Shown here: piece after piece, positions 1-42,832 of the stretch | Numbering within the stretch: position 1 is the first letter of the stretch | Layout: every line of letters begins with the position of its first letter | Virus record (IMG/VR): IMGVR_UViG_3300045283_000099 | Location: 1 to 42,832 of that record | Direction: 5' to 3' (one strand) | Source: a virus | Length of the DNA stretch: 42,832 nt | Program-made: the position numbers and the translations under genes | Notes under the pieces: generated by a model | Told to the model about the DNA's origin: nothing | Databases searched by the model: none | What the model saw: the letters and a program-made list of their open reading frames with translations, nothing else

Positions 1-1283
1 GGGCGGGAAGCGCCCGATCATTTCCGAGGCGGTTGATCGGCGCCAAGGCAGTTTTTTCGGCCGCAGCAAGGTCGAGCCGGTGAAGTACCTGCAATGGAAC
101 CTCACGGATTTTTTCAACATGGGGCAGGACAGCGCCATGTACAGCCTGCTCCCGGTGTTCGCGGCGGACCCGGCGAAGAATCCGAATTGGGCAAGCATGG
201 TTATCGGCTTGGCGGCGGTGTGGCCGATTGCGCCGGGGGATTTGAAGCCGGTGGAATTCCCTCAACTCTATAAAGACAGCATGGCAATGTGCGGCGCGAT
301 TAAGGCGCAAATATTCGAGAGCATGGACGTGAACGACGCCATGTTCGGAAAGATGCCTCAAGGCAGGAAAAACAATGCGGTGATAAGCCAGCAGCAGCAA
401 GAACAGGCAACGAACATATCGGACGCAGCATCAAGATTCGAGGCCGTGATACTTGATCCTTTGATGGAACGCCTGTTTGAATACGATCAGCAATTCAGGA
501 CCGCTAGCATCCTCATCAAGTCGCGCGGGGAAATCGGCGTCAAGGCTTCAATGATTGAAGTGCCGCCGCAGCAATACGGCGAGAAATATTTTTTCCAGTG
601 GCAGGGAACGGAAGCGATCAACGGGCAGCAGCGTCTACAGACACAGTTGGCGTGGGTCAACATCCTCAAGGGAATTCCGCCCGCTCTTTTGGACGGCAGA
701 AGATTGTCCCTCGTTCCGATGCTGGAAGCCGGAACGGAAATGGTGTTCGGTCCAGAGCTCGGAAGCAAAATTCTGATCGACGAAAGAAATCAATTCACGA
801 TTCCTCCGGAAGTCGAGGACGAGCTACTCAACAATGGGTTGCCGGTCGAAGTCCACGACGCCGACGACGATACCAAGCACTTGCAGGACCACATGCGCGC
901 CGCGTCACTGACTGGCGATCCGAACGGATTATTCAAGGCGCATCTTATGGCGCACGGTCAGCAGATACAGCGAAAACGTCAGATGCAGATGTCGCAGCAA
1001 CAACCGGGCGTACCTGGAAGCCCCGGCGGTGCAGGCCAACCCGGCGCTGCCGGAACTCCGAGGCCCGGAGCAGTACCGGGCGGTCCACCAAAGGGGCCAC
1101 AACAACCGCCGGGCATGGTGCATCCTGATAGCGTCATGGACCCGATGGCGCAGGGACGCGGATGAAACTCCCTGCGCCGTCCTTTCTCGGCGTCCGCGTA
1201 GTCGTGGACTTGGATTCCTGTTGGATGGCAGCAAGTCGCGGGTATCTATGGTGGAAACGCATTGTTGTCGGTCCCGCGTTTTT
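1..1283. repeat. Left terminal homology block (diverged copy of 41556-42832)
   Basis: This block aligns end to end with 41556-42832. The first ~99 bases are identical and the last ~120 differ at one position. Between them the copies differ first mainly at synonymous sites, then by many amino-acid changes, and this copy is 6 bases longer. It marks the circular closing point of the assembly; the unit length is about 41,549 to 41,555 bases. The two copies look like strain variants and not an exact terminal repeat. Confidence 0.85.
2..1165 (+). CDS. Portal protein, C-terminal part (variant copy, 5' end cut by window)
   Basis: The frame is open from base 2 to the stop and corresponds to roughly the last 387 residues of the full portal at 40489-42714; the GTG at 80 is an internal valine of that protein. 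The portal forms the dodecameric ring at the head vertex through which DNA is packaged and ejected. The start of the fragment is almost unchanged from the full copy, whereas the middle and the Gly/Pro/Gln-rich tail are clearly diverged, with a two-residue length difference in the tail. The ATG of the following peptidase gene overlaps its stop (1162). Function is assigned from the family-like portal core and from the position next to terminase and capsid genes. Confidence 0.8.
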   Translation, partial: GGKRPIISEAVDRRQGSFFGRSKVEPVKYLQWNLTDFFNMGQDSAMYSLLPVFAADPAKNPNWASMVIGLAAVWPIAPGDLKPVEFPQLYKDSMAMCGAIKAQIFESMDVNDAMFGKMPQGRKNNAVISQQQQEQATNISDAASRFEAVILDPLMERLFEYDQQFRTASILIKSRGEIGVKASMIEVPPQQYGEKYFFQWQGTEAINGQQRLQTQLAWVNILKGIPPALLDGRRLSLVPMLEAGTEMVFGPELGSKILIDERNQFTIPPEVEDELLNNGLPVEVHDADDDTKHLQDHMRAASLTGDPNGLFKAHLMAHGQQIQRKRQMQMSQQQPGVPGSPGGAGQPGAAGTPRPGAVPGGPPKGPQQPPGMVHPDSVMDPMAQGRG

Positions 1284-1575
1284 GCGCCTAACGTTGCCAG
1301 AGCAGAATGCGGTGCTGTCGCACGAAGCCTGTCACTGCAAGCGCTTTCATTTAGAGCGCCGCTTGTTCAGCCTGCCCTTGTTGTTCCTGAATCCATGTCT
1401 CTCGCAGCGCATCGCAGTTTCACACGAGTTCGAGGCCGATGCGTTCGCCGCGCGCCGCGGATTGGGGCCTGAACTGTTGTCCGTCCTCAGGAAACTTCCG
1501 CACGGAGGCAACTTTTATCCATCCCGCAAAGAGCGCGAGGAAGCCTTGAAACGAATCATTGGAGAGCAAGCATGA
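1162..1575 (+). CDS. Minimal M48-like zinc metallopeptidase; candidate head maturation protease
   Basis: This is a 137-residue protein with HEACH at residues 54-58 (HExxH zinc site) and a downstream EFEAD at 89-93 matching the ExxxD third-ligand motif of M48 peptidases (HtpX, Oma1, Ste24). It is far shorter than typical M48 enzymes (around 250 or more) and has only one moderately hydrophobic stretch between the motifs (about 68-80), so it is probably soluble or peripherally bound. It overlaps the portal stop and the next gene (ATG at 1572), the slot where many phages keep their prohead protease. The genes that follow carry a shared N-terminal peptide, which makes processing of that peptide an attractive but unproven role. 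The motifs are seen directly; the maturation role is inference. Confidence 0.6.
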   Translation: MKLPAPSFLGVRVVVDLDSCWMAASRGYLWWKRIVVGPAFLRLTLPEQNAVLSHEACHCKRFHLERRLFSLPLLFLNPCLSQRIAVSHEFEADAFAARRGLGPELLSVLRKLPHGGNFYPSRKEREEALKRIIGEQA

Positions 1576-1916
1576 TTAGACAATTTCTGACGCTGGGCAT
1601 CGGTGCAAGTCAGGCAACGATCACGGGCACGCGCAGGGCAATGGGTTATACCCAAATCCTGAATGCGACCCTTGCCGCGTCCACCGGCATCGTCATGCCG
1701 AACTTGGCGAACTTCCCCGGCATCGTCGTCGGCTATGCCATGATCCAGTCGAACGGCGGCGCGGTGCGCTGGCGGGACGACGGGGTAGCACCTACGGCAA
1801 CGGTCGGGATGCTGATCCCGCTCAGTGGAGAACTTGATTACGCAGGCGATGTTGCCGCGCTGCGCTTCATTTCGTCCTCGGGCACGCCGATTTTGGACGT
1901 AACCGTCTACGCATAG
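1572..1916 (+). CDS. Small tagged virion protein (FLTLG N-terminal peptide)
   Basis: The protein has 114 residues and begins with MIRQFLTLGI, one of six copies in this genome of the tag h-[R/K]-x-[F/Y]-L-x-L-G-[I/V/L]. The rest is short, beta-rich and Gly/Ala/Val-rich, with no recognised family; the size and place between portal and capsid genes suggest a decoration or head-fibre base protein. Its ATG overlaps the stop of the peptidase gene. It ends in a TAG at 1914-1916 that is in frame with the next open frame, so suppression of this amber codon would extend it by over 400 residues. Confidence 0.6.
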   Translation: MIRQFLTLGIGASQATITGTRRAMGYTQILNATLAASTGIVMPNLANFPGIVVGYAMIQSNGGAVRWRDDGVAPTATVGMLIPLSGELDYAGDVAALRFISSSGTPILDVTVYA

Positions 1917-1922
1917 ACCGTG
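1914..1922 (+). other. In-frame amber codon followed by GTG: possible readthrough site
   Basis: TAG (1914-1916), ACC, then GTG (1920-1922) all lie in one reading frame, joining the tagged 114-residue protein to the lectin-like open frame downstream. No Shine-Dalgarno-like stretch is visible before the GTG. Either readthrough makes a fusion, or the GTG is used by termination-reinitiation. Confidence 0.45.
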
Positions 1923-3161
1923 GACCGGCATAACTTAGCGACTGTTTTAAGTGGCGGCCCGTACAACCGCGCCGACATCCGCACCGTCAATATCGGCGGC
2001 TTTGGTCCCGCAGGCGGCGGAGGCGGGGCGACTTCCTTCAACCTTCCGCTAAACGACCTCGGCAACGGTATAGTCAACACGGTTCCGGCGCAGTCAGCGG
2101 GCTCCCCAACTGGGACGTTCACCCGCGCCTCAGCCAACAACTACTGTAAGCTCGCATCGGGCCTGTGGGCGCCTGTGGCGACCGGCATAGCCCGCGCGCA
2201 CTATCTAGGCCGCGACACCGCCGTAGGCCAGTACGGCGGCTACCTGAGCGAGCCTGCGGGCGTGCAGCTTATCCCGACTACTCGCGCCATTCGGGATATG
2301 ACTGATCCAAGTTGGGTAGCAGTTGGCATCACGCCGACGCTCACCGCAACCGGCATCGACGGCGTTCCAAACAGCGCAACCACGCTCACCTGCACCGCGC
2401 CAAACGGAACCATTCTGCAAACTCTCGTGGCTGCGGCAAGTTCTAGGACGAATAGCGCGTTCATCAGACGCAGAACCGGCAGCGGCGCGATTCTGCTTAA
2501 GCAGGGAACGGCAACTCTGGATATCACAGCGAGCCTCTCCAGCGTCATCTTCACGCGCCCGCAGTTGAACGACAACGAACTGAATGTCGCCTACGGCTTG
2601 CAGATGGCGACGAGCGGCGATCAGATTGATGTGGACTTCAACCAGTTCGAGCCGCTCGCTGCAACAGATTTTGCGACAAGCCCGATGGCAAGCGCAGGCG
2701 CTGCAAGAGCTTCGGATGCGCTCACCTTCGCTACCGCCGGAAATATCGATCTGACGCAAGGATCGGTTTATGCCGAAGTGTCTGCGAATTACACCGTGGC
2801 AACTCCCAACAAGATTGTTTTAGCTGCAACGGTCAATGGCAGAATTCTGCATCATGTCGCTACAGGGGCCACGACGCAGAATGCGATGACCGACGGCGCT
2901 ACTATCCTGCAGAAATTCGGGATTCCTGACACAAACGGCGTGGTACGCAAATGGGCAAGTTGTTGGGGCCCGGCAGGAATGTTTATCACTGCGAGCGGGC
3001 TTGCCCCTGCGAACGCCGCATTCGATGGCGCGATGGGAGCGGGACCGAATCTTGAGATTGGACACCTCGCAGGGACACAGCAATTTGGCGGGACCATTAA
3101 AGCCGCGCGCATCTACCCCACTCAATTGAGCAACGCACAACTCCAGGCCTTGACGGCGTGA
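1920..3161 (+). CDS. Lectin-like (LamG/concanavalin-fold type) virion protein or readthrough domain
   Basis: The frame holds up to 413 residues if GTG at 1920 is used. A Gly-rich linker (about residues 27-38) is followed by beta-rich sequence. The C-terminal part, ending in a pattern like EIGHLAGTQQFGGTIKAARI and LSNAQLQAL, resembles the final strands of LamG/concanavalin-like domains common in phage fibres and head decorations. Such domains bind carbohydrate or host surfaces. It has no tag of its own and no clear ribosome site, and the preceding stop is an in-frame TAG, so it may be made mainly as a C-terminal extension of the tagged protein. Fold assignment is from sequence texture only. 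Confidence 0.5.
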   Translation: MDRHNLATVLSGGPYNRADIRTVNIGGFGPAGGGGGATSFNLPLNDLGNGIVNTVPAQSAGSPTGTFTRASANNYCKLASGLWAPVATGIARAHYLGRDTAVGQYGGYLSEPAGVQLIPTTRAIRDMTDPSWVAVGITPTLTATGIDGVPNSATTLTCTAPNGTILQTLVAAASSRTNSAFIRRRTGSGAILLKQGTATLDITASLSSVIFTRPQLNDNELNVAYGLQMATSGDQIDVDFNQFEPLAATDFATSPMASAGAARASDALTFATAGNIDLTQGSVYAEVSANYTVATPNKIVLAATVNGRILHHVATGATTQNAMTDGATILQKFGIPDTNGVVRKWASCWGPAGMFITASGLAPANAAFDGAMGAGPNLEIGHLAGTQQFGGTIKAARIYPTQLSNAQLQALTA

Positions 3162-3204
3162 CCGAGCGCAGCCTCACTCAACCATTTACGATAAGGAGAT
3201 CACG

Positions 3205-3408
3205 ATGGCGCAAATCACACTGACGGCCACAGCAGGCCAAGCCGCAGCCGTGCAGCACGATGTCGGCAAGGCGCTCAATCTCGGACGCGATGCGACGCTC
3301 GCGGAAGTCACTCAGTACGCGCGCGACCAGTTCGAAGCGCTTCACCAGCAAATCTTGCGAAACGAATCCAATGCTGCGCTGGTAATTCCGCCGTTGGCGT
3401 TGACTTAA
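3205..3408 (+). CDS. Small conserved-looking virion-cluster protein
   Basis: This 67-residue protein is preceded by a good ribosome site (AAGGAGATCACG). It starts ITLTATAGQAAAVQHDVGKALNL, followed by a helix with TLAEVTQYARDQFEALHQQIL. Small proteins with this texture occur near capsid genes of podoviruses, but I cannot name a function. It carries no tag peptide. About 70 untranslated bases separate it from the next gene. Confidence 0.6.
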   Translation: MAQITLTATAGQAAAVQHDVGKALNLGRDATLAEVTQYARDQFEALHQQILRNESNAALVIPPLALT

Positions 3409-3480
3409 ATTTGACGCTTTTGCGAATAAAGCGTAGGTTTGTCAAGGTTTTACCCGCGCAACACCACCAAGGAGACCCAC

Positions 3481-4272
3481 ATGCACCGCTTTGCAAACAC
3501 GCTCAAACAGTATCTCACCCTTGGCATTATACAGGCGCCAGCCCTGCAATTCACCGGCGCAATTCCCGATCAAGCCAGTCTCGCCGCGAACATGAACGCG
3601 CTTATCCTCAACGGCCAATCGGCGGCGGGGGGCGTCAATTTCGTGACAAGCGCTGCCGCAACAGCGCTTATCAGCACCCCCGGAATGCTGCTCCTGCGCC
3701 TGACCAATGGCGGCGCGGTCACAGTTACGATCGACTCAGCCTATAACATCGCCAACAATCTGCCGCAGCCGGACACGTTCGGGCAGAAATTCCAGTTCCA
3801 GATCGTCACGAACGCAGCGACCACGGTTGCGACGCCGACGCTATCGGATACCGCCGTCACCCTGGCGGGGACTACGGCAGTCTTGGCGGCATCCTCGCGC
3901 TGGTACCAGGGACAGATCACGCAATTGACGTCGACGACCGGCATCGCCACCACGGCGGGCACCACGTTCGTGTCGCTTGCCCAAGTCGGCACCACGAACA
4001 ATTTCACGGTCACGCTCGGCACGAACGCAATCGTTCCCGTCGTCGGGCAACTGATCTTCTTGAACGTCACGGCGGGCACGCTGCCTTCGGGCTGGTATCC
4101 GATCAACTTGGTCACGAACGCGACGTCATTCGTCATCGCCACGCCGCCCGGAACGGTCTGGACTGCGACCGCCGCGACCGTGGGCACGATCACCGTTGCG
4201 CCGCCGACGTTCTCCCCGCTCATCACGATCACCGGGATGTGGAGCCTAGTCACCGCGACCGCCGCCGTATAG
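3481..4272 (+). CDS. Tagged beta-rich virion protein, possible head decoration protein
   Basis: It has 263 residues from ATG 3481, chosen because AAGGAGACC lies just upstream and because this start exposes the tag LKQYLTLGI at residues 8-16. The remainder is Thr/Ala/Val-rich beta sequence with internal echoes (TTNNFTVTLGTNAIV, TNATSFVIAT), as in capsid-decorating or fibre-like proteins. It forms a row with the tagged genes at 4280, 4829 and 5637. No enzyme motif is present. Its product is probably part of the virion; the exact location on the particle is unknown. Confidence 0.6.
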   Translation: MHRFANTLKQYLTLGIIQAPALQFTGAIPDQASLAANMNALILNGQSAAGGVNFVTSAAATALISTPGMLLLRLTNGGAVTVTIDSAYNIANNLPQPDTFGQKFQFQIVTNAATTVATPTLSDTAVTLAGTTAVLAASSRWYQGQITQLTSTTGIATTAGTTFVSLAQVGTTNNFTVTLGTNAIVPVVGQLIFLNVTAGTLPSGWYPINLVTNATSFVIATPPGTVWTATAATVGTITVAPPTFSPLITITGMWSLVTATAAV

Positions 4273-4279
4273 GTGCGCC

Positions 4280-4780
4280 ATGAAAAACCTCATTTCCCTA
4301 TTGCGTCACTTCCTGCGCCTGGGCGTCACCTTTCCCATTCCGACCGGCATCGTGGCAGACGAGTCGGCGGCGTTCGGCCTCTTTGGCTTGATGCAAGCCG
4401 TGAACTTCACGCTATTCGGCCCGGTGGTGCAAATCACCACAGCCGCAGGCGCGAGTACGGCCGTGACCGCGGCGCAGTTCTGGGCAACCGAGATCGATTT
4501 CAATGCCGGCGCTGGAGGCGGATTTGCTTTGCAACTGCCTTCGACTGCTGCATTGATAGCTGCGCTGCCGCTTTCGATACCGTTGGATGGCACCTACGCC
4601 AAAGTGCTGCACTACAAGAACAACAATGTCGGGCAGACGGGCACGCTGACAGCCGGGGACGCGGGAACCACGATCACCGGCACGGCGACGATTGCAACCA
4701 ACATCGTGCGCATTTTCGTCGTCACGGTGACGAGTCCGACCACGATCACCATTGAGAACTTTGGTGGTCGATCGCTGTAA
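4280..4780 (+). CDS. Tagged small virion protein
   Basis: The protein has 166 residues and begins MKNLISLLRHFLRLGV, a clear copy of the tag. After a proline-containing linker the sequence is beta-rich and ends with repeated Thr/Ile strands (GTTITGTATIATNIVRIF, SPTTITIENFG). It resembles small capsid-decorating proteins in composition, though no family was recognised. It starts 7 bases after the previous stop and lies directly before the scaffold gene. Confidence 0.6.
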   Translation: MKNLISLLRHFLRLGVTFPIPTGIVADESAAFGLFGLMQAVNFTLFGPVVQITTAAGASTAVTAAQFWATEIDFNAGAGGGFALQLPSTAALIAALPLSIPLDGTYAKVLHYKNNNVGQTGTLTAGDAGTTITGTATIATNIVRIFVVTVTSPTTITIENFGGRSL

Positions 4781-4828
4781 CGAATTTTCGACTGGCCGCC
4801 GTCAAGTGGCCGCATTGGAGTAGCACTC

Positions 4829-5626
4829 ATGTTGAAGCAACTGTGGGAACTGTGGAAGCTGTATCTGGTGCTTGGAATTGCGGGCGATGATCCGCCTGCG
4901 GACGATCCTCCGGCTGACGAGCCGCCTGCGGATGATCCGCCTGCGGACGAGCTCCCGGCAGACGATCTTGATAGCCTGATCGAAACCGTCGAAGCAGGCG
5001 GGGACGACAAGGACGATAAGCCGCCAAGCCGGGAAAACGCGGCGATCCGCGACGCGCGAAAGCGTGCCCAGGACGCCGAGGAAGCACGTATCCGCGCGGA
5101 AGCGACGCTCGAAGCCGAGCGGCGCATGCGTCAACCGCAAGCCTATTCCGACGACCAACGCCTCTACGATCAGGAAGAAGCAAGGCTCAGAGCAGACGAT
5201 GCAACGGACCTGGAGAAATGGCAAATCCGCTCGAACCGCACGCTGCGCGCGAACACGCAGGCTGCGAACCGGGCGCTCACCTCCGCCGCCGACATGCAGG
5301 ACAAGAGCGCATTCGACCGGTTGGAAATCTCCAATCCGAAGGTCTACAAGCTCTACGCCGACAAGGTGGAGAAAGCCTTGGGCGAAATGCGAGGGAGGGG
5401 GCAAGATGCCCCCCGCCTAGCGCTCCTGCGCTTCATGATCGGAAACGACGTGATGGAAGGCAAGCTGAAAAGCGGCACCGGAAAGAAGGCATCCACGACC
5501 ACAAGTGAAACACGAAGCACAATCGACCGGGGCAGGAGTCCCGGAGCGCGTTCCGACGTATCCGGCAAAGGCAGGATGTCCGAGCAGGAAAAGCGCCGCG
5601 AGCGGCTAAAAGGCGTGATTATCTGA
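4829..5626 (+). CDS. Putative scaffolding protein, tagged
   Basis: It has 265 residues, with tag WKLYLVLGI at residues 9-17, then a very acidic Pro-rich repeat (about 20-45), and then a long charged helical region with coiled-coil character (RKRAQDAEEARIRAEATLEAERR and onward). The C-terminus is basic (EKRRERLKG). The composition, length and place immediately before the major capsid gene fit an internal scaffold, which guides capsid assembly and then leaves or is degraded. A basic C-terminal end that touches the coat protein is usual for scaffolds. That both the scaffold and the coat protein carry the tag is important for interpreting the tag. Confidence 0.65.
   Translation: MLKQLWELWKLYLVLGIAGDDPPADDPPADEPPADDPPADELPADDLDSLIETVEAGGDDKDDKPPSRENAAIRDARKRAQDAEEARIRAEATLEAERRMRQPQAYSDDQRLYDQEEARLRADDATDLEKWQIRSNRTLRANTQAANRALTSAADMQDKSAFDRLEISNPKVYKLYADKVEKALGEMRGRGQDAPRLALLRFMIGNDVMEGKLKSGTGKKASTTTSETRSTIDRGRSPGARSDVSGKGRMSEQEKRRERLKGVII
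4886..4963 (+). repeat. Tandem (D/E)DPPA-type coding repeat in the scaffold gene
   Basis: About five imperfect 15-base units encode DDPPA, DDPPA, DEPPA, DDPPA and DELPA in a row. The repeat forms a stiff acidic spacer between the N-terminal tag and the coiled-coil part of the scaffold. Units differ at third positions. Confidence 0.8.
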
Positions 5627-5636
5627 AAGGATCAAC

Positions 5637-7049
5637 ATGAGTGCGTTACGCAGTTTCCTGGCCCTGATAGGGTCATTCCTGACGCTCGGCCTAACGAACA
5701 CGAGCCCCGGCTTTGCCGCCGACATCGTTCCCTACATCGCCGATGAAGTTCTGCCGCTCGCGCGCAGGCAGCTTGTCGCCTACCAGTTCGGCGAGCCGAT
5801 CACCCTGGACGTGAACCGGGGCGTCACCTACACGGCATCGCGCTATCAGCGCTTGCCGCTCCCCTTCGCCCCGCTGCAAGAGGGCGTAGCACCCACCGGC
5901 GAAGCCATGACCCTGGCGCAAGTGAGCGCGACGGCGCAGCAGTGGGGCGATCTCGTCCGGCTGACGGACGTGGCGAATCTGACCATTTTCCACCCGCTCT
6001 TTCAGCAGGCGTGCCAGTTGGTCAGTCTCCAGATGCCGGAAACTCTGGAGCGCAATACCTTCAACACGCTCATTTCCGGGACGCAGGTGAATTTCGCCAA
6101 TGGCCGGGCGAACCGCGCCGCGCTGATCGCAACCGACGTGATGTCGCCCCACGAGGCGAACCGCATCTTCGGGAGCATGGCGCAGTATGGCGTGCCGCGC
6201 TTCATGGGGGACGAGCGCGAGGACATGATGATCGAGGCGGGGGCCTACCGCGACCCGTCGAAATCGCCTGCCATGATGCCGCACTACGTGGCGCTTATGA
6301 GCCCGTTGGTTTCTCAGGACATGCGCGAGAATGCGCAAGTCAATACTGCCTGGGCTTTCTCCGACATCAATCGGCTGTACAACAACGAACTCGGGCCCTT
6401 CGGCGGCGTGCGCTACGTCGAAAGCAATATGGTCCCGTTCTGGGTGGGGAATGCGCTTGTCACCGGCGTTGCGGGCGTGGCCGGCGGCTTGGCGACGGGG
6501 AACTTTTTTATCCAAGTCACCGGGAGCCCGTCGCAGACCTCGGTTGAGCAGCAGATTTTCCAGGTCTCAGGCGCGATTGCCGTTGTCGGTCCAAACGGAA
6601 GCATTGCCGTCACACTGCCGACCCTGCCCGGATTCGTGTTCAACGTCTACATCGGCACCACGGCGTCGCCGACGAATCTGGGGCTTTCTGCATCCGGCCC
6701 CGGCGTCGGACCGCTTGCGGGACAAGCAACGCAACTGCCGAGCGGGGCGACCGTCATCATTACCGGCATCGGCGCGGCGCAGACTCCGCCCGCAGCACCG
6801 GCAACGGGCGTCACTGTATTCCCGACCATTTTCATCGGGAATCACAGCTACGGGCAGGTGCTCTTGGAGAACCCGGAATTCCACTACTTGACCGGCGCGG
6901 ATAAGAGCGATCCGAACAATCAAATTCGGATTGTGTCTTGGAAGCTATTCTACGGCTCGATCGTGCTTAATCAGGCGTTTCTGGCACGCTGCGAAAGCAG
7001 TTCCGCCTTTACGCCCGGTTTCTCCTTTGGCACGGTGTTGACTCCTTAG
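5637..7049 (+). CDS. Major capsid protein, N4-gp56 family, with tag and inserted domain
   Basis: It has 470 residues. The stretch from about residue 28 (IVPYIADEVLPLARRQLVAYQFGEP) through EGVAPTGEAMTLAQVSATAQQWGDLVRLTDV, the FHPLFQQACQL region and NTLISGTQVNFANGRANR matches the pattern of N4-gp56-type major capsid proteins. The first ~25 residues are an extra segment holding the tag (SFLTLGL at 13-19). Around residues 270-390 a Gly/Thr/Pro-rich beta-type stretch looks like an inserted surface domain, before the family-like C-terminal part (HSYGQVLLENPEFH to the end). It builds the capsid shell. The N-terminal segment resembles a signal peptide in shape, but secretion makes no sense for a coat protein. 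Confidence 0.85.
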   Translation: MSALRSFLALIGSFLTLGLTNTSPGFAADIVPYIADEVLPLARRQLVAYQFGEPITLDVNRGVTYTASRYQRLPLPFAPLQEGVAPTGEAMTLAQVSATAQQWGDLVRLTDVANLTIFHPLFQQACQLVSLQMPETLERNTFNTLISGTQVNFANGRANRAALIATDVMSPHEANRIFGSMAQYGVPRFMGDEREDMMIEAGAYRDPSKSPAMMPHYVALMSPLVSQDMRENAQVNTAWAFSDINRLYNNELGPFGGVRYVESNMVPFWVGNALVTGVAGVAGGLATGNFFIQVTGSPSQTSVEQQIFQVSGAIAVVGPNGSIAVTLPTLPGFVFNVYIGTTASPTNLGLSASGPGVGPLAGQATQLPSGATVIITGIGAAQTPPAAPATGVTVFPTIFIGNHSYGQVLLENPEFHYLTGADKSDPNNQIRIVSWKLFYGSIVLNQAFLARCESSSAFTPGFSFGTVLTP

Positions 7050-7050
7050 A

Positions 7051-7665
7051 ATGACAAAGAGAAACGACGAACAGCGCGCCGCTTTTAACGCATATATGCG
7101 TCGGTGGCGCGCTGAACATCCTGAGCGCAGAAAGGAGATTGATACGAAATCGAAAGAAAAACATAAGGACAGAGTACGCGCCTACCAAAGAGAATGGATG
7201 GCAGTCTATCGCTCTAAGAATCCAGAAAAAACTAAAGAGATTGCGCGTCGCTCTGCGGAAAAGAACCGAGATAAAATTCGGGCGAAAAGCAAAATCAAAT
7301 ATTACTCAGATGTGGACAAGAGCAGAGAAGAAGCGCGTATTCGGTATCAAAAGAGAGCCGATTTTGTAGCTGCTATGAAACTTGCTTCCGGCTGCGTTGA
7401 TTGTGGATTCAAGGGTCATTCTGCCGCCCTTCACTTCGACCATCTTCCTCAATACGAGAAGAAGTTCAACGTTGGACCGGCCATTCGTTCTAAAAACAAC
7501 AAAGAGTTGTTTGAAGAAATCGCCAAGTGCGAAGTACGCTGCGCCAACTGCCACGCAATCAAAACCGCACAAAGACGCTGTTATGTCGATTTAGAAAGAA
7601 AAGTTGTTCCACGTTTTGAGGGGATGATCGGCTGCGAAATTCCGATTAGCCTTCTCCCATCATAG
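7051..7665 (+). CDS. Free-standing HNH endonuclease
   Basis: This 204-residue protein has a Lys/Arg-rich helical N-terminal half. It is followed by a zinc-bound HNH core: CVDC, then ALHFDHLP (the catalytic His region), and a second CANC-H pair. Its base composition is visibly more AT-rich than the flanking head genes, and it sits between the capsid gene and the next head gene with only 1 and 9 bases of spacing. These are typical marks of a mobile homing-type nuclease beside an essential gene. Its target is not known. Confidence 0.8.
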   Translation: MTKRNDEQRAAFNAYMRRWRAEHPERRKEIDTKSKEKHKDRVRAYQREWMAVYRSKNPEKTKEIARRSAEKNRDKIRAKSKIKYYSDVDKSREEARIRYQKRADFVAAMKLASGCVDCGFKGHSAALHFDHLPQYEKKFNVGPAIRSKNNKELFEEIAKCEVRCANCHAIKTAQRRCYVDLERKVVPRFEGMIGCEIPISLLPS

Positions 7666-7674
7666 GAGCACGAA

Positions 7675-8271
7675 ATGCCACGCGGATACTCAGACCCCCC
7701 GAATGGAGAACCGCCGGAAACTGTCGCGCGCGTCGCGTCGGTTGCCGGAACGAACGGCGACGACGTAAAGGCGCTGCTTGAGCAGATCGCCGACTTGAAG
7801 GCGAAACTCGCCATTGCCGACAAGGAGCGCACGGCATCCGAACAGACCGCGCTGGAACTCGCCGAGCAGCAGGGCAACGGTTTGATGCAGCAGACGACGA
7901 TTCAGGAAATTCCGACCGGGAAAAAGATGAAAGTGCAGCGGCTCGATCACTACGAGACGACCGGCTACAAAGACGACGGGCGTCCGATCCTGAAAGCGAA
8001 GTGGAAAACGGAGGAAGTGCCGACGTTTTTCTACAAGATCGACCTGCCGCCGGTGGGTGGGCTCGGTCTGACGATCAACGGACTGCCTCTATATCACGGC
8101 ACGGTGTACGAATTCGACTTGGACAGCCTGCGCATGGTCAAGGATTTGGTCCACAAGTCCTGGAAGCACGATGCCGACATCCACGGCACGGACGAGAACG
8201 TGTACAGGAAACCCGAGAACCGGCAGATCAGTATGAAGACCGGGCGCATTTCAACTTACCGGGGCGCGTGA
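7675..8271 (+). CDS. Unknown virion-cluster protein
   Basis: The protein has 198 residues. It opens with a charged coiled-coil stretch (VKALLEQIADLKAKLAIADKER, roughly residues 35-60), followed by a mixed domain with VQRLDHYETTGYKDDGRPILKAKW and a segment describing strand-turn-strand texture. It lies between the capsid gene and the connector genes, and its last base is shared with the start codon of the next gene. No family was recognised; a head-associated or assembly role is likely from context only. Confidence 0.55.
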   Translation: MPRGYSDPPNGEPPETVARVASVAGTNGDDVKALLEQIADLKAKLAIADKERTASEQTALELAEQQGNGLMQQTTIQEIPTGKKMKVQRLDHYETTGYKDDGRPILKAKWKTEEVPTFFYKIDLPPVGGLGLTINGLPLYHGTVYEFDLDSLRMVKDLVHKSWKHDADIHGTDENVYRKPENRQISMKTGRISTYRGA

Positions 8272-8672
8272 TGGCCGAGGAAGAACCGACCGTCATCGTC
8301 GCCAGTTTCCAAATCACGAAGTCCATGCCGAATCAATCGCAACTCGTCATCAGCGGGCACTTCTACAACAAGGACGATCCGACTTCGATCAATGCGCGCC
8401 TGGATGAATGGATTGACCGAGCCGAGAGGCAATTCGAGCGCGCGGGCATGGCGCTACGCATCGCACAGCGCAAGGCGCAAGTCGATAACCTGGACCGGAT
8501 CAAGGAACGCTATGCGGAAATGGCACAGCAGGTAGAGCAGGGCGTGAAACTGAAAACGCAGCAATTGGCCGAGTATAAGAACGGTCAAGCAAGCATCAAC
8601 GCCGCGCTGAAAGTCATCAAGCAGATGGACCTGGAAATTGCCGAGACGAAGAAACGGGTAGGGATGGCGTAA
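8271..8672 (+). CDS. Unknown coiled-coil virion-cluster protein
   Basis: It has 133 residues from ATG 8271, which overlaps the preceding TGA. The N-terminal part (VIVASFQITKSMPNQSQLVISGHFY) is strand-rich and the rest is a long helix/coiled coil of Gln/Lys/Glu. The stop overlaps the next start (ATG 8672). I do not recognise the family; tight coupling to the connector gene points to head completion or assembly. Confidence 0.55.
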   Translation: MAEEEPTVIVASFQITKSMPNQSQLVISGHFYNKDDPTSINARLDEWIDRAERQFERAGMALRIAQRKAQVDNLDRIKERYAEMAQQVEQGVKLKTQQLAEYKNGQASINAALKVIKQMDLEIAETKKRVGMA

Positions 8673-9394
8673 TGCTCACGGCTGCGCAAATCTGTTCCAA
8701 AGCTGCTTCAATAGCGAAAGGGCCGGGTTTCTTGCTGCAAGCGGGACAGGACTTGAATTTGGTCTTGGAAGCGTTGGTCATCGTGTTCAATTTGAAAATG
8801 AATCGCGTGACGCACACGCTTACGCTTCCCGCGAACACCTTCGGGCCGCTGCTGTTGCCGCTCGATTACTTGAGGACATACGACCTATTTTTCCCCATGC
8901 CGAGCGCTGGACAGCCGATCACTTCCCCCGGCATTCCGATATTCCTGAATCCGATCACGACGGAGCAAATGGATCGCGAATTCAAAGACCCCTCGACTGC
9001 GGATTGGCCGTATGAATTTTCTACCGACCTATCCCCGCAGGCAGACAATCCGGCTACGCCGGGACTGCTCTTTGTCTACCCGATGGCTTCCGGGCAACTC
9101 GATTTGACGCATCGGTACATGGTGAAGCGCCCTGATATTGCGGCGCCTGAATCAAGCGCGACGATTCCGTGGTTTCCCTATACGGATTATTTGGTTCGCG
9201 CCACGGCATGCAGAGTCATGGAATTAACCGGCGATGATCGCAAGGCCGAATTTGAGGCAGACTGTGCCCGCATGCTCCAACCCTATTTGATTTCTGACGG
9301 GGACGAACAATCAACCGTGCATGAAATCAAGCTCGACCCGCGCCACTTCCGCACGAATCGCTCCCTGCGCTTGACGAAGAATTCTCCAATCTGA
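8672..9394 (+). CDS. Head-completion / tail-adaptor protein (P22 gp4-like position)
   Basis: The 240-residue protein has an N-terminal helical part (AAQICSKAASIAKGPGF, GQDLNLVLEALV) and a central part with YDLFFPMPSAG. A later TDYLVRATACRVMELTGDDRKAEFEADC helix resembles phage head-to-tail adaptor proteins. It directly precedes the large beta-rich hub protein, as gp4 precedes gp10 in P22-like phages. The role would be to extend the portal ring and close the filled head. The assignment rests on order and general shape, not on a diagnostic motif. Confidence 0.5.
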   Translation: MLTAAQICSKAASIAKGPGFLLQAGQDLNLVLEALVIVFNLKMNRVTHTLTLPANTFGPLLLPLDYLRTYDLFFPMPSAGQPITSPGIPIFLNPITTEQMDREFKDPSTADWPYEFSTDLSPQADNPATPGLLFVYPMASGQLDLTHRYMVKRPDIAAPESSATIPWFPYTDYLVRATACRVMELTGDDRKAEFEADCARMLQPYLISDGDEQSTVHEIKLDPRHFRTNRSLRLTKNSPI

Positions 9395-9402
9395 CATGCA
9401 CG

Positions 9403-11043
9403 ATGATCCCGCGCAGCTACAGCATGGATTGCACGCCTTCCGGCATAGTGGATGCGTTCGATTCCAGCGCGTACTTCAAGGGCGCCTGCCGCGCGATAAC
9501 GAACCTGATCTTCGATCAATCTAACCGAGAAATCGTCGTCTCGCGTCCCGGTGTCACGCAACTCACGAACTTCCCCGGCTTCAACACGCCCGGTTTCGTC
9601 TCCATCCAGCAAGTCATCGGCACGCGCATCTACGGGATGCTGCGCACAGCGAGGAATCCCGGTCACGACGAACCATTCGTGTACGACATTCCGAGCGGGC
9701 TATTCATCGCGGTGTCGGGCGTGCTGCTGGCGAACACGCCGCTATCCCCTGCGACGGTCGGACCGTGGACCCCGCCGACCATGGCGAACGTCGGCGTATT
9801 CGTCATCATCACGCATCCGGGGTTCAGCGGCGTAGGTACGGATTTTTTCGGCGTCATCGACATCACGAATCCGGCTGCGCCCGCGTGGTCCTCGCAAGCA
9901 TTGACGACGAACGCGCTGACCGTCATTCCAACGAACGTCGCTAACTTCAACAACCGGGCGTACTTTTCGTTTGCCAACAAGCTCGCCTATTCGGACACGC
10001 TGACGCTCGTTCGCACGCTGGCGACGCAGCAGTTGACCGTGGGCGACGACGGGAAGATCACGGCGCTCTCGGGCTTGCCAATCTCAACCACGTCGTCAGG
10101 TATCATCGGCGCGTTGATGATCTTCAAGGAAAACCAGACGTGGCAACTGACCGGGGACACGGTAACGAGCAATCTGACGCTCACCTTTGCCTCGCTCACC
10201 ATTGGCACGAAGTCCCCCAGGTCGCTCGCGCAATCCCCGCAGGCGCTCTACTTCGCAAGCGCATCCGGCCCGTACTTCATTGACCCCTTCGGCACGGTGC
10301 GCGTGCTCACGCATACGGTTCAGGACACGGACCCCGACATCCAGCAGCCCTTCATCAACGCGACCGAACCCACGCGCACCGCGGCTTCCTACGCGGGATC
10401 GATCTACCGCATCTGCATCCCGACGAGAATAGAACCGAGCGCGACGCGCGCCGACTTCTGGTGGGACGAGCACCGCCGCCGCTGGCATGGCCCGCACACG
10501 TTCCCGTATGACTGCGCTTCATACAACGGTCTGGACTTCATTCTGTCCGACGTGGCGCATCCGGGGATGCTGATTAAAAGCCAGTCGCAGGGGCAGGCGG
10601 GTACGGTGTACGGCGATTTGGGCGTTCCGAACGCATCCACCGTGCTGACCTGCACTTTCCCGAAGACCAACCGCATGACGCAAAAGCAGGTGGTCGAATC
10701 CACCCAAGAACTCTCGGCCTCGGGCGGCTCCGTCGTCTACAACATCGACGCGATGGATGAGCAGGGGAATAGCTTGGATTCAATCGCCTTGAGCATCACA
10801 CCCGGCGGCTTGGTCTGGACCGCTTCGCCCGGCCTGCCACTGTGGGGAGGTGGCGGAGTGTGGTCCAATGCGTTCAAGATTCCGCACGTCTATTCGCTTC
10901 CATGGACAAAGCCGCTCGTGTTTCAGAAGATGGCGATTCAGATTACTTCAAGCCCGTCATCCAACACGGTGCAGATCGGGACGCACTTCGCGCGCTATCA
11001 GGACACCGGATACATGAACCTTACCGCACCGAATATTCCATGA
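9403..11043 (+). CDS. Large beta-rich tail hub / DNA-stabilisation protein (P22 gp10-like)
   Basis: The protein has 546 residues, almost entirely beta-type, with propeller-like recurrent blade signatures such as YGMLRTARNPGHDEPFVYDI, GTDFFGVIDITNP and NNRAYFSFANKLAYSD. Further on come an aromatic TRADFWWDEHRRRWHGPHTFPYD segment and a C-terminal jelly-roll-like region. This texture and the place after the adaptor gene match packaged-DNA stabilisation/tail-hub proteins of the P22 gp10 type, which plug the portal-adaptor channel. The stop overlaps the start of the next tagged gene (11040). Confidence 0.6.
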   Translation: MIPRSYSMDCTPSGIVDAFDSSAYFKGACRAITNLIFDQSNREIVVSRPGVTQLTNFPGFNTPGFVSIQQVIGTRIYGMLRTARNPGHDEPFVYDIPSGLFIAVSGVLLANTPLSPATVGPWTPPTMANVGVFVIITHPGFSGVGTDFFGVIDITNPAAPAWSSQALTTNALTVIPTNVANFNNRAYFSFANKLAYSDTLTLVRTLATQQLTVGDDGKITALSGLPISTTSSGIIGALMIFKENQTWQLTGDTVTSNLTLTFASLTIGTKSPRSLAQSPQALYFASASGPYFIDPFGTVRVLTHTVQDTDPDIQQPFINATEPTRTAASYAGSIYRICIPTRIEPSATRADFWWDEHRRRWHGPHTFPYDCASYNGLDFILSDVAHPGMLIKSQSQGQAGTVYGDLGVPNASTVLTCTFPKTNRMTQKQVVESTQELSASGGSVVYNIDAMDEQGNSLDSIALSITPGGLVWTASPGLPLWGGGGVWSNAFKIPHVYSLPWTKPLVFQKMAIQITSSPSSNTVQIGTHFARYQDTGYMNLTAPNIP

Positions 11044-11930
11044 TTTCACTCCTGCGCGAATTCCTCTTCCTCGGCGTCATCATCCCGCCGCTGCCGAACA
11101 CGATTACGAACGGGCAGACCATTGACGCTGTGCCCGTCATGTCGAACTTCAACTGGATCGTCAGCAACGTCAACACGAATTCGTTCGATCCGACCGCGCC
11201 CGGTCCGATTGGCGGCACGACGCCGGGAGCGGGAACATTCACGGCGATTGTGGCGAACGTGAGCGTTACCGGCGGTACGGGGACGTTCAGCACGCTAGCT
11301 TCGACCGGTAATATTACTTCGACAACGGGCAATATCGTGGCGACGGTGGGCTCTCTCGCGTCAGGGTCAGGCACGACCGGGGTTGCGATCGGCCCCTATA
11401 CCGGAGGCGCCAATTTCGCTATTTATAGCACCAATGTCATCGCGTCAAATTCCAATTTCACGCTTGCAGGAAACGGCGCGACCAACACTTTGAATGGTAC
11501 GGCTTCCGTTAATTTGTCGATCAACAACAACATGATCGTAACTGCTACGGCTACCGGTGCGGCGGTTACTGGCAATTTTTCTGCAACCGCATTCAGGGAC
11601 GATGCCGGCAACCTCCTAATCAGCAGCACGAATCCGACGATTGCAAGCGGCTTCGGAACAGGGCCGGCGATTCTAGCGAACAATACGGCGGCGTTCAAAG
11701 TCACTGTTGGCACAGGCGGACTGGATTCAACCGGTGTAATCACCATGCCGGCCGCGCCTGCCGGATGGGCCTGCCACGTTCTAAATCTGACTGACACAAG
11801 TACCGCGCACATGCTGCGCATGACGGCCATGAGCACGACTTCGCTGACGGTCACGAACTCGATAATCGGCGGTGGCAATCAGCCATTCGGCGTTGCAAAT
11901 GTGCTGCTGTTTCAATGCACGGCCTTCTGA
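11040..11930 (+). CDS. Tagged tail fibre/spike-like protein
   Basis: It has 296 residues from ATG 11040, overlapping the preceding stop; this start yields MISLLREFLFLGVIIPPLP, the sixth copy of the tag. The body is made of repeated Thr/Gly/Ser-rich strands (for example GTFTAIVANVSVTGGTGTFST and TGNIVATVGSLASGSG), typical of fibrous trimeric tail or head-fibre proteins. It is separated from the other tagged genes by about 4 kb of untagged connector genes, which shows that the tag is not simply a local duplication. Confidence 0.65.
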   Translation: MISLLREFLFLGVIIPPLPNTITNGQTIDAVPVMSNFNWIVSNVNTNSFDPTAPGPIGGTTPGAGTFTAIVANVSVTGGTGTFSTLASTGNITSTTGNIVATVGSLASGSGTTGVAIGPYTGGANFAIYSTNVIASNSNFTLAGNGATNTLNGTASVNLSINNNMIVTATATGAAVTGNFSATAFRDDAGNLLISSTNPTIASGFGTGPAILANNTAAFKVTVGTGGLDSTGVITMPAAPAGWACHVLNLTDTSTAHMLRMTAMSTTSLTVTNSIIGGGNQPFGVANVLLFQCTAF

Positions 11931-11931
11931 C

Positions 11932-12111
11932 ATGGACGATACGAAAGCCAATGCCGTGATACTGGAACTCTCGACGCAGCGCGATTGGGCGCTCGCACGC
12001 TGTGCGAATCTGATGGCCGAGACTGCCGCACGGTGCGCGCAACTGGATGCGGAAATCGCCGCGCTGAAAGCGAAGATTCCTCCGAATGCGCCAGCCACAG
12101 CAGAATCCTGA
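11932..12111 (+). CDS. Small coiled-coil protein
   Basis: A 59-residue protein with one long helix (LARCANLMAETAARCAQLDAEIAALKAKIP). It starts one base after the fibre-like gene and ends two bases before the sulfotransferase-like gene. It may be a fibre chaperone or an assembly helper, but nothing specific can be said. Confidence 0.5.
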   Translation: MDDTKANAVILELSTQRDWALARCANLMAETAARCAQLDAEIAALKAKIPPNAPATAES

Positions 12112-12113
12112 CC

Positions 12114-12662
12114 ATGCCGAAGAAAGCCAACGCCTTCTTAATTACGGGCTCTCCGCGCTGCCGCGCCGCGTGGCTGTCGGTGCTGTGCTCTACGGCGAAC
12201 GCTCGTTGCTATTACAACCCGAGCTACGGCTTCACCGACCTCTCCGACCTCGAACGCCTGTACGAATCGGATCACTACAAATTCGTCGGCGCGGCCGATT
12301 CCGTGCTGGCTCTATTCCTGCCGCAAATCCTCGACACGATCAAGCCGCGAACGCTCATAGTATACCGGGAGCCGGAAAAGCGAACTCGTTACACGAAGCA
12401 GGCATTTGAAGCGATGGAAGCGGTCAAGAATCACCCGCTCGTGCTCTGCGCGCCGTTTGAAGCGCTCGCACACAAGCGCGTCATCCAGAAACTATTCTGG
12501 CACTTGCTCCCCGGCGAGGCATTCGACGAAGAACGCTATGCGCAACTGGAGAAAATGCGGATCACCGCAGACCCCGAGTGGGCAGCAGCGGAATACGTGA
12601 AATGCAGGCCGCAACTCGAACGCTTCATCCGCACGGCTCAGTGGCAGGCCGAGACGGCCTAA
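12114..12662 (+). CDS. P-loop sulfotransferase-like protein
   Basis: This 183-residue protein has FLITGSPRCRAAWLSVLCS at residues 8-26, which matches the N-terminal P-loop of sulfotransferases (5' phosphosulfate-binding TGSPRSGTTxL type). A later TLIVYREPEKRTRYTKQAFE resembles their strand-Arg-Pro region (IVYxxRxPxxR), the second PAPS contact. It is shorter than most sulfotransferases. The location between fibre-like and ejection genes suggests that it acts on a virion or surface component, or is a moron. The motifs are seen; the donor and substrate are unknown. Confidence 0.5.
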   Translation: MPKKANAFLITGSPRCRAAWLSVLCSTANARCYYNPSYGFTDLSDLERLYESDHYKFVGAADSVLALFLPQILDTIKPRTLIVYREPEKRTRYTKQAFEAMEAVKNHPLVLCAPFEALAHKRVIQKLFWHLLPGEAFDEERYAQLEKMRITADPEWAAAEYVKCRPQLERFIRTAQWQAETA

Positions 12663-12672
12663 GGACAGAATC

Positions 12673-14010
12673 ATGGCGACATTCGACAATACGACCGGCA
12701 GAATGATTCAGGACGCGCCAGCGGGCGGGATGGATATGCAAGGGCTCATGCAACTGCTTCAAGGCTTGCAGTCGCCGCAGGTATCGGCCACGGCGGGCGG
12801 GATGCAGCAGCCGCAGGCCAATTCAGGGAGATGGATTATTCAGGGAACAGCAGGGGGTAACTATCACTTACCTCCTGGGATAGCTGAGAAATCTCAAGCC
12901 TATATGCAGGCAAAGGGAATTTATCCAACTGAGAATGATGCTGTATTCATCAATGATGCTACCGGCGAGGTAAGTCTCAATTCTCCCCCGCCTGGGCAAC
13001 CTTCATGGAATATTGACCGTGGTGGTAATCCAGTCATGGTTACAGACGGGGCTGGAAATATCCAACAGGGTTGGAAGGATGTCCTATCTGCGAACCAAGA
13101 ACGAAACTCCAATCCTTTTGGTCCTGGCCTCGGCGGCATCCTTGGCGGGCTCGCGGCGGGCTCGGCGTTTCTGCCTGCACTGGCTGGCGCGGCAGGGGCC
13201 GCTGGAGCGGGAGCGGGGGCAGGTGGCTATGGTGCTGCTCCCGGCACGCTCCAAGCTGCAAATGCGGTAGGTGCGGCCGGTGGCGATGCCCTTGGATCGT
13301 TCATCGGAGGCAATACCGCGAATTGGGGTCTTGATGCCGCGACCGCAGGCGCAGTTGGTGGTGGCGCTGGCGGGCTTGCGGCGCAAGCTGCCCCCGGCGC
13401 TGGAGCGGGCTCGGGGGCGGCGGCTCCTGCCGCGGGAACAGGGGCAGGCGCTGCTGGAGCGGTCGGCGCGGGCGCCAATGCCTTACAGGCTCTCGGCCCC
13501 TTAAGCACCCTCGCTTCCGGAATAGGGGTTGCGGGCGGACTCCACAATCTCCTGAATCCGGTCAACCCCGGCGCAAACCAGAACCTAATCAACGCGGGAA
13601 ACCAGACCTTCGCCGCGGCGCAAGACCCGCAGAACGCACTATATAACCGCACGCTCCAGCAGGTTCAGGACCAAGCGCGGCAGGCAAGCTCGGTGCGCGG
13701 CATCGGGATGTCGCCCGAAGCGGCCGGAATCGAGAATCAGGCGACCTCGAACTTCAATATCGACTGGCTGAATAATCAGTTGAGCAGGATGCTCGCAGGA
13801 CTTGGCGGCATGACGGGCGCCTATGGCGGCTCTGTGCCTCAGGCGCAATTGGGCCTGAACCAATCGGCCTCGGGCACGAATGCGCTTCTGACCGGGCTCC
13901 AGGGCTTGAAGCAGAACTACAATCAGCCCGGTTCGTGGCTGAGCAACATCTTCGGCGGGAGCACGGCGAGCGCAGCGCAGCCGTCGCTGTACAACTCCGT
14001 GGCGACCTAG
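12673..14010 (+). CDS. Gly/Ala-rich internal virion (ejection) protein
   Basis: The protein has 445 residues. A long Gly/Ala region (about 150-280, repeated GAGAGA and AAPAAGT) could form membrane-active helices. It is followed by a helical part (QNLINAGNQTFAAAQDPQNALYNRTLQQVQDQARQ and so on) of the sort seen in proteins ejected into the host before DNA. It is the first of three large genes in the same reading frame. It ends in TAG, two codons before the next ATG. Confidence 0.55.
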   Translation: MATFDNTTGRMIQDAPAGGMDMQGLMQLLQGLQSPQVSATAGGMQQPQANSGRWIIQGTAGGNYHLPPGIAEKSQAYMQAKGIYPTENDAVFINDATGEVSLNSPPPGQPSWNIDRGGNPVMVTDGAGNIQQGWKDVLSANQERNSNPFGPGLGGILGGLAAGSAFLPALAGAAGAAGAGAGAGGYGAAPGTLQAANAVGAAGGDALGSFIGGNTANWGLDAATAGAVGGGAGGLAAQAAPGAGAGSGAAAPAAGTGAGAAGAVGAGANALQALGPLSTLASGIGVAGGLHNLLNPVNPGANQNLINAGNQTFAAAQDPQNALYNRTLQQVQDQARQASSVRGIGMSPEAAGIENQATSNFNIDWLNNQLSRMLAGLGGMTGAYGGSVPQAQLGLNQSASGTNALLTGLQGLKQNYNQPGSWLSNIFGGSTASAAQPSLYNSVAT

Positions 14011-14013
14011 GCC

Positions 14014-15555
14014 ATGCCGAACTTTTCCGGGGCCGCGCAAGGCTTCCTCGACTTCAACCAGAACCAGCAGCAGCAGCAGTACCGGCAGGCTCTGATCGCC
14101 GAAATGCTGCAAAACATGGCGCTGTCCAAGCAGAAGCAGGACGCCGCGCTACAGCAACAGCAGTTGCAGGCGACGGGCGCGAACTTGGCCGGAAATGCGC
14201 TGCCGCAACTGAGCCCGCCGCCCGCGCCGCCGCAGAACCCGAATCAGCCGCCGGCGATGCCGCCCGGACAGGCGTCTATGCCGATGCAGCAACCGGGACA
14301 GATGCAGGCACCACCGCTGCAAGGCGCACCGCAGGGTGGACCGCAGATGTCGATGGCGCCCGGCATGCAGCCGCAGCCGATGCCGTGGAAACCCATGCCG
14401 AAAGAACCGCCCGGAGGCGGAACACCCCAACCCGGCGGAATGCAGCAACTTGGGCCGCCTCCAACTCCGGCTGAAAGCGTGCGCCAGGTCGATGGCGCGA
14501 TTGAAGGCGGGACGGTCATCCCGTCGAAAAAGCTGCCCGATCCAGCGACGCTCATGCAGCAGTGGCAGAAGGAAGGGCATACGGGCGCCGAGATCATGGC
14601 GGGCCTCGACGCCTACATGGGCGTGTATTCCAAGGTGCAACAGCAGGAAGTCGAAGGGCTCAAGCTGCAACTGAAATTCAAGGAAGATCAGCAGAAGTTC
14701 AAAGAGCAATGGCTAAAGGATAACCGCGAAGAAAGACGGCTGACGCAGGCAGATACGAGAATCGAGCAGGCCGACAAGCGGGAAACCGCGCGGGAAGCCG
14801 AAGCGGTCAAGCGTGACGTGATGGCCGAAAAGCGCATGAATGCGATCATGGCGAAGCAATCGAGTGGGGCAGGCGGCGCATTAGAGCCTGAGGACTTGAA
14901 GTTCATGGCGGGCCAGTACCGGGCCGGGGACAAGTCCGTCATGCAAAACCTTGGGCGCGGTGTTCAGGGGTCGAAAAACATCATTGCCCTGCGCGGCGAA
15001 ATCCGAAAACAATCTCTGGCTGCCGGCGAGACCCCGGAACACGTCGCAATCCGAATCGCCGAATTCGAGGGCTTGAAGGCAGGGGAGCGCACAGCAGGGA
15101 CACGGGAAGCGCAATTGGGCTTTGCCGCGCACGAGCTCGAGCAATTCATTCCCCTTGCCCAGGCAGCATCCGAAAAAGTTTCGCGCACCGCCTTCCTTCC
15201 GCTCAACCGGCTTATCCAAATGGGCGAAAACCAATGGAGCCCGGAGCAGGCAGCTTTTGTCGCCGCCAATCGCGCGGTCATCAATGCGTTTTCTCAAGTG
15301 GCGTCGCGCGGCGTTCCGACCGTCCACAATACGGCGGAAGCCGAAAAGATGCTCAATACCGCTGGCTCCCACAAGGTCTATAAGGCAACGCTCGATCAGT
15401 TAATGGCCGAAGTGAAGGGTGCTTTGAAGGCGCCTGGGCAGGTGCGGGAAGACTTGGCCGACCGGGGAACGAAGCCAGTTGCACGCGCCGAGCCAGGGCC
15501 GACCATAAATCAGCCATCCAAGCAGAAAGCAATCAACTGGAATGACCTGAAATAA
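14014..15555 (+). CDS. Gln/Pro-rich internal virion (ejection) protein
   Basis: It has 513 residues. A Gln-rich helix (NQNQQQQQYRQALIAEMLQ) is followed by a Pro/Gly/Gln/Met-rich low-complexity section (about 65-155), then a long charged coiled coil (about 205-285), and a globular C-terminal half. This mix of low complexity and coiled coil fits a protein packed in the head or core and ejected at infection. The ATG follows the previous TAG with one GCC codon between, without an obvious ribosome site, so translational coupling is likely. Confidence 0.55.
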   Translation: MPNFSGAAQGFLDFNQNQQQQQYRQALIAEMLQNMALSKQKQDAALQQQQLQATGANLAGNALPQLSPPPAPPQNPNQPPAMPPGQASMPMQQPGQMQAPPLQGAPQGGPQMSMAPGMQPQPMPWKPMPKEPPGGGTPQPGGMQQLGPPPTPAESVRQVDGAIEGGTVIPSKKLPDPATLMQQWQKEGHTGAEIMAGLDAYMGVYSKVQQQEVEGLKLQLKFKEDQQKFKEQWLKDNREERRLTQADTRIEQADKRETAREAEAVKRDVMAEKRMNAIMAKQSSGAGGALEPEDLKFMAGQYRAGDKSVMQNLGRGVQGSKNIIALRGEIRKQSLAAGETPEHVAIRIAEFEGLKAGERTAGTREAQLGFAAHELEQFIPLAQAASEKVSRTAFLPLNRLIQMGENQWSPEQAAFVAANRAVINAFSQVASRGVPTVHNTAEAEKMLNTAGSHKVYKATLDQLMAEVKGALKAPGQVREDLADRGTKPVARAEPGPTINQPSKQKAINWNDLK

Positions 15556-17301
15556 ATGGACGTGCAACTGCCTGACGGAACCACCGTTCAGGGCGTTCCA
15601 GACGGAACGTCCAAGGCGGAACTCGCGCAGAAGCTCAAGGCGAACGGGCGCGATGTTCCCGATGAATGGCTGAAACCCGCGAAACAACCGGGAGTCGCAG
15701 AACGCGCCTACGATGCCTTCAAGAACGTGCAGGCAGGCATCACGGAACCCGCGCTTTCTATGGCTACCGGGATGCTCGCAAAGCCAGTCAGCGACGTGGC
15801 CGGACTTGGGATGCTGGCCGCAGCCCCGTTCGCCAAGGTGGACCCTTCCGGGTTCAAGGATTACGTGCAAAGACAACTTACCTTTGAGCCGAAAAGCTCG
15901 GCTGGTAAGGCGGTCAACGAATACAACCCGCTGGCGCTTCTGGGGAAGTTGACGGATTTTACTGGAGGTCAGGCCGAGCGTGGAATCAACGCAATCCCGC
16001 TTCCTCCGGGCGCACGGCCATATCAGGAAGCGGCAGGGCGCGGTATCCACGAAGCCATCAATCAGGCACCAGGACTGCTCGGCGCAAAAGCAGGCGCAAA
16101 GATACAAGAGGGCATTCCGGCAAAGCAACGTGCGCTCGACGTGCAGAGGGGGCTGAATGCGCCGCTGGATGCGATCCGTGAGCGCTCGCAAGCCGCGCAA
16201 CTCACCACGCCGCCGGAAGGCTCAACCTGGATCGCAGGCATTCCCGGCATGGCGAAAGTCGGACGGGTCATTTCGGCCGCCAATCAACCGGAGTTCAATC
16301 GCCTCATTGCAGAGCAGTTCGGCTTTCCCGAAGGCAAGGCGCTTACCGCCGATGCGCTCGAACAGGTCATTCGCGAAAAGGGGGCGGCGAAGCAAGCCTT
16401 GGTCGAATCCGGTTACGGTCCCTACGGCATGGATCACGTCATCAACGCGCCGGAGACGAGGAACGTGCGCCAGGTGGACAAGCAGGGGCGTCCGATCGAC
16501 TTCTACAAGCGCGAGGATACGTTCGGCTATCCGTTTGAAAAACCTGCGCTCTTGCCGGTAACGGGGGAATTCAAGAAGGCGCTGCAAAAGCCCTTGTCTC
16601 AGATCGAAGCGCAGCTTCTGGAATCCCCCGAAACCTTCAAGTCGCTCAAGCCATCGGCGTCCATCCTTAGAGAGTGGATCAAAAAGGACGAAATCGACCC
16701 CAAGCAGGCGATGAAGTCCATCGACTCGCTGCGTTCGGACGCGCAGACGAACCTCAAATCGGTCAAGCCGAAAGACCGGCAGGCCGGGTTCACGCGGCTT
16801 GAAATCGCAAACCGCTTGGAGGATATGTTCGAGGACAATCTCAAGGGCGATCCTGCCAAGTTGAACGCATTCCGCGAGGCGCGCAAAACGCAGGCGCAAG
16901 CCTATGACGTGCTCAAGGTTATCGACAAGGCCGGGAACGTGGACGCGCAAAAGCTCGCAGTGCTCTCGCGTCGCCGCCCGCTATCGGAAAATCTCAAGCT
17001 GGTTTCCGACTACGCCGAGACGTTCCCCAAGGGCGCGAAAAAGGTAACGGAGGGGATACAGGCCGTCAGCCCGTTCGATTGGATGTTCGGGCTTGGGGCA
17101 TTGGCATCGGGCCATCCAGGCATCGCCGCCTCTGAAATCGGGGCGCGCGTTGCAATTCCCTCGCTCATTGCGCGCGGAATGCTGCAAAATAGAACTCCGT
17201 CGTATCAAGTGGGTGCTGGCCGAACAGCGGCACCCTATTTACTACCGGCCGCTGGCGCGGCAATCAGCCAGCAACGCGACCAACTGGAGAGCCCGCCATA
17301 A
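15556..17301 (+). CDS. Internal virion (ejection) protein
   Basis: A 581-residue protein. The N-terminal MDVQLPDGTTVQGVPDGTSKAEL module is a compact domain seen at the start of other phage internal proteins. The remainder is helical, with a Gly/Ala-rich middle and a moderately hydrophobic segment (about 490-545). ATG follows the previous TAA directly, in the same frame. Probable job: ejection apparatus or host-envelope penetration. No lytic transglycosylase active-site pattern was found in it. Confidence 0.55.
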   Translation: MDVQLPDGTTVQGVPDGTSKAELAQKLKANGRDVPDEWLKPAKQPGVAERAYDAFKNVQAGITEPALSMATGMLAKPVSDVAGLGMLAAAPFAKVDPSGFKDYVQRQLTFEPKSSAGKAVNEYNPLALLGKLTDFTGGQAERGINAIPLPPGARPYQEAAGRGIHEAINQAPGLLGAKAGAKIQEGIPAKQRALDVQRGLNAPLDAIRERSQAAQLTTPPEGSTWIAGIPGMAKVGRVISAANQPEFNRLIAEQFGFPEGKALTADALEQVIREKGAAKQALVESGYGPYGMDHVINAPETRNVRQVDKQGRPIDFYKREDTFGYPFEKPALLPVTGEFKKALQKPLSQIEAQLLESPETFKSLKPSASILREWIKKDEIDPKQAMKSIDSLRSDAQTNLKSVKPKDRQAGFTRLEIANRLEDMFEDNLKGDPAKLNAFREARKTQAQAYDVLKVIDKAGNVDAQKLAVLSRRRPLSENLKLVSDYAETFPKGAKKVTEGIQAVSPFDWMFGLGALASGHPGIAASEIGARVAIPSLIARGMLQNRTPSYQVGAGRTAAPYLLPAAGAAISQQRDQLESPP

Positions 17302-17372
17302 TGTATGACTTCCTGCTGTTGTTGTTTGGCTTCACTGTCGGCATACTGTCCTTTCTGTATTTGCCAGATTGA
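17301..17372 (+). CDS. Tiny single-span membrane peptide
   Basis: A 23-residue open frame, MYDFLLLLFGFTVGILSFLY plus three residues, almost all hydrophobic. It overlaps the TAA of the ejection protein by one base, the usual arrangement in this genome. Such short peptides can be real, but the size leaves little to test by eye. Confidence 0.35.
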   Translation: MYDFLLLLFGFTVGILSFLYLPD

Positions 17373-17384
17373 TGCGCCGCCTGA

Positions 17385-17630
17385 ATGATTCCAACTATGG
17401 CGATTGGCGACCGCGTAGTTTGCCCGACGTGCAGGGCAATGGTTGCCACAGTCAATCATGTGCGCAAGGGAAGCGGGTGTTATAGCGACCTGGATTGGAT
17501 AATCGATCCAGCGCTTGCGTTCGGGCACTGCCAAAACTGCGGGGATTTGTACTATGTCGCCCAGAAGTGCGCGTGCTCTCCGCCGTCGATGGTGCATACC
17601 GAGAACGGCTGGCGGCTTACCTGCGCATGA
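17385..17630 (+). CDS. Zinc-ribbon protein coupled to the ATP-grasp enzyme
   Basis: An 81-residue protein (a shorter start at 17397 is possible) with two Cys pairs: CPTC near residue 13 and CQNC near 49, plus further cysteines (CACS, C-terminal C). It looks like a zinc-binding ribbon. The stop TGA overlaps the ATG of the ATP-grasp gene (ATGA), so the two are likely made together. It may be a partner or carrier for that enzyme; no family was recognised. Confidence 0.55.
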   Translation: MIPTMAIGDRVVCPTCRAMVATVNHVRKGSGCYSDLDWIIDPALAFGHCQNCGDLYYVAQKCACSPPSMVHTENGWRLTCA

Positions 17631-18973
17631 AAATTTTTCTTCTGGATACCGGGAGCAACCTGCTCGACTTCGCCATGCGCTCAATGGACGCAGGGCATGA
17701 CGTGCTCTGGTACGACCAGCCGAGAAAAAAAGATGGGTCCGTCCGCATGGCAGGGCGCGGCATCGTGCCGAAGTTGCTGGACTACGACCAGATCAGGAAG
17801 AAATGGCTTGGATGGGCGAATCTGATCGTTTGCGCAGACAACACGCACTATCTCGACATGCTGGAACCGTTCAGGCGAATCGGCTTTCCCATATTCGCGC
17901 CGTCAAAGGAAGCCGCCGAACTCGAGCTCGACCGCGCCGCCGGCCAGAAAGCATTCGCCGACTGCGGCATTGAAATCATTCCGAGCAAGACTTTTCACGA
18001 TTACGATGCAGCCATTGCCTATGTGAAGAAAGAGGGCTGCGCGATGGTTTCCAAGCCTTCGGGGGATGCCGACAAGGTAATGAGCTACGTCAGCCGCAGT
18101 GCCGCCGATCTCGTCTATATGCTCGAACGCTGGAAAGACAATCCTAAGTGCGTCAAGGACACGAAGGAACATGGCTTCATCATTCAAGAAAAAAAAGAAG
18201 GCTGCGAGATGGCGGTAGGCGGATGGTTCGGGCCTGGCGGGTGGTCGAAGTGGATATACCAGAATTTTGAACAAAAGAAGCTGATGAATGGTGATCTCGG
18301 CGTTAATACGGGCGAGCAAGGCACGCTGTCAATGTACGTTTCCGAATGCAAACTTTTCGATACGATGCTCAAGCCACTTACGCCTGTACTGGAGCGCATG
18401 GAATACGTCGGGTACATTGACGTGAACACGATCATTGACGACAAGGGCCAGCCGTGGCCGCTGGAACTTACCATGCGTCCGCCGTGGCCTGGTTTTCACA
18501 ATCAGATGGCGACGCACGAAGGCGATCCGGCGCAATGGATGCTCGACTGCTTGAACGGAAAGGACACGCTCCAAGTGAAAGAAAATCAGGCGTGCATTTC
18601 GATTGTGCTTGCGTTGCCTGACTACCCTTACAGCCACTTCACGAACAAGGAAGTCAGCGGCATCCCGATCTATTACGCGGTTGACCGCGAGCATGTCCAT
18701 TTGTCCGAAGTCATGCTCGGTGAAGCGCCGGTTCAAGTCGGGGATAAAGTTGCCACGATGCCATGCTACGTGTCCGCGGGAGATTACCTTTTGGTCTGCA
18801 CTGGCACAGGCGACACGATCACTGGGGCGCGGAAATCGGCGTACTCCGCAATCAGGAAGATTCAGGTTCCCGGCGATGCGTTCTACCGGACGGACATCGG
18901 TGCGACGCAACGCCTGCGCGACGGGATACCAAAAATCCAAAAGCACGGTTTTGCGCGAGGGTTCAGATTTTGA
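17627..18973 (+). CDS. PurD-like ATP-grasp ligase
   Basis: The protein has 448 residues from ATG 17627. Its landmarks follow phosphoribosylamine-glycine ligase (PurD) in order: an N-terminal Rossmann-like strand (MKIFLLDTGSN), a LELDRAAGQKAFADCGI helix, a lysine strand (MVSKPSGDADKV), a lid-side FIIQEKKEGCEMAVGGW, NGDLGVNTGEQGTLSMY (compare the PurD DTGPNTGGMG segment), and DVNTIIDDKGQPWPLELTMRPPWPGF in place of the PurD metal-binding EFNVRFGDPE. ATP-grasp enzymes join a carboxylate to an amine or similar group through an acyl phosphate. Since the metal-site motif differs, the substrate is probably not the purine intermediate. It sits among virion genes, with no other purine genes around. Confidence 0.7.
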   Translation: MKIFLLDTGSNLLDFAMRSMDAGHDVLWYDQPRKKDGSVRMAGRGIVPKLLDYDQIRKKWLGWANLIVCADNTHYLDMLEPFRRIGFPIFAPSKEAAELELDRAAGQKAFADCGIEIIPSKTFHDYDAAIAYVKKEGCAMVSKPSGDADKVMSYVSRSAADLVYMLERWKDNPKCVKDTKEHGFIIQEKKEGCEMAVGGWFGPGGWSKWIYQNFEQKKLMNGDLGVNTGEQGTLSMYVSECKLFDTMLKPLTPVLERMEYVGYIDVNTIIDDKGQPWPLELTMRPPWPGFHNQMATHEGDPAQWMLDCLNGKDTLQVKENQACISIVLALPDYPYSHFTNKEVSGIPIYYAVDREHVHLSEVMLGEAPVQVGDKVATMPCYVSAGDYLLVCTGTGDTITGARKSAYSAIRKIQVPGDAFYRTDIGATQRLRDGIPKIQKHGFARGFRF

Positions 18974-19500
18974 CTACAGCGGATGTTGTCGCCACGTTGA
19001 CCGAGGATAACATCAAAGCGGCGCTGATCGAAGCGCGCGGGGATTTGTTTGTCGCATCCCAGATGCTCGGCGTTACTGCTATACGATTGGATCGAGCAAT
19101 TCGGGTATCGGATGTTCTGCAAGCCACGCAGACAGTAATTTACTCTCAGCCCCAAGATGCAGAGTTTGATCGTATTTCATCGGAGGAACTGGAGCGTGCG
19201 GTATCTCGCCGTCTCGCTCTGTATCGGGTAGATGGCCTAGATGCTCTTCATGATATTGCGACAATGCCGATAGGGGAAAACCCTGCGCTTGTCGCGTCGA
19301 AACTCGGCGCCGCAACTCGGCTCGCTGGCGGGCTTTCAGAAGGCGTCGGCGGTTCAGAGACATCTGACATACTCCGAGAGTTGAATGCGGCTTACCATGC
19401 GAGTGCTCCTAAGATCAGGATCGTAAGACAGACGATGACGACGGTCGAAATGGGGCCTGAGGAACACGAAATTCCGGCAGAGAATCCACCATCGAAATAA
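18970..19500 (+). CDS. HTH protein, candidate small terminase subunit
   Basis: It has 176 residues from TTG 18970, overlapping the previous stop. Residues about 10-40 (NIKAALIEARGDLFVASQMLGVTAIRLDRAIR) form a Fis/terminase-like helix-turn-helix, followed by a helical oligomerisation-type region and an acidic tail. This layout fits a small terminase that recognises the packaging site. The large terminase gene is about 18 kb away on the map, which is unusual, so a transcription regulator is an alternative. Its last 86 bases overlap the 3' end of the opposite-strand gene. Confidence 0.5.
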   Translation: MTTADVVATLTEDNIKAALIEARGDLFVASQMLGVTAIRLDRAIRVSDVLQATQTVIYSQPQDAEFDRISSEELERAVSRRLALYRVDGLDALHDIATMPIGENPALVASKLGAATRLAGGLSEGVGGSETSDILRELNAAYHASAPKIRIVRQTMTTVEMGPEEHEIPAENPPSK

Positions 19501-20431
19501 CCTGCGCCAGTTTCGCCGCCGCCGCCGCGTGCTCGGCCTCGATCTTGTCGTAATCAGGCGCAAGGCCGTCCAGAAAATAAAACGACGTGCGCGCCTTCTG
19601 CTCCACGCAGCCAGAGCGCACCAGCGCACGTAGCGCCACTTTCCAGAAGCGCACGGACTTCGACAGGATGCTGTCTTTCGCAAGGCACACGTTTCCGACG
19701 CGCGGCAGTTCGTTCCGAATGAACTCATACATGCCAAGCAGCGTATGGTCTTCGGGCTCCACGCGCGGAATCAACTGGATCACGCGGCAGTAGCGGCGGC
19801 CTGAAAAGTGGCGCATCGCTCTGGATTGAATCGCCTTCTGCCCCATGATGTTGACGCCAAGTTCCTTCCTCAAAATATCGTCGTTCATCGCCCAACAGCC
19901 CGCAGTCGGGATGCCGCACGCCTGCGCCACGGCGAGCAATTCCTTTGTGGCCTTCGATGCCGATACGATCTGGATGAACCGCTTGCAGGCTTTGCCGGTG
20001 GGGAACAACGTGAACAGCAATTCCTCATGCGCACGCCACACCGGCGGCCGAAAGATCACCAGAAGCGATTCTGCGTCTACCGTCGTTCGTTCGATGTCCT
20101 CGACCGACAGCGGGCACTCGGCGAGCATGCACGCATCGTAGGCATAGCGTGGCTCGCGCTCCTGATAGCGCCGTTCCCGCAACAGGTGAAGGTTTCTCTG
20201 GTAATGCCGGTAGTTGATAATCGTTCCGTTTTCAATCTGCCAGCGCGCGAATTCTGCATCGAATGCGGGATCGTTGCGCCCGAGGAAAGGGCGGATTTTT
20301 TCGAGCAGCTTGACCCGGATCCGGATCGGGCGCTCAACGATGTGGATGGCACGCACCATGACGCGGTTATACGCTGCGTCTAAAGCGAGGATTGTTTCCT
20401 CAAGCCGATTGGTACGAAAGGTAGGGATCAC
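19415..20431 (-). CDS. Lone reverse-strand gene of unknown function (possible moron)
   Basis: About 338 residues from GTG 20431, chosen because AGGGA lies 5 bases upstream and because the longer TTG start (20488) falls inside the promoter. A mostly alpha-helical protein; the section around LPRVGNVCLAKDSILSKSVRFWKVALRALVRSGCV has a winged-helix feel, and the C-terminus is helical, then Ser-rich. No family was recognised. It is the only leftward gene inside the rightward late region and has its own promoter, the pattern of accessory morons such as exclusion or anti-defence genes. It overlaps the HTH gene convergently by 86 bases. Confidence 0.55.
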   Translation of the reverse strand: MIPTFRTNRLEETILALDAAYNRVMVRAIHIVERPIRIRVKLLEKIRPFLGRNDPAFDAEFARWQIENGTIINYRHYQRNLHLLRERRYQEREPRYAYDACMLAECPLSVEDIERTTVDAESLLVIFRPPVWRAHEELLFTLFPTGKACKRFIQIVSASKATKELLAVAQACGIPTAGCWAMNDDILRKELGVNIMGQKAIQSRAMRHFSGRRYCRVIQLIPRVEPEDHTLLGMYEFIRNELPRVGNVCLAKDSILSKSVRFWKVALRALVRSGCVEQKARTSFYFLDGLAPDYDKIEAEHAAAAAKLAQVISMVDSLPEFRVPQAPFRPSSSSVLRS

Positions 20432-20459
20432 CACTTTCCCTGGGTTGCTAGGGTGCCCA

Positions 20460-20488
20460 ATGGTATAATGAGTTTTACATATTGTCAA
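20460..20488 (-). promoter_or_regulatory. Leftward sigma70-type promoter of the lone gene
   Basis: On the - strand TTGACA (20483-20488) is followed after 17 bases by TACCAT (20460-20465), a 4/6 match to the -10 box. Transcription would start near 20453, about 22 bases before GTG 20431. It overlaps the rightward promoter completely. Confidence 0.5.
20461..20469 (+). promoter_or_regulatory. Rightward extended -10 promoter of the lysis region
   Basis: TGGTATAAT matches the extended -10 element TGnTATAAT exactly; no good -35 is present, as expected for this class. The start site would be near 20476, about 29 bases ahead of ATG 20505. It faces away from, and shares bases with, the leftward promoter. 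Confidence 0.55.
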
Positions 20489-20504
20489 ATCAGGGATTCC
20501 ATTG

Positions 20505-20612
20505 ATGCGCCGTCGCTTTTTCTATACTTCGGCGCGCGACTGGTTCGCCCTTGTCGTCACGCTGATATTTACGGCATTAGTCTGGTTTCTGCGTTTGCAC
20601 TACGCGCAATAG
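20505..20612 (+). CDS. Very small membrane protein (lysis region)
   Basis: A 35-residue protein, MRRRFFYTSARDWFALVVTL then IFTALVWFLRLHYAQ: basic N-terminus and a single membrane span. AGGGA lies 8 bases upstream of the ATG. It is first in the lysis group, so a pinholin- or antiholin-like role is possible, without proof. Confidence 0.55.
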   Translation: MRRRFFYTSARDWFALVVTLIFTALVWFLRLHYAQ

Positions 20613-20613
20613 C

Positions 20614-20925
20614 ATGGACATGCCTGGGCTCCGCGGGGAAATTGTACGCACCGCCGTTATGGCGATGACGACGACGATTTTGGGCTTCGTGGTGGCTGGC
20701 GTTACCGGCGTTTTCGGAAAGATCGACGCTATTGCAGACATCAAGAAATCGCAGGATGCGCAGGCCGCCCAAGTGCTCGTGTTGAAGGAACAAATGGACA
20801 AGGCCAAAGACAATGCCAACGATCTTAAAAGCGCTATCGTCGGATTTTCCGCTGAGCACAAATTTCTAATTGAAACGGTAAAGGAACTTCGAGACGATCT
20901 GGCGGCGGCGAGGCGCGCACGTTGA
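20614..20925 (+). CDS. Membrane-anchored coiled-coil protein, possible inner spanin or holin partner
   Basis: A 103-residue protein with one N-terminal membrane span (about 14-32, VMAMTTTILGFVVAGVTGVF) and a long charged coiled coil to the C-terminus. Single anchor plus periplasmic coiled coil is the architecture of inner-membrane spanins, but other small phage membrane proteins share it. The stop overlaps the next start (ATG 20925). Confidence 0.5.
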   Translation: MDMPGLRGEIVRTAVMAMTTTILGFVVAGVTGVFGKIDAIADIKKSQDAQAAQVLVLKEQMDKAKDNANDLKSAIVGFSAEHKFLIETVKELRDDLAAARRAR

Positions 20926-21266
20926 TGGATGAATCGGCTAAATCCCAACTCTACGCCGCCGTGCGTGCTGTCATGTATTTGATCGGGGCGACAGGGATAG
21001 ACCTTGCACACCATTTTGGCAACGAAGAGACGCAGATGCAGATTGCGGGGACCATCGTATTTCTGGTGGCCTATGGGCTATCGGTGTGCGACAAAATCCA
21101 GATCAAGCGCAAGATCGGTGTCGCTGTCAATGTGGGCCTGACCGCGGCGGATCGCACCACGGGACCGACGCCGCTTGTCACCCCTGACGACGCGCAGAAG
21201 CTGATAAAAATTATCGCCCCGACGCTTCCCGAGGCTCTCCCAAATCCGCTCTCTGAACACACTTGA
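20925..21266 (+). CDS. Putative holin (two membrane spans)
   Basis: A 113-residue protein from ATG 20925 (a TTG at 20922 is alternative). Two hydrophobic stretches (LYAAVRAVMYLIGATGIDL and MQIAGTIVFLVAYGLSV) are followed by a basic KIQIKRKIG and a soluble tail. Small size, two spans and position before the endolysin fit a class II holin, which would open the inner membrane. The next gene overlaps its stop. Confidence 0.5.
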   Translation: MDESAKSQLYAAVRAVMYLIGATGIDLAHHFGNEETQMQIAGTIVFLVAYGLSVCDKIQIKRKIGVAVNVGLTAADRTTGPTPLVTPDDAQKLIKIIAPTLPEALPNPLSEHT

Positions 21267-21640
21267 TGGACAGCCATCCTATTGATTTTGCTTTTTTCGG
21301 CTGTTGGGATCAGTCGGGACACTATATGTTCTTGCCCGACAAAAGCCAAGTAAGAGACTGCGAACGCGGCGGAATACCTACTGAAGCGCAACTTGATGGA
21401 TCGCGTTTGTTCCTCCCATATCCTGAACGTGTTGGCGAAGGCCGCGTAACTTATTTACCGGCATTGAATGTCACCGTTATGTCTTGGTGGAATCGGGTAT
21501 TTGACGAACGCGGTGCAGTAAATTCTCATGTAATCTGTAGAGGAGATCAAAGAGTATCAACGATGTGGAATGTGTTTGTATCGCGTTTCCCTGATTTAGC
21601 TAAGCATCACACGAAACCAATCATCGCTATAACGTATTGA
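21266..21640 (+). CDS. Unknown protein in lysis region
   Basis: A 124-residue protein from ATG 21266 overlapping the preceding TGA. Soluble, with many aromatic residues (FAFFGCWDQSGHYMFLPDKS, VMSWWNRVFDERGAVNSH). Base composition is more AT-rich than the genes around it, hinting at separate acquisition. No family recognised. Confidence 0.5.
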   Translation: MDSHPIDFAFFGCWDQSGHYMFLPDKSQVRDCERGGIPTEAQLDGSRLFLPYPERVGEGRVTYLPALNVTVMSWWNRVFDERGAVNSHVICRGDQRVSTMWNVFVSRFPDLAKHHTKPIIAITY

Positions 21641-21681
21641 TGTTCGCTGCTGAAAAACTCGCCGGCCATTAAAATGCGCGC

Positions 21682-21903
21682 ATGTCCGCAAATCCGCGCC
21701 CCGTCAGCATTGACCGCTACTTCTGCTTCGAGAGCGGCGGCGGGTTCATTTTCTCCATCGTGGGCAAGACGAAAGATGGGCGTGACGTTGTGATTGGGCG
21801 CACATACCGGTATCGGAACCTGAACGACATGATTGAGTCTGCGCGATTGGTGCGCGGCAAGAACACCGAAATTCCGATCGTTTGGAACGGAAAGAGTTTT
21901 TAG
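21682..21903 (+). CDS. Small unknown protein
   Basis: A 73-residue soluble protein of alternating strands (RYFCFESGGGFIFSIVGKTK, DVVIGRTYRYRNL) that may form a small beta-barrel. It lies 41 bases after the previous gene and 2 bases before a tiny membrane gene. Function unknown. Confidence 0.5.
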   Translation: MSANPRPVSIDRYFCFESGGGFIFSIVGKTKDGRDVVIGRTYRYRNLNDMIESARLVRGKNTEIPIVWNGKSF

Positions 21904-21905
21904 GG

Positions 21906-22001
21906 ATGGTTCTGAGCCTTGAGAACATGGCAATCGCCGTCGCTGCCTACGCGCTCTGCTGCGGCGCGGTCATGCTGCTGTGCAAGTTTTTGAAGTGCTG
22001 A
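21906..22001 (+). CDS. Tiny Cys-rich membrane peptide
   Basis: A 31-residue open frame (MVLSLENMAIAVAAYALCCG followed by AVMLLCKFLKC) with one membrane span and four cysteines. It starts with TAGGGATG spacing close to the previous stop. It is too short for family assignment. Confidence 0.4.
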   Translation: MVLSLENMAIAVAAYALCCGAVMLLCKFLKC

Positions 22002-22020
22002 GCCGACAAGAATTCCTTGT

Positions 22021-22122
22021 ATGTTGAGGCAGTGCGGTTATATCCGTTGGACCGACATCGGCATGGCCGTGATCGCCGCGCTGCTCTTTGTGGCCTTGCT
22101 TGTCATGCTCGCTGAACACTGA
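22021..22122 (+). CDS. Tiny membrane peptide
   Basis: A 33-residue open frame with a short polar N-terminus (MLRQCGYIRWTD) and a single strongly hydrophobic span (about 14-30). One of several such peptides in the lysis region; role unknown, possibly membrane disruption or regulation of the holin. Confidence 0.4.
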   Translation: MLRQCGYIRWTDIGMAVIAALLFVALLVMLAEH

Positions 22123-22169
22123 TTCGACCGCGCTGGCCCGGAAGGCCGCAGCTTGAAAAGGAGGAAGCA

Positions 22170-22412
22170 ATGAACGGAGGAATCGGATGGGCGGTAGAGC
22201 AGATGCGTGACGGGAACAAGGTCACTCGCCCAGGATGGAACGGAAAAGGACTATGGCTCGAATTACAAGTACCTGACGCCAATAGCAAGATGACGCTGCC
22301 ATACGTCTATATAAACTACCCGGCAAACGCGGCAAATACCCCTGGCGCTTGCGTGCCGTGGCTGGCGTCGCAAACAGACTTACTCGCAAGGGATTGGGAA
22401 ATCGCAACATGA
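22170..22412 (+). CDS. Tad2-like (DUF2829) anti-Thoeris family protein
   Basis: An 80-residue protein that follows the DUF2829/Tad2 pattern along its full length: N-terminal helix with WAVEQMRDGNKVTRPGWNGKG, then LWLELQV, a central LPYVYINYP, and the C-terminal signature CVPWLASQTDLLARDWEI. Tad2 proteins bind and sequester cyclic ADP-ribose-type signal molecules made by Thoeris and so block that defence; some members also bind cyclic dinucleotides. GGAGG precedes the ATG. The family match is clear; whether this member binds a signal molecule is inference. Confidence 0.8.
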   Translation: MNGGIGWAVEQMRDGNKVTRPGWNGKGLWLELQVPDANSKMTLPYVYINYPANAANTPGACVPWLASQTDLLARDWEIAT

Positions 22413-22807
22413 ACGTCCTGCGCCAAATATGGACCATCCTCGCTTCGGTGTGCCTCGCCGCTGCGCTTGCCGTCGCTGTGCCGCAATTCGGGGGTTGCGC
22501 GGCGGGAACCAACGGCATGGGCAGCGTGTTGCTTGCGCCGGACATCGACACCTTCAATAAAAGGCTAGGCGCGGCTTACGTTTTGAATACCGCTGTCAGA
22601 CGCGCATCGGTGTCCTTGATGGATGCAGGCAAGATTAGTGCTCAGGACGGCGAGAATACGATGGCGGCGAACGACGTGGCCAAGGCCGGGCTTGACCTGG
22701 CTGCCACTATGAGCAAGATCGATCTGGCCGCGGCCGACGGGAAGCTGAACGCGGTATCCGCGACTCTCATGGCGCTTTCGGCCTATCTGACGGCAAGGGG
22801 TCAATGA
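22409..22807 (+). CDS. Signal-peptide/lipoprotein-like protein in lysis region
   Basis: A 132-residue protein from ATG 22409 overlapping the Tad2-like stop. N-terminal signal-like segment (about 5-25, WTILASVCLAAALAVAVPQ) ends in FGGC, an imperfect lipobox. The mature part is helical and Ala-rich (DTFNKRLGAAYVLNTAVRRASVSLMDAGK). It may be an outer-membrane lipoprotein, for instance part of a spanin system, although its mature region is much longer than Rz1 types. Confidence 0.5.
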   Translation: MNVLRQIWTILASVCLAAALAVAVPQFGGCAAGTNGMGSVLLAPDIDTFNKRLGAAYVLNTAVRRASVSLMDAGKISAQDGENTMAANDVAKAGLDLAATMSKIDLAAADGKLNAVSATLMALSAYLTARGQ

Positions 22808-23022
22808 TGGGACCGGGCGAGATACTGGCACTGCAAATCATCCTCGGCTTGGTTGACCGCGCTGCCGCGTATTCGGCGGCGCTGGCTAAGGCCAAGGCCG
22901 AGGGCCGCGACCTCAGCGAAGCCGAGATTTACGCTCTCGCGCAGGATGACGACGTAGCGAGGGCCGAGCAAGTCTTAGCAATCGCCCGGCGGCGAGCGCA
23001 GGAAAAGACGGCAACCACGTGA
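22804..23022 (+). CDS. Small helical protein in lysis region
   Basis: A 72-residue protein with a hydrophobic N-terminal helix (EILALQIILGLVDRAAAYSAAL) and a charged helical rest. Overlaps both neighbours by 4 bases. It may pair with the lipoprotein-like product or the endolysin. No family recognised. Confidence 0.5.
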   Translation: MMGPGEILALQIILGLVDRAAAYSAALAKAKAEGRDLSEAEIYALAQDDDVARAEQVLAIARRRAQEKTATT

Positions 23023-23489
23023 GTTTTACGGCGTTCGGCGCAGTCTACCGGGCGGCGGCAACGCTCTTGCCTGCCCCTATGGACAGCATCGAGGCCAAGG
23101 CCATGATGTTTGCCATACCGATGCAAGAAAGCCGGTGGGATGCGCGCCGGCAAATCGGGGGTCCGGCGCGCGGCTTCGCACAGTTCGAGCTATCCGGGAT
23201 CCGGGGGGTACTGAACCACGCGGCAAGCGGTCCGCTGATTCGCGCGGTGCTCGACCGGCTCGACTACGATTACAAACCGGAAACCAGCTTTACGGCTATT
23301 GAGCACAACGATGTGCTCTGTCTCGCCTACATGCGCTGCCTGCTATTCACCCTGCCCGATGCTCTGCCGGAGCAGGGGGAGACGGAAGAGGCGTGGGTGC
23401 AGTACCTCGAAGCCTGGCGCCCCGGAGCGCCTCGACATGCGACGTGGGCCGACTTCTACGCAGCGGCTTGGAAAATGGCGCTCGCCTGA
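23019..23489 (+). CDS. Lytic transglycosylase-type endolysin
   Basis: A 156-residue protein from GTG 23019. The IPMQESRWDARRQIGGPARGFAQFE section (about 33-57) is the SLT-like catalytic signature: the catalytic Glu is E37 in QES, and the following G-ARGFAQFE matches the usual ARGLMQI strand. Such enzymes cleave the glycan chain of peptidoglycan. It has no signal peptide, so release would need the holin. It is the last gene of the rightward lysis group and ends 4 bases before the convergent leftward operon. Confidence 0.7.
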   Translation: MSFTAFGAVYRAAATLLPAPMDSIEAKAMMFAIPMQESRWDARRQIGGPARGFAQFELSGIRGVLNHAASGPLIRAVLDRLDYDYKPETSFTAIEHNDVLCLAYMRCLLFTLPDALPEQGETEEAWVQYLEAWRPGAPRHATWADFYAAAWKMALA

Positions 23490-23493
23490 TCGC

Positions 23494-24318
23494 TCACGAA
23501 TAGCTCTGCTCAATAGCATTCACCAGCGCCAGTTCGGCGGCAACGATGTTCTCCCGGCCTTCCGAATGGATGAACGCCTTTGCCGCCTCGGCGACGGTGC
23601 GCAGGCGATTCAGTTCCGACTTTTCAACCAGAATTGCTTCAATCAACTGTTCTTCCAGTTCGCCGGTACAATCTTCGCCATCTTGGCCGGAGGCAGGCGC
23701 AGTATGCGGATTCGACCCGCTGGCGCCTAGGTTCGCCCCGTCATTATCGGTCTGCGCCGCCCCCGGTTCTTTGCCTGCGTGCGAGTACATCCTGGTTGTT
23801 AAATCTGGCAGAGTAATAGCAGACTCGCCTGGATCCTGTTCTTGCTTGGCGCGCGGGGCGAGGGCGCGGCACTCCCGACCCTTGAGACTTTCGATGCAGC
23901 CGCATTTAGGCCATGAGCATTCTTTTTTGGCGGCGGAAGGGACGAGGGCGTCTATTGCATCGATACAGGTAGCAATAGCAGCGTTCCAGACATCGTGTTC
24001 AGCACAACTCGAATCGTTCTGGTAATAACACTTGTTAAGTTCAAGGACGCACCGCTCCCGCTCCGCCTGCGTCACAGTCGCTAGCTGGCGCTCAAGCTCG
24101 TGAATCTTCCCGCCTAAGGTTGCCAGCGCACGATTAGCCGATGTATTCGCTTGGCGTTCTTTGTCAAGCTCTCGATCTGCTGTAGAACGTTGCTTGGTGA
24201 TTTCCTCCACCTGGGCGCGGATCAGAACGGCGGCGTCTTTTGCTGCGTTCCATTCATGGCCGGACCTACTGGAAATATCGTCCAGCCGCGCGAGCAGGGC
24301 TTCGACTTCGGCGGTCAT
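23494..24318 (-). CDS. Unknown coiled-coil protein, distal gene of leftward operon
   Basis: About 274 residues from ATG 24318, preceded by GGGAGAG. N-terminal coiled coil (ALLARLDDISSRSGHEW through ITKQRSTADRELDKERQ), a middle part with several cysteines (ECSWPKCGCIESLKGREC, possible zinc site), a low-complexity linker, and a C-terminal helix with LIEAILVEKSELNRLRTVAEAAKAF. No family recognised. Confidence 0.55.
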   Translation of the reverse strand: MTAEVEALLARLDDISSRSGHEWNAAKDAAVLIRAQVEEITKQRSTADRELDKERQANTSANRALATLGGKIHELERQLATVTQAERERCVLELNKCYYQNDSSCAEHDVWNAAIATCIDAIDALVPSAAKKECSWPKCGCIESLKGRECRALAPRAKQEQDPGESAITLPDLTTRMYSHAGKEPGAAQTDNDGANLGASGSNPHTAPASGQDGEDCTGELEEQLIEAILVEKSELNRLRTVAEAAKAFIHSEGRENIVAAELALVNAIEQSYS

Positions 24319-24512
24319 TTCTCTCCCTCCACCGCAACAATACGTATCCCGCGCTTGACCAATTCCGGCCACCACGCGACGCCGTATCCGCGCATGGCGT
24401 GCTCTGCCGCTCTGATCGGGCAGCGGAACATTCGGCCGCTCAGGCGCCCATCGGTACGGCGAACGGCGAACCATTCGCCTTTGTGCGCGATGCCGTTACG
24501 GTCGGCGCTCAT
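24315..24512 (-). CDS. Small unknown protein
   Basis: A 65-residue basic protein (GEWFAVRRTDGRLSGRMFR, YGVAWWPELVKRGIRIVAVE). Overlaps the genes on both sides by 4 bases within the leftward early operon, directly after the ATPase. Function unknown. Confidence 0.5.
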   Translation of the reverse strand: MSADRNGIAHKGEWFAVRRTDGRLSGRMFRCPIRAAEHAMRGYGVAWWPELVKRGIRIVAVEGEK

Positions 24513-25660
24513 TTGGCTACCTTTTTGTAAGCCGCCGCGATGCGCTCAAGCGTTGCATCGCGCAGCGCGTCGTCTAAGATCATGCTCGCAACGTCCGCGG
24601 CGGATTGGTATTTGCGCTTGCCGATGAATTTGTCCACGTCGGCGATGATAGTTGCGTCTGGAACCGGGGCAGCAGCGGGCGCAGGGGGCGACTCGGGACC
24701 GGCATCGCCGCCAGTGCTCCCGTTACCCTGCGCCGCTGCTTTCGATACAGCCGCTACGGCAGGCGGGGCACTGTTGCCCACATTGTCGCGCTTCTGTGCG
24801 ACCTGCGTAGCGGCTGACTCGGGTCCAGCTCCGCCGCCCGCGCCGGAGAGCGAAGGGAGACTTACACCGTCCGTTAGCAACTGCTGCACTGGCGGCGGGC
24901 TGGATTGCTTCGCGCCGGATGCAGCGCGTAATTGCGTCCACACGGCCAAGCGCTCGCCCGTGTGTTCGTCGATTTGCTTCCCATCAAGGAATATCGGCTC
25001 AAGCTCCCTTTCGAGTTTCTTGATGTGCTCAGGAATACCTGCCTCCCCAGGTGTCATTTTGCAAGCTACAAGCATGTCGTACATGAATTGCTTCTCACAT
25101 ATCGGCTGATAACCGGCATCGACGATTTGCGTTTTTCCTTCGATCTTGACGAAGCGCACCTTTGGCTCCGCTCTCAGGCAAATTATCAGCAGCGTTGGAT
25201 ACCGACGCAGGTAGTTCATGAACACGCGCTTATGGCGCAGCTTGGCTGTTTTCCAAGCCGGACCGCTCAATGCTTCCATGCGCTTCACGTCGCCTTTGCA
25301 CATGCGCTCTAGCGTTTCCTCCTGAATGTCGCAGATTCCTCCGTCGCCGTCGTATTCCGCAGAGCCAGAATCCAGAATTACGGCCTTGTAACCAATTGCA
25401 GACTTGAGCGCTTCGACGCAGTTTTCTGGCGTGAATGGGGGCTGGAAATCGAGCCAATCCCAGGGCTGGTAGCGTGGCTTTTTGTACAGCGCTCTTTTTT
25501 CCTCGGTATCAATCACTGCAAACGGCACGCCCGCACCGCAGTAACCGCGCGCCATGCGCATGGCGCTCTCCGTCTTGCCGCAACCGCTCGGGCCAGCGAT
25601 CGCTATTGCTGGCGTCTTGGTAAATTGCACGTCGATCGACGGCATGAAGCAGTAGTTCAT
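24509..25660 (-). CDS. Sak4-like RecA-fold ATPase (single-strand annealing/recombination)
   Basis: A 383-residue protein from ATG 25660. Walker A GPSGCGKT at 23-30, Walker B-like AVILDS at 93-98, and the overall short RecA core match the AAA_24/Sak4 family of phage recombination ATPases. The core ends near residue 235; a Pro/Ala/Gly-rich linker (about 240-335) and a small helical C-terminal domain (KFIGKRKYQSAADVASMIL) follow, the latter possibly a protein- or DNA-contact module. The RecE-like nuclease gene in the same operon supports a role in recombination. Confidence 0.7.
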   Translation of the reverse strand: MNYCFMPSIDVQFTKTPAIAIAGPSGCGKTESAMRMARGYCGAGVPFAVIDTEEKRALYKKPRYQPWDWLDFQPPFTPENCVEALKSAIGYKAVILDSGSAEYDGDGGICDIQEETLERMCKGDVKRMEALSGPAWKTAKLRHKRVFMNYLRRYPTLLIICLRAEPKVRFVKIEGKTQIVDAGYQPICEKQFMYDMLVACKMTPGEAGIPEHIKKLERELEPIFLDGKQIDEHTGERLAVWTQLRAASGAKQSSPPPVQQLLTDGVSLPSLSGAGGGAGPESAATQVAQKRDNVGNSAPPAVAAVSKAAAQGNGSTGGDAGPESPPAPAAAPVPDATIIADVDKFIGKRKYQSAADVASMILDDALRDATLERIAAAYKKVAK

Positions 25661-25962
25661 GCGTGCTCCAGGTCGGGCTTTTGCTGCGGTTCCTGCGTAG
25701 CCCTCAGTACCTCGCGTATCTCGTAGGCAAGATTCGAGCATTCGTCGCGCCGTCCGCACGTCGCGGCCTGATCGTGATCGCCGTCCTTGTGGTAGAAGTT
25801 GGGCGGCAGGTATTCCGCGTGCAGTTTGGCTTTCGCCTCGCACATCGCAGCGGCGTAAAGCATACCTTCGCGGTAGCCGATTTCGTACCCGCTTTTCATG
25901 CCGGCGAGCGCGATGCGCTGCGCAGAGTCGATTGACTGCCTGATAATATTTTCTGTGCTCAC
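25657..25962 (-). CDS. Unknown small protein of recombination operon
   Basis: 101 residues from GTG 25962, chosen for the upstream GGAGGCGAA. The N-terminal part is helical (SIDSAQRIALAGMKSGYEIGYREGMLYAAAMCEAKAKL) and the C-terminal part contains HDQAATCGRRDECSNLAYEIREVL. Overlaps the ATPase start by 4 bases. Function unknown. Confidence 0.55.
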   Translation of the reverse strand: MSTENIIRQSIDSAQRIALAGMKSGYEIGYREGMLYAAAMCEAKAKLHAEYLPPNFYHKDGDHDQAATCGRRDECSNLAYEIREVLRATQEPQQKPDLEHA

Positions 25963-26150
25963 TTCGCCTCCTTCTTTGCAGGTTGCGCTTTCGGTTCGCG
26001 CGCCTTCCTGGGCTTGCTGTTGACCGCAGCGATGATCTTTTTCAAATCGACCGTCTCCACTGATTGAGAATAGCGCTCGAACACCTCCGGTACGGGTCGC
26101 TCGTCTGACTGGCTCGCGGGCGTCCACTCGGTAATGGTGATTTTGTACAA
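25959..26150 (-). CDS. Small basic protein
   Basis: 63 residues from TTG 26150, which has GGGAG 6 bases upstream; the upstream in-frame extension overlaps the nuclease gene and is unlikely to be translated. Starts with strand YKITITEW, then a helix, and ends in a Lys/Ala/Pro-rich tail (RKAREPKAQPAKKEAK) of nucleic-acid-binding character. Function unknown. Confidence 0.5.
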   Translation of the reverse strand: MYKITITEWTPASQSDERPVPEVFERYSQSVETVDLKKIIAAVNSKPRKAREPKAQPAKKEAK

Positions 26151-26151
26151 G

Positions 26152-27039
26152 TCAATCTCCCTTAAAAACGTCCGCCACATTGAACGGAATGCCGTCCGCG
26201 TCGGCGTCGGACTGCTGGCGCTCCTCTGCCTCAGCCAACATCCACGCTTTTGGCTCTGCCCACGCGATGCGCGACGGATAGGCGGGCCATTTCCCGGCCT
26301 CAAGGCACGATTTCCAGGTTGCCAGGGCTACGGACAGCTTCGCCTTGGCCAGAGCCTGCCACGCGGGCGCCAAGCCGATTAGCGAGCAGGAATACGGCGC
26401 TTTGGTCTCTTGCACAAGCGTTACCACGCGGCAGGCCGTCGGGTCCGACAGCGAGTTGACCCCGCGCTCGTACAGGACGATGCCGGTGTCGTAGCCTGGG
26501 AGCTGCGTCCTGATCCAGCTATCCGGCGCCGCGGAGCCCGGTGTGGTCTTGAAACTCAGGCAAATCCTGCGATCCGCGGTCAACCAATCGGGCCTGACCT
26601 TGCAGCGCATGTCGTCCACATCGAAGATGATGGTCGATTCTGCTTCCCCGGTGCTGAATACCCCGGCTATCTCGCTGGACGCAACGAACGCCTGCGCCGC
26701 CTTGACCATCGTCCAGACCTCGCTCACCTTGCGCTCCAGGATCGGAAGTTTGCCAACCGCACGGGCCTCGTCTCGCGCCTGCTGCGCCGCTTTCGTGCGC
26801 CAGTCGGGCGCGTCCACCACCACCAGCGAGGACGTTCCGCCCTCAAGCAGGCAGGCATGGGCGAAGGTTCCGATGTCCGCCGTACCGTTGTCATCGCGCA
26901 CACGGTCAGAATTCCATGGACTTTCCGTCCAAGCGTGCAGGGGGGACTTGTCCAGCAATGTCTGGGCGAGGCCGGCACTAAACGCCTGCTCGTCAAGGTA
27001 TGTGGCCATTGGTAAATCTGAGTACAGACCCGGTTTCAT
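26152..27039 (-). CDS. RecE-like exonuclease (PDDEXK fold) with altered active site
   Basis: A 295-residue protein with the RecE/exonuclease VIII-type layout: N-terminal YSDLPMATYLDEQAFSAGLAQTLLDKSPLHAW, then GTADIGTFAHACLLEG, then MRCKVRPDWL (first acidic, D151), and RRICLSFKTT. In the family the last element is usually D-x-K-T; here the expected Asp is Ser (S162) and only K164 remains. Products of this family resect double-stranded ends to feed single-strand annealing, and the Sak4-like ATPase of this operon would be the partner. The substitution questions full activity. Confidence 0.65.
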   Translation of the reverse strand: MKPGLYSDLPMATYLDEQAFSAGLAQTLLDKSPLHAWTESPWNSDRVRDDNGTADIGTFAHACLLEGGTSSLVVVDAPDWRTKAAQQARDEARAVGKLPILERKVSEVWTMVKAAQAFVASSEIAGVFSTGEAESTIIFDVDDMRCKVRPDWLTADRRICLSFKTTPGSAAPDSWIRTQLPGYDTGIVLYERGVNSLSDPTACRVVTLVQETKAPYSCSLIGLAPAWQALAKAKLSVALATWKSCLEAGKWPAYPSRIAWAEPKAWMLAEAEERQQSDADADGIPFNVADVFKGD

Positions 27040-27060
27040 GCTCTCCCTCCTTTGAAATTC

Positions 27061-27420
27061 CTACTTCGTCAATTCCTTTAGCGTGAACGTCGATACCTGC
27101 CGGTCGAACACATGCGTTACCGATACACCTCCCACGTTTTCGGGTTTAGGCGACAGGAAGCGCAACCTCTCGATCAGAATGCGGATGTCAGAGCGCAGCG
27201 CATCATTCTCCGCCTGCATCGCGTTCGTTTGTGTCGATCCAGGATACAGTTTGCCGACGTACAGACCGCTTCCGTCCGGCACTATGAAGCGCACGGTCTT
27301 CGTCTCCCAATCGACGTTGGCGTTCAGCGGCCATTCTTCGCGGTGCATTTCTAGCCCCCAGGCTTCAACGGCCTTCCGGCCAGGTCCAGGTCGCTTTGGT
27401 AACTCATTGCGCTGCTCCAC
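27061..27420 (-). CDS. Unknown protein of early operon
   Basis: A 119-residue protein. An N-terminal basic part (KRPGPGRKAVEAWGLEM), a strand-rich middle (WETKTVRFIVPDGSGLYVG) and a helix (NAMQAENDALRSDIRILIERLRFL) with coiled-coil character. Overlaps the 3' end of the HNH gene by 17 bases. No family recognised. Confidence 0.5.
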   Translation of the reverse strand: MEQRNELPKRPGPGRKAVEAWGLEMHREEWPLNANVDWETKTVRFIVPDGSGLYVGKLYPGSTQTNAMQAENDALRSDIRILIERLRFLSPKPENVGGVSVTHVFDRQVSTFTLKELTK

Positions 27421-28090
27421 GCATTAACCTCCAGCCTTTTGTGTAGTAGTACTCACATATCCTGCATCGGCGTGTTCCGGCTTTTAGAACGCGAGTGTTT
27501 TTTTCATTAAACTCATGTCCATGATCGCAATGTGTCTTTGCCGCATTTGTTACGGTTATATTTGCCCCTCTATGGGTATTGGTGTTGTGACTCACTGTGT
27601 TATTTCGTACCGGTTCCGAATGGTAGGGAATATGTTTCCATGTTTTCCTGTTTTTAATATTGTAGATAGTGGTTTCTGTAGTTCCGTAATCCTTCGCAAT
27701 CTTACCGTACGGCCTTTCGTCATTGAGAATCGCTTTAACCGATGTCTCGTTTAATTGTGAGTTACCATTTCCTTCGCCTACCGCACAATTGCCGCTGCGC
27801 ATCGTGTCTATAGCGTTCTCTTTTGGAGTGCCTGCGTATAAGTGGTCGGGGTTCACACATCTTCTGTTATTACATTTATGACATATGAAAAGACCATCGG
27901 GGACAGGACCGTTGTGCAAAGTCCACGAAAAGACGTGCGCTCTATAGTGCTTATATTTAATATCGAGTCGGCCATATCCATCTTTTTCCGTTGAACCTAG
28001 CCAATTCCAGCAACTCTCTGTTTTTTCGACCCGCAACCAAAAGCGCTCGATTGGATCAACAAATCGTCCAAGCAAGGTATGCCTTATCAT
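27404..28090 (-). CDS. HNH homing-type endonuclease with DNA-binding tail
   Basis: A 228-residue protein. The HNH_3-like core covers YRAHVFSWTLHNGPVPDG, then FICHKCNNRRCVNPDHLYAGTPKEN. It is followed by a helix-turn-helix-like module (ETSVKAILNDERPYGKIAKDYGTTETTIYNIKNRKTW) and a C-terminal zinc-like CDHGHEF, CRIC element. The gene is far more AT-rich than its neighbours and splits the recombination genes from small early genes, the mark of a recent mobile insertion. Confidence 0.8.
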   Translation of the reverse strand: MIRHTLLGRFVDPIERFWLRVEKTESCWNWLGSTEKDGYGRLDIKYKHYRAHVFSWTLHNGPVPDGLFICHKCNNRRCVNPDHLYAGTPKENAIDTMRSGNCAVGEGNGNSQLNETSVKAILNDERPYGKIAKDYGTTETTIYNIKNRKTWKHIPYHSEPVRNNTVSHNTNTHRGANITVTNAAKTHCDHGHEFNEKNTRVLKAGTRRCRICEYYYTKGWRLMRGAAQ

Positions 28091-28341
28091 TTTCCTGGCC
28101 TCAATGGACTGCCGTAGGTGGTTAAATCACCTTCTGCGGTGGTGACGTGTTTGTCCGCGCGTTCGTCCTGTTTGTCGTCGTGAAAATCGGCTGGAGTCAA
28201 ATTGAGTGCCCAGTAAGCTCCGCGCGCAAATCCAAGCATGTACAAATCGTCAATCGCAGGTATGCGAACAATTTTTGGCATTTCGCCAAGGTCAACTTCA
28301 AGCTGGCTGCGAGCAGCGGCTTTAATATCTGATAAATTCAT
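28087..28341 (-). CDS. Small unknown protein
   Basis: An 84-residue acidic protein (SQLEVDLGEMPKIVRIPAIDDLYMLGFARGAYWALNL and a hydrophilic tail). Overlaps genes on both sides by 4 bases. No family recognised. Confidence 0.5.
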   Translation of the reverse strand: MNLSDIKAAARSQLEVDLGEMPKIVRIPAIDDLYMLGFARGAYWALNLTPADFHDDKQDERADKHVTTAEGDLTTYGSPLRPGK

Positions 28342-28514
28342 TTCTCACTCTCCCTGATCCGGCGCTCTTCCCATTCGTCGCCGGGCGGGTCCTCCGCTGC
28401 GATCTGCGCCTTGACGCAGCGTGAGCAGTAGTACCGTGCTCCGTCCCATTCGCAGCCATCGTCGTGATCGGTTTCGCCCCAGGTCTCGCAGACGTAGCAG
28501 ATTTCGTAGCTCAT
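28338..28514 (-). CDS. Small zinc-finger protein
   Basis: 58 residues from ATG 28514. Two Cys pairs (CYVC near residue 6 and CSRC near 34) and an additional Cys between them form a likely zinc-binding ribbon; the tail is very charged (EEDPPGDEWEERRIRESE-like). Overlaps both neighbours. Function unknown, possibly a protein-protein adaptor. Confidence 0.55.
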   Translation of the reverse strand: MSYEICYVCETWGETDHDDGCEWDGARYYCSRCVKAQIAAEDPPGDEWEERRIRESEK

Positions 28515-28786
28515 GGCGCCTTTGAATGCATAAATTTTATCCATTCCTGAACATCCTGCGCTGCCTGCAAATACGCGTCGCTCGGACGAATAATTCCACC
28601 ATCCATAATCTTTTCCTGTCCCGGTTGATACGTTTTCCAGATGCGATAGCGCAAGACTGCCGGGAGCTTGTACCAATGCGTTTTGCATCCCCACATAGCG
28701 GGCGGTACTTGCTTATCGCATCCAGGCCAGTGGCAGAAGTGCTCCCGCGACTGCGGTTGCGACTTGACGTAATCCGCTTTGCTCAT
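28511..28786 (-). CDS. Small Cys/His protein
   Basis: 91 residues from ATG 28786. HFCHWPGCDKQVPPAMWGCKTHW (about 18-38) holds three Cys and three His residues in a zinc-finger-like layout, followed by LPAVLRYRIWKTYQPGQE and a helix. This texture recurs in small phage proteins; the function is not known to me. Confidence 0.55.
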   Translation of the reverse strand: MSKADYVKSQPQSREHFCHWPGCDKQVPPAMWGCKTHWYKLPAVLRYRIWKTYQPGQEKIMDGGIIRPSDAYLQAAQDVQEWIKFMHSKAP

Positions 28787-28787
28787 A

Positions 28788-28952
28788 TCACGCTTTCCAT
28801 TTCGGCGCCCTAGCCCCGCGGTCGAGAACATAGATCCCGCGCTGCCTAAGGTAGGCAATCGCCCGCGCACGCTTTTCGTCCATCGTCACCGCGCGGGGCA
28901 GGGGATCAGCCGGGCGCTCGATTTGCTTTACCAGTCTGAGGCGAAATTGCAT
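28788..28952 (-). CDS. Very small basic protein
   Basis: A 54-residue open frame starting MQFRLRLVKQIERPADPLPR with a strong GGAGGAAGCC ribosome site. The centre (VTMDEKRARAIAYLRQRGI) is a helix. The stop lies just before the next ATG. Function unknown. Confidence 0.5.
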   Translation of the reverse strand: MQFRLRLVKQIERPADPLPRAVTMDEKRARAIAYLRQRGIYVLDRGARAPKWKA

Positions 28953-28961
28953 GGCTTCCTC

Positions 28962-29177
28962 CTATGGTGGCGTCGGTAACTCTGCTGCCATCGCGGTATC
29001 AAGCGCCGCATCCAATCCATCCGGACTCATGGGTTGCTCAATGCCCAATTCGGCCATATGATCCTCTAAGGCATTCTGATCCGGCACCCATTGACGCAGC
29101 CAGCGGTATCTAGCCGCATCTTTACGCAGTTCGACAAGCTCGGACGCGGGCACCAGGATTGCATCGTGCTCAGTCAT
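28962..29177 (-). CDS. Small unknown protein
   Basis: A 71-residue protein with an N-terminal helix (ILVPASELVELRKDAARYRWLRQW), a pattern common in small early proteins of tailed phages, and an acidic rest. Overlaps the next upstream gene by 4 bases. Function unknown. Confidence 0.5.
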   Translation of the reverse strand: MTEHDAILVPASELVELRKDAARYRWLRQWVPDQNALEDHMAELGIEQPMSPDGLDAALDTAMAAELPTPP

Positions 29178-29413
29178 CTTGCCACCTTAGCGATTGCCTC
29201 TCGGGCCAGTTTTTGCGACCATTCCCACATGCGCGAGCGAAAATCGCCCGGTGCTTCGGTTTCAATGCGATCCAGAAAATGTGGATCGTATTTGCTCACT
29301 TTCCCTTCGGCTATATCTTCGAGTGCGGTCAGTAGGTCATTGTTGACCGAGCGCAGGCGGTCAATCTCAGCGTGTAGTGATTGGTACGATTCCATCTGTT
29401 CTACTGTGCTCAT
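29174..29413 (-). CDS. Small coiled-coil protein
   Basis: A 79-residue protein; helical N-terminal part (YQSLHAEIDRLRSVNNDLLTALEDIAEGK) and a second helix (SRMWEWSQKLAREAIAKVA). The start region (ATGAGCACA) resembles those of other genes in this operon. Function unknown. Confidence 0.5.
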   Translation of the reverse strand: MSTVEQMESYQSLHAEIDRLRSVNNDLLTALEDIAEGKVSKYDPHFLDRIETEAPGDFRSRMWEWSQKLAREAIAKVAR

Positions 29414-29449
29414 TTTTCCTCCCTCTCGGCAAGCGTACTATTGAGCATA

Positions 29450-29596
29450 CTAAGCATGGCAGAAAAATCCCACGATCACGCCGATTACCGCACCAAACGT
29501 GCCACCGATCCATAGTCCGAGCATTCCAAGAATCGCCACCATCGGCACGGTGCAGAGCAGGAACAGAAAAACGACAATTGCGGCGACGGTAATCAC
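29450..29596 (-). CDS. Tiny two-span membrane protein in early operon
   Basis: A 48-residue open frame from GTG 29596, overlapping the upstream gene stop (GTGA). Two hydrophobic stretches (ITVAAIVVFLFLLCTVPMVA and LWIGGTFGAVIGVIVGFF) suggest a hairpin in the membrane. An early membrane protein could act in superinfection exclusion, but this is only a thought. Confidence 0.5.
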   Translation of the reverse strand: MITVAAIVVFLFLLCTVPMVAILGMLGLWIGGTFGAVIGVIVGFFCHA

Positions 29597-29871
29597 GATG
29601 TCGCCTTGGCGATCGCGGCGCGGGCAACCGCGGCGAGCACCGCTTCGTGTGCCCCGTCGTCATACTTATCCACGATTTTTTGAAGCCCGGCCAGCAGATC
29701 TGGCGCGGCGGCGATAAGGCGGGCGATGTCCGGTTGCTCGCCGTCAGTGCCCCCGAACAGATCGGCGACATAGACAATGTGCCCGCCGATCTCTGTCACT
29801 ACATTAATGCCTTTTCCAGGCACATCCGGTCCGACGTGCCAGCTACCGCCCAAATTGTTCTGCGTGCTCAT
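29593..29871 (-). CDS. Small unknown protein
   Basis: A 92-residue protein with GGHIVYVADLFGG and ARLIAAAPDLLAGLQKIVDKY, a pattern (ARLIAAAPDLL) widespread in small phage proteins of unknown function. AGGGAGA precedes the start. Overlaps the membrane protein gene by 4 bases. Confidence 0.55.
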   Translation of the reverse strand: MSTQNNLGGSWHVGPDVPGKGINVVTEIGGHIVYVADLFGGTDGEQPDIARLIAAAPDLLAGLQKIVDKYDDGAHEAVLAAVARAAIAKATS

Positions 29872-29891
29872 AATCCCGTCTCCCTCTCGCG

Positions 29892-29912
29892 TTAAAATTC
29901 CATCGCCTCGGC
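29892..29912 (-). repeat. 21-bp direct repeat, copy 1 (3' end of gene)
   Basis: This sequence encodes AEAMEF-stop and is identical to 30106-30126. The two genes are otherwise unlike, so the shared end may stem from a local duplication or recombination. Confidence 0.85.
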
Positions 29913-30089
29913 TTCTACTTCCGCGCGGCTAAAACGTGCGGGTGTTCCTGCCGCCCAACGCTCTTCAAGAGCGGCCAGCAGCGCCAATGCTTCCGCGTTC
30001 GTCCCGTCGCACGGCAGATCACAACAATCATCGGTATTTTCGCGTGCGATTAAACGCTGCACCGCTGCGGCTTTTTCGATTTTGCTCAT
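29892..30089 (-). CDS. Small acidic protein ending AEAMEF
   Basis: 65 residues from ATG 30089. Helical with a Cys cluster (DDCCDLPCDG) and ALALLAALEERWAAG. Its C-terminal codons and stop are a 21-base exact copy of those of the gene at 30106-30318. Function unknown. Confidence 0.5.
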   Translation of the reverse strand: MSKIEKAAAVQRLIARENTDDCCDLPCDGTNAEALALLAALEERWAAGTPARFSRAEVEAEAMEF

Positions 30090-30105
30090 GATCCGTTCTC
30101 CCTGT

Positions 30106-30126
30106 TTAAAATTCCATCGCCTCGGC
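30106..30126 (-). repeat. 21-bp direct repeat, copy 2 (3' end of gene)
   Basis: Exact partner of 29892-29912, again covering the last codons and the TAA stop of a small leftward gene. The spacing between copies is 214 bases. Confidence 0.85.
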
Positions 30127-30318
30127 CAGACTCGCAACGCGGGTGCAGCCATTGTGCGGGATAAATTTGTAGTAGCGCGATCCGTCCGCCGAAGTCAGCG
30201 CATACTGATCCGGCAGGTAATTGCCCGGTGTCGGCACGCGCGCCAGGACACGCAACTGCATAAACCCGACCTTGACCGTCTCGCCGACTTGCCACTGCTG
30301 CAATGTGCGGGTAATCAT
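30106..30318 (-). CDS. Small beta-rich protein ending AEAMEF
   Basis: 70 residues from ATG 30318 with GGAGGAACGGAA upstream. It reads like a small beta-barrel (WQVGETVKVGFMQLRVLARV, YALTSADGSRYYKFIPHNG). Function unknown. Confidence 0.5.
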   Translation of the reverse strand: MITRTLQQWQVGETVKVGFMQLRVLARVPTPGNYLPDQYALTSADGSRYYKFIPHNGCTRVASLAEAMEF

Positions 30319-30358
30319 TTCCGTTCCTCCCTTTTTGCGCCGCCGCGCAGCGCATGAT

Positions 30359-30529
30359 TTAGTAATCGGTGTCGCCCTCGATCTCGTCAACAGCGATCTG
30401 CGCAGCATCTATGCGCTGCTGATCGTGCGCCAATTGTGCCGCCAGCAGTTCGTTGTATGCGGCGGCGAGCGCGTTTTGACGCTCAACCGCTTCAACGTAC
30501 CGCGTTGCCGTTTTTCCAGTCAGTTGCAT
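30359..30529 (-). CDS. First gene of leftward operon, small helical protein
   Basis: 56 residues from ATG 30529, with GGGAGAC just upstream. Helical (ATRYVEAVERQNALAAAYNELLAAQLAHDQQRIDAAQIAVDE). It stands closest to the leftward promoter, about 35 bases from the predicted start of transcription, so it is expressed early. Function unknown. Confidence 0.5.
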   Translation of the reverse strand: MQLTGKTATRYVEAVERQNALAAAYNELLAAQLAHDQQRIDAAQIAVDEIEGDTDY

Positions 30530-30550
30530 TTCTGTCTCCCTAATGTCCCG

Positions 30551-30560
30551 CGCGATCGCG
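30551..30560. promoter_or_regulatory. Perfect 10-bp palindrome in the leftward leader
   Basis: CGCGATCGCG is fully self-complementary and lies just downstream of the predicted start point (about 30563) of the leftward promoter. It could be an operator for one of the HTH proteins. Size and position are suggestive only. Confidence 0.3.
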
Positions 30561-30569
30561 GTATGATTT

Positions 30570-30599
30570 ACTGTAGCGCACACAATACGAATTAGTCAA
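30570..30599 (-). promoter_or_regulatory. Strong leftward sigma70-type early promoter
   Basis: On the - strand TTGACT (30594-30599) is followed after 18 bases by TACAGT (30570-30575). It lies upstream of the first leftward gene in the divergent gap and would drive the block from 30529 down to 23494. Confidence 0.7.
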
Positions 30600-30649
30600 G
30601 AGTTTTTTTCGGTTTCGCAAAAATATTTTCCTCCGTTGCAATTCTGCGC

Positions 30650-30662
30650 TATATTATACCGC
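30650..30662 (+). promoter_or_regulatory. Rightward -10 region directly before the HTH gene
   Basis: TATATT at 30650-30655 (overlapping TATTAT and TATACC) is placed so that transcription would begin at about 30662, one base before the ATG at 30663. The -35 is weak. No ribosome site lies between, so the mRNA may be leaderless. It is the counterpart of the divergent leftward promoter. Confidence 0.4.
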
Positions 30663-30848
30663 ATGGCTACGAAAAAAATGATTACAGCGGCGCAGTTTGC
30701 CGCACAGTGGAGTATTTCCCCGGTGTGGGTGCGCCGACTGTGCCAGCAAGCGCGCATTAAAGGCGCTGTGAAGGTCGGGCGCGATTGGCTTGTGCCTGAT
30801 ACTGCGAAATATCCACAGCTATTCAAGCGCGGTCCGAAACCGGCATGA
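30663..30848 (+). CDS. Small HTH (excisionase/MerR-like) regulator
   Basis: 61 residues from ATG 30663. The ITAAQFAAQWSISPVWVRRLCQQARIKGAVKVGRDWLVPDTA segment is the winged-helix DNA-binding fold of excisionase/AlpA-type proteins. It has no ribosome site and seems to be read from a leaderless mRNA. Sitting at the divergent control region, it probably controls one or both early promoters. Confidence 0.65.
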   Translation: MATKKMITAAQFAAQWSISPVWVRRLCQQARIKGAVKVGRDWLVPDTAKYPQLFKRGPKPA

Positions 30849-31051
30849 TCGAAACCACCACGCCGGAATTGCCGGACGAGCGGTGCGGCACTTGCGCGAT
30901 GGCACGACCGGCTGACGACGCGAGCGGCGTCCTGCACGCGGCAGGCTGGCTGCACTGCGAGCACCATCGCGCATGGGAATTCGTATCGCCGCTGCACGGA
31001 TGCCACTTCGATCCGTCGCGCTGGCTCGCCAAACCGAGGGGAAAGCCGTGA
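30845..31051 (+). CDS. Small Cys/His-rich protein
   Basis: A 68-residue protein from ATG 30845 overlapping the previous stop. CGTCAMARP near residue 14, C and HHRAWEFVSPLHGCHF further on form a likely zinc site. Similar small Cys-rich proteins are common in early phage regions. No specific function is seen. Confidence 0.5.
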   Translation: MIETTTPELPDERCGTCAMARPADDASGVLHAAGWLHCEHHRAWEFVSPLHGCHFDPSRWLAKPRGKP

Positions 31052-31386
31052 AGGATTGGAAACTCAAGCGCACGGCCCAATGCATCGGATGCCCCTGGCG
31101 CGTTGAGACCGACCCGCACGATATACCGAATGGCTACGACGTGGAAAAACACCGCGCGCTATCTGCGACGATAGCAACGCCTGGCGACATATCCGGCATT
31201 TTCGAGCCCATGCACATTATGGCGTGCCATGAAACCGAGGCCGCGCATTGCATTGGATGGCTCGCAAATCAACTCGGTCCTGGCAACAATATTCCGCTGC
31301 GGATCGCCATGACCGGCTGTTCTAACGCAAAATCGATCCGGCTTCGCGGAAAGCAGCACGCGACATTTGAGGATACGTTGCCGTGA
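31048..31386 (+). CDS. DUF6283-type protein
   Basis: A 112-residue protein from GTG 31048. CIGCPWRVETDPHDIPNGYDVEKHRAL near the start, then HIMACHETEAAHCIGWLA, match the DUF6283 arrangement (CxxCPWR followed by C-H and C-GWL). Cysteines probably bind zinc. The biological role of the family is not established. Overlaps both neighbours by 4 bases. Confidence 0.65.
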   Translation: MKDWKLKRTAQCIGCPWRVETDPHDIPNGYDVEKHRALSATIATPGDISGIFEPMHIMACHETEAAHCIGWLANQLGPGNNIPLRIAMTGCSNAKSIRLRGKQHATFEDTLP

Positions 31387-31682
31387 AAGAGTTGATCCCG
31401 CCGCTTCTCCTGCGCGCAGGCCCCCTCTCAATCGAGCGCATCGGCGCCGAGCTCGGCAATCCGAACGATCGCACCCTGCGCGCCTGGCTCACTGCGCTGC
31501 GCGACGAAGGGCGCATTGTGCAGCGGTACGCGGGCAGGAACGGCATAAACGGGCGCGTCTATGCCTACGACATCGCGCCTGCGTATTCGCCGCTGCCGAC
31601 GATGCGGGCGACGGAATACCGGCAGCGGATGCCCACGGGCACCCCGCCCGAGGCCGTGCGGCGGCTTTTCCGGCTGGAGTAA
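31383..31682 (+). CDS. Winged-helix protein
   Basis: A 99-residue protein from GTG 31383. LIPPLLLRAGPLSIERIGAELGNPNDRTLRAWLTALRDEGRIVQRY is a winged helix-turn-helix and is followed by a strand pair (GRVYAYDIA). It may regulate transcription or replication. It is the last gene before the hairpin-rich gap. Confidence 0.55.
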   Translation: MKELIPPLLLRAGPLSIERIGAELGNPNDRTLRAWLTALRDEGRIVQRYAGRNGINGRVYAYDIAPAYSPLPTMRATEYRQRMPTGTPPEAVRRLFRLE

Positions 31683-32027
31683 GGGGTAGGGCAGGGTGGT
31701 GCTAAACTGCGCTCTAACCGGCCGCGGTAAGTTCCCTCCTGCCGCCGGCTAGGCCCCGGCTCGCTTTCCTATGCCGCGCACGGGTTCCGGGGCCGACCAG
31801 AATGCTGACCTCGGCGCGGTGTGGCTCCTGCGCCGAGGCGGGGGCAGTGAATGCTCGGCGCGTGCGGCAACCGGAGCTCGCGCGCGGCTGAGACAGCCCC
31901 CGGCGTGCGGGTTGCGCCGGGGGCGAACAGAACGCTCGACCGCACGGTAATCCTATCGCCGCGCCGGAGAAGCTAGGCCCGGATCTGGCGCTGCGTCAGT
32001 CCGGGCCGCCTACGGAGCACGATCGCG
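31683..32027 (+). ncRNA. 345-nt GC-rich hairpin array, no gene: candidate structured RNA/leader
   Basis: No convincing open frame is present. At least four strong inverted repeats lie in series: 31752-31759 with 31787-31794 (8 bp), 31809-31817 with 31830-31838 (9 bp), 31896-31905 with 31915-31924 (10 bp), and 31976-31990 with 31994-32007 (14 pairs with one bulged T and one G-T). Short motifs recur between them (GAATGCT at 31800 and 31849, GAACGCT at 31930). No hairpin is followed by a T-run, so they are not classical terminators. The last one ends 7 bases before the GGAG of the Mom-like gene. It may be a regulatory leader or an independent RNA. Confidence 0.5.
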
Positions 32028-32489
32028 ATGCTGTGCGAACAATTGCAACTCGATACCGGCGCCATTTTCGAGCAGGTGCGCGACGGCGACCACACAGTGC
32101 GCTGCATTTTCAACCGGCATTATTCGCGCAGGCATTACGCCGATGGTCGCGCGCCTTATCTATTCGTCGGGCCAGGGCAAAAAATGGTGCTGCTCACGCC
32201 GGATGCGCGTGCTATTTTCGTATGGCGTAAATTCATTAGTGACGACAATCAGAGCGGGATTAATTGCGCCGTGTTTCGCAATGAGGGACTGATTCAGTCC
32301 AGCGATTTGATCCGCGAGGCGATGCGTCTCGCGTGGCTGCGCTGGCCGGGTGAGCGGTTTTACACCTATGTCAATCCGCGCGCCATACGTAGCATAAACC
32401 CAGGCGCTTGTTTCAAATTCGCTGGCTGGCGGCATTGCGGCCAAACTAAGGGCGGATTAGTGATTTTAGAGGCACTGCCATCGTTATGA
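32028..32489 (+). CDS. Mom-like / GNAT-fold protein, possible DNA-modification enzyme
   Basis: A 153-residue protein. NRHYSRRHYADGRAPYLFVGPGQKMVLLT is followed by a FVWRKFISDDNQSGINCAVFRNEG section, SSDLIREAMRLAWLRWPGERFYTYVNP and GACFKFAGWRHCGQTKGGLVILE. The order strand, Ser/Leu-Ile helix, Tyr-x-x-strand, Gly-rich turn resembles the GNAT fold and the Mom protein of phage Mu, which makes a modified adenine in DNA to escape restriction. The match is loose, so I give it only as the best guess. GGAG at 32014-32017 precedes the start, next to a strong hairpin. Confidence 0.45.
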   Translation: MLCEQLQLDTGAIFEQVRDGDHTVRCIFNRHYSRRHYADGRAPYLFVGPGQKMVLLTPDARAIFVWRKFISDDNQSGINCAVFRNEGLIQSSDLIREAMRLAWLRWPGERFYTYVNPRAIRSINPGACFKFAGWRHCGQTKGGLVILEALPSL

Positions 32490-32665
32490 TCGTCAGCCGC
32501 AGAAAGCCAGGCCCCGACCACTCAGCGGTGATGCGCGGGATTGCGCGCATGCGCCGGTTCGAGCGGGAGCGGGCGCAGTGGATTCGAGAGCATCCCGGCG
32601 CCAGCCATGACGAACTGCGCCGGGCGATGGATGAACTTGCGGCAAGGCTGACGCCAGGGGGTTAA
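32486..32665 (+). CDS. Small basic protein
   Basis: A 59-residue open frame from ATG 32486 that overlaps the previous stop. It is Arg-rich (SRRKPGPDHSAVMRGIARMRRFERERAQWIREHPG) and helical, suggesting nucleic-acid binding. Its TAA shares bases with the stop of the convergent gene (TTAA at 32662-32665). Confidence 0.5.
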   Translation: MIVSRRKPGPDHSAVMRGIARMRRFERERAQWIREHPGASHDELRRAMDELAARLTPGG

Positions 32666-32862
32666 AGCAGGCGCTGCCTGAGCATCGCGTCGGCAATCAT
32701 GTAGGCCCGTTCGACCAGGCGCAGGAACGTGTACGGTTGTTCTGATGCGTTTAGGCGTTCGTGCGCGACTGGCAATGCCTTTGCCGCGAAGTAATCGCGC
32801 AGGCTCATTCCAAGCTCTTTATCGGATGCGCCGGGGAACGCGGGGCCGCCGTCGGGCTTCAT
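32662..32862 (-). CDS. Small unknown phage protein
   Basis: 66 residues from ATG 32862. It begins with DGGPAFPGASDKELGMSLRDYFAAKALP, a pattern widely met in small phage proteins of unknown role. Overlaps the helicase stop by 4 bases and ends at the convergent point of two operons. Confidence 0.6.
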   Translation of the reverse strand: MKPDGGPAFPGASDKELGMSLRDYFAAKALPVAHERLNASEQPYTFLRLVERAYMIADAMLRQRLL

Positions 32863-33749
32863 TGGCCATCCTCGTCGCGCACCACGGAAAATTGTTTGGC
32901 AAGCTGGCTGTAGCGCCCGGTCAACCTGTCGTAGCGCAGCGTCACCATGCCGGGGCGCCCCAAGTGCTTGAAGCGCATCTTTTGCACGTGGATATCCACG
33001 TCCCGGCATTTCGGGTCGGACAAATCACGGTGCACGGTGATGCAGGCATCGGCCTTGTTCCACCAGTGCTGGCTGTCCGATATCGTGTCGGGCGTAGGAA
33101 TCGGTAACTTGCCGTTGCTGTCCAGGCGCTTCAATTTCTGCGGATGCGCGACAATCCAAACGTGGGTGCGCCGCTCGCGCGCCCACTGGCGCACCATGCC
33201 GAGCGTTTGTGAAACGTATTCCGTCATCGACATGTGGGCAGGGCGCATGTGCTCAAGCTCGTTCCAAGGATCAACAATCAGGCCGCGCTTGGCGTCGGAA
33301 AAGTCGTCATCGAAAAAAACGGACGCATCGCGCAAGATTTCGTGCATCGAAACGGGTTCGTCCTGCTTGTGATCGAGAAAAAAGAAGCGCTGCGCCACTT
33401 CGTCTATGGCCTCTTTCACTTCGTCCACGCTCATGCGTTCGGTGGGCCCGGCGCGGAACGGCTTATTCGTCACTTTTTCCAGCCACTTCGAGATATGCAA
33501 CTCATGCGGCAGATTTTCGGGCGAGAAAATCGCAAAGCGCCATCCCTGATAGGCCAAATTGAGCATAAGCGCGTCCAGCCATTCCGATTTACCGGAACCC
33601 GGCCAGCCGGTAAGGATGGTAAGCATCCCCGGCGCGACCGTGTAATGCTTGTCCAGTTCGGGCCAGCCGGTTTTATCCCCGCGTGGGAGTCCGGTTTCGT
33701 ACAGGCGCAGGACACGATCGCGCAGTTGATCGATGCGCACGATTTTCAT
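32859..33749 (-). CDS. DnaB-type replicative helicase (RecA core only)
   Basis: A 296-residue protein. Walker A GWPGSGKS at 48-55, preceded by TVAPGMLTILTGWPG, Walker B in RGLIVDPWNELEH, an HVWIVAHPQK strand and a later QKMRFKHLGRPGMVTLRYD region match the DnaB/Twinkle-type helicase C-terminal domain. The N-terminal primase or DnaB N-domain is absent. It would unwind DNA at the replication fork. Overlaps the neighbouring replication gene by 4 bases. Confidence 0.75.
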   Translation of the reverse strand: MKIVRIDQLRDRVLRLYETGLPRGDKTGWPELDKHYTVAPGMLTILTGWPGSGKSEWLDALMLNLAYQGWRFAIFSPENLPHELHISKWLEKVTNKPFRAGPTERMSVDEVKEAIDEVAQRFFFLDHKQDEPVSMHEILRDASVFFDDDFSDAKRGLIVDPWNELEHMRPAHMSMTEYVSQTLGMVRQWARERRTHVWIVAHPQKLKRLDSNGKLPIPTPDTISDSQHWWNKADACITVHRDLSDPKCRDVDIHVQKMRFKHLGRPGMVTLRYDRLTGRYSQLAKQFSVVRDEDGQ

Positions 33750-34420
33750 ATCACCAGCCTATCTGGATCATGGTCCGGTTTGACTTCATCTTCCCATCGG
33801 CGCGCGTTCAGCCATTTCGCAGGGTAGGGGATAAACTGGCCGTTTTCCTTCGACCATTGGCCGTTTGATTTCTGCGCCGCGACGGCGGCAAGGATGCGCG
33901 CCTGCAAGTCGGCGTCTGGATTTTGTTCAATCCAGGCGTGAATCGCGTCCGCTTTTGCTTCTTTTCGCGGATATAGTTCCCAGAAGGCGGAAAACCCGGC
34001 AGGCGGCTCGCCGTTGCCTTTATCGGACGGTTTTTTAGCTGATTGCGCTGCGCTTGCAGTCGGTGCCACATAGCCGCCCGCAATGTGTTCCTTGCCCCAC
34101 GGCGGCATGGGTAACTTGCTCGCCTTCGCCCACCGGCGCTGGTTCCAGTTCTCGACCGCGGCATATTTTTTGCCGTTGACGGCATAGGCGCTCAGCAATT
34201 CGATTTCAATGAGTTCCGCCGTGCACTTGGCGATCCGCTCAAGGTCGAATTGGTCCCGGCCAGGCAGCGCCCGGATTTTCAGGTTCATCGGATCAATGTC
34301 GAGCAATCCGAAATCGTCAGCAATCAGTAAAAGCCGCACATAGAGCAATTCCGCCGCCTCGCTGACGGAATTTATCTTCACCGACCACAAGAGGCCGGAG
34401 CGCAGAACCCGATCAGGCAT
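33746..34420 (-). CDS. Replication initiation/helicase-loader-like protein
   Basis: 224 residues from ATG 34420. The N-terminal 80 residues (RVLRSGLLWSVKINSVSEAAELLYVRLLLIADDFGLLDIDPMNLKIRALP) form a winged-helix DNA-binding domain known from phage replication proteins. A linker is followed by FSAFWELYPRKEAKADAIHAWIEQNPDADLQARILAAV, a typical C-terminal element of phage DnaT/O-like proteins. It sits between the helicase and the origin-like gap, as expected for an initiator or loader. Confidence 0.65.
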   Translation of the reverse strand: MPDRVLRSGLLWSVKINSVSEAAELLYVRLLLIADDFGLLDIDPMNLKIRALPGRDQFDLERIAKCTAELIEIELLSAYAVNGKKYAAVENWNQRRWAKASKLPMPPWGKEHIAGGYVAPTASAAQSAKKPSDKGNGEPPAGFSAFWELYPRKEAKADAIHAWIEQNPDADLQARILAAVAAQKSNGQWSKENGQFIPYPAKWLNARRWEDEVKPDHDPDRLVI

Positions 34421-34619
34421 TTTCGGTTGCCGGTCCGCACGACAATCGAGATTGCAGCCAGCGATCAAGGTCCGCCCTCCTGTATCTGATCTGGTTTCCT
34501 ACGCGGATAAATGGGGGTCCGTAGTCAGACCTCAGCCGCCAAGCCGCAAGCGTCCCTCGGTGCACCTGGAGTGCATCGGCAGCTTGCTGGGGCGTCAGCA
34601 GTGTATTCAGTTCACCCAT
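34413..34619 (-). CDS. Excisionase/MerR-like HTH regulator
   Basis: 68 residues from ATG 34619. LLTPQQAADALQVHRGTLAAWRLRSDYGPPFIRVGNQIRYRRADLDRWLQSRL is a complete HTH_17-type domain. There is no ribosome site; the -10 box ends 6 bases upstream, so the mRNA is probably leaderless. It overlaps the replication gene by 8 bases and probably controls this promoter. Confidence 0.7.
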   Translation of the reverse strand: MGELNTLLTPQQAADALQVHRGTLAAWRLRSDYGPPFIRVGNQIRYRRADLDRWLQSRLSCGPATENA

Positions 34620-34625
34620 GCACAA

Positions 34626-34653
34626 ATCATACGCAAGATTGCCAAATACGCAA
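34626..34653 (-). promoter_or_regulatory. Leftward replication-operon promoter, probably leaderless
   Basis: On the - strand TTGCGT (34648-34653) is followed after 16 bases by TATGAT (34626-34631). The start point would be at about 34619-34620, at or one base before the ATG. Confidence 0.6.
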
Positions 34654-34656
34654 GAT
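34630..34656. repeat. Paired 10-bp direct repeats over the promoter
   Basis: TACGCAAGAT occurs at 34630-34639 and again at 34647-34656, 17 bases apart, covering the -10 and -35 boxes on the same face shift. It could be a two-site operator for the HTH protein. Confidence 0.6.
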
Positions 34657-35295
34657 CGTTCTATATCTGTTCCCGTAATCTCACAGTGAAATCACTGTGT
34701 TGCAACTGTGTTTCCTCAGTGTTCTCACCCACGCTGTTACTGTTACTGATACTGTAAACCCTCTTCCCCGACCGTTCCTGCGCCACGACCGACTGCGCGC
34801 CTTCGGCTTGCCAGCGGTCAACACCTGTTCAACAACCGCTGCACGACCGTTGAACGACCGTTCCCGTTCTCCTCCACCTCGCGCGTCCATACTCTAAATC
34901 AAATCGTAGTGATCGCTTACTAACTGTCAGTAGTTCGACAGAGTGGACGACAAACCGGAAAAGGGGTCACCCGCCACCCCTGATTGCTACTTATAGTCAT
35001 CATCGCAGCCAGACGAAACGGCGCCAGGACGGACGCCAGGACGGCCTCCGCGCCTACCGTTCGTCCGCAGTGCAGCATGGCGGAAAATTGGCAATGGTAG
35101 CCAAAGCGGTCTTATGTAAAACGATTGTGACAGCGTTTAGACTTGTTCCAATCGCACCGCACCACGCGCCGTCACGGCCTCGACCTGGCGCCGCGCCGAT
35201 CTTTGGGACCGCTGGCCGGCCACGGACGGGGGTGTGCATTTGCAGGTGACGCCTCAGCGAAAATATGGACTCCCTGCCCCATTTTGCACAATTGT
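34657..35295. other. Origin-like gene-free region with iterons and palindromes
   Basis: No convincing gene lies between 34620 and 35351. The region holds an 8-bp-arm palindrome at 34682-34699 (CACAGTGA AA TCACTGTG), a run of four near-identical hexamers (CTGTTA, CTGTTA, CTGATA, CTGTAA at 34734-34757), three copies of CGACCGTT (34769, 34844, 34855) with a fourth variant at 34786, an inverted pair GTTCAAC/GTTGAAC at 34827 and 34849, and an 11-bp tandem repeat at 35022-35032 and 35034-35044. Together with the adjacent initiator and helicase genes this fits a replication origin. Confidence 0.5.
34682..34699. promoter_or_regulatory. Perfect inverted repeat, operator-like
   Basis: Arms of 8 bases separated by AA form a symmetric dimer site. 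It lies upstream of the leftward replication promoter. Extra half-sites (AACTGTG, TCAGTG) follow within 30 bases. Confidence 0.5.
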
Positions 35296-35323
35296 TTGAC
35301 ATTTTTAACCGATCGGCTATGCT
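35296..35323 (+). promoter_or_regulatory. Strong rightward promoter
   Basis: TTGACA (35296-35301), a 16-base spacer and TATGCT (35318-35323) make a near-consensus sigma70 promoter. Transcription would begin near 35330, ahead of an AGGGAGGGGG ribosome site and ATG 35352. Confidence 0.75.
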
Positions 35324-35351
35324 TTACTCTTTACGTAGGGAGGGGGTAAAA

Positions 35352-35570
35352 ATGGGGTCCGTGGAAGAGAGATACCTGGAAGGCATCCCTGTACTTTCCA
35401 GGGGAGTGATGGAACGGGCGTTTGCTGGTACAGGCAGTCCGCGCAACGCCATCAAGGCGAAGTGTCTGGACTGCTCGAACTGGCAGAGGCAGGAGATAAC
35501 GCATTGCCGTGTCTTGACGTGTCCCTTGCATGCTTGGAGGCCATTTCAGAAGGCGGCAGGGGCGGGGTGA
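35352..35570 (+). CDS. Small zinc-finger protein
   Basis: 72 residues from ATG 35352 behind an unusually long purine ribosome site. The core GSPRNAIKAKCLDCSNWQRQEITHCRVLTCPLHAWRPF contains a CxxC-x(10)-CxxxxxC-P-L pattern common in small phage proteins of unknown role. First gene after the rightward promoter. Confidence 0.65.
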   Translation: MGSVEERYLEGIPVLSRGVMERAFAGTGSPRNAIKAKCLDCSNWQRQEITHCRVLTCPLHAWRPFQKAAGAG

Positions 35571-35773
35571 AGGTGAAGTGGTGCCCGGGGTGCCTGGAGG
35601 AGAAGCACGTGGGGCTGTTTGGACGGAACAAGGGCAGGCATGACGGCTTGGCGTGCTATTGCCTGCCTTGCAACGCTCGGCTGGTGCGCGAGCACAGGAT
35701 ACGGACCGGTAAGGTGAAGCCTGGGCGAAAAGTGGGCAGGCCGAGGAAGGGGGCGGCGTGCAAGGGCGGGTGA
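35567..35773 (+). CDS. Zinc-ribbon protein with AT-hook-like tail
   Basis: 68 residues from GTG 35567. CPGC near residue 6 and CLPC near 32 form a zinc ribbon; the tail KVKPGRKVGRPRKG includes GRPRKG, the AT-hook core that binds the minor groove. Overlaps the previous stop and the start of the methyltransferase gene by 16 bases. It is probably DNA-binding. Confidence 0.55.
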   Translation: MKVKWCPGCLEEKHVGLFGRNKGRHDGLACYCLPCNARLVREHRIRTGKVKPGRKVGRPRKGAACKGG

Positions 35774-36675
35774 TCGTCGGGGATTGCCGGGTGGTGCTGC
35801 CTAGCTTGCAGGCGGGCAGTGTGAATTGCTGCGTGACGTCGCCGCCTTATTGGGGCTTGCGCGATTACGGCGTAGCAGATCAGATTGGATTGGAAAGCAC
35901 GCCGGCTGAATACGTGGCGCAGATGGTTGCCGTGTTCCGCGAAGTGCGGCGCGTGCTGCGCGACGATGGGACGCTGTGGTTGAACCTGGGGGATTGTTAC
36001 TCGTCGTCGAATCACGGAAGCGGCGGCAAGACGAAATTTGCCGCTGACAAGCGCACGCCTGGAATGTTTTTTGACGGGACCGGGTTAGATGATGGGCTTG
36101 CGTCGAAAAATCTTGCCGGCATCCCTTGGCGCGTTGCGTTCGCATTGCAAGCCGATGGCTGGTATCTGCGCCAGGACATCATATGGGCGAAGCCAAATCC
36201 GATGCCCGAGTCCGTCACCGACCGCTGCACAAAATCACATGAATACATTTTTTTGCTGAGCAAGAGCGCGAACTATTACTTCGATGCCGACGCTATTGCA
36301 GAAGACACGGTTTATCCAATTGGATCCAGAAAGGATGTGAAGAAAGGTTTTTTTCAAGGCAAGACGGCGGAGCAAGATCAGCCGGCATTCCGGGCGATAC
36401 GCGACACGCGCAACAAGCGCTCCGTCTGGACCGTCGCCACGCAGGGATACCCGGAAAGCCATTTCGCTGTATTTCCTCCGGCGCTGATCGAGCCGTGCAT
36501 CGCGGCGGGATGTCCTGTTGGCGGCGTGGTGCTCGATCCATTCGGCGGCAGCGGCACCACAGGGCGGGCCGCCGAGGCACTTGGCCGGAATTGGCTGCTG
36601 ATCGAACTGAACGAAAATTACGCCAAATTGTGCGCCGCCCGCACGCGCCAGATTGCGATGGAGTTGACGGCGTGA
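35758..36675 (+). CDS. Beta-class DNA methyltransferase (N4-cytosine/N6-adenine type)
   Basis: 305 residues from GTG 35758. Catalytic motif TSPPYWG at 27-33 comes before the AdoMet-binding DPFGGSGTT at about 260-268, the beta-class order. SPPY is found in N4-cytosine enzymes and in some N6-adenine ones. No restriction partner is nearby, so it is an orphan enzyme, probably shielding phage DNA from host restriction. It overlaps the resolvase start by 4 bases. Confidence 0.85.
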   Translation: MQGRVIVGDCRVVLPSLQAGSVNCCVTSPPYWGLRDYGVADQIGLESTPAEYVAQMVAVFREVRRVLRDDGTLWLNLGDCYSSSNHGSGGKTKFAADKRTPGMFFDGTGLDDGLASKNLAGIPWRVAFALQADGWYLRQDIIWAKPNPMPESVTDRCTKSHEYIFLLSKSANYYFDADAIAEDTVYPIGSRKDVKKGFFQGKTAEQDQPAFRAIRDTRNKRSVWTVATQGYPESHFAVFPPALIEPCIAAGCPVGGVVLDPFGGSGTTGRAAEALGRNWLLIELNENYAKLCAARTRQIAMELTA

Positions 36676-37187
36676 TTATCGGACTTGATCCGGGGACGAC
36701 TGAGAGCGCGTTCGTGGTGCTGCATGATGGCGCGCCCGCCTTGCACGGCAAGGAATCGAATTACGAAGTCTTGGCGCGTCTGCGGGCCGAGTGGGAGATT
36801 GGGGACTGCCTGCTTGCGATCGAGGACATAGCCAGCATGGGGATGGCAGTCGGTCGGGAGATATTCCAGACCGTGAAATGGATAGGCCGCTTTCAGGAAG
36901 CGTGGGAGCGCCGCGGCGGGACAGTGCGGTTGATTTACCGGCGCGAGGTTAAACTGTTCCTGTGCGAATCGAGCAAAGCCAATGATTCCAACATTCGCGC
37001 CGCGATCATCGACAGGTACGGCGGGCAGGCTGCGGCGATCGGTGTCAAGAAGTCACCGGGTCCGCTCTATGGCATCAAGTCGGATCGGTGGTCGGCACTC
37101 GCTTGTGCGCTTTGTGCAGAAGGCAAACCAGCGCCGTCGCAGTTGATTATGCCGCCACAGAAGCAACCTTCCGAGCAACTTTTTTGA
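36672..37187 (+). CDS. RuvC-like Holliday junction resolvase
   Basis: 171 residues from GTG 36672. IIGLDPGTTESAFVVL at the N-terminus (first catalytic Asp), LLAIEDIASMGMAVG (Glu) and RWSALACAL near the end with an Asp just before give the RNase H-fold resolvase layout. It would trim branched DNA before packaging. The adjacent terminase gene supports that; the HNH gene between them may be a later insertion. Confidence 0.7.
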   Translation: MIIGLDPGTTESAFVVLHDGAPALHGKESNYEVLARLRAEWEIGDCLLAIEDIASMGMAVGREIFQTVKWIGRFQEAWERRGGTVRLIYRREVKLFLCESSKANDSNIRAAIIDRYGGQAAAIGVKKSPGPLYGIKSDRWSALACALCAEGKPAPSQLIMPPQKQPSEQLF

Positions 37188-37198
37188 CGGAGAAAACA

Positions 37199-37717
37199 GT
37201 GGACGAGGAATGGCGTCCGGTTGTTGGCTTTGAAGAATATTTGGAGATTTCTTCTCACGGTAGAGTGCGCAGCTTACCCAAGAAAGACCGACTTGGGAGA
37301 ATACATCATGGGCGATTTCTGCATTTGCGCATGTCTGGAAGATATATGCGAACACGGCTTTGCTTGAATGGCGTAAAGCGCGAATTGTGCGTTCATCAAA
37401 TGGTGCTTGAAGCGTTCGTTGGTCCAAGGCCGGAAGGAATGCAGGCGTGCCATTTTCCAGACAGAAGCACTAGGAATAATCGGCTTGAGAATTTACGATG
37501 GGACACCGGATCAGAAAACACTATCGACAAAATTCGACACGGAACAATAGCTTGCGGAGAGCGTAACGGATTTTCCATACTTACAGCGCAGGACGTTCTT
37601 GAGATCAGGGAGAAACTGAAACACGGCGGAAAAAATAGAACGTTGGGACGCGAGTATGGCGTATCAGGAACCCACATCAAGCGAATAGGTCTGAGGCTGG
37701 TTTGGAATCATGTTTAG
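37199..37717 (+). CDS. HNH endonuclease with NUMOD4-like domain
   Basis: 172 residues from GTG 37199 (GGAG 6 bases upstream). EEWRPVVGFEEYLEISSHGRVRS is the NUMOD4 module; VHQMVLEAFVGPRPEGMQACHF-DRSTRNNRLENLRW is the HNH core, followed by an HTH-like tail (LTAQDVLEIREKLKHGGKNRTLGREYGVSGTHIKRIGL). Base composition is more AT-rich than neighbours. It is inserted between resolvase and terminase genes, a usual homing site. Confidence 0.8.
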   Translation: MDEEWRPVVGFEEYLEISSHGRVRSLPKKDRLGRIHHGRFLHLRMSGRYMRTRLCLNGVKRELCVHQMVLEAFVGPRPEGMQACHFPDRSTRNNRLENLRWDTGSENTIDKIRHGTIACGERNGFSILTAQDVLEIREKLKHGGKNRTLGREYGVSGTHIKRIGLRLVWNHV

Positions 37718-37730
37718 CGGAGCATGATCC

Positions 37731-39731
37731 TTGGCCGAAATAGATAGGAACCTGCTCGAAAAGCTCTCCTCCGACCGCGCGCTCGCCTCGGCGGTTCTGT
37801 TCCGGCATCGGCATCCGCAGGAAAGTGCTCCGTTCCACATTGAAATGCTCGATCTGTGGTCAAGCGGGGAAGAGCTTGTTGTTCTGGAGGCGTTCCGCGA
37901 AGCGGGAAAAACCACGTGCGCCGAGGAATTTCTCTGTCTTGGCGGCTGCTACGGCAACTATCCATATGCCCTGATCGTGGGGGAGACGTACTCAAAGGCG
38001 TGTCAAAGGCTTGAGGCCGTCGCCAAGGAAGCGCTGCACAACAAGGCGCTGCACTCCCTCTTTGGCGGCAAGGTGCTATCGCGCAAGCCCACGGAAAACC
38101 GCGTGTGGTTCAAATCCGGCGCTCTCCTGGAGGCGCTTGGATGGGAGATGGAACTCCAGTCGCTTAAGTACCTCGATCACCGCCCCTATCTTGCCTATCT
38201 TGACGACGTGGAAAACCAGGAGCGGGTGCGCGATTCGGATGCCGTCGATCAGAGCGAGCGCAAGTTCTGGCTGGAATTGCTCCCGGCGATGGACAAGATG
38301 AACCGGCGGATCCGGATTACGCAAACGCGCCGCGCCGAGGACTGCCTGATTACCCGCTTCATGACGAACCCGTCCTTTGTCTATCGCGGCTACCCGATCT
38401 GCAACGGCCCGCCCGATGACCCGAAAACCGTGTCCCTGTGGCCCGCGCGCTATTCGATGGAGTGGATTCGCGCCGAGCGGGAACGTTACAAGTCCGCCGG
38501 CCGCCTGAGCGACTTCCTGCAATCCTACATGCTCCAGGCGACGAACCCCGAATCCAAGCCCTTCCGCGACGAGCACATCCGGGCGATGGACACGGCGCCG
38601 TGGCAGTGGATGCCGAAATACGCCATCTACGACCCGGCGCGCACCACGAACCCGGAAAAGTCCGACCAGTGCGGTAAGGTAGTGGTCTCCCGCTTTGGTG
38701 CGCGCATCTTGGTGCACGAATCCCACGGCTACTATTGGAAGCCCGACGCCTTCATTAAGGACTTGTTCGAGACGAACGAGCGGCACGCACCCGCGGCGAT
38801 GGGGGTAGAGAAAAACTCGCTCGATGACTGGCTGATGCAGCCGATCCAGTTGGAAATGATGAAGCGCGGCGTGGCGCTGCCCTTGAAAGCCTTGCAGGCG
38901 CCCCAAGACCGGAACAAGGACACCTTCATCTTGGGCTTACAGGCGTTCTTCGAGGCGGGCGACATTGTGCTAATTGGCGGGAAGATCGCGCATTCTCAGT
39001 TGGTGGCCGAGATTCTGAATTTCCCGAGCGGGACGAAGAACATCCTGAACGCCCTGGCGTATAGTCTCCGCATGTTCAGCGGGCAACCCATCTACGAGGA
39101 CTTCGGGCACGCCAATATCGGCGATGCGCCGGCAGCCCGCGCCGGCGAAACGGTGCATGTCTGCTTCAACGCTACCCCCGCCGAAACCGTGTGCGTGGCG
39201 ATCCTGCGGGATAAACGCTCGCTTTTCGTGGCGGCGGACTTTTCAGCCAGCGGCCAGCCCTCCGAAACCGTCAAAATCCTCGCCGCCGACCTGCGCGCTC
39301 AGTTTCCGGGCGCCCGGTTCTCCATCTGGGTGCCCGCCGAGGTGTACGACCAATACCAGCGCATTGCCCTTGTGCCGGCGCTCCGGGCGGGCGGCATGGT
39401 CCCCTACCGGGGCGAGCACGTGGCGATTGCCCGAGGGTGCCTTGCCGACAAGATCAAGACCGTCGTGCGCCAGCGGCGTATGCTCATGGTGGACGAGAAA
39501 GCGCGGCTGTCGGCGAATGCCCTGTCCGCCGGGTACTGCCTGCCGGTCGAACGCGGCGGGCGGACGAATACCGAGCCCGAGGCGGGGATTTCCAGGCTGG
39601 TAGGGGAAGCTCTGGAGTGTGTTTCTTTCCAGCTTTCGCGGGAGATATTTGACAACCCCATGAAAGGAGCGCACATTTCGGAAAACGCCCAAGGCGTTCA
39701 GTACGCATCTGCCCTTGTACAACGGAGGTAA
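37731..39731 (+). CDS. Terminase large subunit, with unusual C-terminal extension
   Basis: 666 residues from TTG 37731 (GGAG 8 bases before). Walker A-like EAFREAGKTT at 53-62, Walker B YLAYLDDVEN at about 153-162, and an RNase H-like nuclease part with YAIYDPART (D301) and MGVEKNSLDDW (E360). The segment usually holding the last acidic residue (D-x-L-D-ALAY) reads TKNILNALAYSL (N437, N440). A further ~215 residues (about 450-666) follow, larger than typical. It pumps DNA into the prohead and cuts concatemers. Confidence 0.8.
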   Translation: MAEIDRNLLEKLSSDRALASAVLFRHRHPQESAPFHIEMLDLWSSGEELVVLEAFREAGKTTCAEEFLCLGGCYGNYPYALIVGETYSKACQRLEAVAKEALHNKALHSLFGGKVLSRKPTENRVWFKSGALLEALGWEMELQSLKYLDHRPYLAYLDDVENQERVRDSDAVDQSERKFWLELLPAMDKMNRRIRITQTRRAEDCLITRFMTNPSFVYRGYPICNGPPDDPKTVSLWPARYSMEWIRAERERYKSAGRLSDFLQSYMLQATNPESKPFRDEHIRAMDTAPWQWMPKYAIYDPARTTNPEKSDQCGKVVVSRFGARILVHESHGYYWKPDAFIKDLFETNERHAPAAMGVEKNSLDDWLMQPIQLEMMKRGVALPLKALQAPQDRNKDTFILGLQAFFEAGDIVLIGGKIAHSQLVAEILNFPSGTKNILNALAYSLRMFSGQPIYEDFGHANIGDAPAARAGETVHVCFNATPAETVCVAILRDKRSLFVAADFSASGQPSETVKILAADLRAQFPGARFSIWVPAEVYDQYQRIALVPALRAGGMVPYRGEHVAIARGCLADKIKTVVRQRRMLMVDEKARLSANALSAGYCLPVERGGRTNTEPEAGISRLVGEALECVSFQLSREIFDNPMKGAHISENAQGVQYASALVQRR

Positions 39732-39732
39732 C

Positions 39733-39906
39733 ATGGCCATAACTAAGTCGCGCGAAAGTCGGAAATCTCCCAGTCAGAACCCCACAGAATATTTCAAAAG
39801 CGTGCCCAGTGGCGGCACCCACGGCGCGAAGAACTACACCGCGCCGACGAAGCTCTCCGGCGGGCCGCAGCGTGAGAACGTCATGGGCGGCGGGAAGCGG
39901 ACATGA
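39733..39906 (+). CDS. Small basic protein
   Basis: 57 residues from ATG 39733 behind GGAGGTAAC. It is Ser/Lys/Gly-rich (ITKSRESRKSPSQNPTEYFKSVPSGGTHG) and probably disordered. Its stop overlaps the next small gene. It sits between terminase and portal; role unknown. Confidence 0.5.
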   Translation: MAITKSRESRKSPSQNPTEYFKSVPSGGTHGAKNYTAPTKLSGGPQRENVMGGGKRT

Positions 39907-39989
39907 AGAAGAAAATGCCCAAGGAAAAGATGCCCGGCAAGGGCAAGAAGCCGCGGCCGTATGTATACAATATGGTTTGTGCGCCATGA
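39903..39989 (+). CDS. Very small Lys-rich peptide
   Basis: A 28-residue open frame, starting MKKKMPKEKMPGKGKKPRP, with a short hydrophobic end. It overlaps both neighbours (ATGA joints), which supports translation. Function unknown. Confidence 0.35.
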   Translation: MKKKMPKEKMPGKGKKPRPYVYNMVCAP

Positions 39990-40258
39990 ACAAGCCGACC
40001 ATAGGCAGAATTGTCCACGTGCATCGCGGCGCATCCGAGCAGGCTGAACCGGCGATTATCTGCTTCGTGCACAGCGATCGCCTGGTCAATGTCGCGGGAT
40101 TCAGTCACAACGGCGTTCCATTCGCAGCCACGAGCCTGCAACTGCTCCAGGAAAAGGATGCGCCGCCGGCCGGGCACTACGCCGAATGGCCTGTCATCGT
40201 TGCGCCGGAAAAAGCGTCCGTGACTGAGAACGGCGGCAAGCAGGCGGGAAAATCATGA
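39986..40258 (+). CDS. Small unknown protein
   Basis: A 90-residue protein from ATG 39986. The sequence (IGRIVHVHRGASEQAEPAIICFVHSDRLVNVAGFSHNGVPFA) looks like a small beta-barrel of the type found near terminase/portal genes. Overlaps both neighbours. Function unknown. Confidence 0.55.
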   Translation: MNKPTIGRIVHVHRGASEQAEPAIICFVHSDRLVNVAGFSHNGVPFAATSLQLLQEKDAPPAGHYAEWPVIVAPEKASVTENGGKQAGKS

Positions 40259-40476
40259 GCGGCAGCGGAGGCGAAGCGCCCCGCCGCGCGTTCGGCGCAG
40301 TGGCGAAGAAGCCGGCATCGAAGATTCCCGGCACCGACCGCGGACAATTCAGCAAGATGCCCGAAGGCCCGAGCGTCGGCATGAGCGCGAAAGGGCCGAA
40401 GGTCAGGACACCCTCGGGCGGCGGGGTGCTGGCGCAGAAGGCGCGGGAAAACAGGCTCCGTGGCGTGAAAATATAG
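40255..40476 (+). CDS. Small basic, probably disordered protein
   Basis: A 73-residue protein rich in Gly, Pro, Lys and Ser (GEAPRRAFGAVAKKPASKIPG, VRTPSGGGVLAQKARENRL). It ends 12 bases before the portal start. It could bind DNA or the portal, but nothing proves it. Confidence 0.5.
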   Translation: MSGSGGEAPRRAFGAVAKKPASKIPGTDRGQFSKMPEGPSVGMSAKGPKVRTPSGGGVLAQKARENRLRGVKI

Positions 40477-40488
40477 AATCGCGCATGA

Positions 40489-42714
40489 ATGATCTCCAAG
40501 GGCACGTCGAGCAGTAGCAAAAAAAAGAAACATCTGCCGTCAACAACGGTGGATAGCAAGGCCCCCCCCGATACCCTCGAAACCGGCAAGCCGAAGATTG
40601 AAAACTGGGCAGACAAGCCCGAAAGCGCAGCCTACGAGGCAGCGACCAAGCTCTACAACAAAATCGAGGCGTGTTACCGCAACCAAGAAGAACAAGCGGA
40701 CAGAATTTCAGAATTTTGGAATATATTCAACGCGATACCTGACGAGAATCAGGTTTACAGCGGAAATTCCCAAGCCTATGTTCCCGCCGTGCGCGACGCC
40801 ATCAACGCCCGCGCCAAACGCCAACTCAAGCAGCTTTTCCCCGCCAGTCACCGCCACGTAGACGCGATTTCCGCCGACGCGGAGATTCCGTACACGCAAC
40901 TGTCGCTGCTCGAGCACTACATCCGCAAAACGCGCCTGAAAGACACGGTGCGCTCCTGCCTCATTGCCGGGGATGTCACCGGCCAGTGGAATCTGTATAT
41001 CGACTGGACGAAATCCTACCGGCGCGTGACCGGCATCGTGCAGCGCAATCCGATCTTGAAGCAGATCGAAGGGGAGTCCGTTGAAGACCTCGGCTTGGAT
41101 GACCCGCTCGGAGACGATGAAGAAGCCCTGGAGTCCGAGGATGTTGTCGAAGAGGGGCCGGAAATCGTTGACTTTGCTACCGAGGACTTGGCGGTACTTC
41201 CTCCGACAGCGCAATCTATCGAGAAAGCTCAAGCTACCAGCCTGAAACTGCGCATGTCGCAGGAAAAGTTCGAACAGATGGTGGACGAGGGCGTATTCGT
41301 GCTGCCCGAAGGCTACGACTCGGCGGAGGATTTTTTCAAGGGCAAGGCGCAGCCAAGCAAAGGCATCGGCAACCGCAAAGACCCGGCCAAGCAGGCAGTC
41401 CACGGCGCGGGCATCAAGACCGAGGGGACGACTAAATTCGCGCTGATCTACGAGGTGTGCGCGAAGCTCGACCTTGACGGCGACGCGAAGGAACCGGCGA
41501 TGATCTACTACGCTGGCGAAAACGATATCGTCGGCATCATCCGCCAGCCCTATTGGGGCGGGAAGCGCCCGATCATTTCCGAGGCGGTTGATCGGCGCCA
41601 AGGCAGTTTTTTCGGCCGCAGCAAGGTCGAGCCGGTGAAGTACCTGCAATGGAATCTCACGGATTTTTTCAACATGGGGCAGGACAGCGCCATGTATTCT
41701 CTGCTCCCGGTGTTTGCGGCGGACCCGGCGAAGAATCCGAATTGGGCGAGCATGGTCATCGGGCTTGCCGCGGTGTGGCCGATTGCGCCGGGGGATTTGA
41801 AGCCGGTGGAATTTCCGCAGTTGTACAAGGACTCCATGCAGATGTGCTCAGCCATTAAGTCGCAGATTCAGGAGAGTATGGAAGTCAATGAAGCGATGAT
41901 GGGAAAACTTCCGCAGGGCAGAAAGAACAACGCCGTCATCGGCCAGCAGCAGCAGGAGCAGCAGACGAACATTTCCGACAGCGCCCAACGATTTGAGGAA
42001 GTCATCCTGAATCCCATCCTTGAGCGGCTGTTCGAGTACGACCAGCAGTTCCGCACCGACGAAATCACCGTGAAGGCGCGCGGGGAGCTTGGCGTGAAGG
42101 CGAAACTGATTACGATTCCGGTGCAGCAGTGGGGCGAACGCTATTGGTTCTCGTGGCAAGGCACCGAAGTCATGATGGGCCAGCAGCGGCTTCAATCGCA
42201 AATCGGCTGGCTCAATATCTTGAAGGGCATTCCTCCGGCCATGCTGGACGGCCGGCGCCTGTCCGTGCTTCCGATCATCGAGGCCGGCACGGAAAATCTG
42301 TTCGGCCCGGAAGTCGCGCCGCGTATCCTGATCGACGAGCGCAATCAGTTCTCAATCGACCCGGATACGGAGAACGAGCTGCTCAACAATGGCTTTCCGA
42401 CAGAAGTGCATGAGGCCGACGACGACACGAAGCATCTGCAATCGCACATGCGCGCCGCGGCACTGACAGGCGACCTAGCGGGGCTATTCAAGGCGCATCT
42501 GATTGCGCACGGTCAGGCGCTGCAAAGGAAGCGCCAGATGCAAATGGCGCAGCAGCAGGGCACGCCGGGAAGCCCAGGCGGCGGACAACAGCCGGGCGCC
42601 GCGGGCACACCAAGACCGGGCGCGATACCGCAGGCGCCTAAAGGCACACAGCAGCCCCCGGGTTCTGTGCACGCGGACGCGATGGTCGATCCGATGGCGC
42701 AGGGGCGAGGATGA
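40489..42714 (+). CDS. Portal protein (full length)
   Basis: 741 residues. After a short basic tail, the body has KLYNKIEACYRNQEEQADRISEFWNIF, VPAVRDAINARAKRQLKQLF, then RLKDTVRSCLIAGDVTGQWNLYIDW, and the portal-typical stem and crown part with PFFGRSKVEPVKYLQWNLTDFFNMGQDS-like sequence, a Gln-rich INNER helix region (IGQQQQEQQTNISDSAQRF) and a Gly/Pro/Gln-rich tail. The ring is the DNA channel of the head and docks the terminase. A diverged copy of its C-terminal half opens the window (2-1165). The next gene overlaps its stop (ATG 42711). Confidence 0.8.
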   Translation: MISKGTSSSSKKKKHLPSTTVDSKAPPDTLETGKPKIENWADKPESAAYEAATKLYNKIEACYRNQEEQADRISEFWNIFNAIPDENQVYSGNSQAYVPAVRDAINARAKRQLKQLFPASHRHVDAISADAEIPYTQLSLLEHYIRKTRLKDTVRSCLIAGDVTGQWNLYIDWTKSYRRVTGIVQRNPILKQIEGESVEDLGLDDPLGDDEEALESEDVVEEGPEIVDFATEDLAVLPPTAQSIEKAQATSLKLRMSQEKFEQMVDEGVFVLPEGYDSAEDFFKGKAQPSKGIGNRKDPAKQAVHGAGIKTEGTTKFALIYEVCAKLDLDGDAKEPAMIYYAGENDIVGIIRQPYWGGKRPIISEAVDRRQGSFFGRSKVEPVKYLQWNLTDFFNMGQDSAMYSLLPVFAADPAKNPNWASMVIGLAAVWPIAPGDLKPVEFPQLYKDSMQMCSAIKSQIQESMEVNEAMMGKLPQGRKNNAVIGQQQQEQQTNISDSAQRFEEVILNPILERLFEYDQQFRTDEITVKARGELGVKAKLITIPVQQWGERYWFSWQGTEVMMGQQRLQSQIGWLNILKGIPPAMLDGRRLSVLPIIEAGTENLFGPEVAPRILIDERNQFSIDPDTENELLNNGFPTEVHEADDDTKHLQSHMRAAALTGDLAGLFKAHLIAHGQALQRKRQMQMAQQQGTPGSPGGGQQPGAAGTPRPGAIPQAPKGTQQPPGSVHADAMVDPMAQGRG

Positions 42715-42832
42715 AACTCCCTGCGTCGTCCTTTCTCGGCGTCCGCGTAGTCGTGGACTTGGATTCCTGTTGGATGGCAGCAAGTCGCGGGTATCTATGG
42801 TGGAAACGCATTGTTGTCGGTCCCGCGTTTTT
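41556..42832. repeat. Right terminal homology block (partner of 1-1283)
   Basis: Aligns with the left end of the window; identical over the first ~99 bases, one mismatch in the last ~120, diverged between. It shows the genome map closes into a circle or is terminally redundant/permuted, with at least two sequence variants present. Confidence 0.85.
42711..42832 (+). CDS. M48-like metallopeptidase, N-terminal fragment (cut by window end)
   Basis: The first ~40 codons of the peptidase seen complete at 1162-1575, with one base change that turns Pro into Ser (MKLPAPSF versus MKLPASSF). The zinc motifs lie beyond the window end. Overlaps the portal stop as in the other copy. Confidence 0.8.
   Translation, partial: MKLPASSFLGVRVVVDLDSCWMAASRGYLWWKRIVVGPAF

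Follow-up and report, generated by a model that had tools for sequence, protein, structure and literature searches.

Why should six proteins of one phage, with otherwise unrelated sequences, begin with the same short peptide? The window analyzed here, the whole 42,832-nucleotide stretch (positions 1 to 42,832) of the IMG/VR virus record IMGVR_UViG_3300045283_000099, encodes 59 predicted proteins (11,798 amino acids), in which the pattern [FY]LxLG[ILV] occurs six times, always within the first 21 residues, with no match in the remaining 10,559 positions of these proteins. From composition, 0.008 N-terminal matches are expected compared with the six observed (Poisson P ~4e-16), and shuffling of the N-termini yielded a mean of 0.02 genes with the pattern and a maximum of 2 of the 59. 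The original prediction, which described this peptide in open reading frames starting at 1572, 3481, 4280, 4829, 5637, and 11040, was accurate in its particulars: each frame begins with ATG, L-x-L-G-[ILV] and the preceding F/Y are present in all six, R/K stands two residues ahead of the F/Y in five, the underlying codons differ on re-reading, and the downstream sequences cannot be aligned to one another.

These N-terminal segments, hereafter leaders, are all encoded on the plus strand. MIRQFLTLG (1572..1598) opens a 114-aa structural protein (1572-1916) with the proposed junction LTLG^I, the caret marking the boundary between leader and remainder; MHRFANTLKQYLTLG (3481..3525) and MKNLISLLRHFLRLG (4280..4324) open structural proteins of 263 aa (3481-4272) and 166 aa (4280-4780), respectively; MLKQLWELWKLYLVLG (4829..4876) is directly followed by an acidic region in the putative scaffold (4829-5626); MSALRSFLALIGSFLTLG (5637..5690) precedes the core, starting (L)TNTSPGF, of the major capsid protein (5637-7049), which matches the phrog_1357 major head protein of PHROGs; and MISLLREFLFLG (11040..11075) precedes the core, starting VIIPPLPN, of a fibre-like protein (11040-11930). 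The carriers that have no assigned name are presumably virion parts, judging by their place in the structural operon. No leader is present on the portal protein (40489..42714, plus strand), on the product of the gene at 1920, or on the large proteins encoded at 12673-17301. In the window, the leaders span 9-18 aa; overall, leaders average 17 residues and are basic, amphipathic, and nearly devoid of acidic residues (0.04 per coat leader). The AlphaFold model of the coat draws leader residues 2-16 as a helix, to which, at a mean pLDDT of only 52.7, we give no weight.

A coat-based scan of IMG/VR produced 411 encoding stretches, from which 80 loci were kept (loci carry L numbers below), and a distant coat query, L155, found 3 loci. 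Matches to the motif on the opposite strand in the scan of kin were rejected as noise. In many contigs of close kin, the same genes carry the leader, preceded by a ribosome-binding site and ATG, which rules out a start-site artefact. The original prediction would have been refuted by a lack of the pattern at the same genes in related phages, and this check came out in favor of a tag. In some contigs, individual families (1572-type, 4280-type) lack the leader. The literal LxLG peptide is limited to the window's subgroup; distant kin keep the leader with an altered junction (SPG, TRG, SRG, ESQ, KAQ, and others), and LFPG[IV] is the junction in Paraburkholderia-type prophages. Cultured strains with a prophage of this family include P. 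tropica LMG 22274 and P. phenoliruptrix LMG 22037 (loci L229 and L230). The conserved entity is not the fixed peptide R-x-F-L-x-L-G-I that had been proposed but a basic amphipathic leader with a genome-specific junction.

The junctions differ among genomes, for example, LTLG^V, LFPG^I, FTRG^V, and ESQ^L, and are alike among the proteins within each genome. Permutation of coat and scaffold partners between genomes gave z=10.2 for their leaders (n=56, dereplicated at 95%), and the signal persisted under stricter dereplication, with z=7.6 at 85%, 6.4 at 80%, and 4.9 at 75% (n=13), and p <= 5e-5 at every level. The residue before G in the coat and scaffold of the same genome is L/L in 20, P/P in 19, and R/R in 4 of the 56 pairs, and the less common junctions also come in pairs, such as IFTRGV/VFCRGV (L091), VFSRGV/VLSRGI (L093), VFESQL/RLECQV (L097), and FIFPGI/LLFPGI (L180); a deviating pair is found in L086 (scaffold LSACI, coat LYPGL). 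For the window's group, a test that took in six non-homologous families from 13 genomes gave z=7.2 (0 of 2000 permutations), and L022, which is nested among L-type genomes, has P before the junction residue in all six of its leaders. Since the same residue appears on unrelated proteins beyond what shared ancestry gives, these sequence comparisons imply a common recognition partner for the leader-bearing proteins of one genome.

A probable partner, overlooked in the original prediction, is the product of the gene at 1162..1575 (plus strand), which overlaps by ATGA at both ends, with the stop codon of its upstream neighbor, the portal gene, and with the first tagged start (1572). This 137-aa protein, the proposed leader peptidase, is a predicted M48-type zinc metallopeptidase with an intact catalytic signature: the HExxH zinc motif is HEACH at residues 54-58, and the third zinc ligand, the Glu of the downstream helix (E..xD), is E89 in EFEAD, accompanied by D93 and R125. 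Among 25 homologues with 26-53% identity to the window's protein, H54, E55, H58, R67, E89, D93, G100, and R125 are invariant. The Pfam M48 family (PF01435) was matched by 19 of the 25 at E<=0.01 (best 1.8e-9), the window's own protein remaining under the Pfam cut-off (17.5 vs 20.3 bits), and the M48 profile matched Ste24p (E=7.6e-7). The AlphaFold model (mean pLDDT 96) predicts a gluzincin fold, the nearest solved structures being Ste24/ZMPSTE24, BepA, and abylysin (VIA-align Z of 10.3 for BepA, 10.2 for ZMPSTE24, 9.5 for 3c37, and 6.4 for abylysin; Foldseek E of 2e-3 at best).

As with prohead proteases, the gene belongs to the head module and is placed after the portal and before the coat. 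All loci of the first scan that span portal to coat have the M48 gene there, and in a diverged subgroup (L086-L104, L165-L190), M48, scaffold, and coat are adjacent in that order. The covarying junctions of coat and scaffold resemble a common cleavage motif, which is likewise a trait of prohead protease substrates. None of the scanned proteins encoded at 1162-7049 of the window had a Pfam or PHROGs match to proteases of the T4 gp21, HK97 gp4, or lambda gpC types, and tblastn searches with the M48 proteins of the window and L065 yielded no match in sequenced phage isolates.

The leader and the peptidase gene occur together. Among 57 dereplicated coats, the leader was present in 29 of the 29 with M48 and in none of 12 others whose upstream sequence covers at least 6.8 kb and contains no M48; loci with less than ~6.8 kb upstream of the coat were not counted as M48-negative. 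These leaderless coats start MATN.., MAVN.., MAINQ.., or MGITN(Q).., and the scaffolds seen beside them are without a hydrophobic start. When whole records were searched with the M48 profile, matches were obtained in 0 of 22 leaderless, outgroup, or exceptional records and in 10 of 10 positive controls. The exceptions are L197 and L207, where the coat has an N-terminal extension and the incomplete contigs contain no M48. All M48-positive coats belong to one clade of the tree (SH-aLRT 98), so that the co-occurrence in the main lineage amounts to about one evolutionary event, M48 and leader probably having been gained once.

The position of the junction points in the same direction. In the 11040 family, 5 residues separate the junction from the LPN core, the same distance as from residue 2 of the tagless MAIIGTLPN; in the 1572 family, the distance is exactly 8 residues in 8 of 8 tagged proteins and 7-8 from residue 2 in tagless ones; and in the 4280 family, it is 6 residues in tagged vs 5-6 in tagless proteins. 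The tail of the distance table (0, 1, 12-29) was set aside as a regular-expression artefact or non-alignable variants. Tagged coats read G^VTNQS where leaderless coats read M-A-TN or MG-ITNQS, and the coats of the leaderless outgroup and of M48-less relatives begin where the leader of the window's coat would end.

Other coat types, namely, phrog_283 (L142, L146) and phrog_212 (L238, L239), also turned up among the phages matched by the M48 profile; in these phages, a gene for a membrane-anchored M48 lies between the minor head protein and the scaffold, and the coats have hydrophobic leaders of 30-50 residues that end in SQGLVAG^ANTIT, KQGLVLG^GNTLT, SSGLVLG^GLTLV, and SRGIVLC^GLTLV. In L238 and L239, the coat leaders follow good ribosome-binding sites, and a leader is found also at the start of the gene after the coat. 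The M48-less kin of these coats start with M-A-core (MANTIT.. or MALTL..), and the profile matched 3 of 3 leader-bearing phages vs 0 of 9 leaderless kin; single M48 queries from this second lineage matched only themselves, and a three-sequence alignment retrieved L237-L239. A counter-example is Rhizobium phage RHph_X2_24, which has a signal-like coat leader and M48 nowhere in its record. On balance, we lean towards the view that M48 and short hydrophobic leaders constitute a portable capsid-maturation module, present in at least three otherwise leaderless coat families and probably acting at the inner membrane. The coat families concerned are phrog_1357/N4-gp56-like, phrog_283 P22-like, and phrog_212. 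With such a module, metalloproteases would enter phage head maturation as a class for the first time, the recognition junctions of all substrates in a genome changing together.

The non-chance motif, the covariation, the fixed position of the junction, the M48 signature, and the co-occurrence in three coat families together suggest that the peptides common to these N-termini are propeptides, assembly leaders cleaved off by the phage M48 enzyme, a reading of the genomic data to which we assign a probability of roughly three in four. The sorting, assembly, or cleavage tag of the original prediction was therefore the right kind of answer, with a cleavable leader fitting best, although not as a fixed peptide. 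Mechanistically, the leader would be a basic amphipathic helix of 9-18 residues that ends in the genome-specific recognition junction (here L-x-L-G and then I/V/L) and would bring the scaffold and coat, along with several accessory structural proteins, together in the prohead as it grows, which may take place at the inner face of the cell membrane. The M48 enzyme, whose gene has the position of the prohead protease gene in other phages, would then cut after G (G^[VIL]) and leave mature N-termini equal to those of leaderless relatives. Co-assembly at the membrane followed by cutting is proposed by analogy to T4, where the inner membrane is the site of prohead assembly and proteolysis precedes release (PMC9026906), and to the giant phage SPN3US, for which the data support prohead formation on a membrane and release after proteolysis (PMC10052503). 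That M48 does the cutting, that the virion lacks the leaders, when the cut is made, and what part the membrane plays are what we infer from this analogy and the comparisons above; M48 could also have been co-inherited with the leaders for another reason.

An alternative is that the leader is a permanent docking tag that stays uncut, all tagged proteins binding one partner (scaffold, portal, or membrane) by the N-terminal helix and M48 having a separate role, for example, in the degradation of host proteins. Within-genome covariation needs only a common partner, a basic amphipathic helix could bind the adjacent acidic scaffold, and there is a precedent in encapsulins, HK97-fold shells that recruit proteins by short hydrophobic peptides. 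Nevertheless, we consider permanent docking unlikely: with the leader on both coat and scaffold, no obvious receptor is left between the two; the distance from junction to core is fixed, and leaderless homologues begin at the point that the junction marks; and the M48 gene, placed where head modules have their protease, is found in all leader-bearing portal-to-coat loci examined, apart from the exceptions noted, and in three coat families with leaders, and is absent from leaderless kin. Considerably less probable still is a role as Sec-type signal peptides or membrane anchors, with the host signal peptidase doing the cutting. The leaders are indeed hydrophobic and basic, the coat leaders of the phrog_283 lineage (L142, L146) resemble signal peptides, and RHph_X2_24 has a leader of this kind without M48; but those of the window, at 9-18 aa, end in L-G-[IVL] and, by reading, have no A-x-A site after the hydrophobic core, the coat and scaffold that carry them must remain cytoplasmic, and a host enzyme would leave the phage-specific covariation of junctions unexplained. 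A chance origin, a duplicated DNA segment, and misassigned starts can all be dismissed, given the Poisson probability, the differing codons, the non-alignable downstream sequences, and the conservation behind an ATG and ribosome-binding site in kin.

Contrary to the original prediction, which knew of no described tag of this form, precedents exist in the capsid-targeting sequences of T4 (PMC9026906) and the propeptides of giant phages (PMC10052503). In T4, the internal proteins IPI-IPIII share N-terminal capsid-targeting sequences that are removed by the prohead protease gp21 (PMC9026906). The present system is similar in that a short N-terminal peptide, with six carriers in the window and retained in kin, is common to different head proteins, with proposed functions in targeting followed by removal. 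It differs in its motif, in its presence also on the scaffold, coat, and fibre-like protein, and in the proposed enzyme, an M48 zinc peptidase rather than gp21, with removal being our deduction; we do not claim homology to the T4 sequences. In giant phages (SPN3US gp245 and the homologues in phiKZ and 201phi2-1), many head proteins have N-terminal propeptides with one shared motif, A-x-E, demonstrated by mass spectrometry and processed without a metalloprotease; two of these are as short as 20-24 residues and most comprise 111-254 (PMC10052503). The common motif on the N-terminal leaders of several head proteins is a shared feature, whereas the leaders of the window are short, known from sequence, and have M48 as the proposed enzyme.

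The HK97 coat has a delta domain, a scaffold of ~100 residues removed by the serine protease gp4. The window phage resembles HK97 in having a protease gene between portal and coat and an N-terminal part of the coat ahead of the core, and differs from it in that the leader is short and the scaffold is a protein of its own. With Ste24/ZMPSTE24, BepA, HtpX, and the minigluzincins (abylysin, jannalysin/selecase), the predicted peptidase shares HExxH, the downstream E ligand, and the fold; unlike these M48 enzymes and archaeal minigluzincins, it is phage-encoded, compact (~110-150 aa), located in a head module, and would act on virion proteins. The phage head-maturation proteases known to us are of the gp21, HK97, and ClpP-SppA types, and no M48 or minigluzincin head (prohead) protease was found in the open-access literature searched. 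T4 and giant phages already provide examples of several head proteins with removable N-terminal targeting peptides, and it is an M48 enzyme in this role for which we found no precedent there.

If a metalloprotease does process short shared leaders, it would add a new catalytic class to head maturation, and the leaders would provide a list of its substrates that can be read from sequence for a large group of uncultured soil phages. A junction that varies in step in as many as six unrelated proteins would amount to a natural experiment in protease-substrate coevolution, and the leader could serve for loading cargo into capsids. Automatic calls of start sites or signal peptides on leader-bearing coats may mislead. 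The phage group of the window is large, found in soil, and uncultured, with cultured prophage carriers in Paraburkholderia.

The set of proteins that carry the leader, the short hydrophobic N-terminal peptide common to six structural proteins of the window, varies from phage to phage, given that the large virion protein encoded at 12673, itself leaderless in the window, has leader-bearing homologues in the relatives L231 (gene at 9235-10359; MRKPAFLLLLLAYFCPGI) and L015 (near 12338; MRFLRGYLRLGLG).

Hydrophobic N-terminal extensions were observed on the coats (major capsid proteins) L197:3301 and L207:6905, both encoded on incomplete contigs in which M48, the zinc metallopeptidase proposed as the leader peptidase (window 1162-1575), was not found and the scaffolds are leaderless. 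In the coat tree, the L197 coat is the sister of the M48-positive clade, which holds all coats whose loci encode M48, and L197 may represent an intermediate or a loss. Rhizobium phage RHph_X2_24 (L223, MW960031), with M48 absent from its record, encodes a P22-type coat (3950-5188) with a signal-peptide-like leader (MRKNILLGGSVLAAPFIGHLSAYAS). The structural-operon proteins L229:5195, L093:8775, L013:7345, and L020:4322 begin with stretches that resemble classical signal peptides and end in AQ or ALAA. The M48 homologue L017:871-1350 contains a hydrophobic insertion that separates HExxH from ELDAD and resembles the membrane insertion of HtpX/Ste24.

Immediately after the coat gene (5637-7049), the window encodes a putative HNH-like endonuclease (7051-7665), with no counterpart found in the relatives examined, that is probably a homing insertion. 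The contig ends (1-1283 and 41556-42832) are ~78% identical, and the repeated sequence consists of the second half of the portal gene (40489..42714, plus strand) and the beginning of the M48 gene. The ends look as though two strain variants had been joined in closing a circularly permuted genome.
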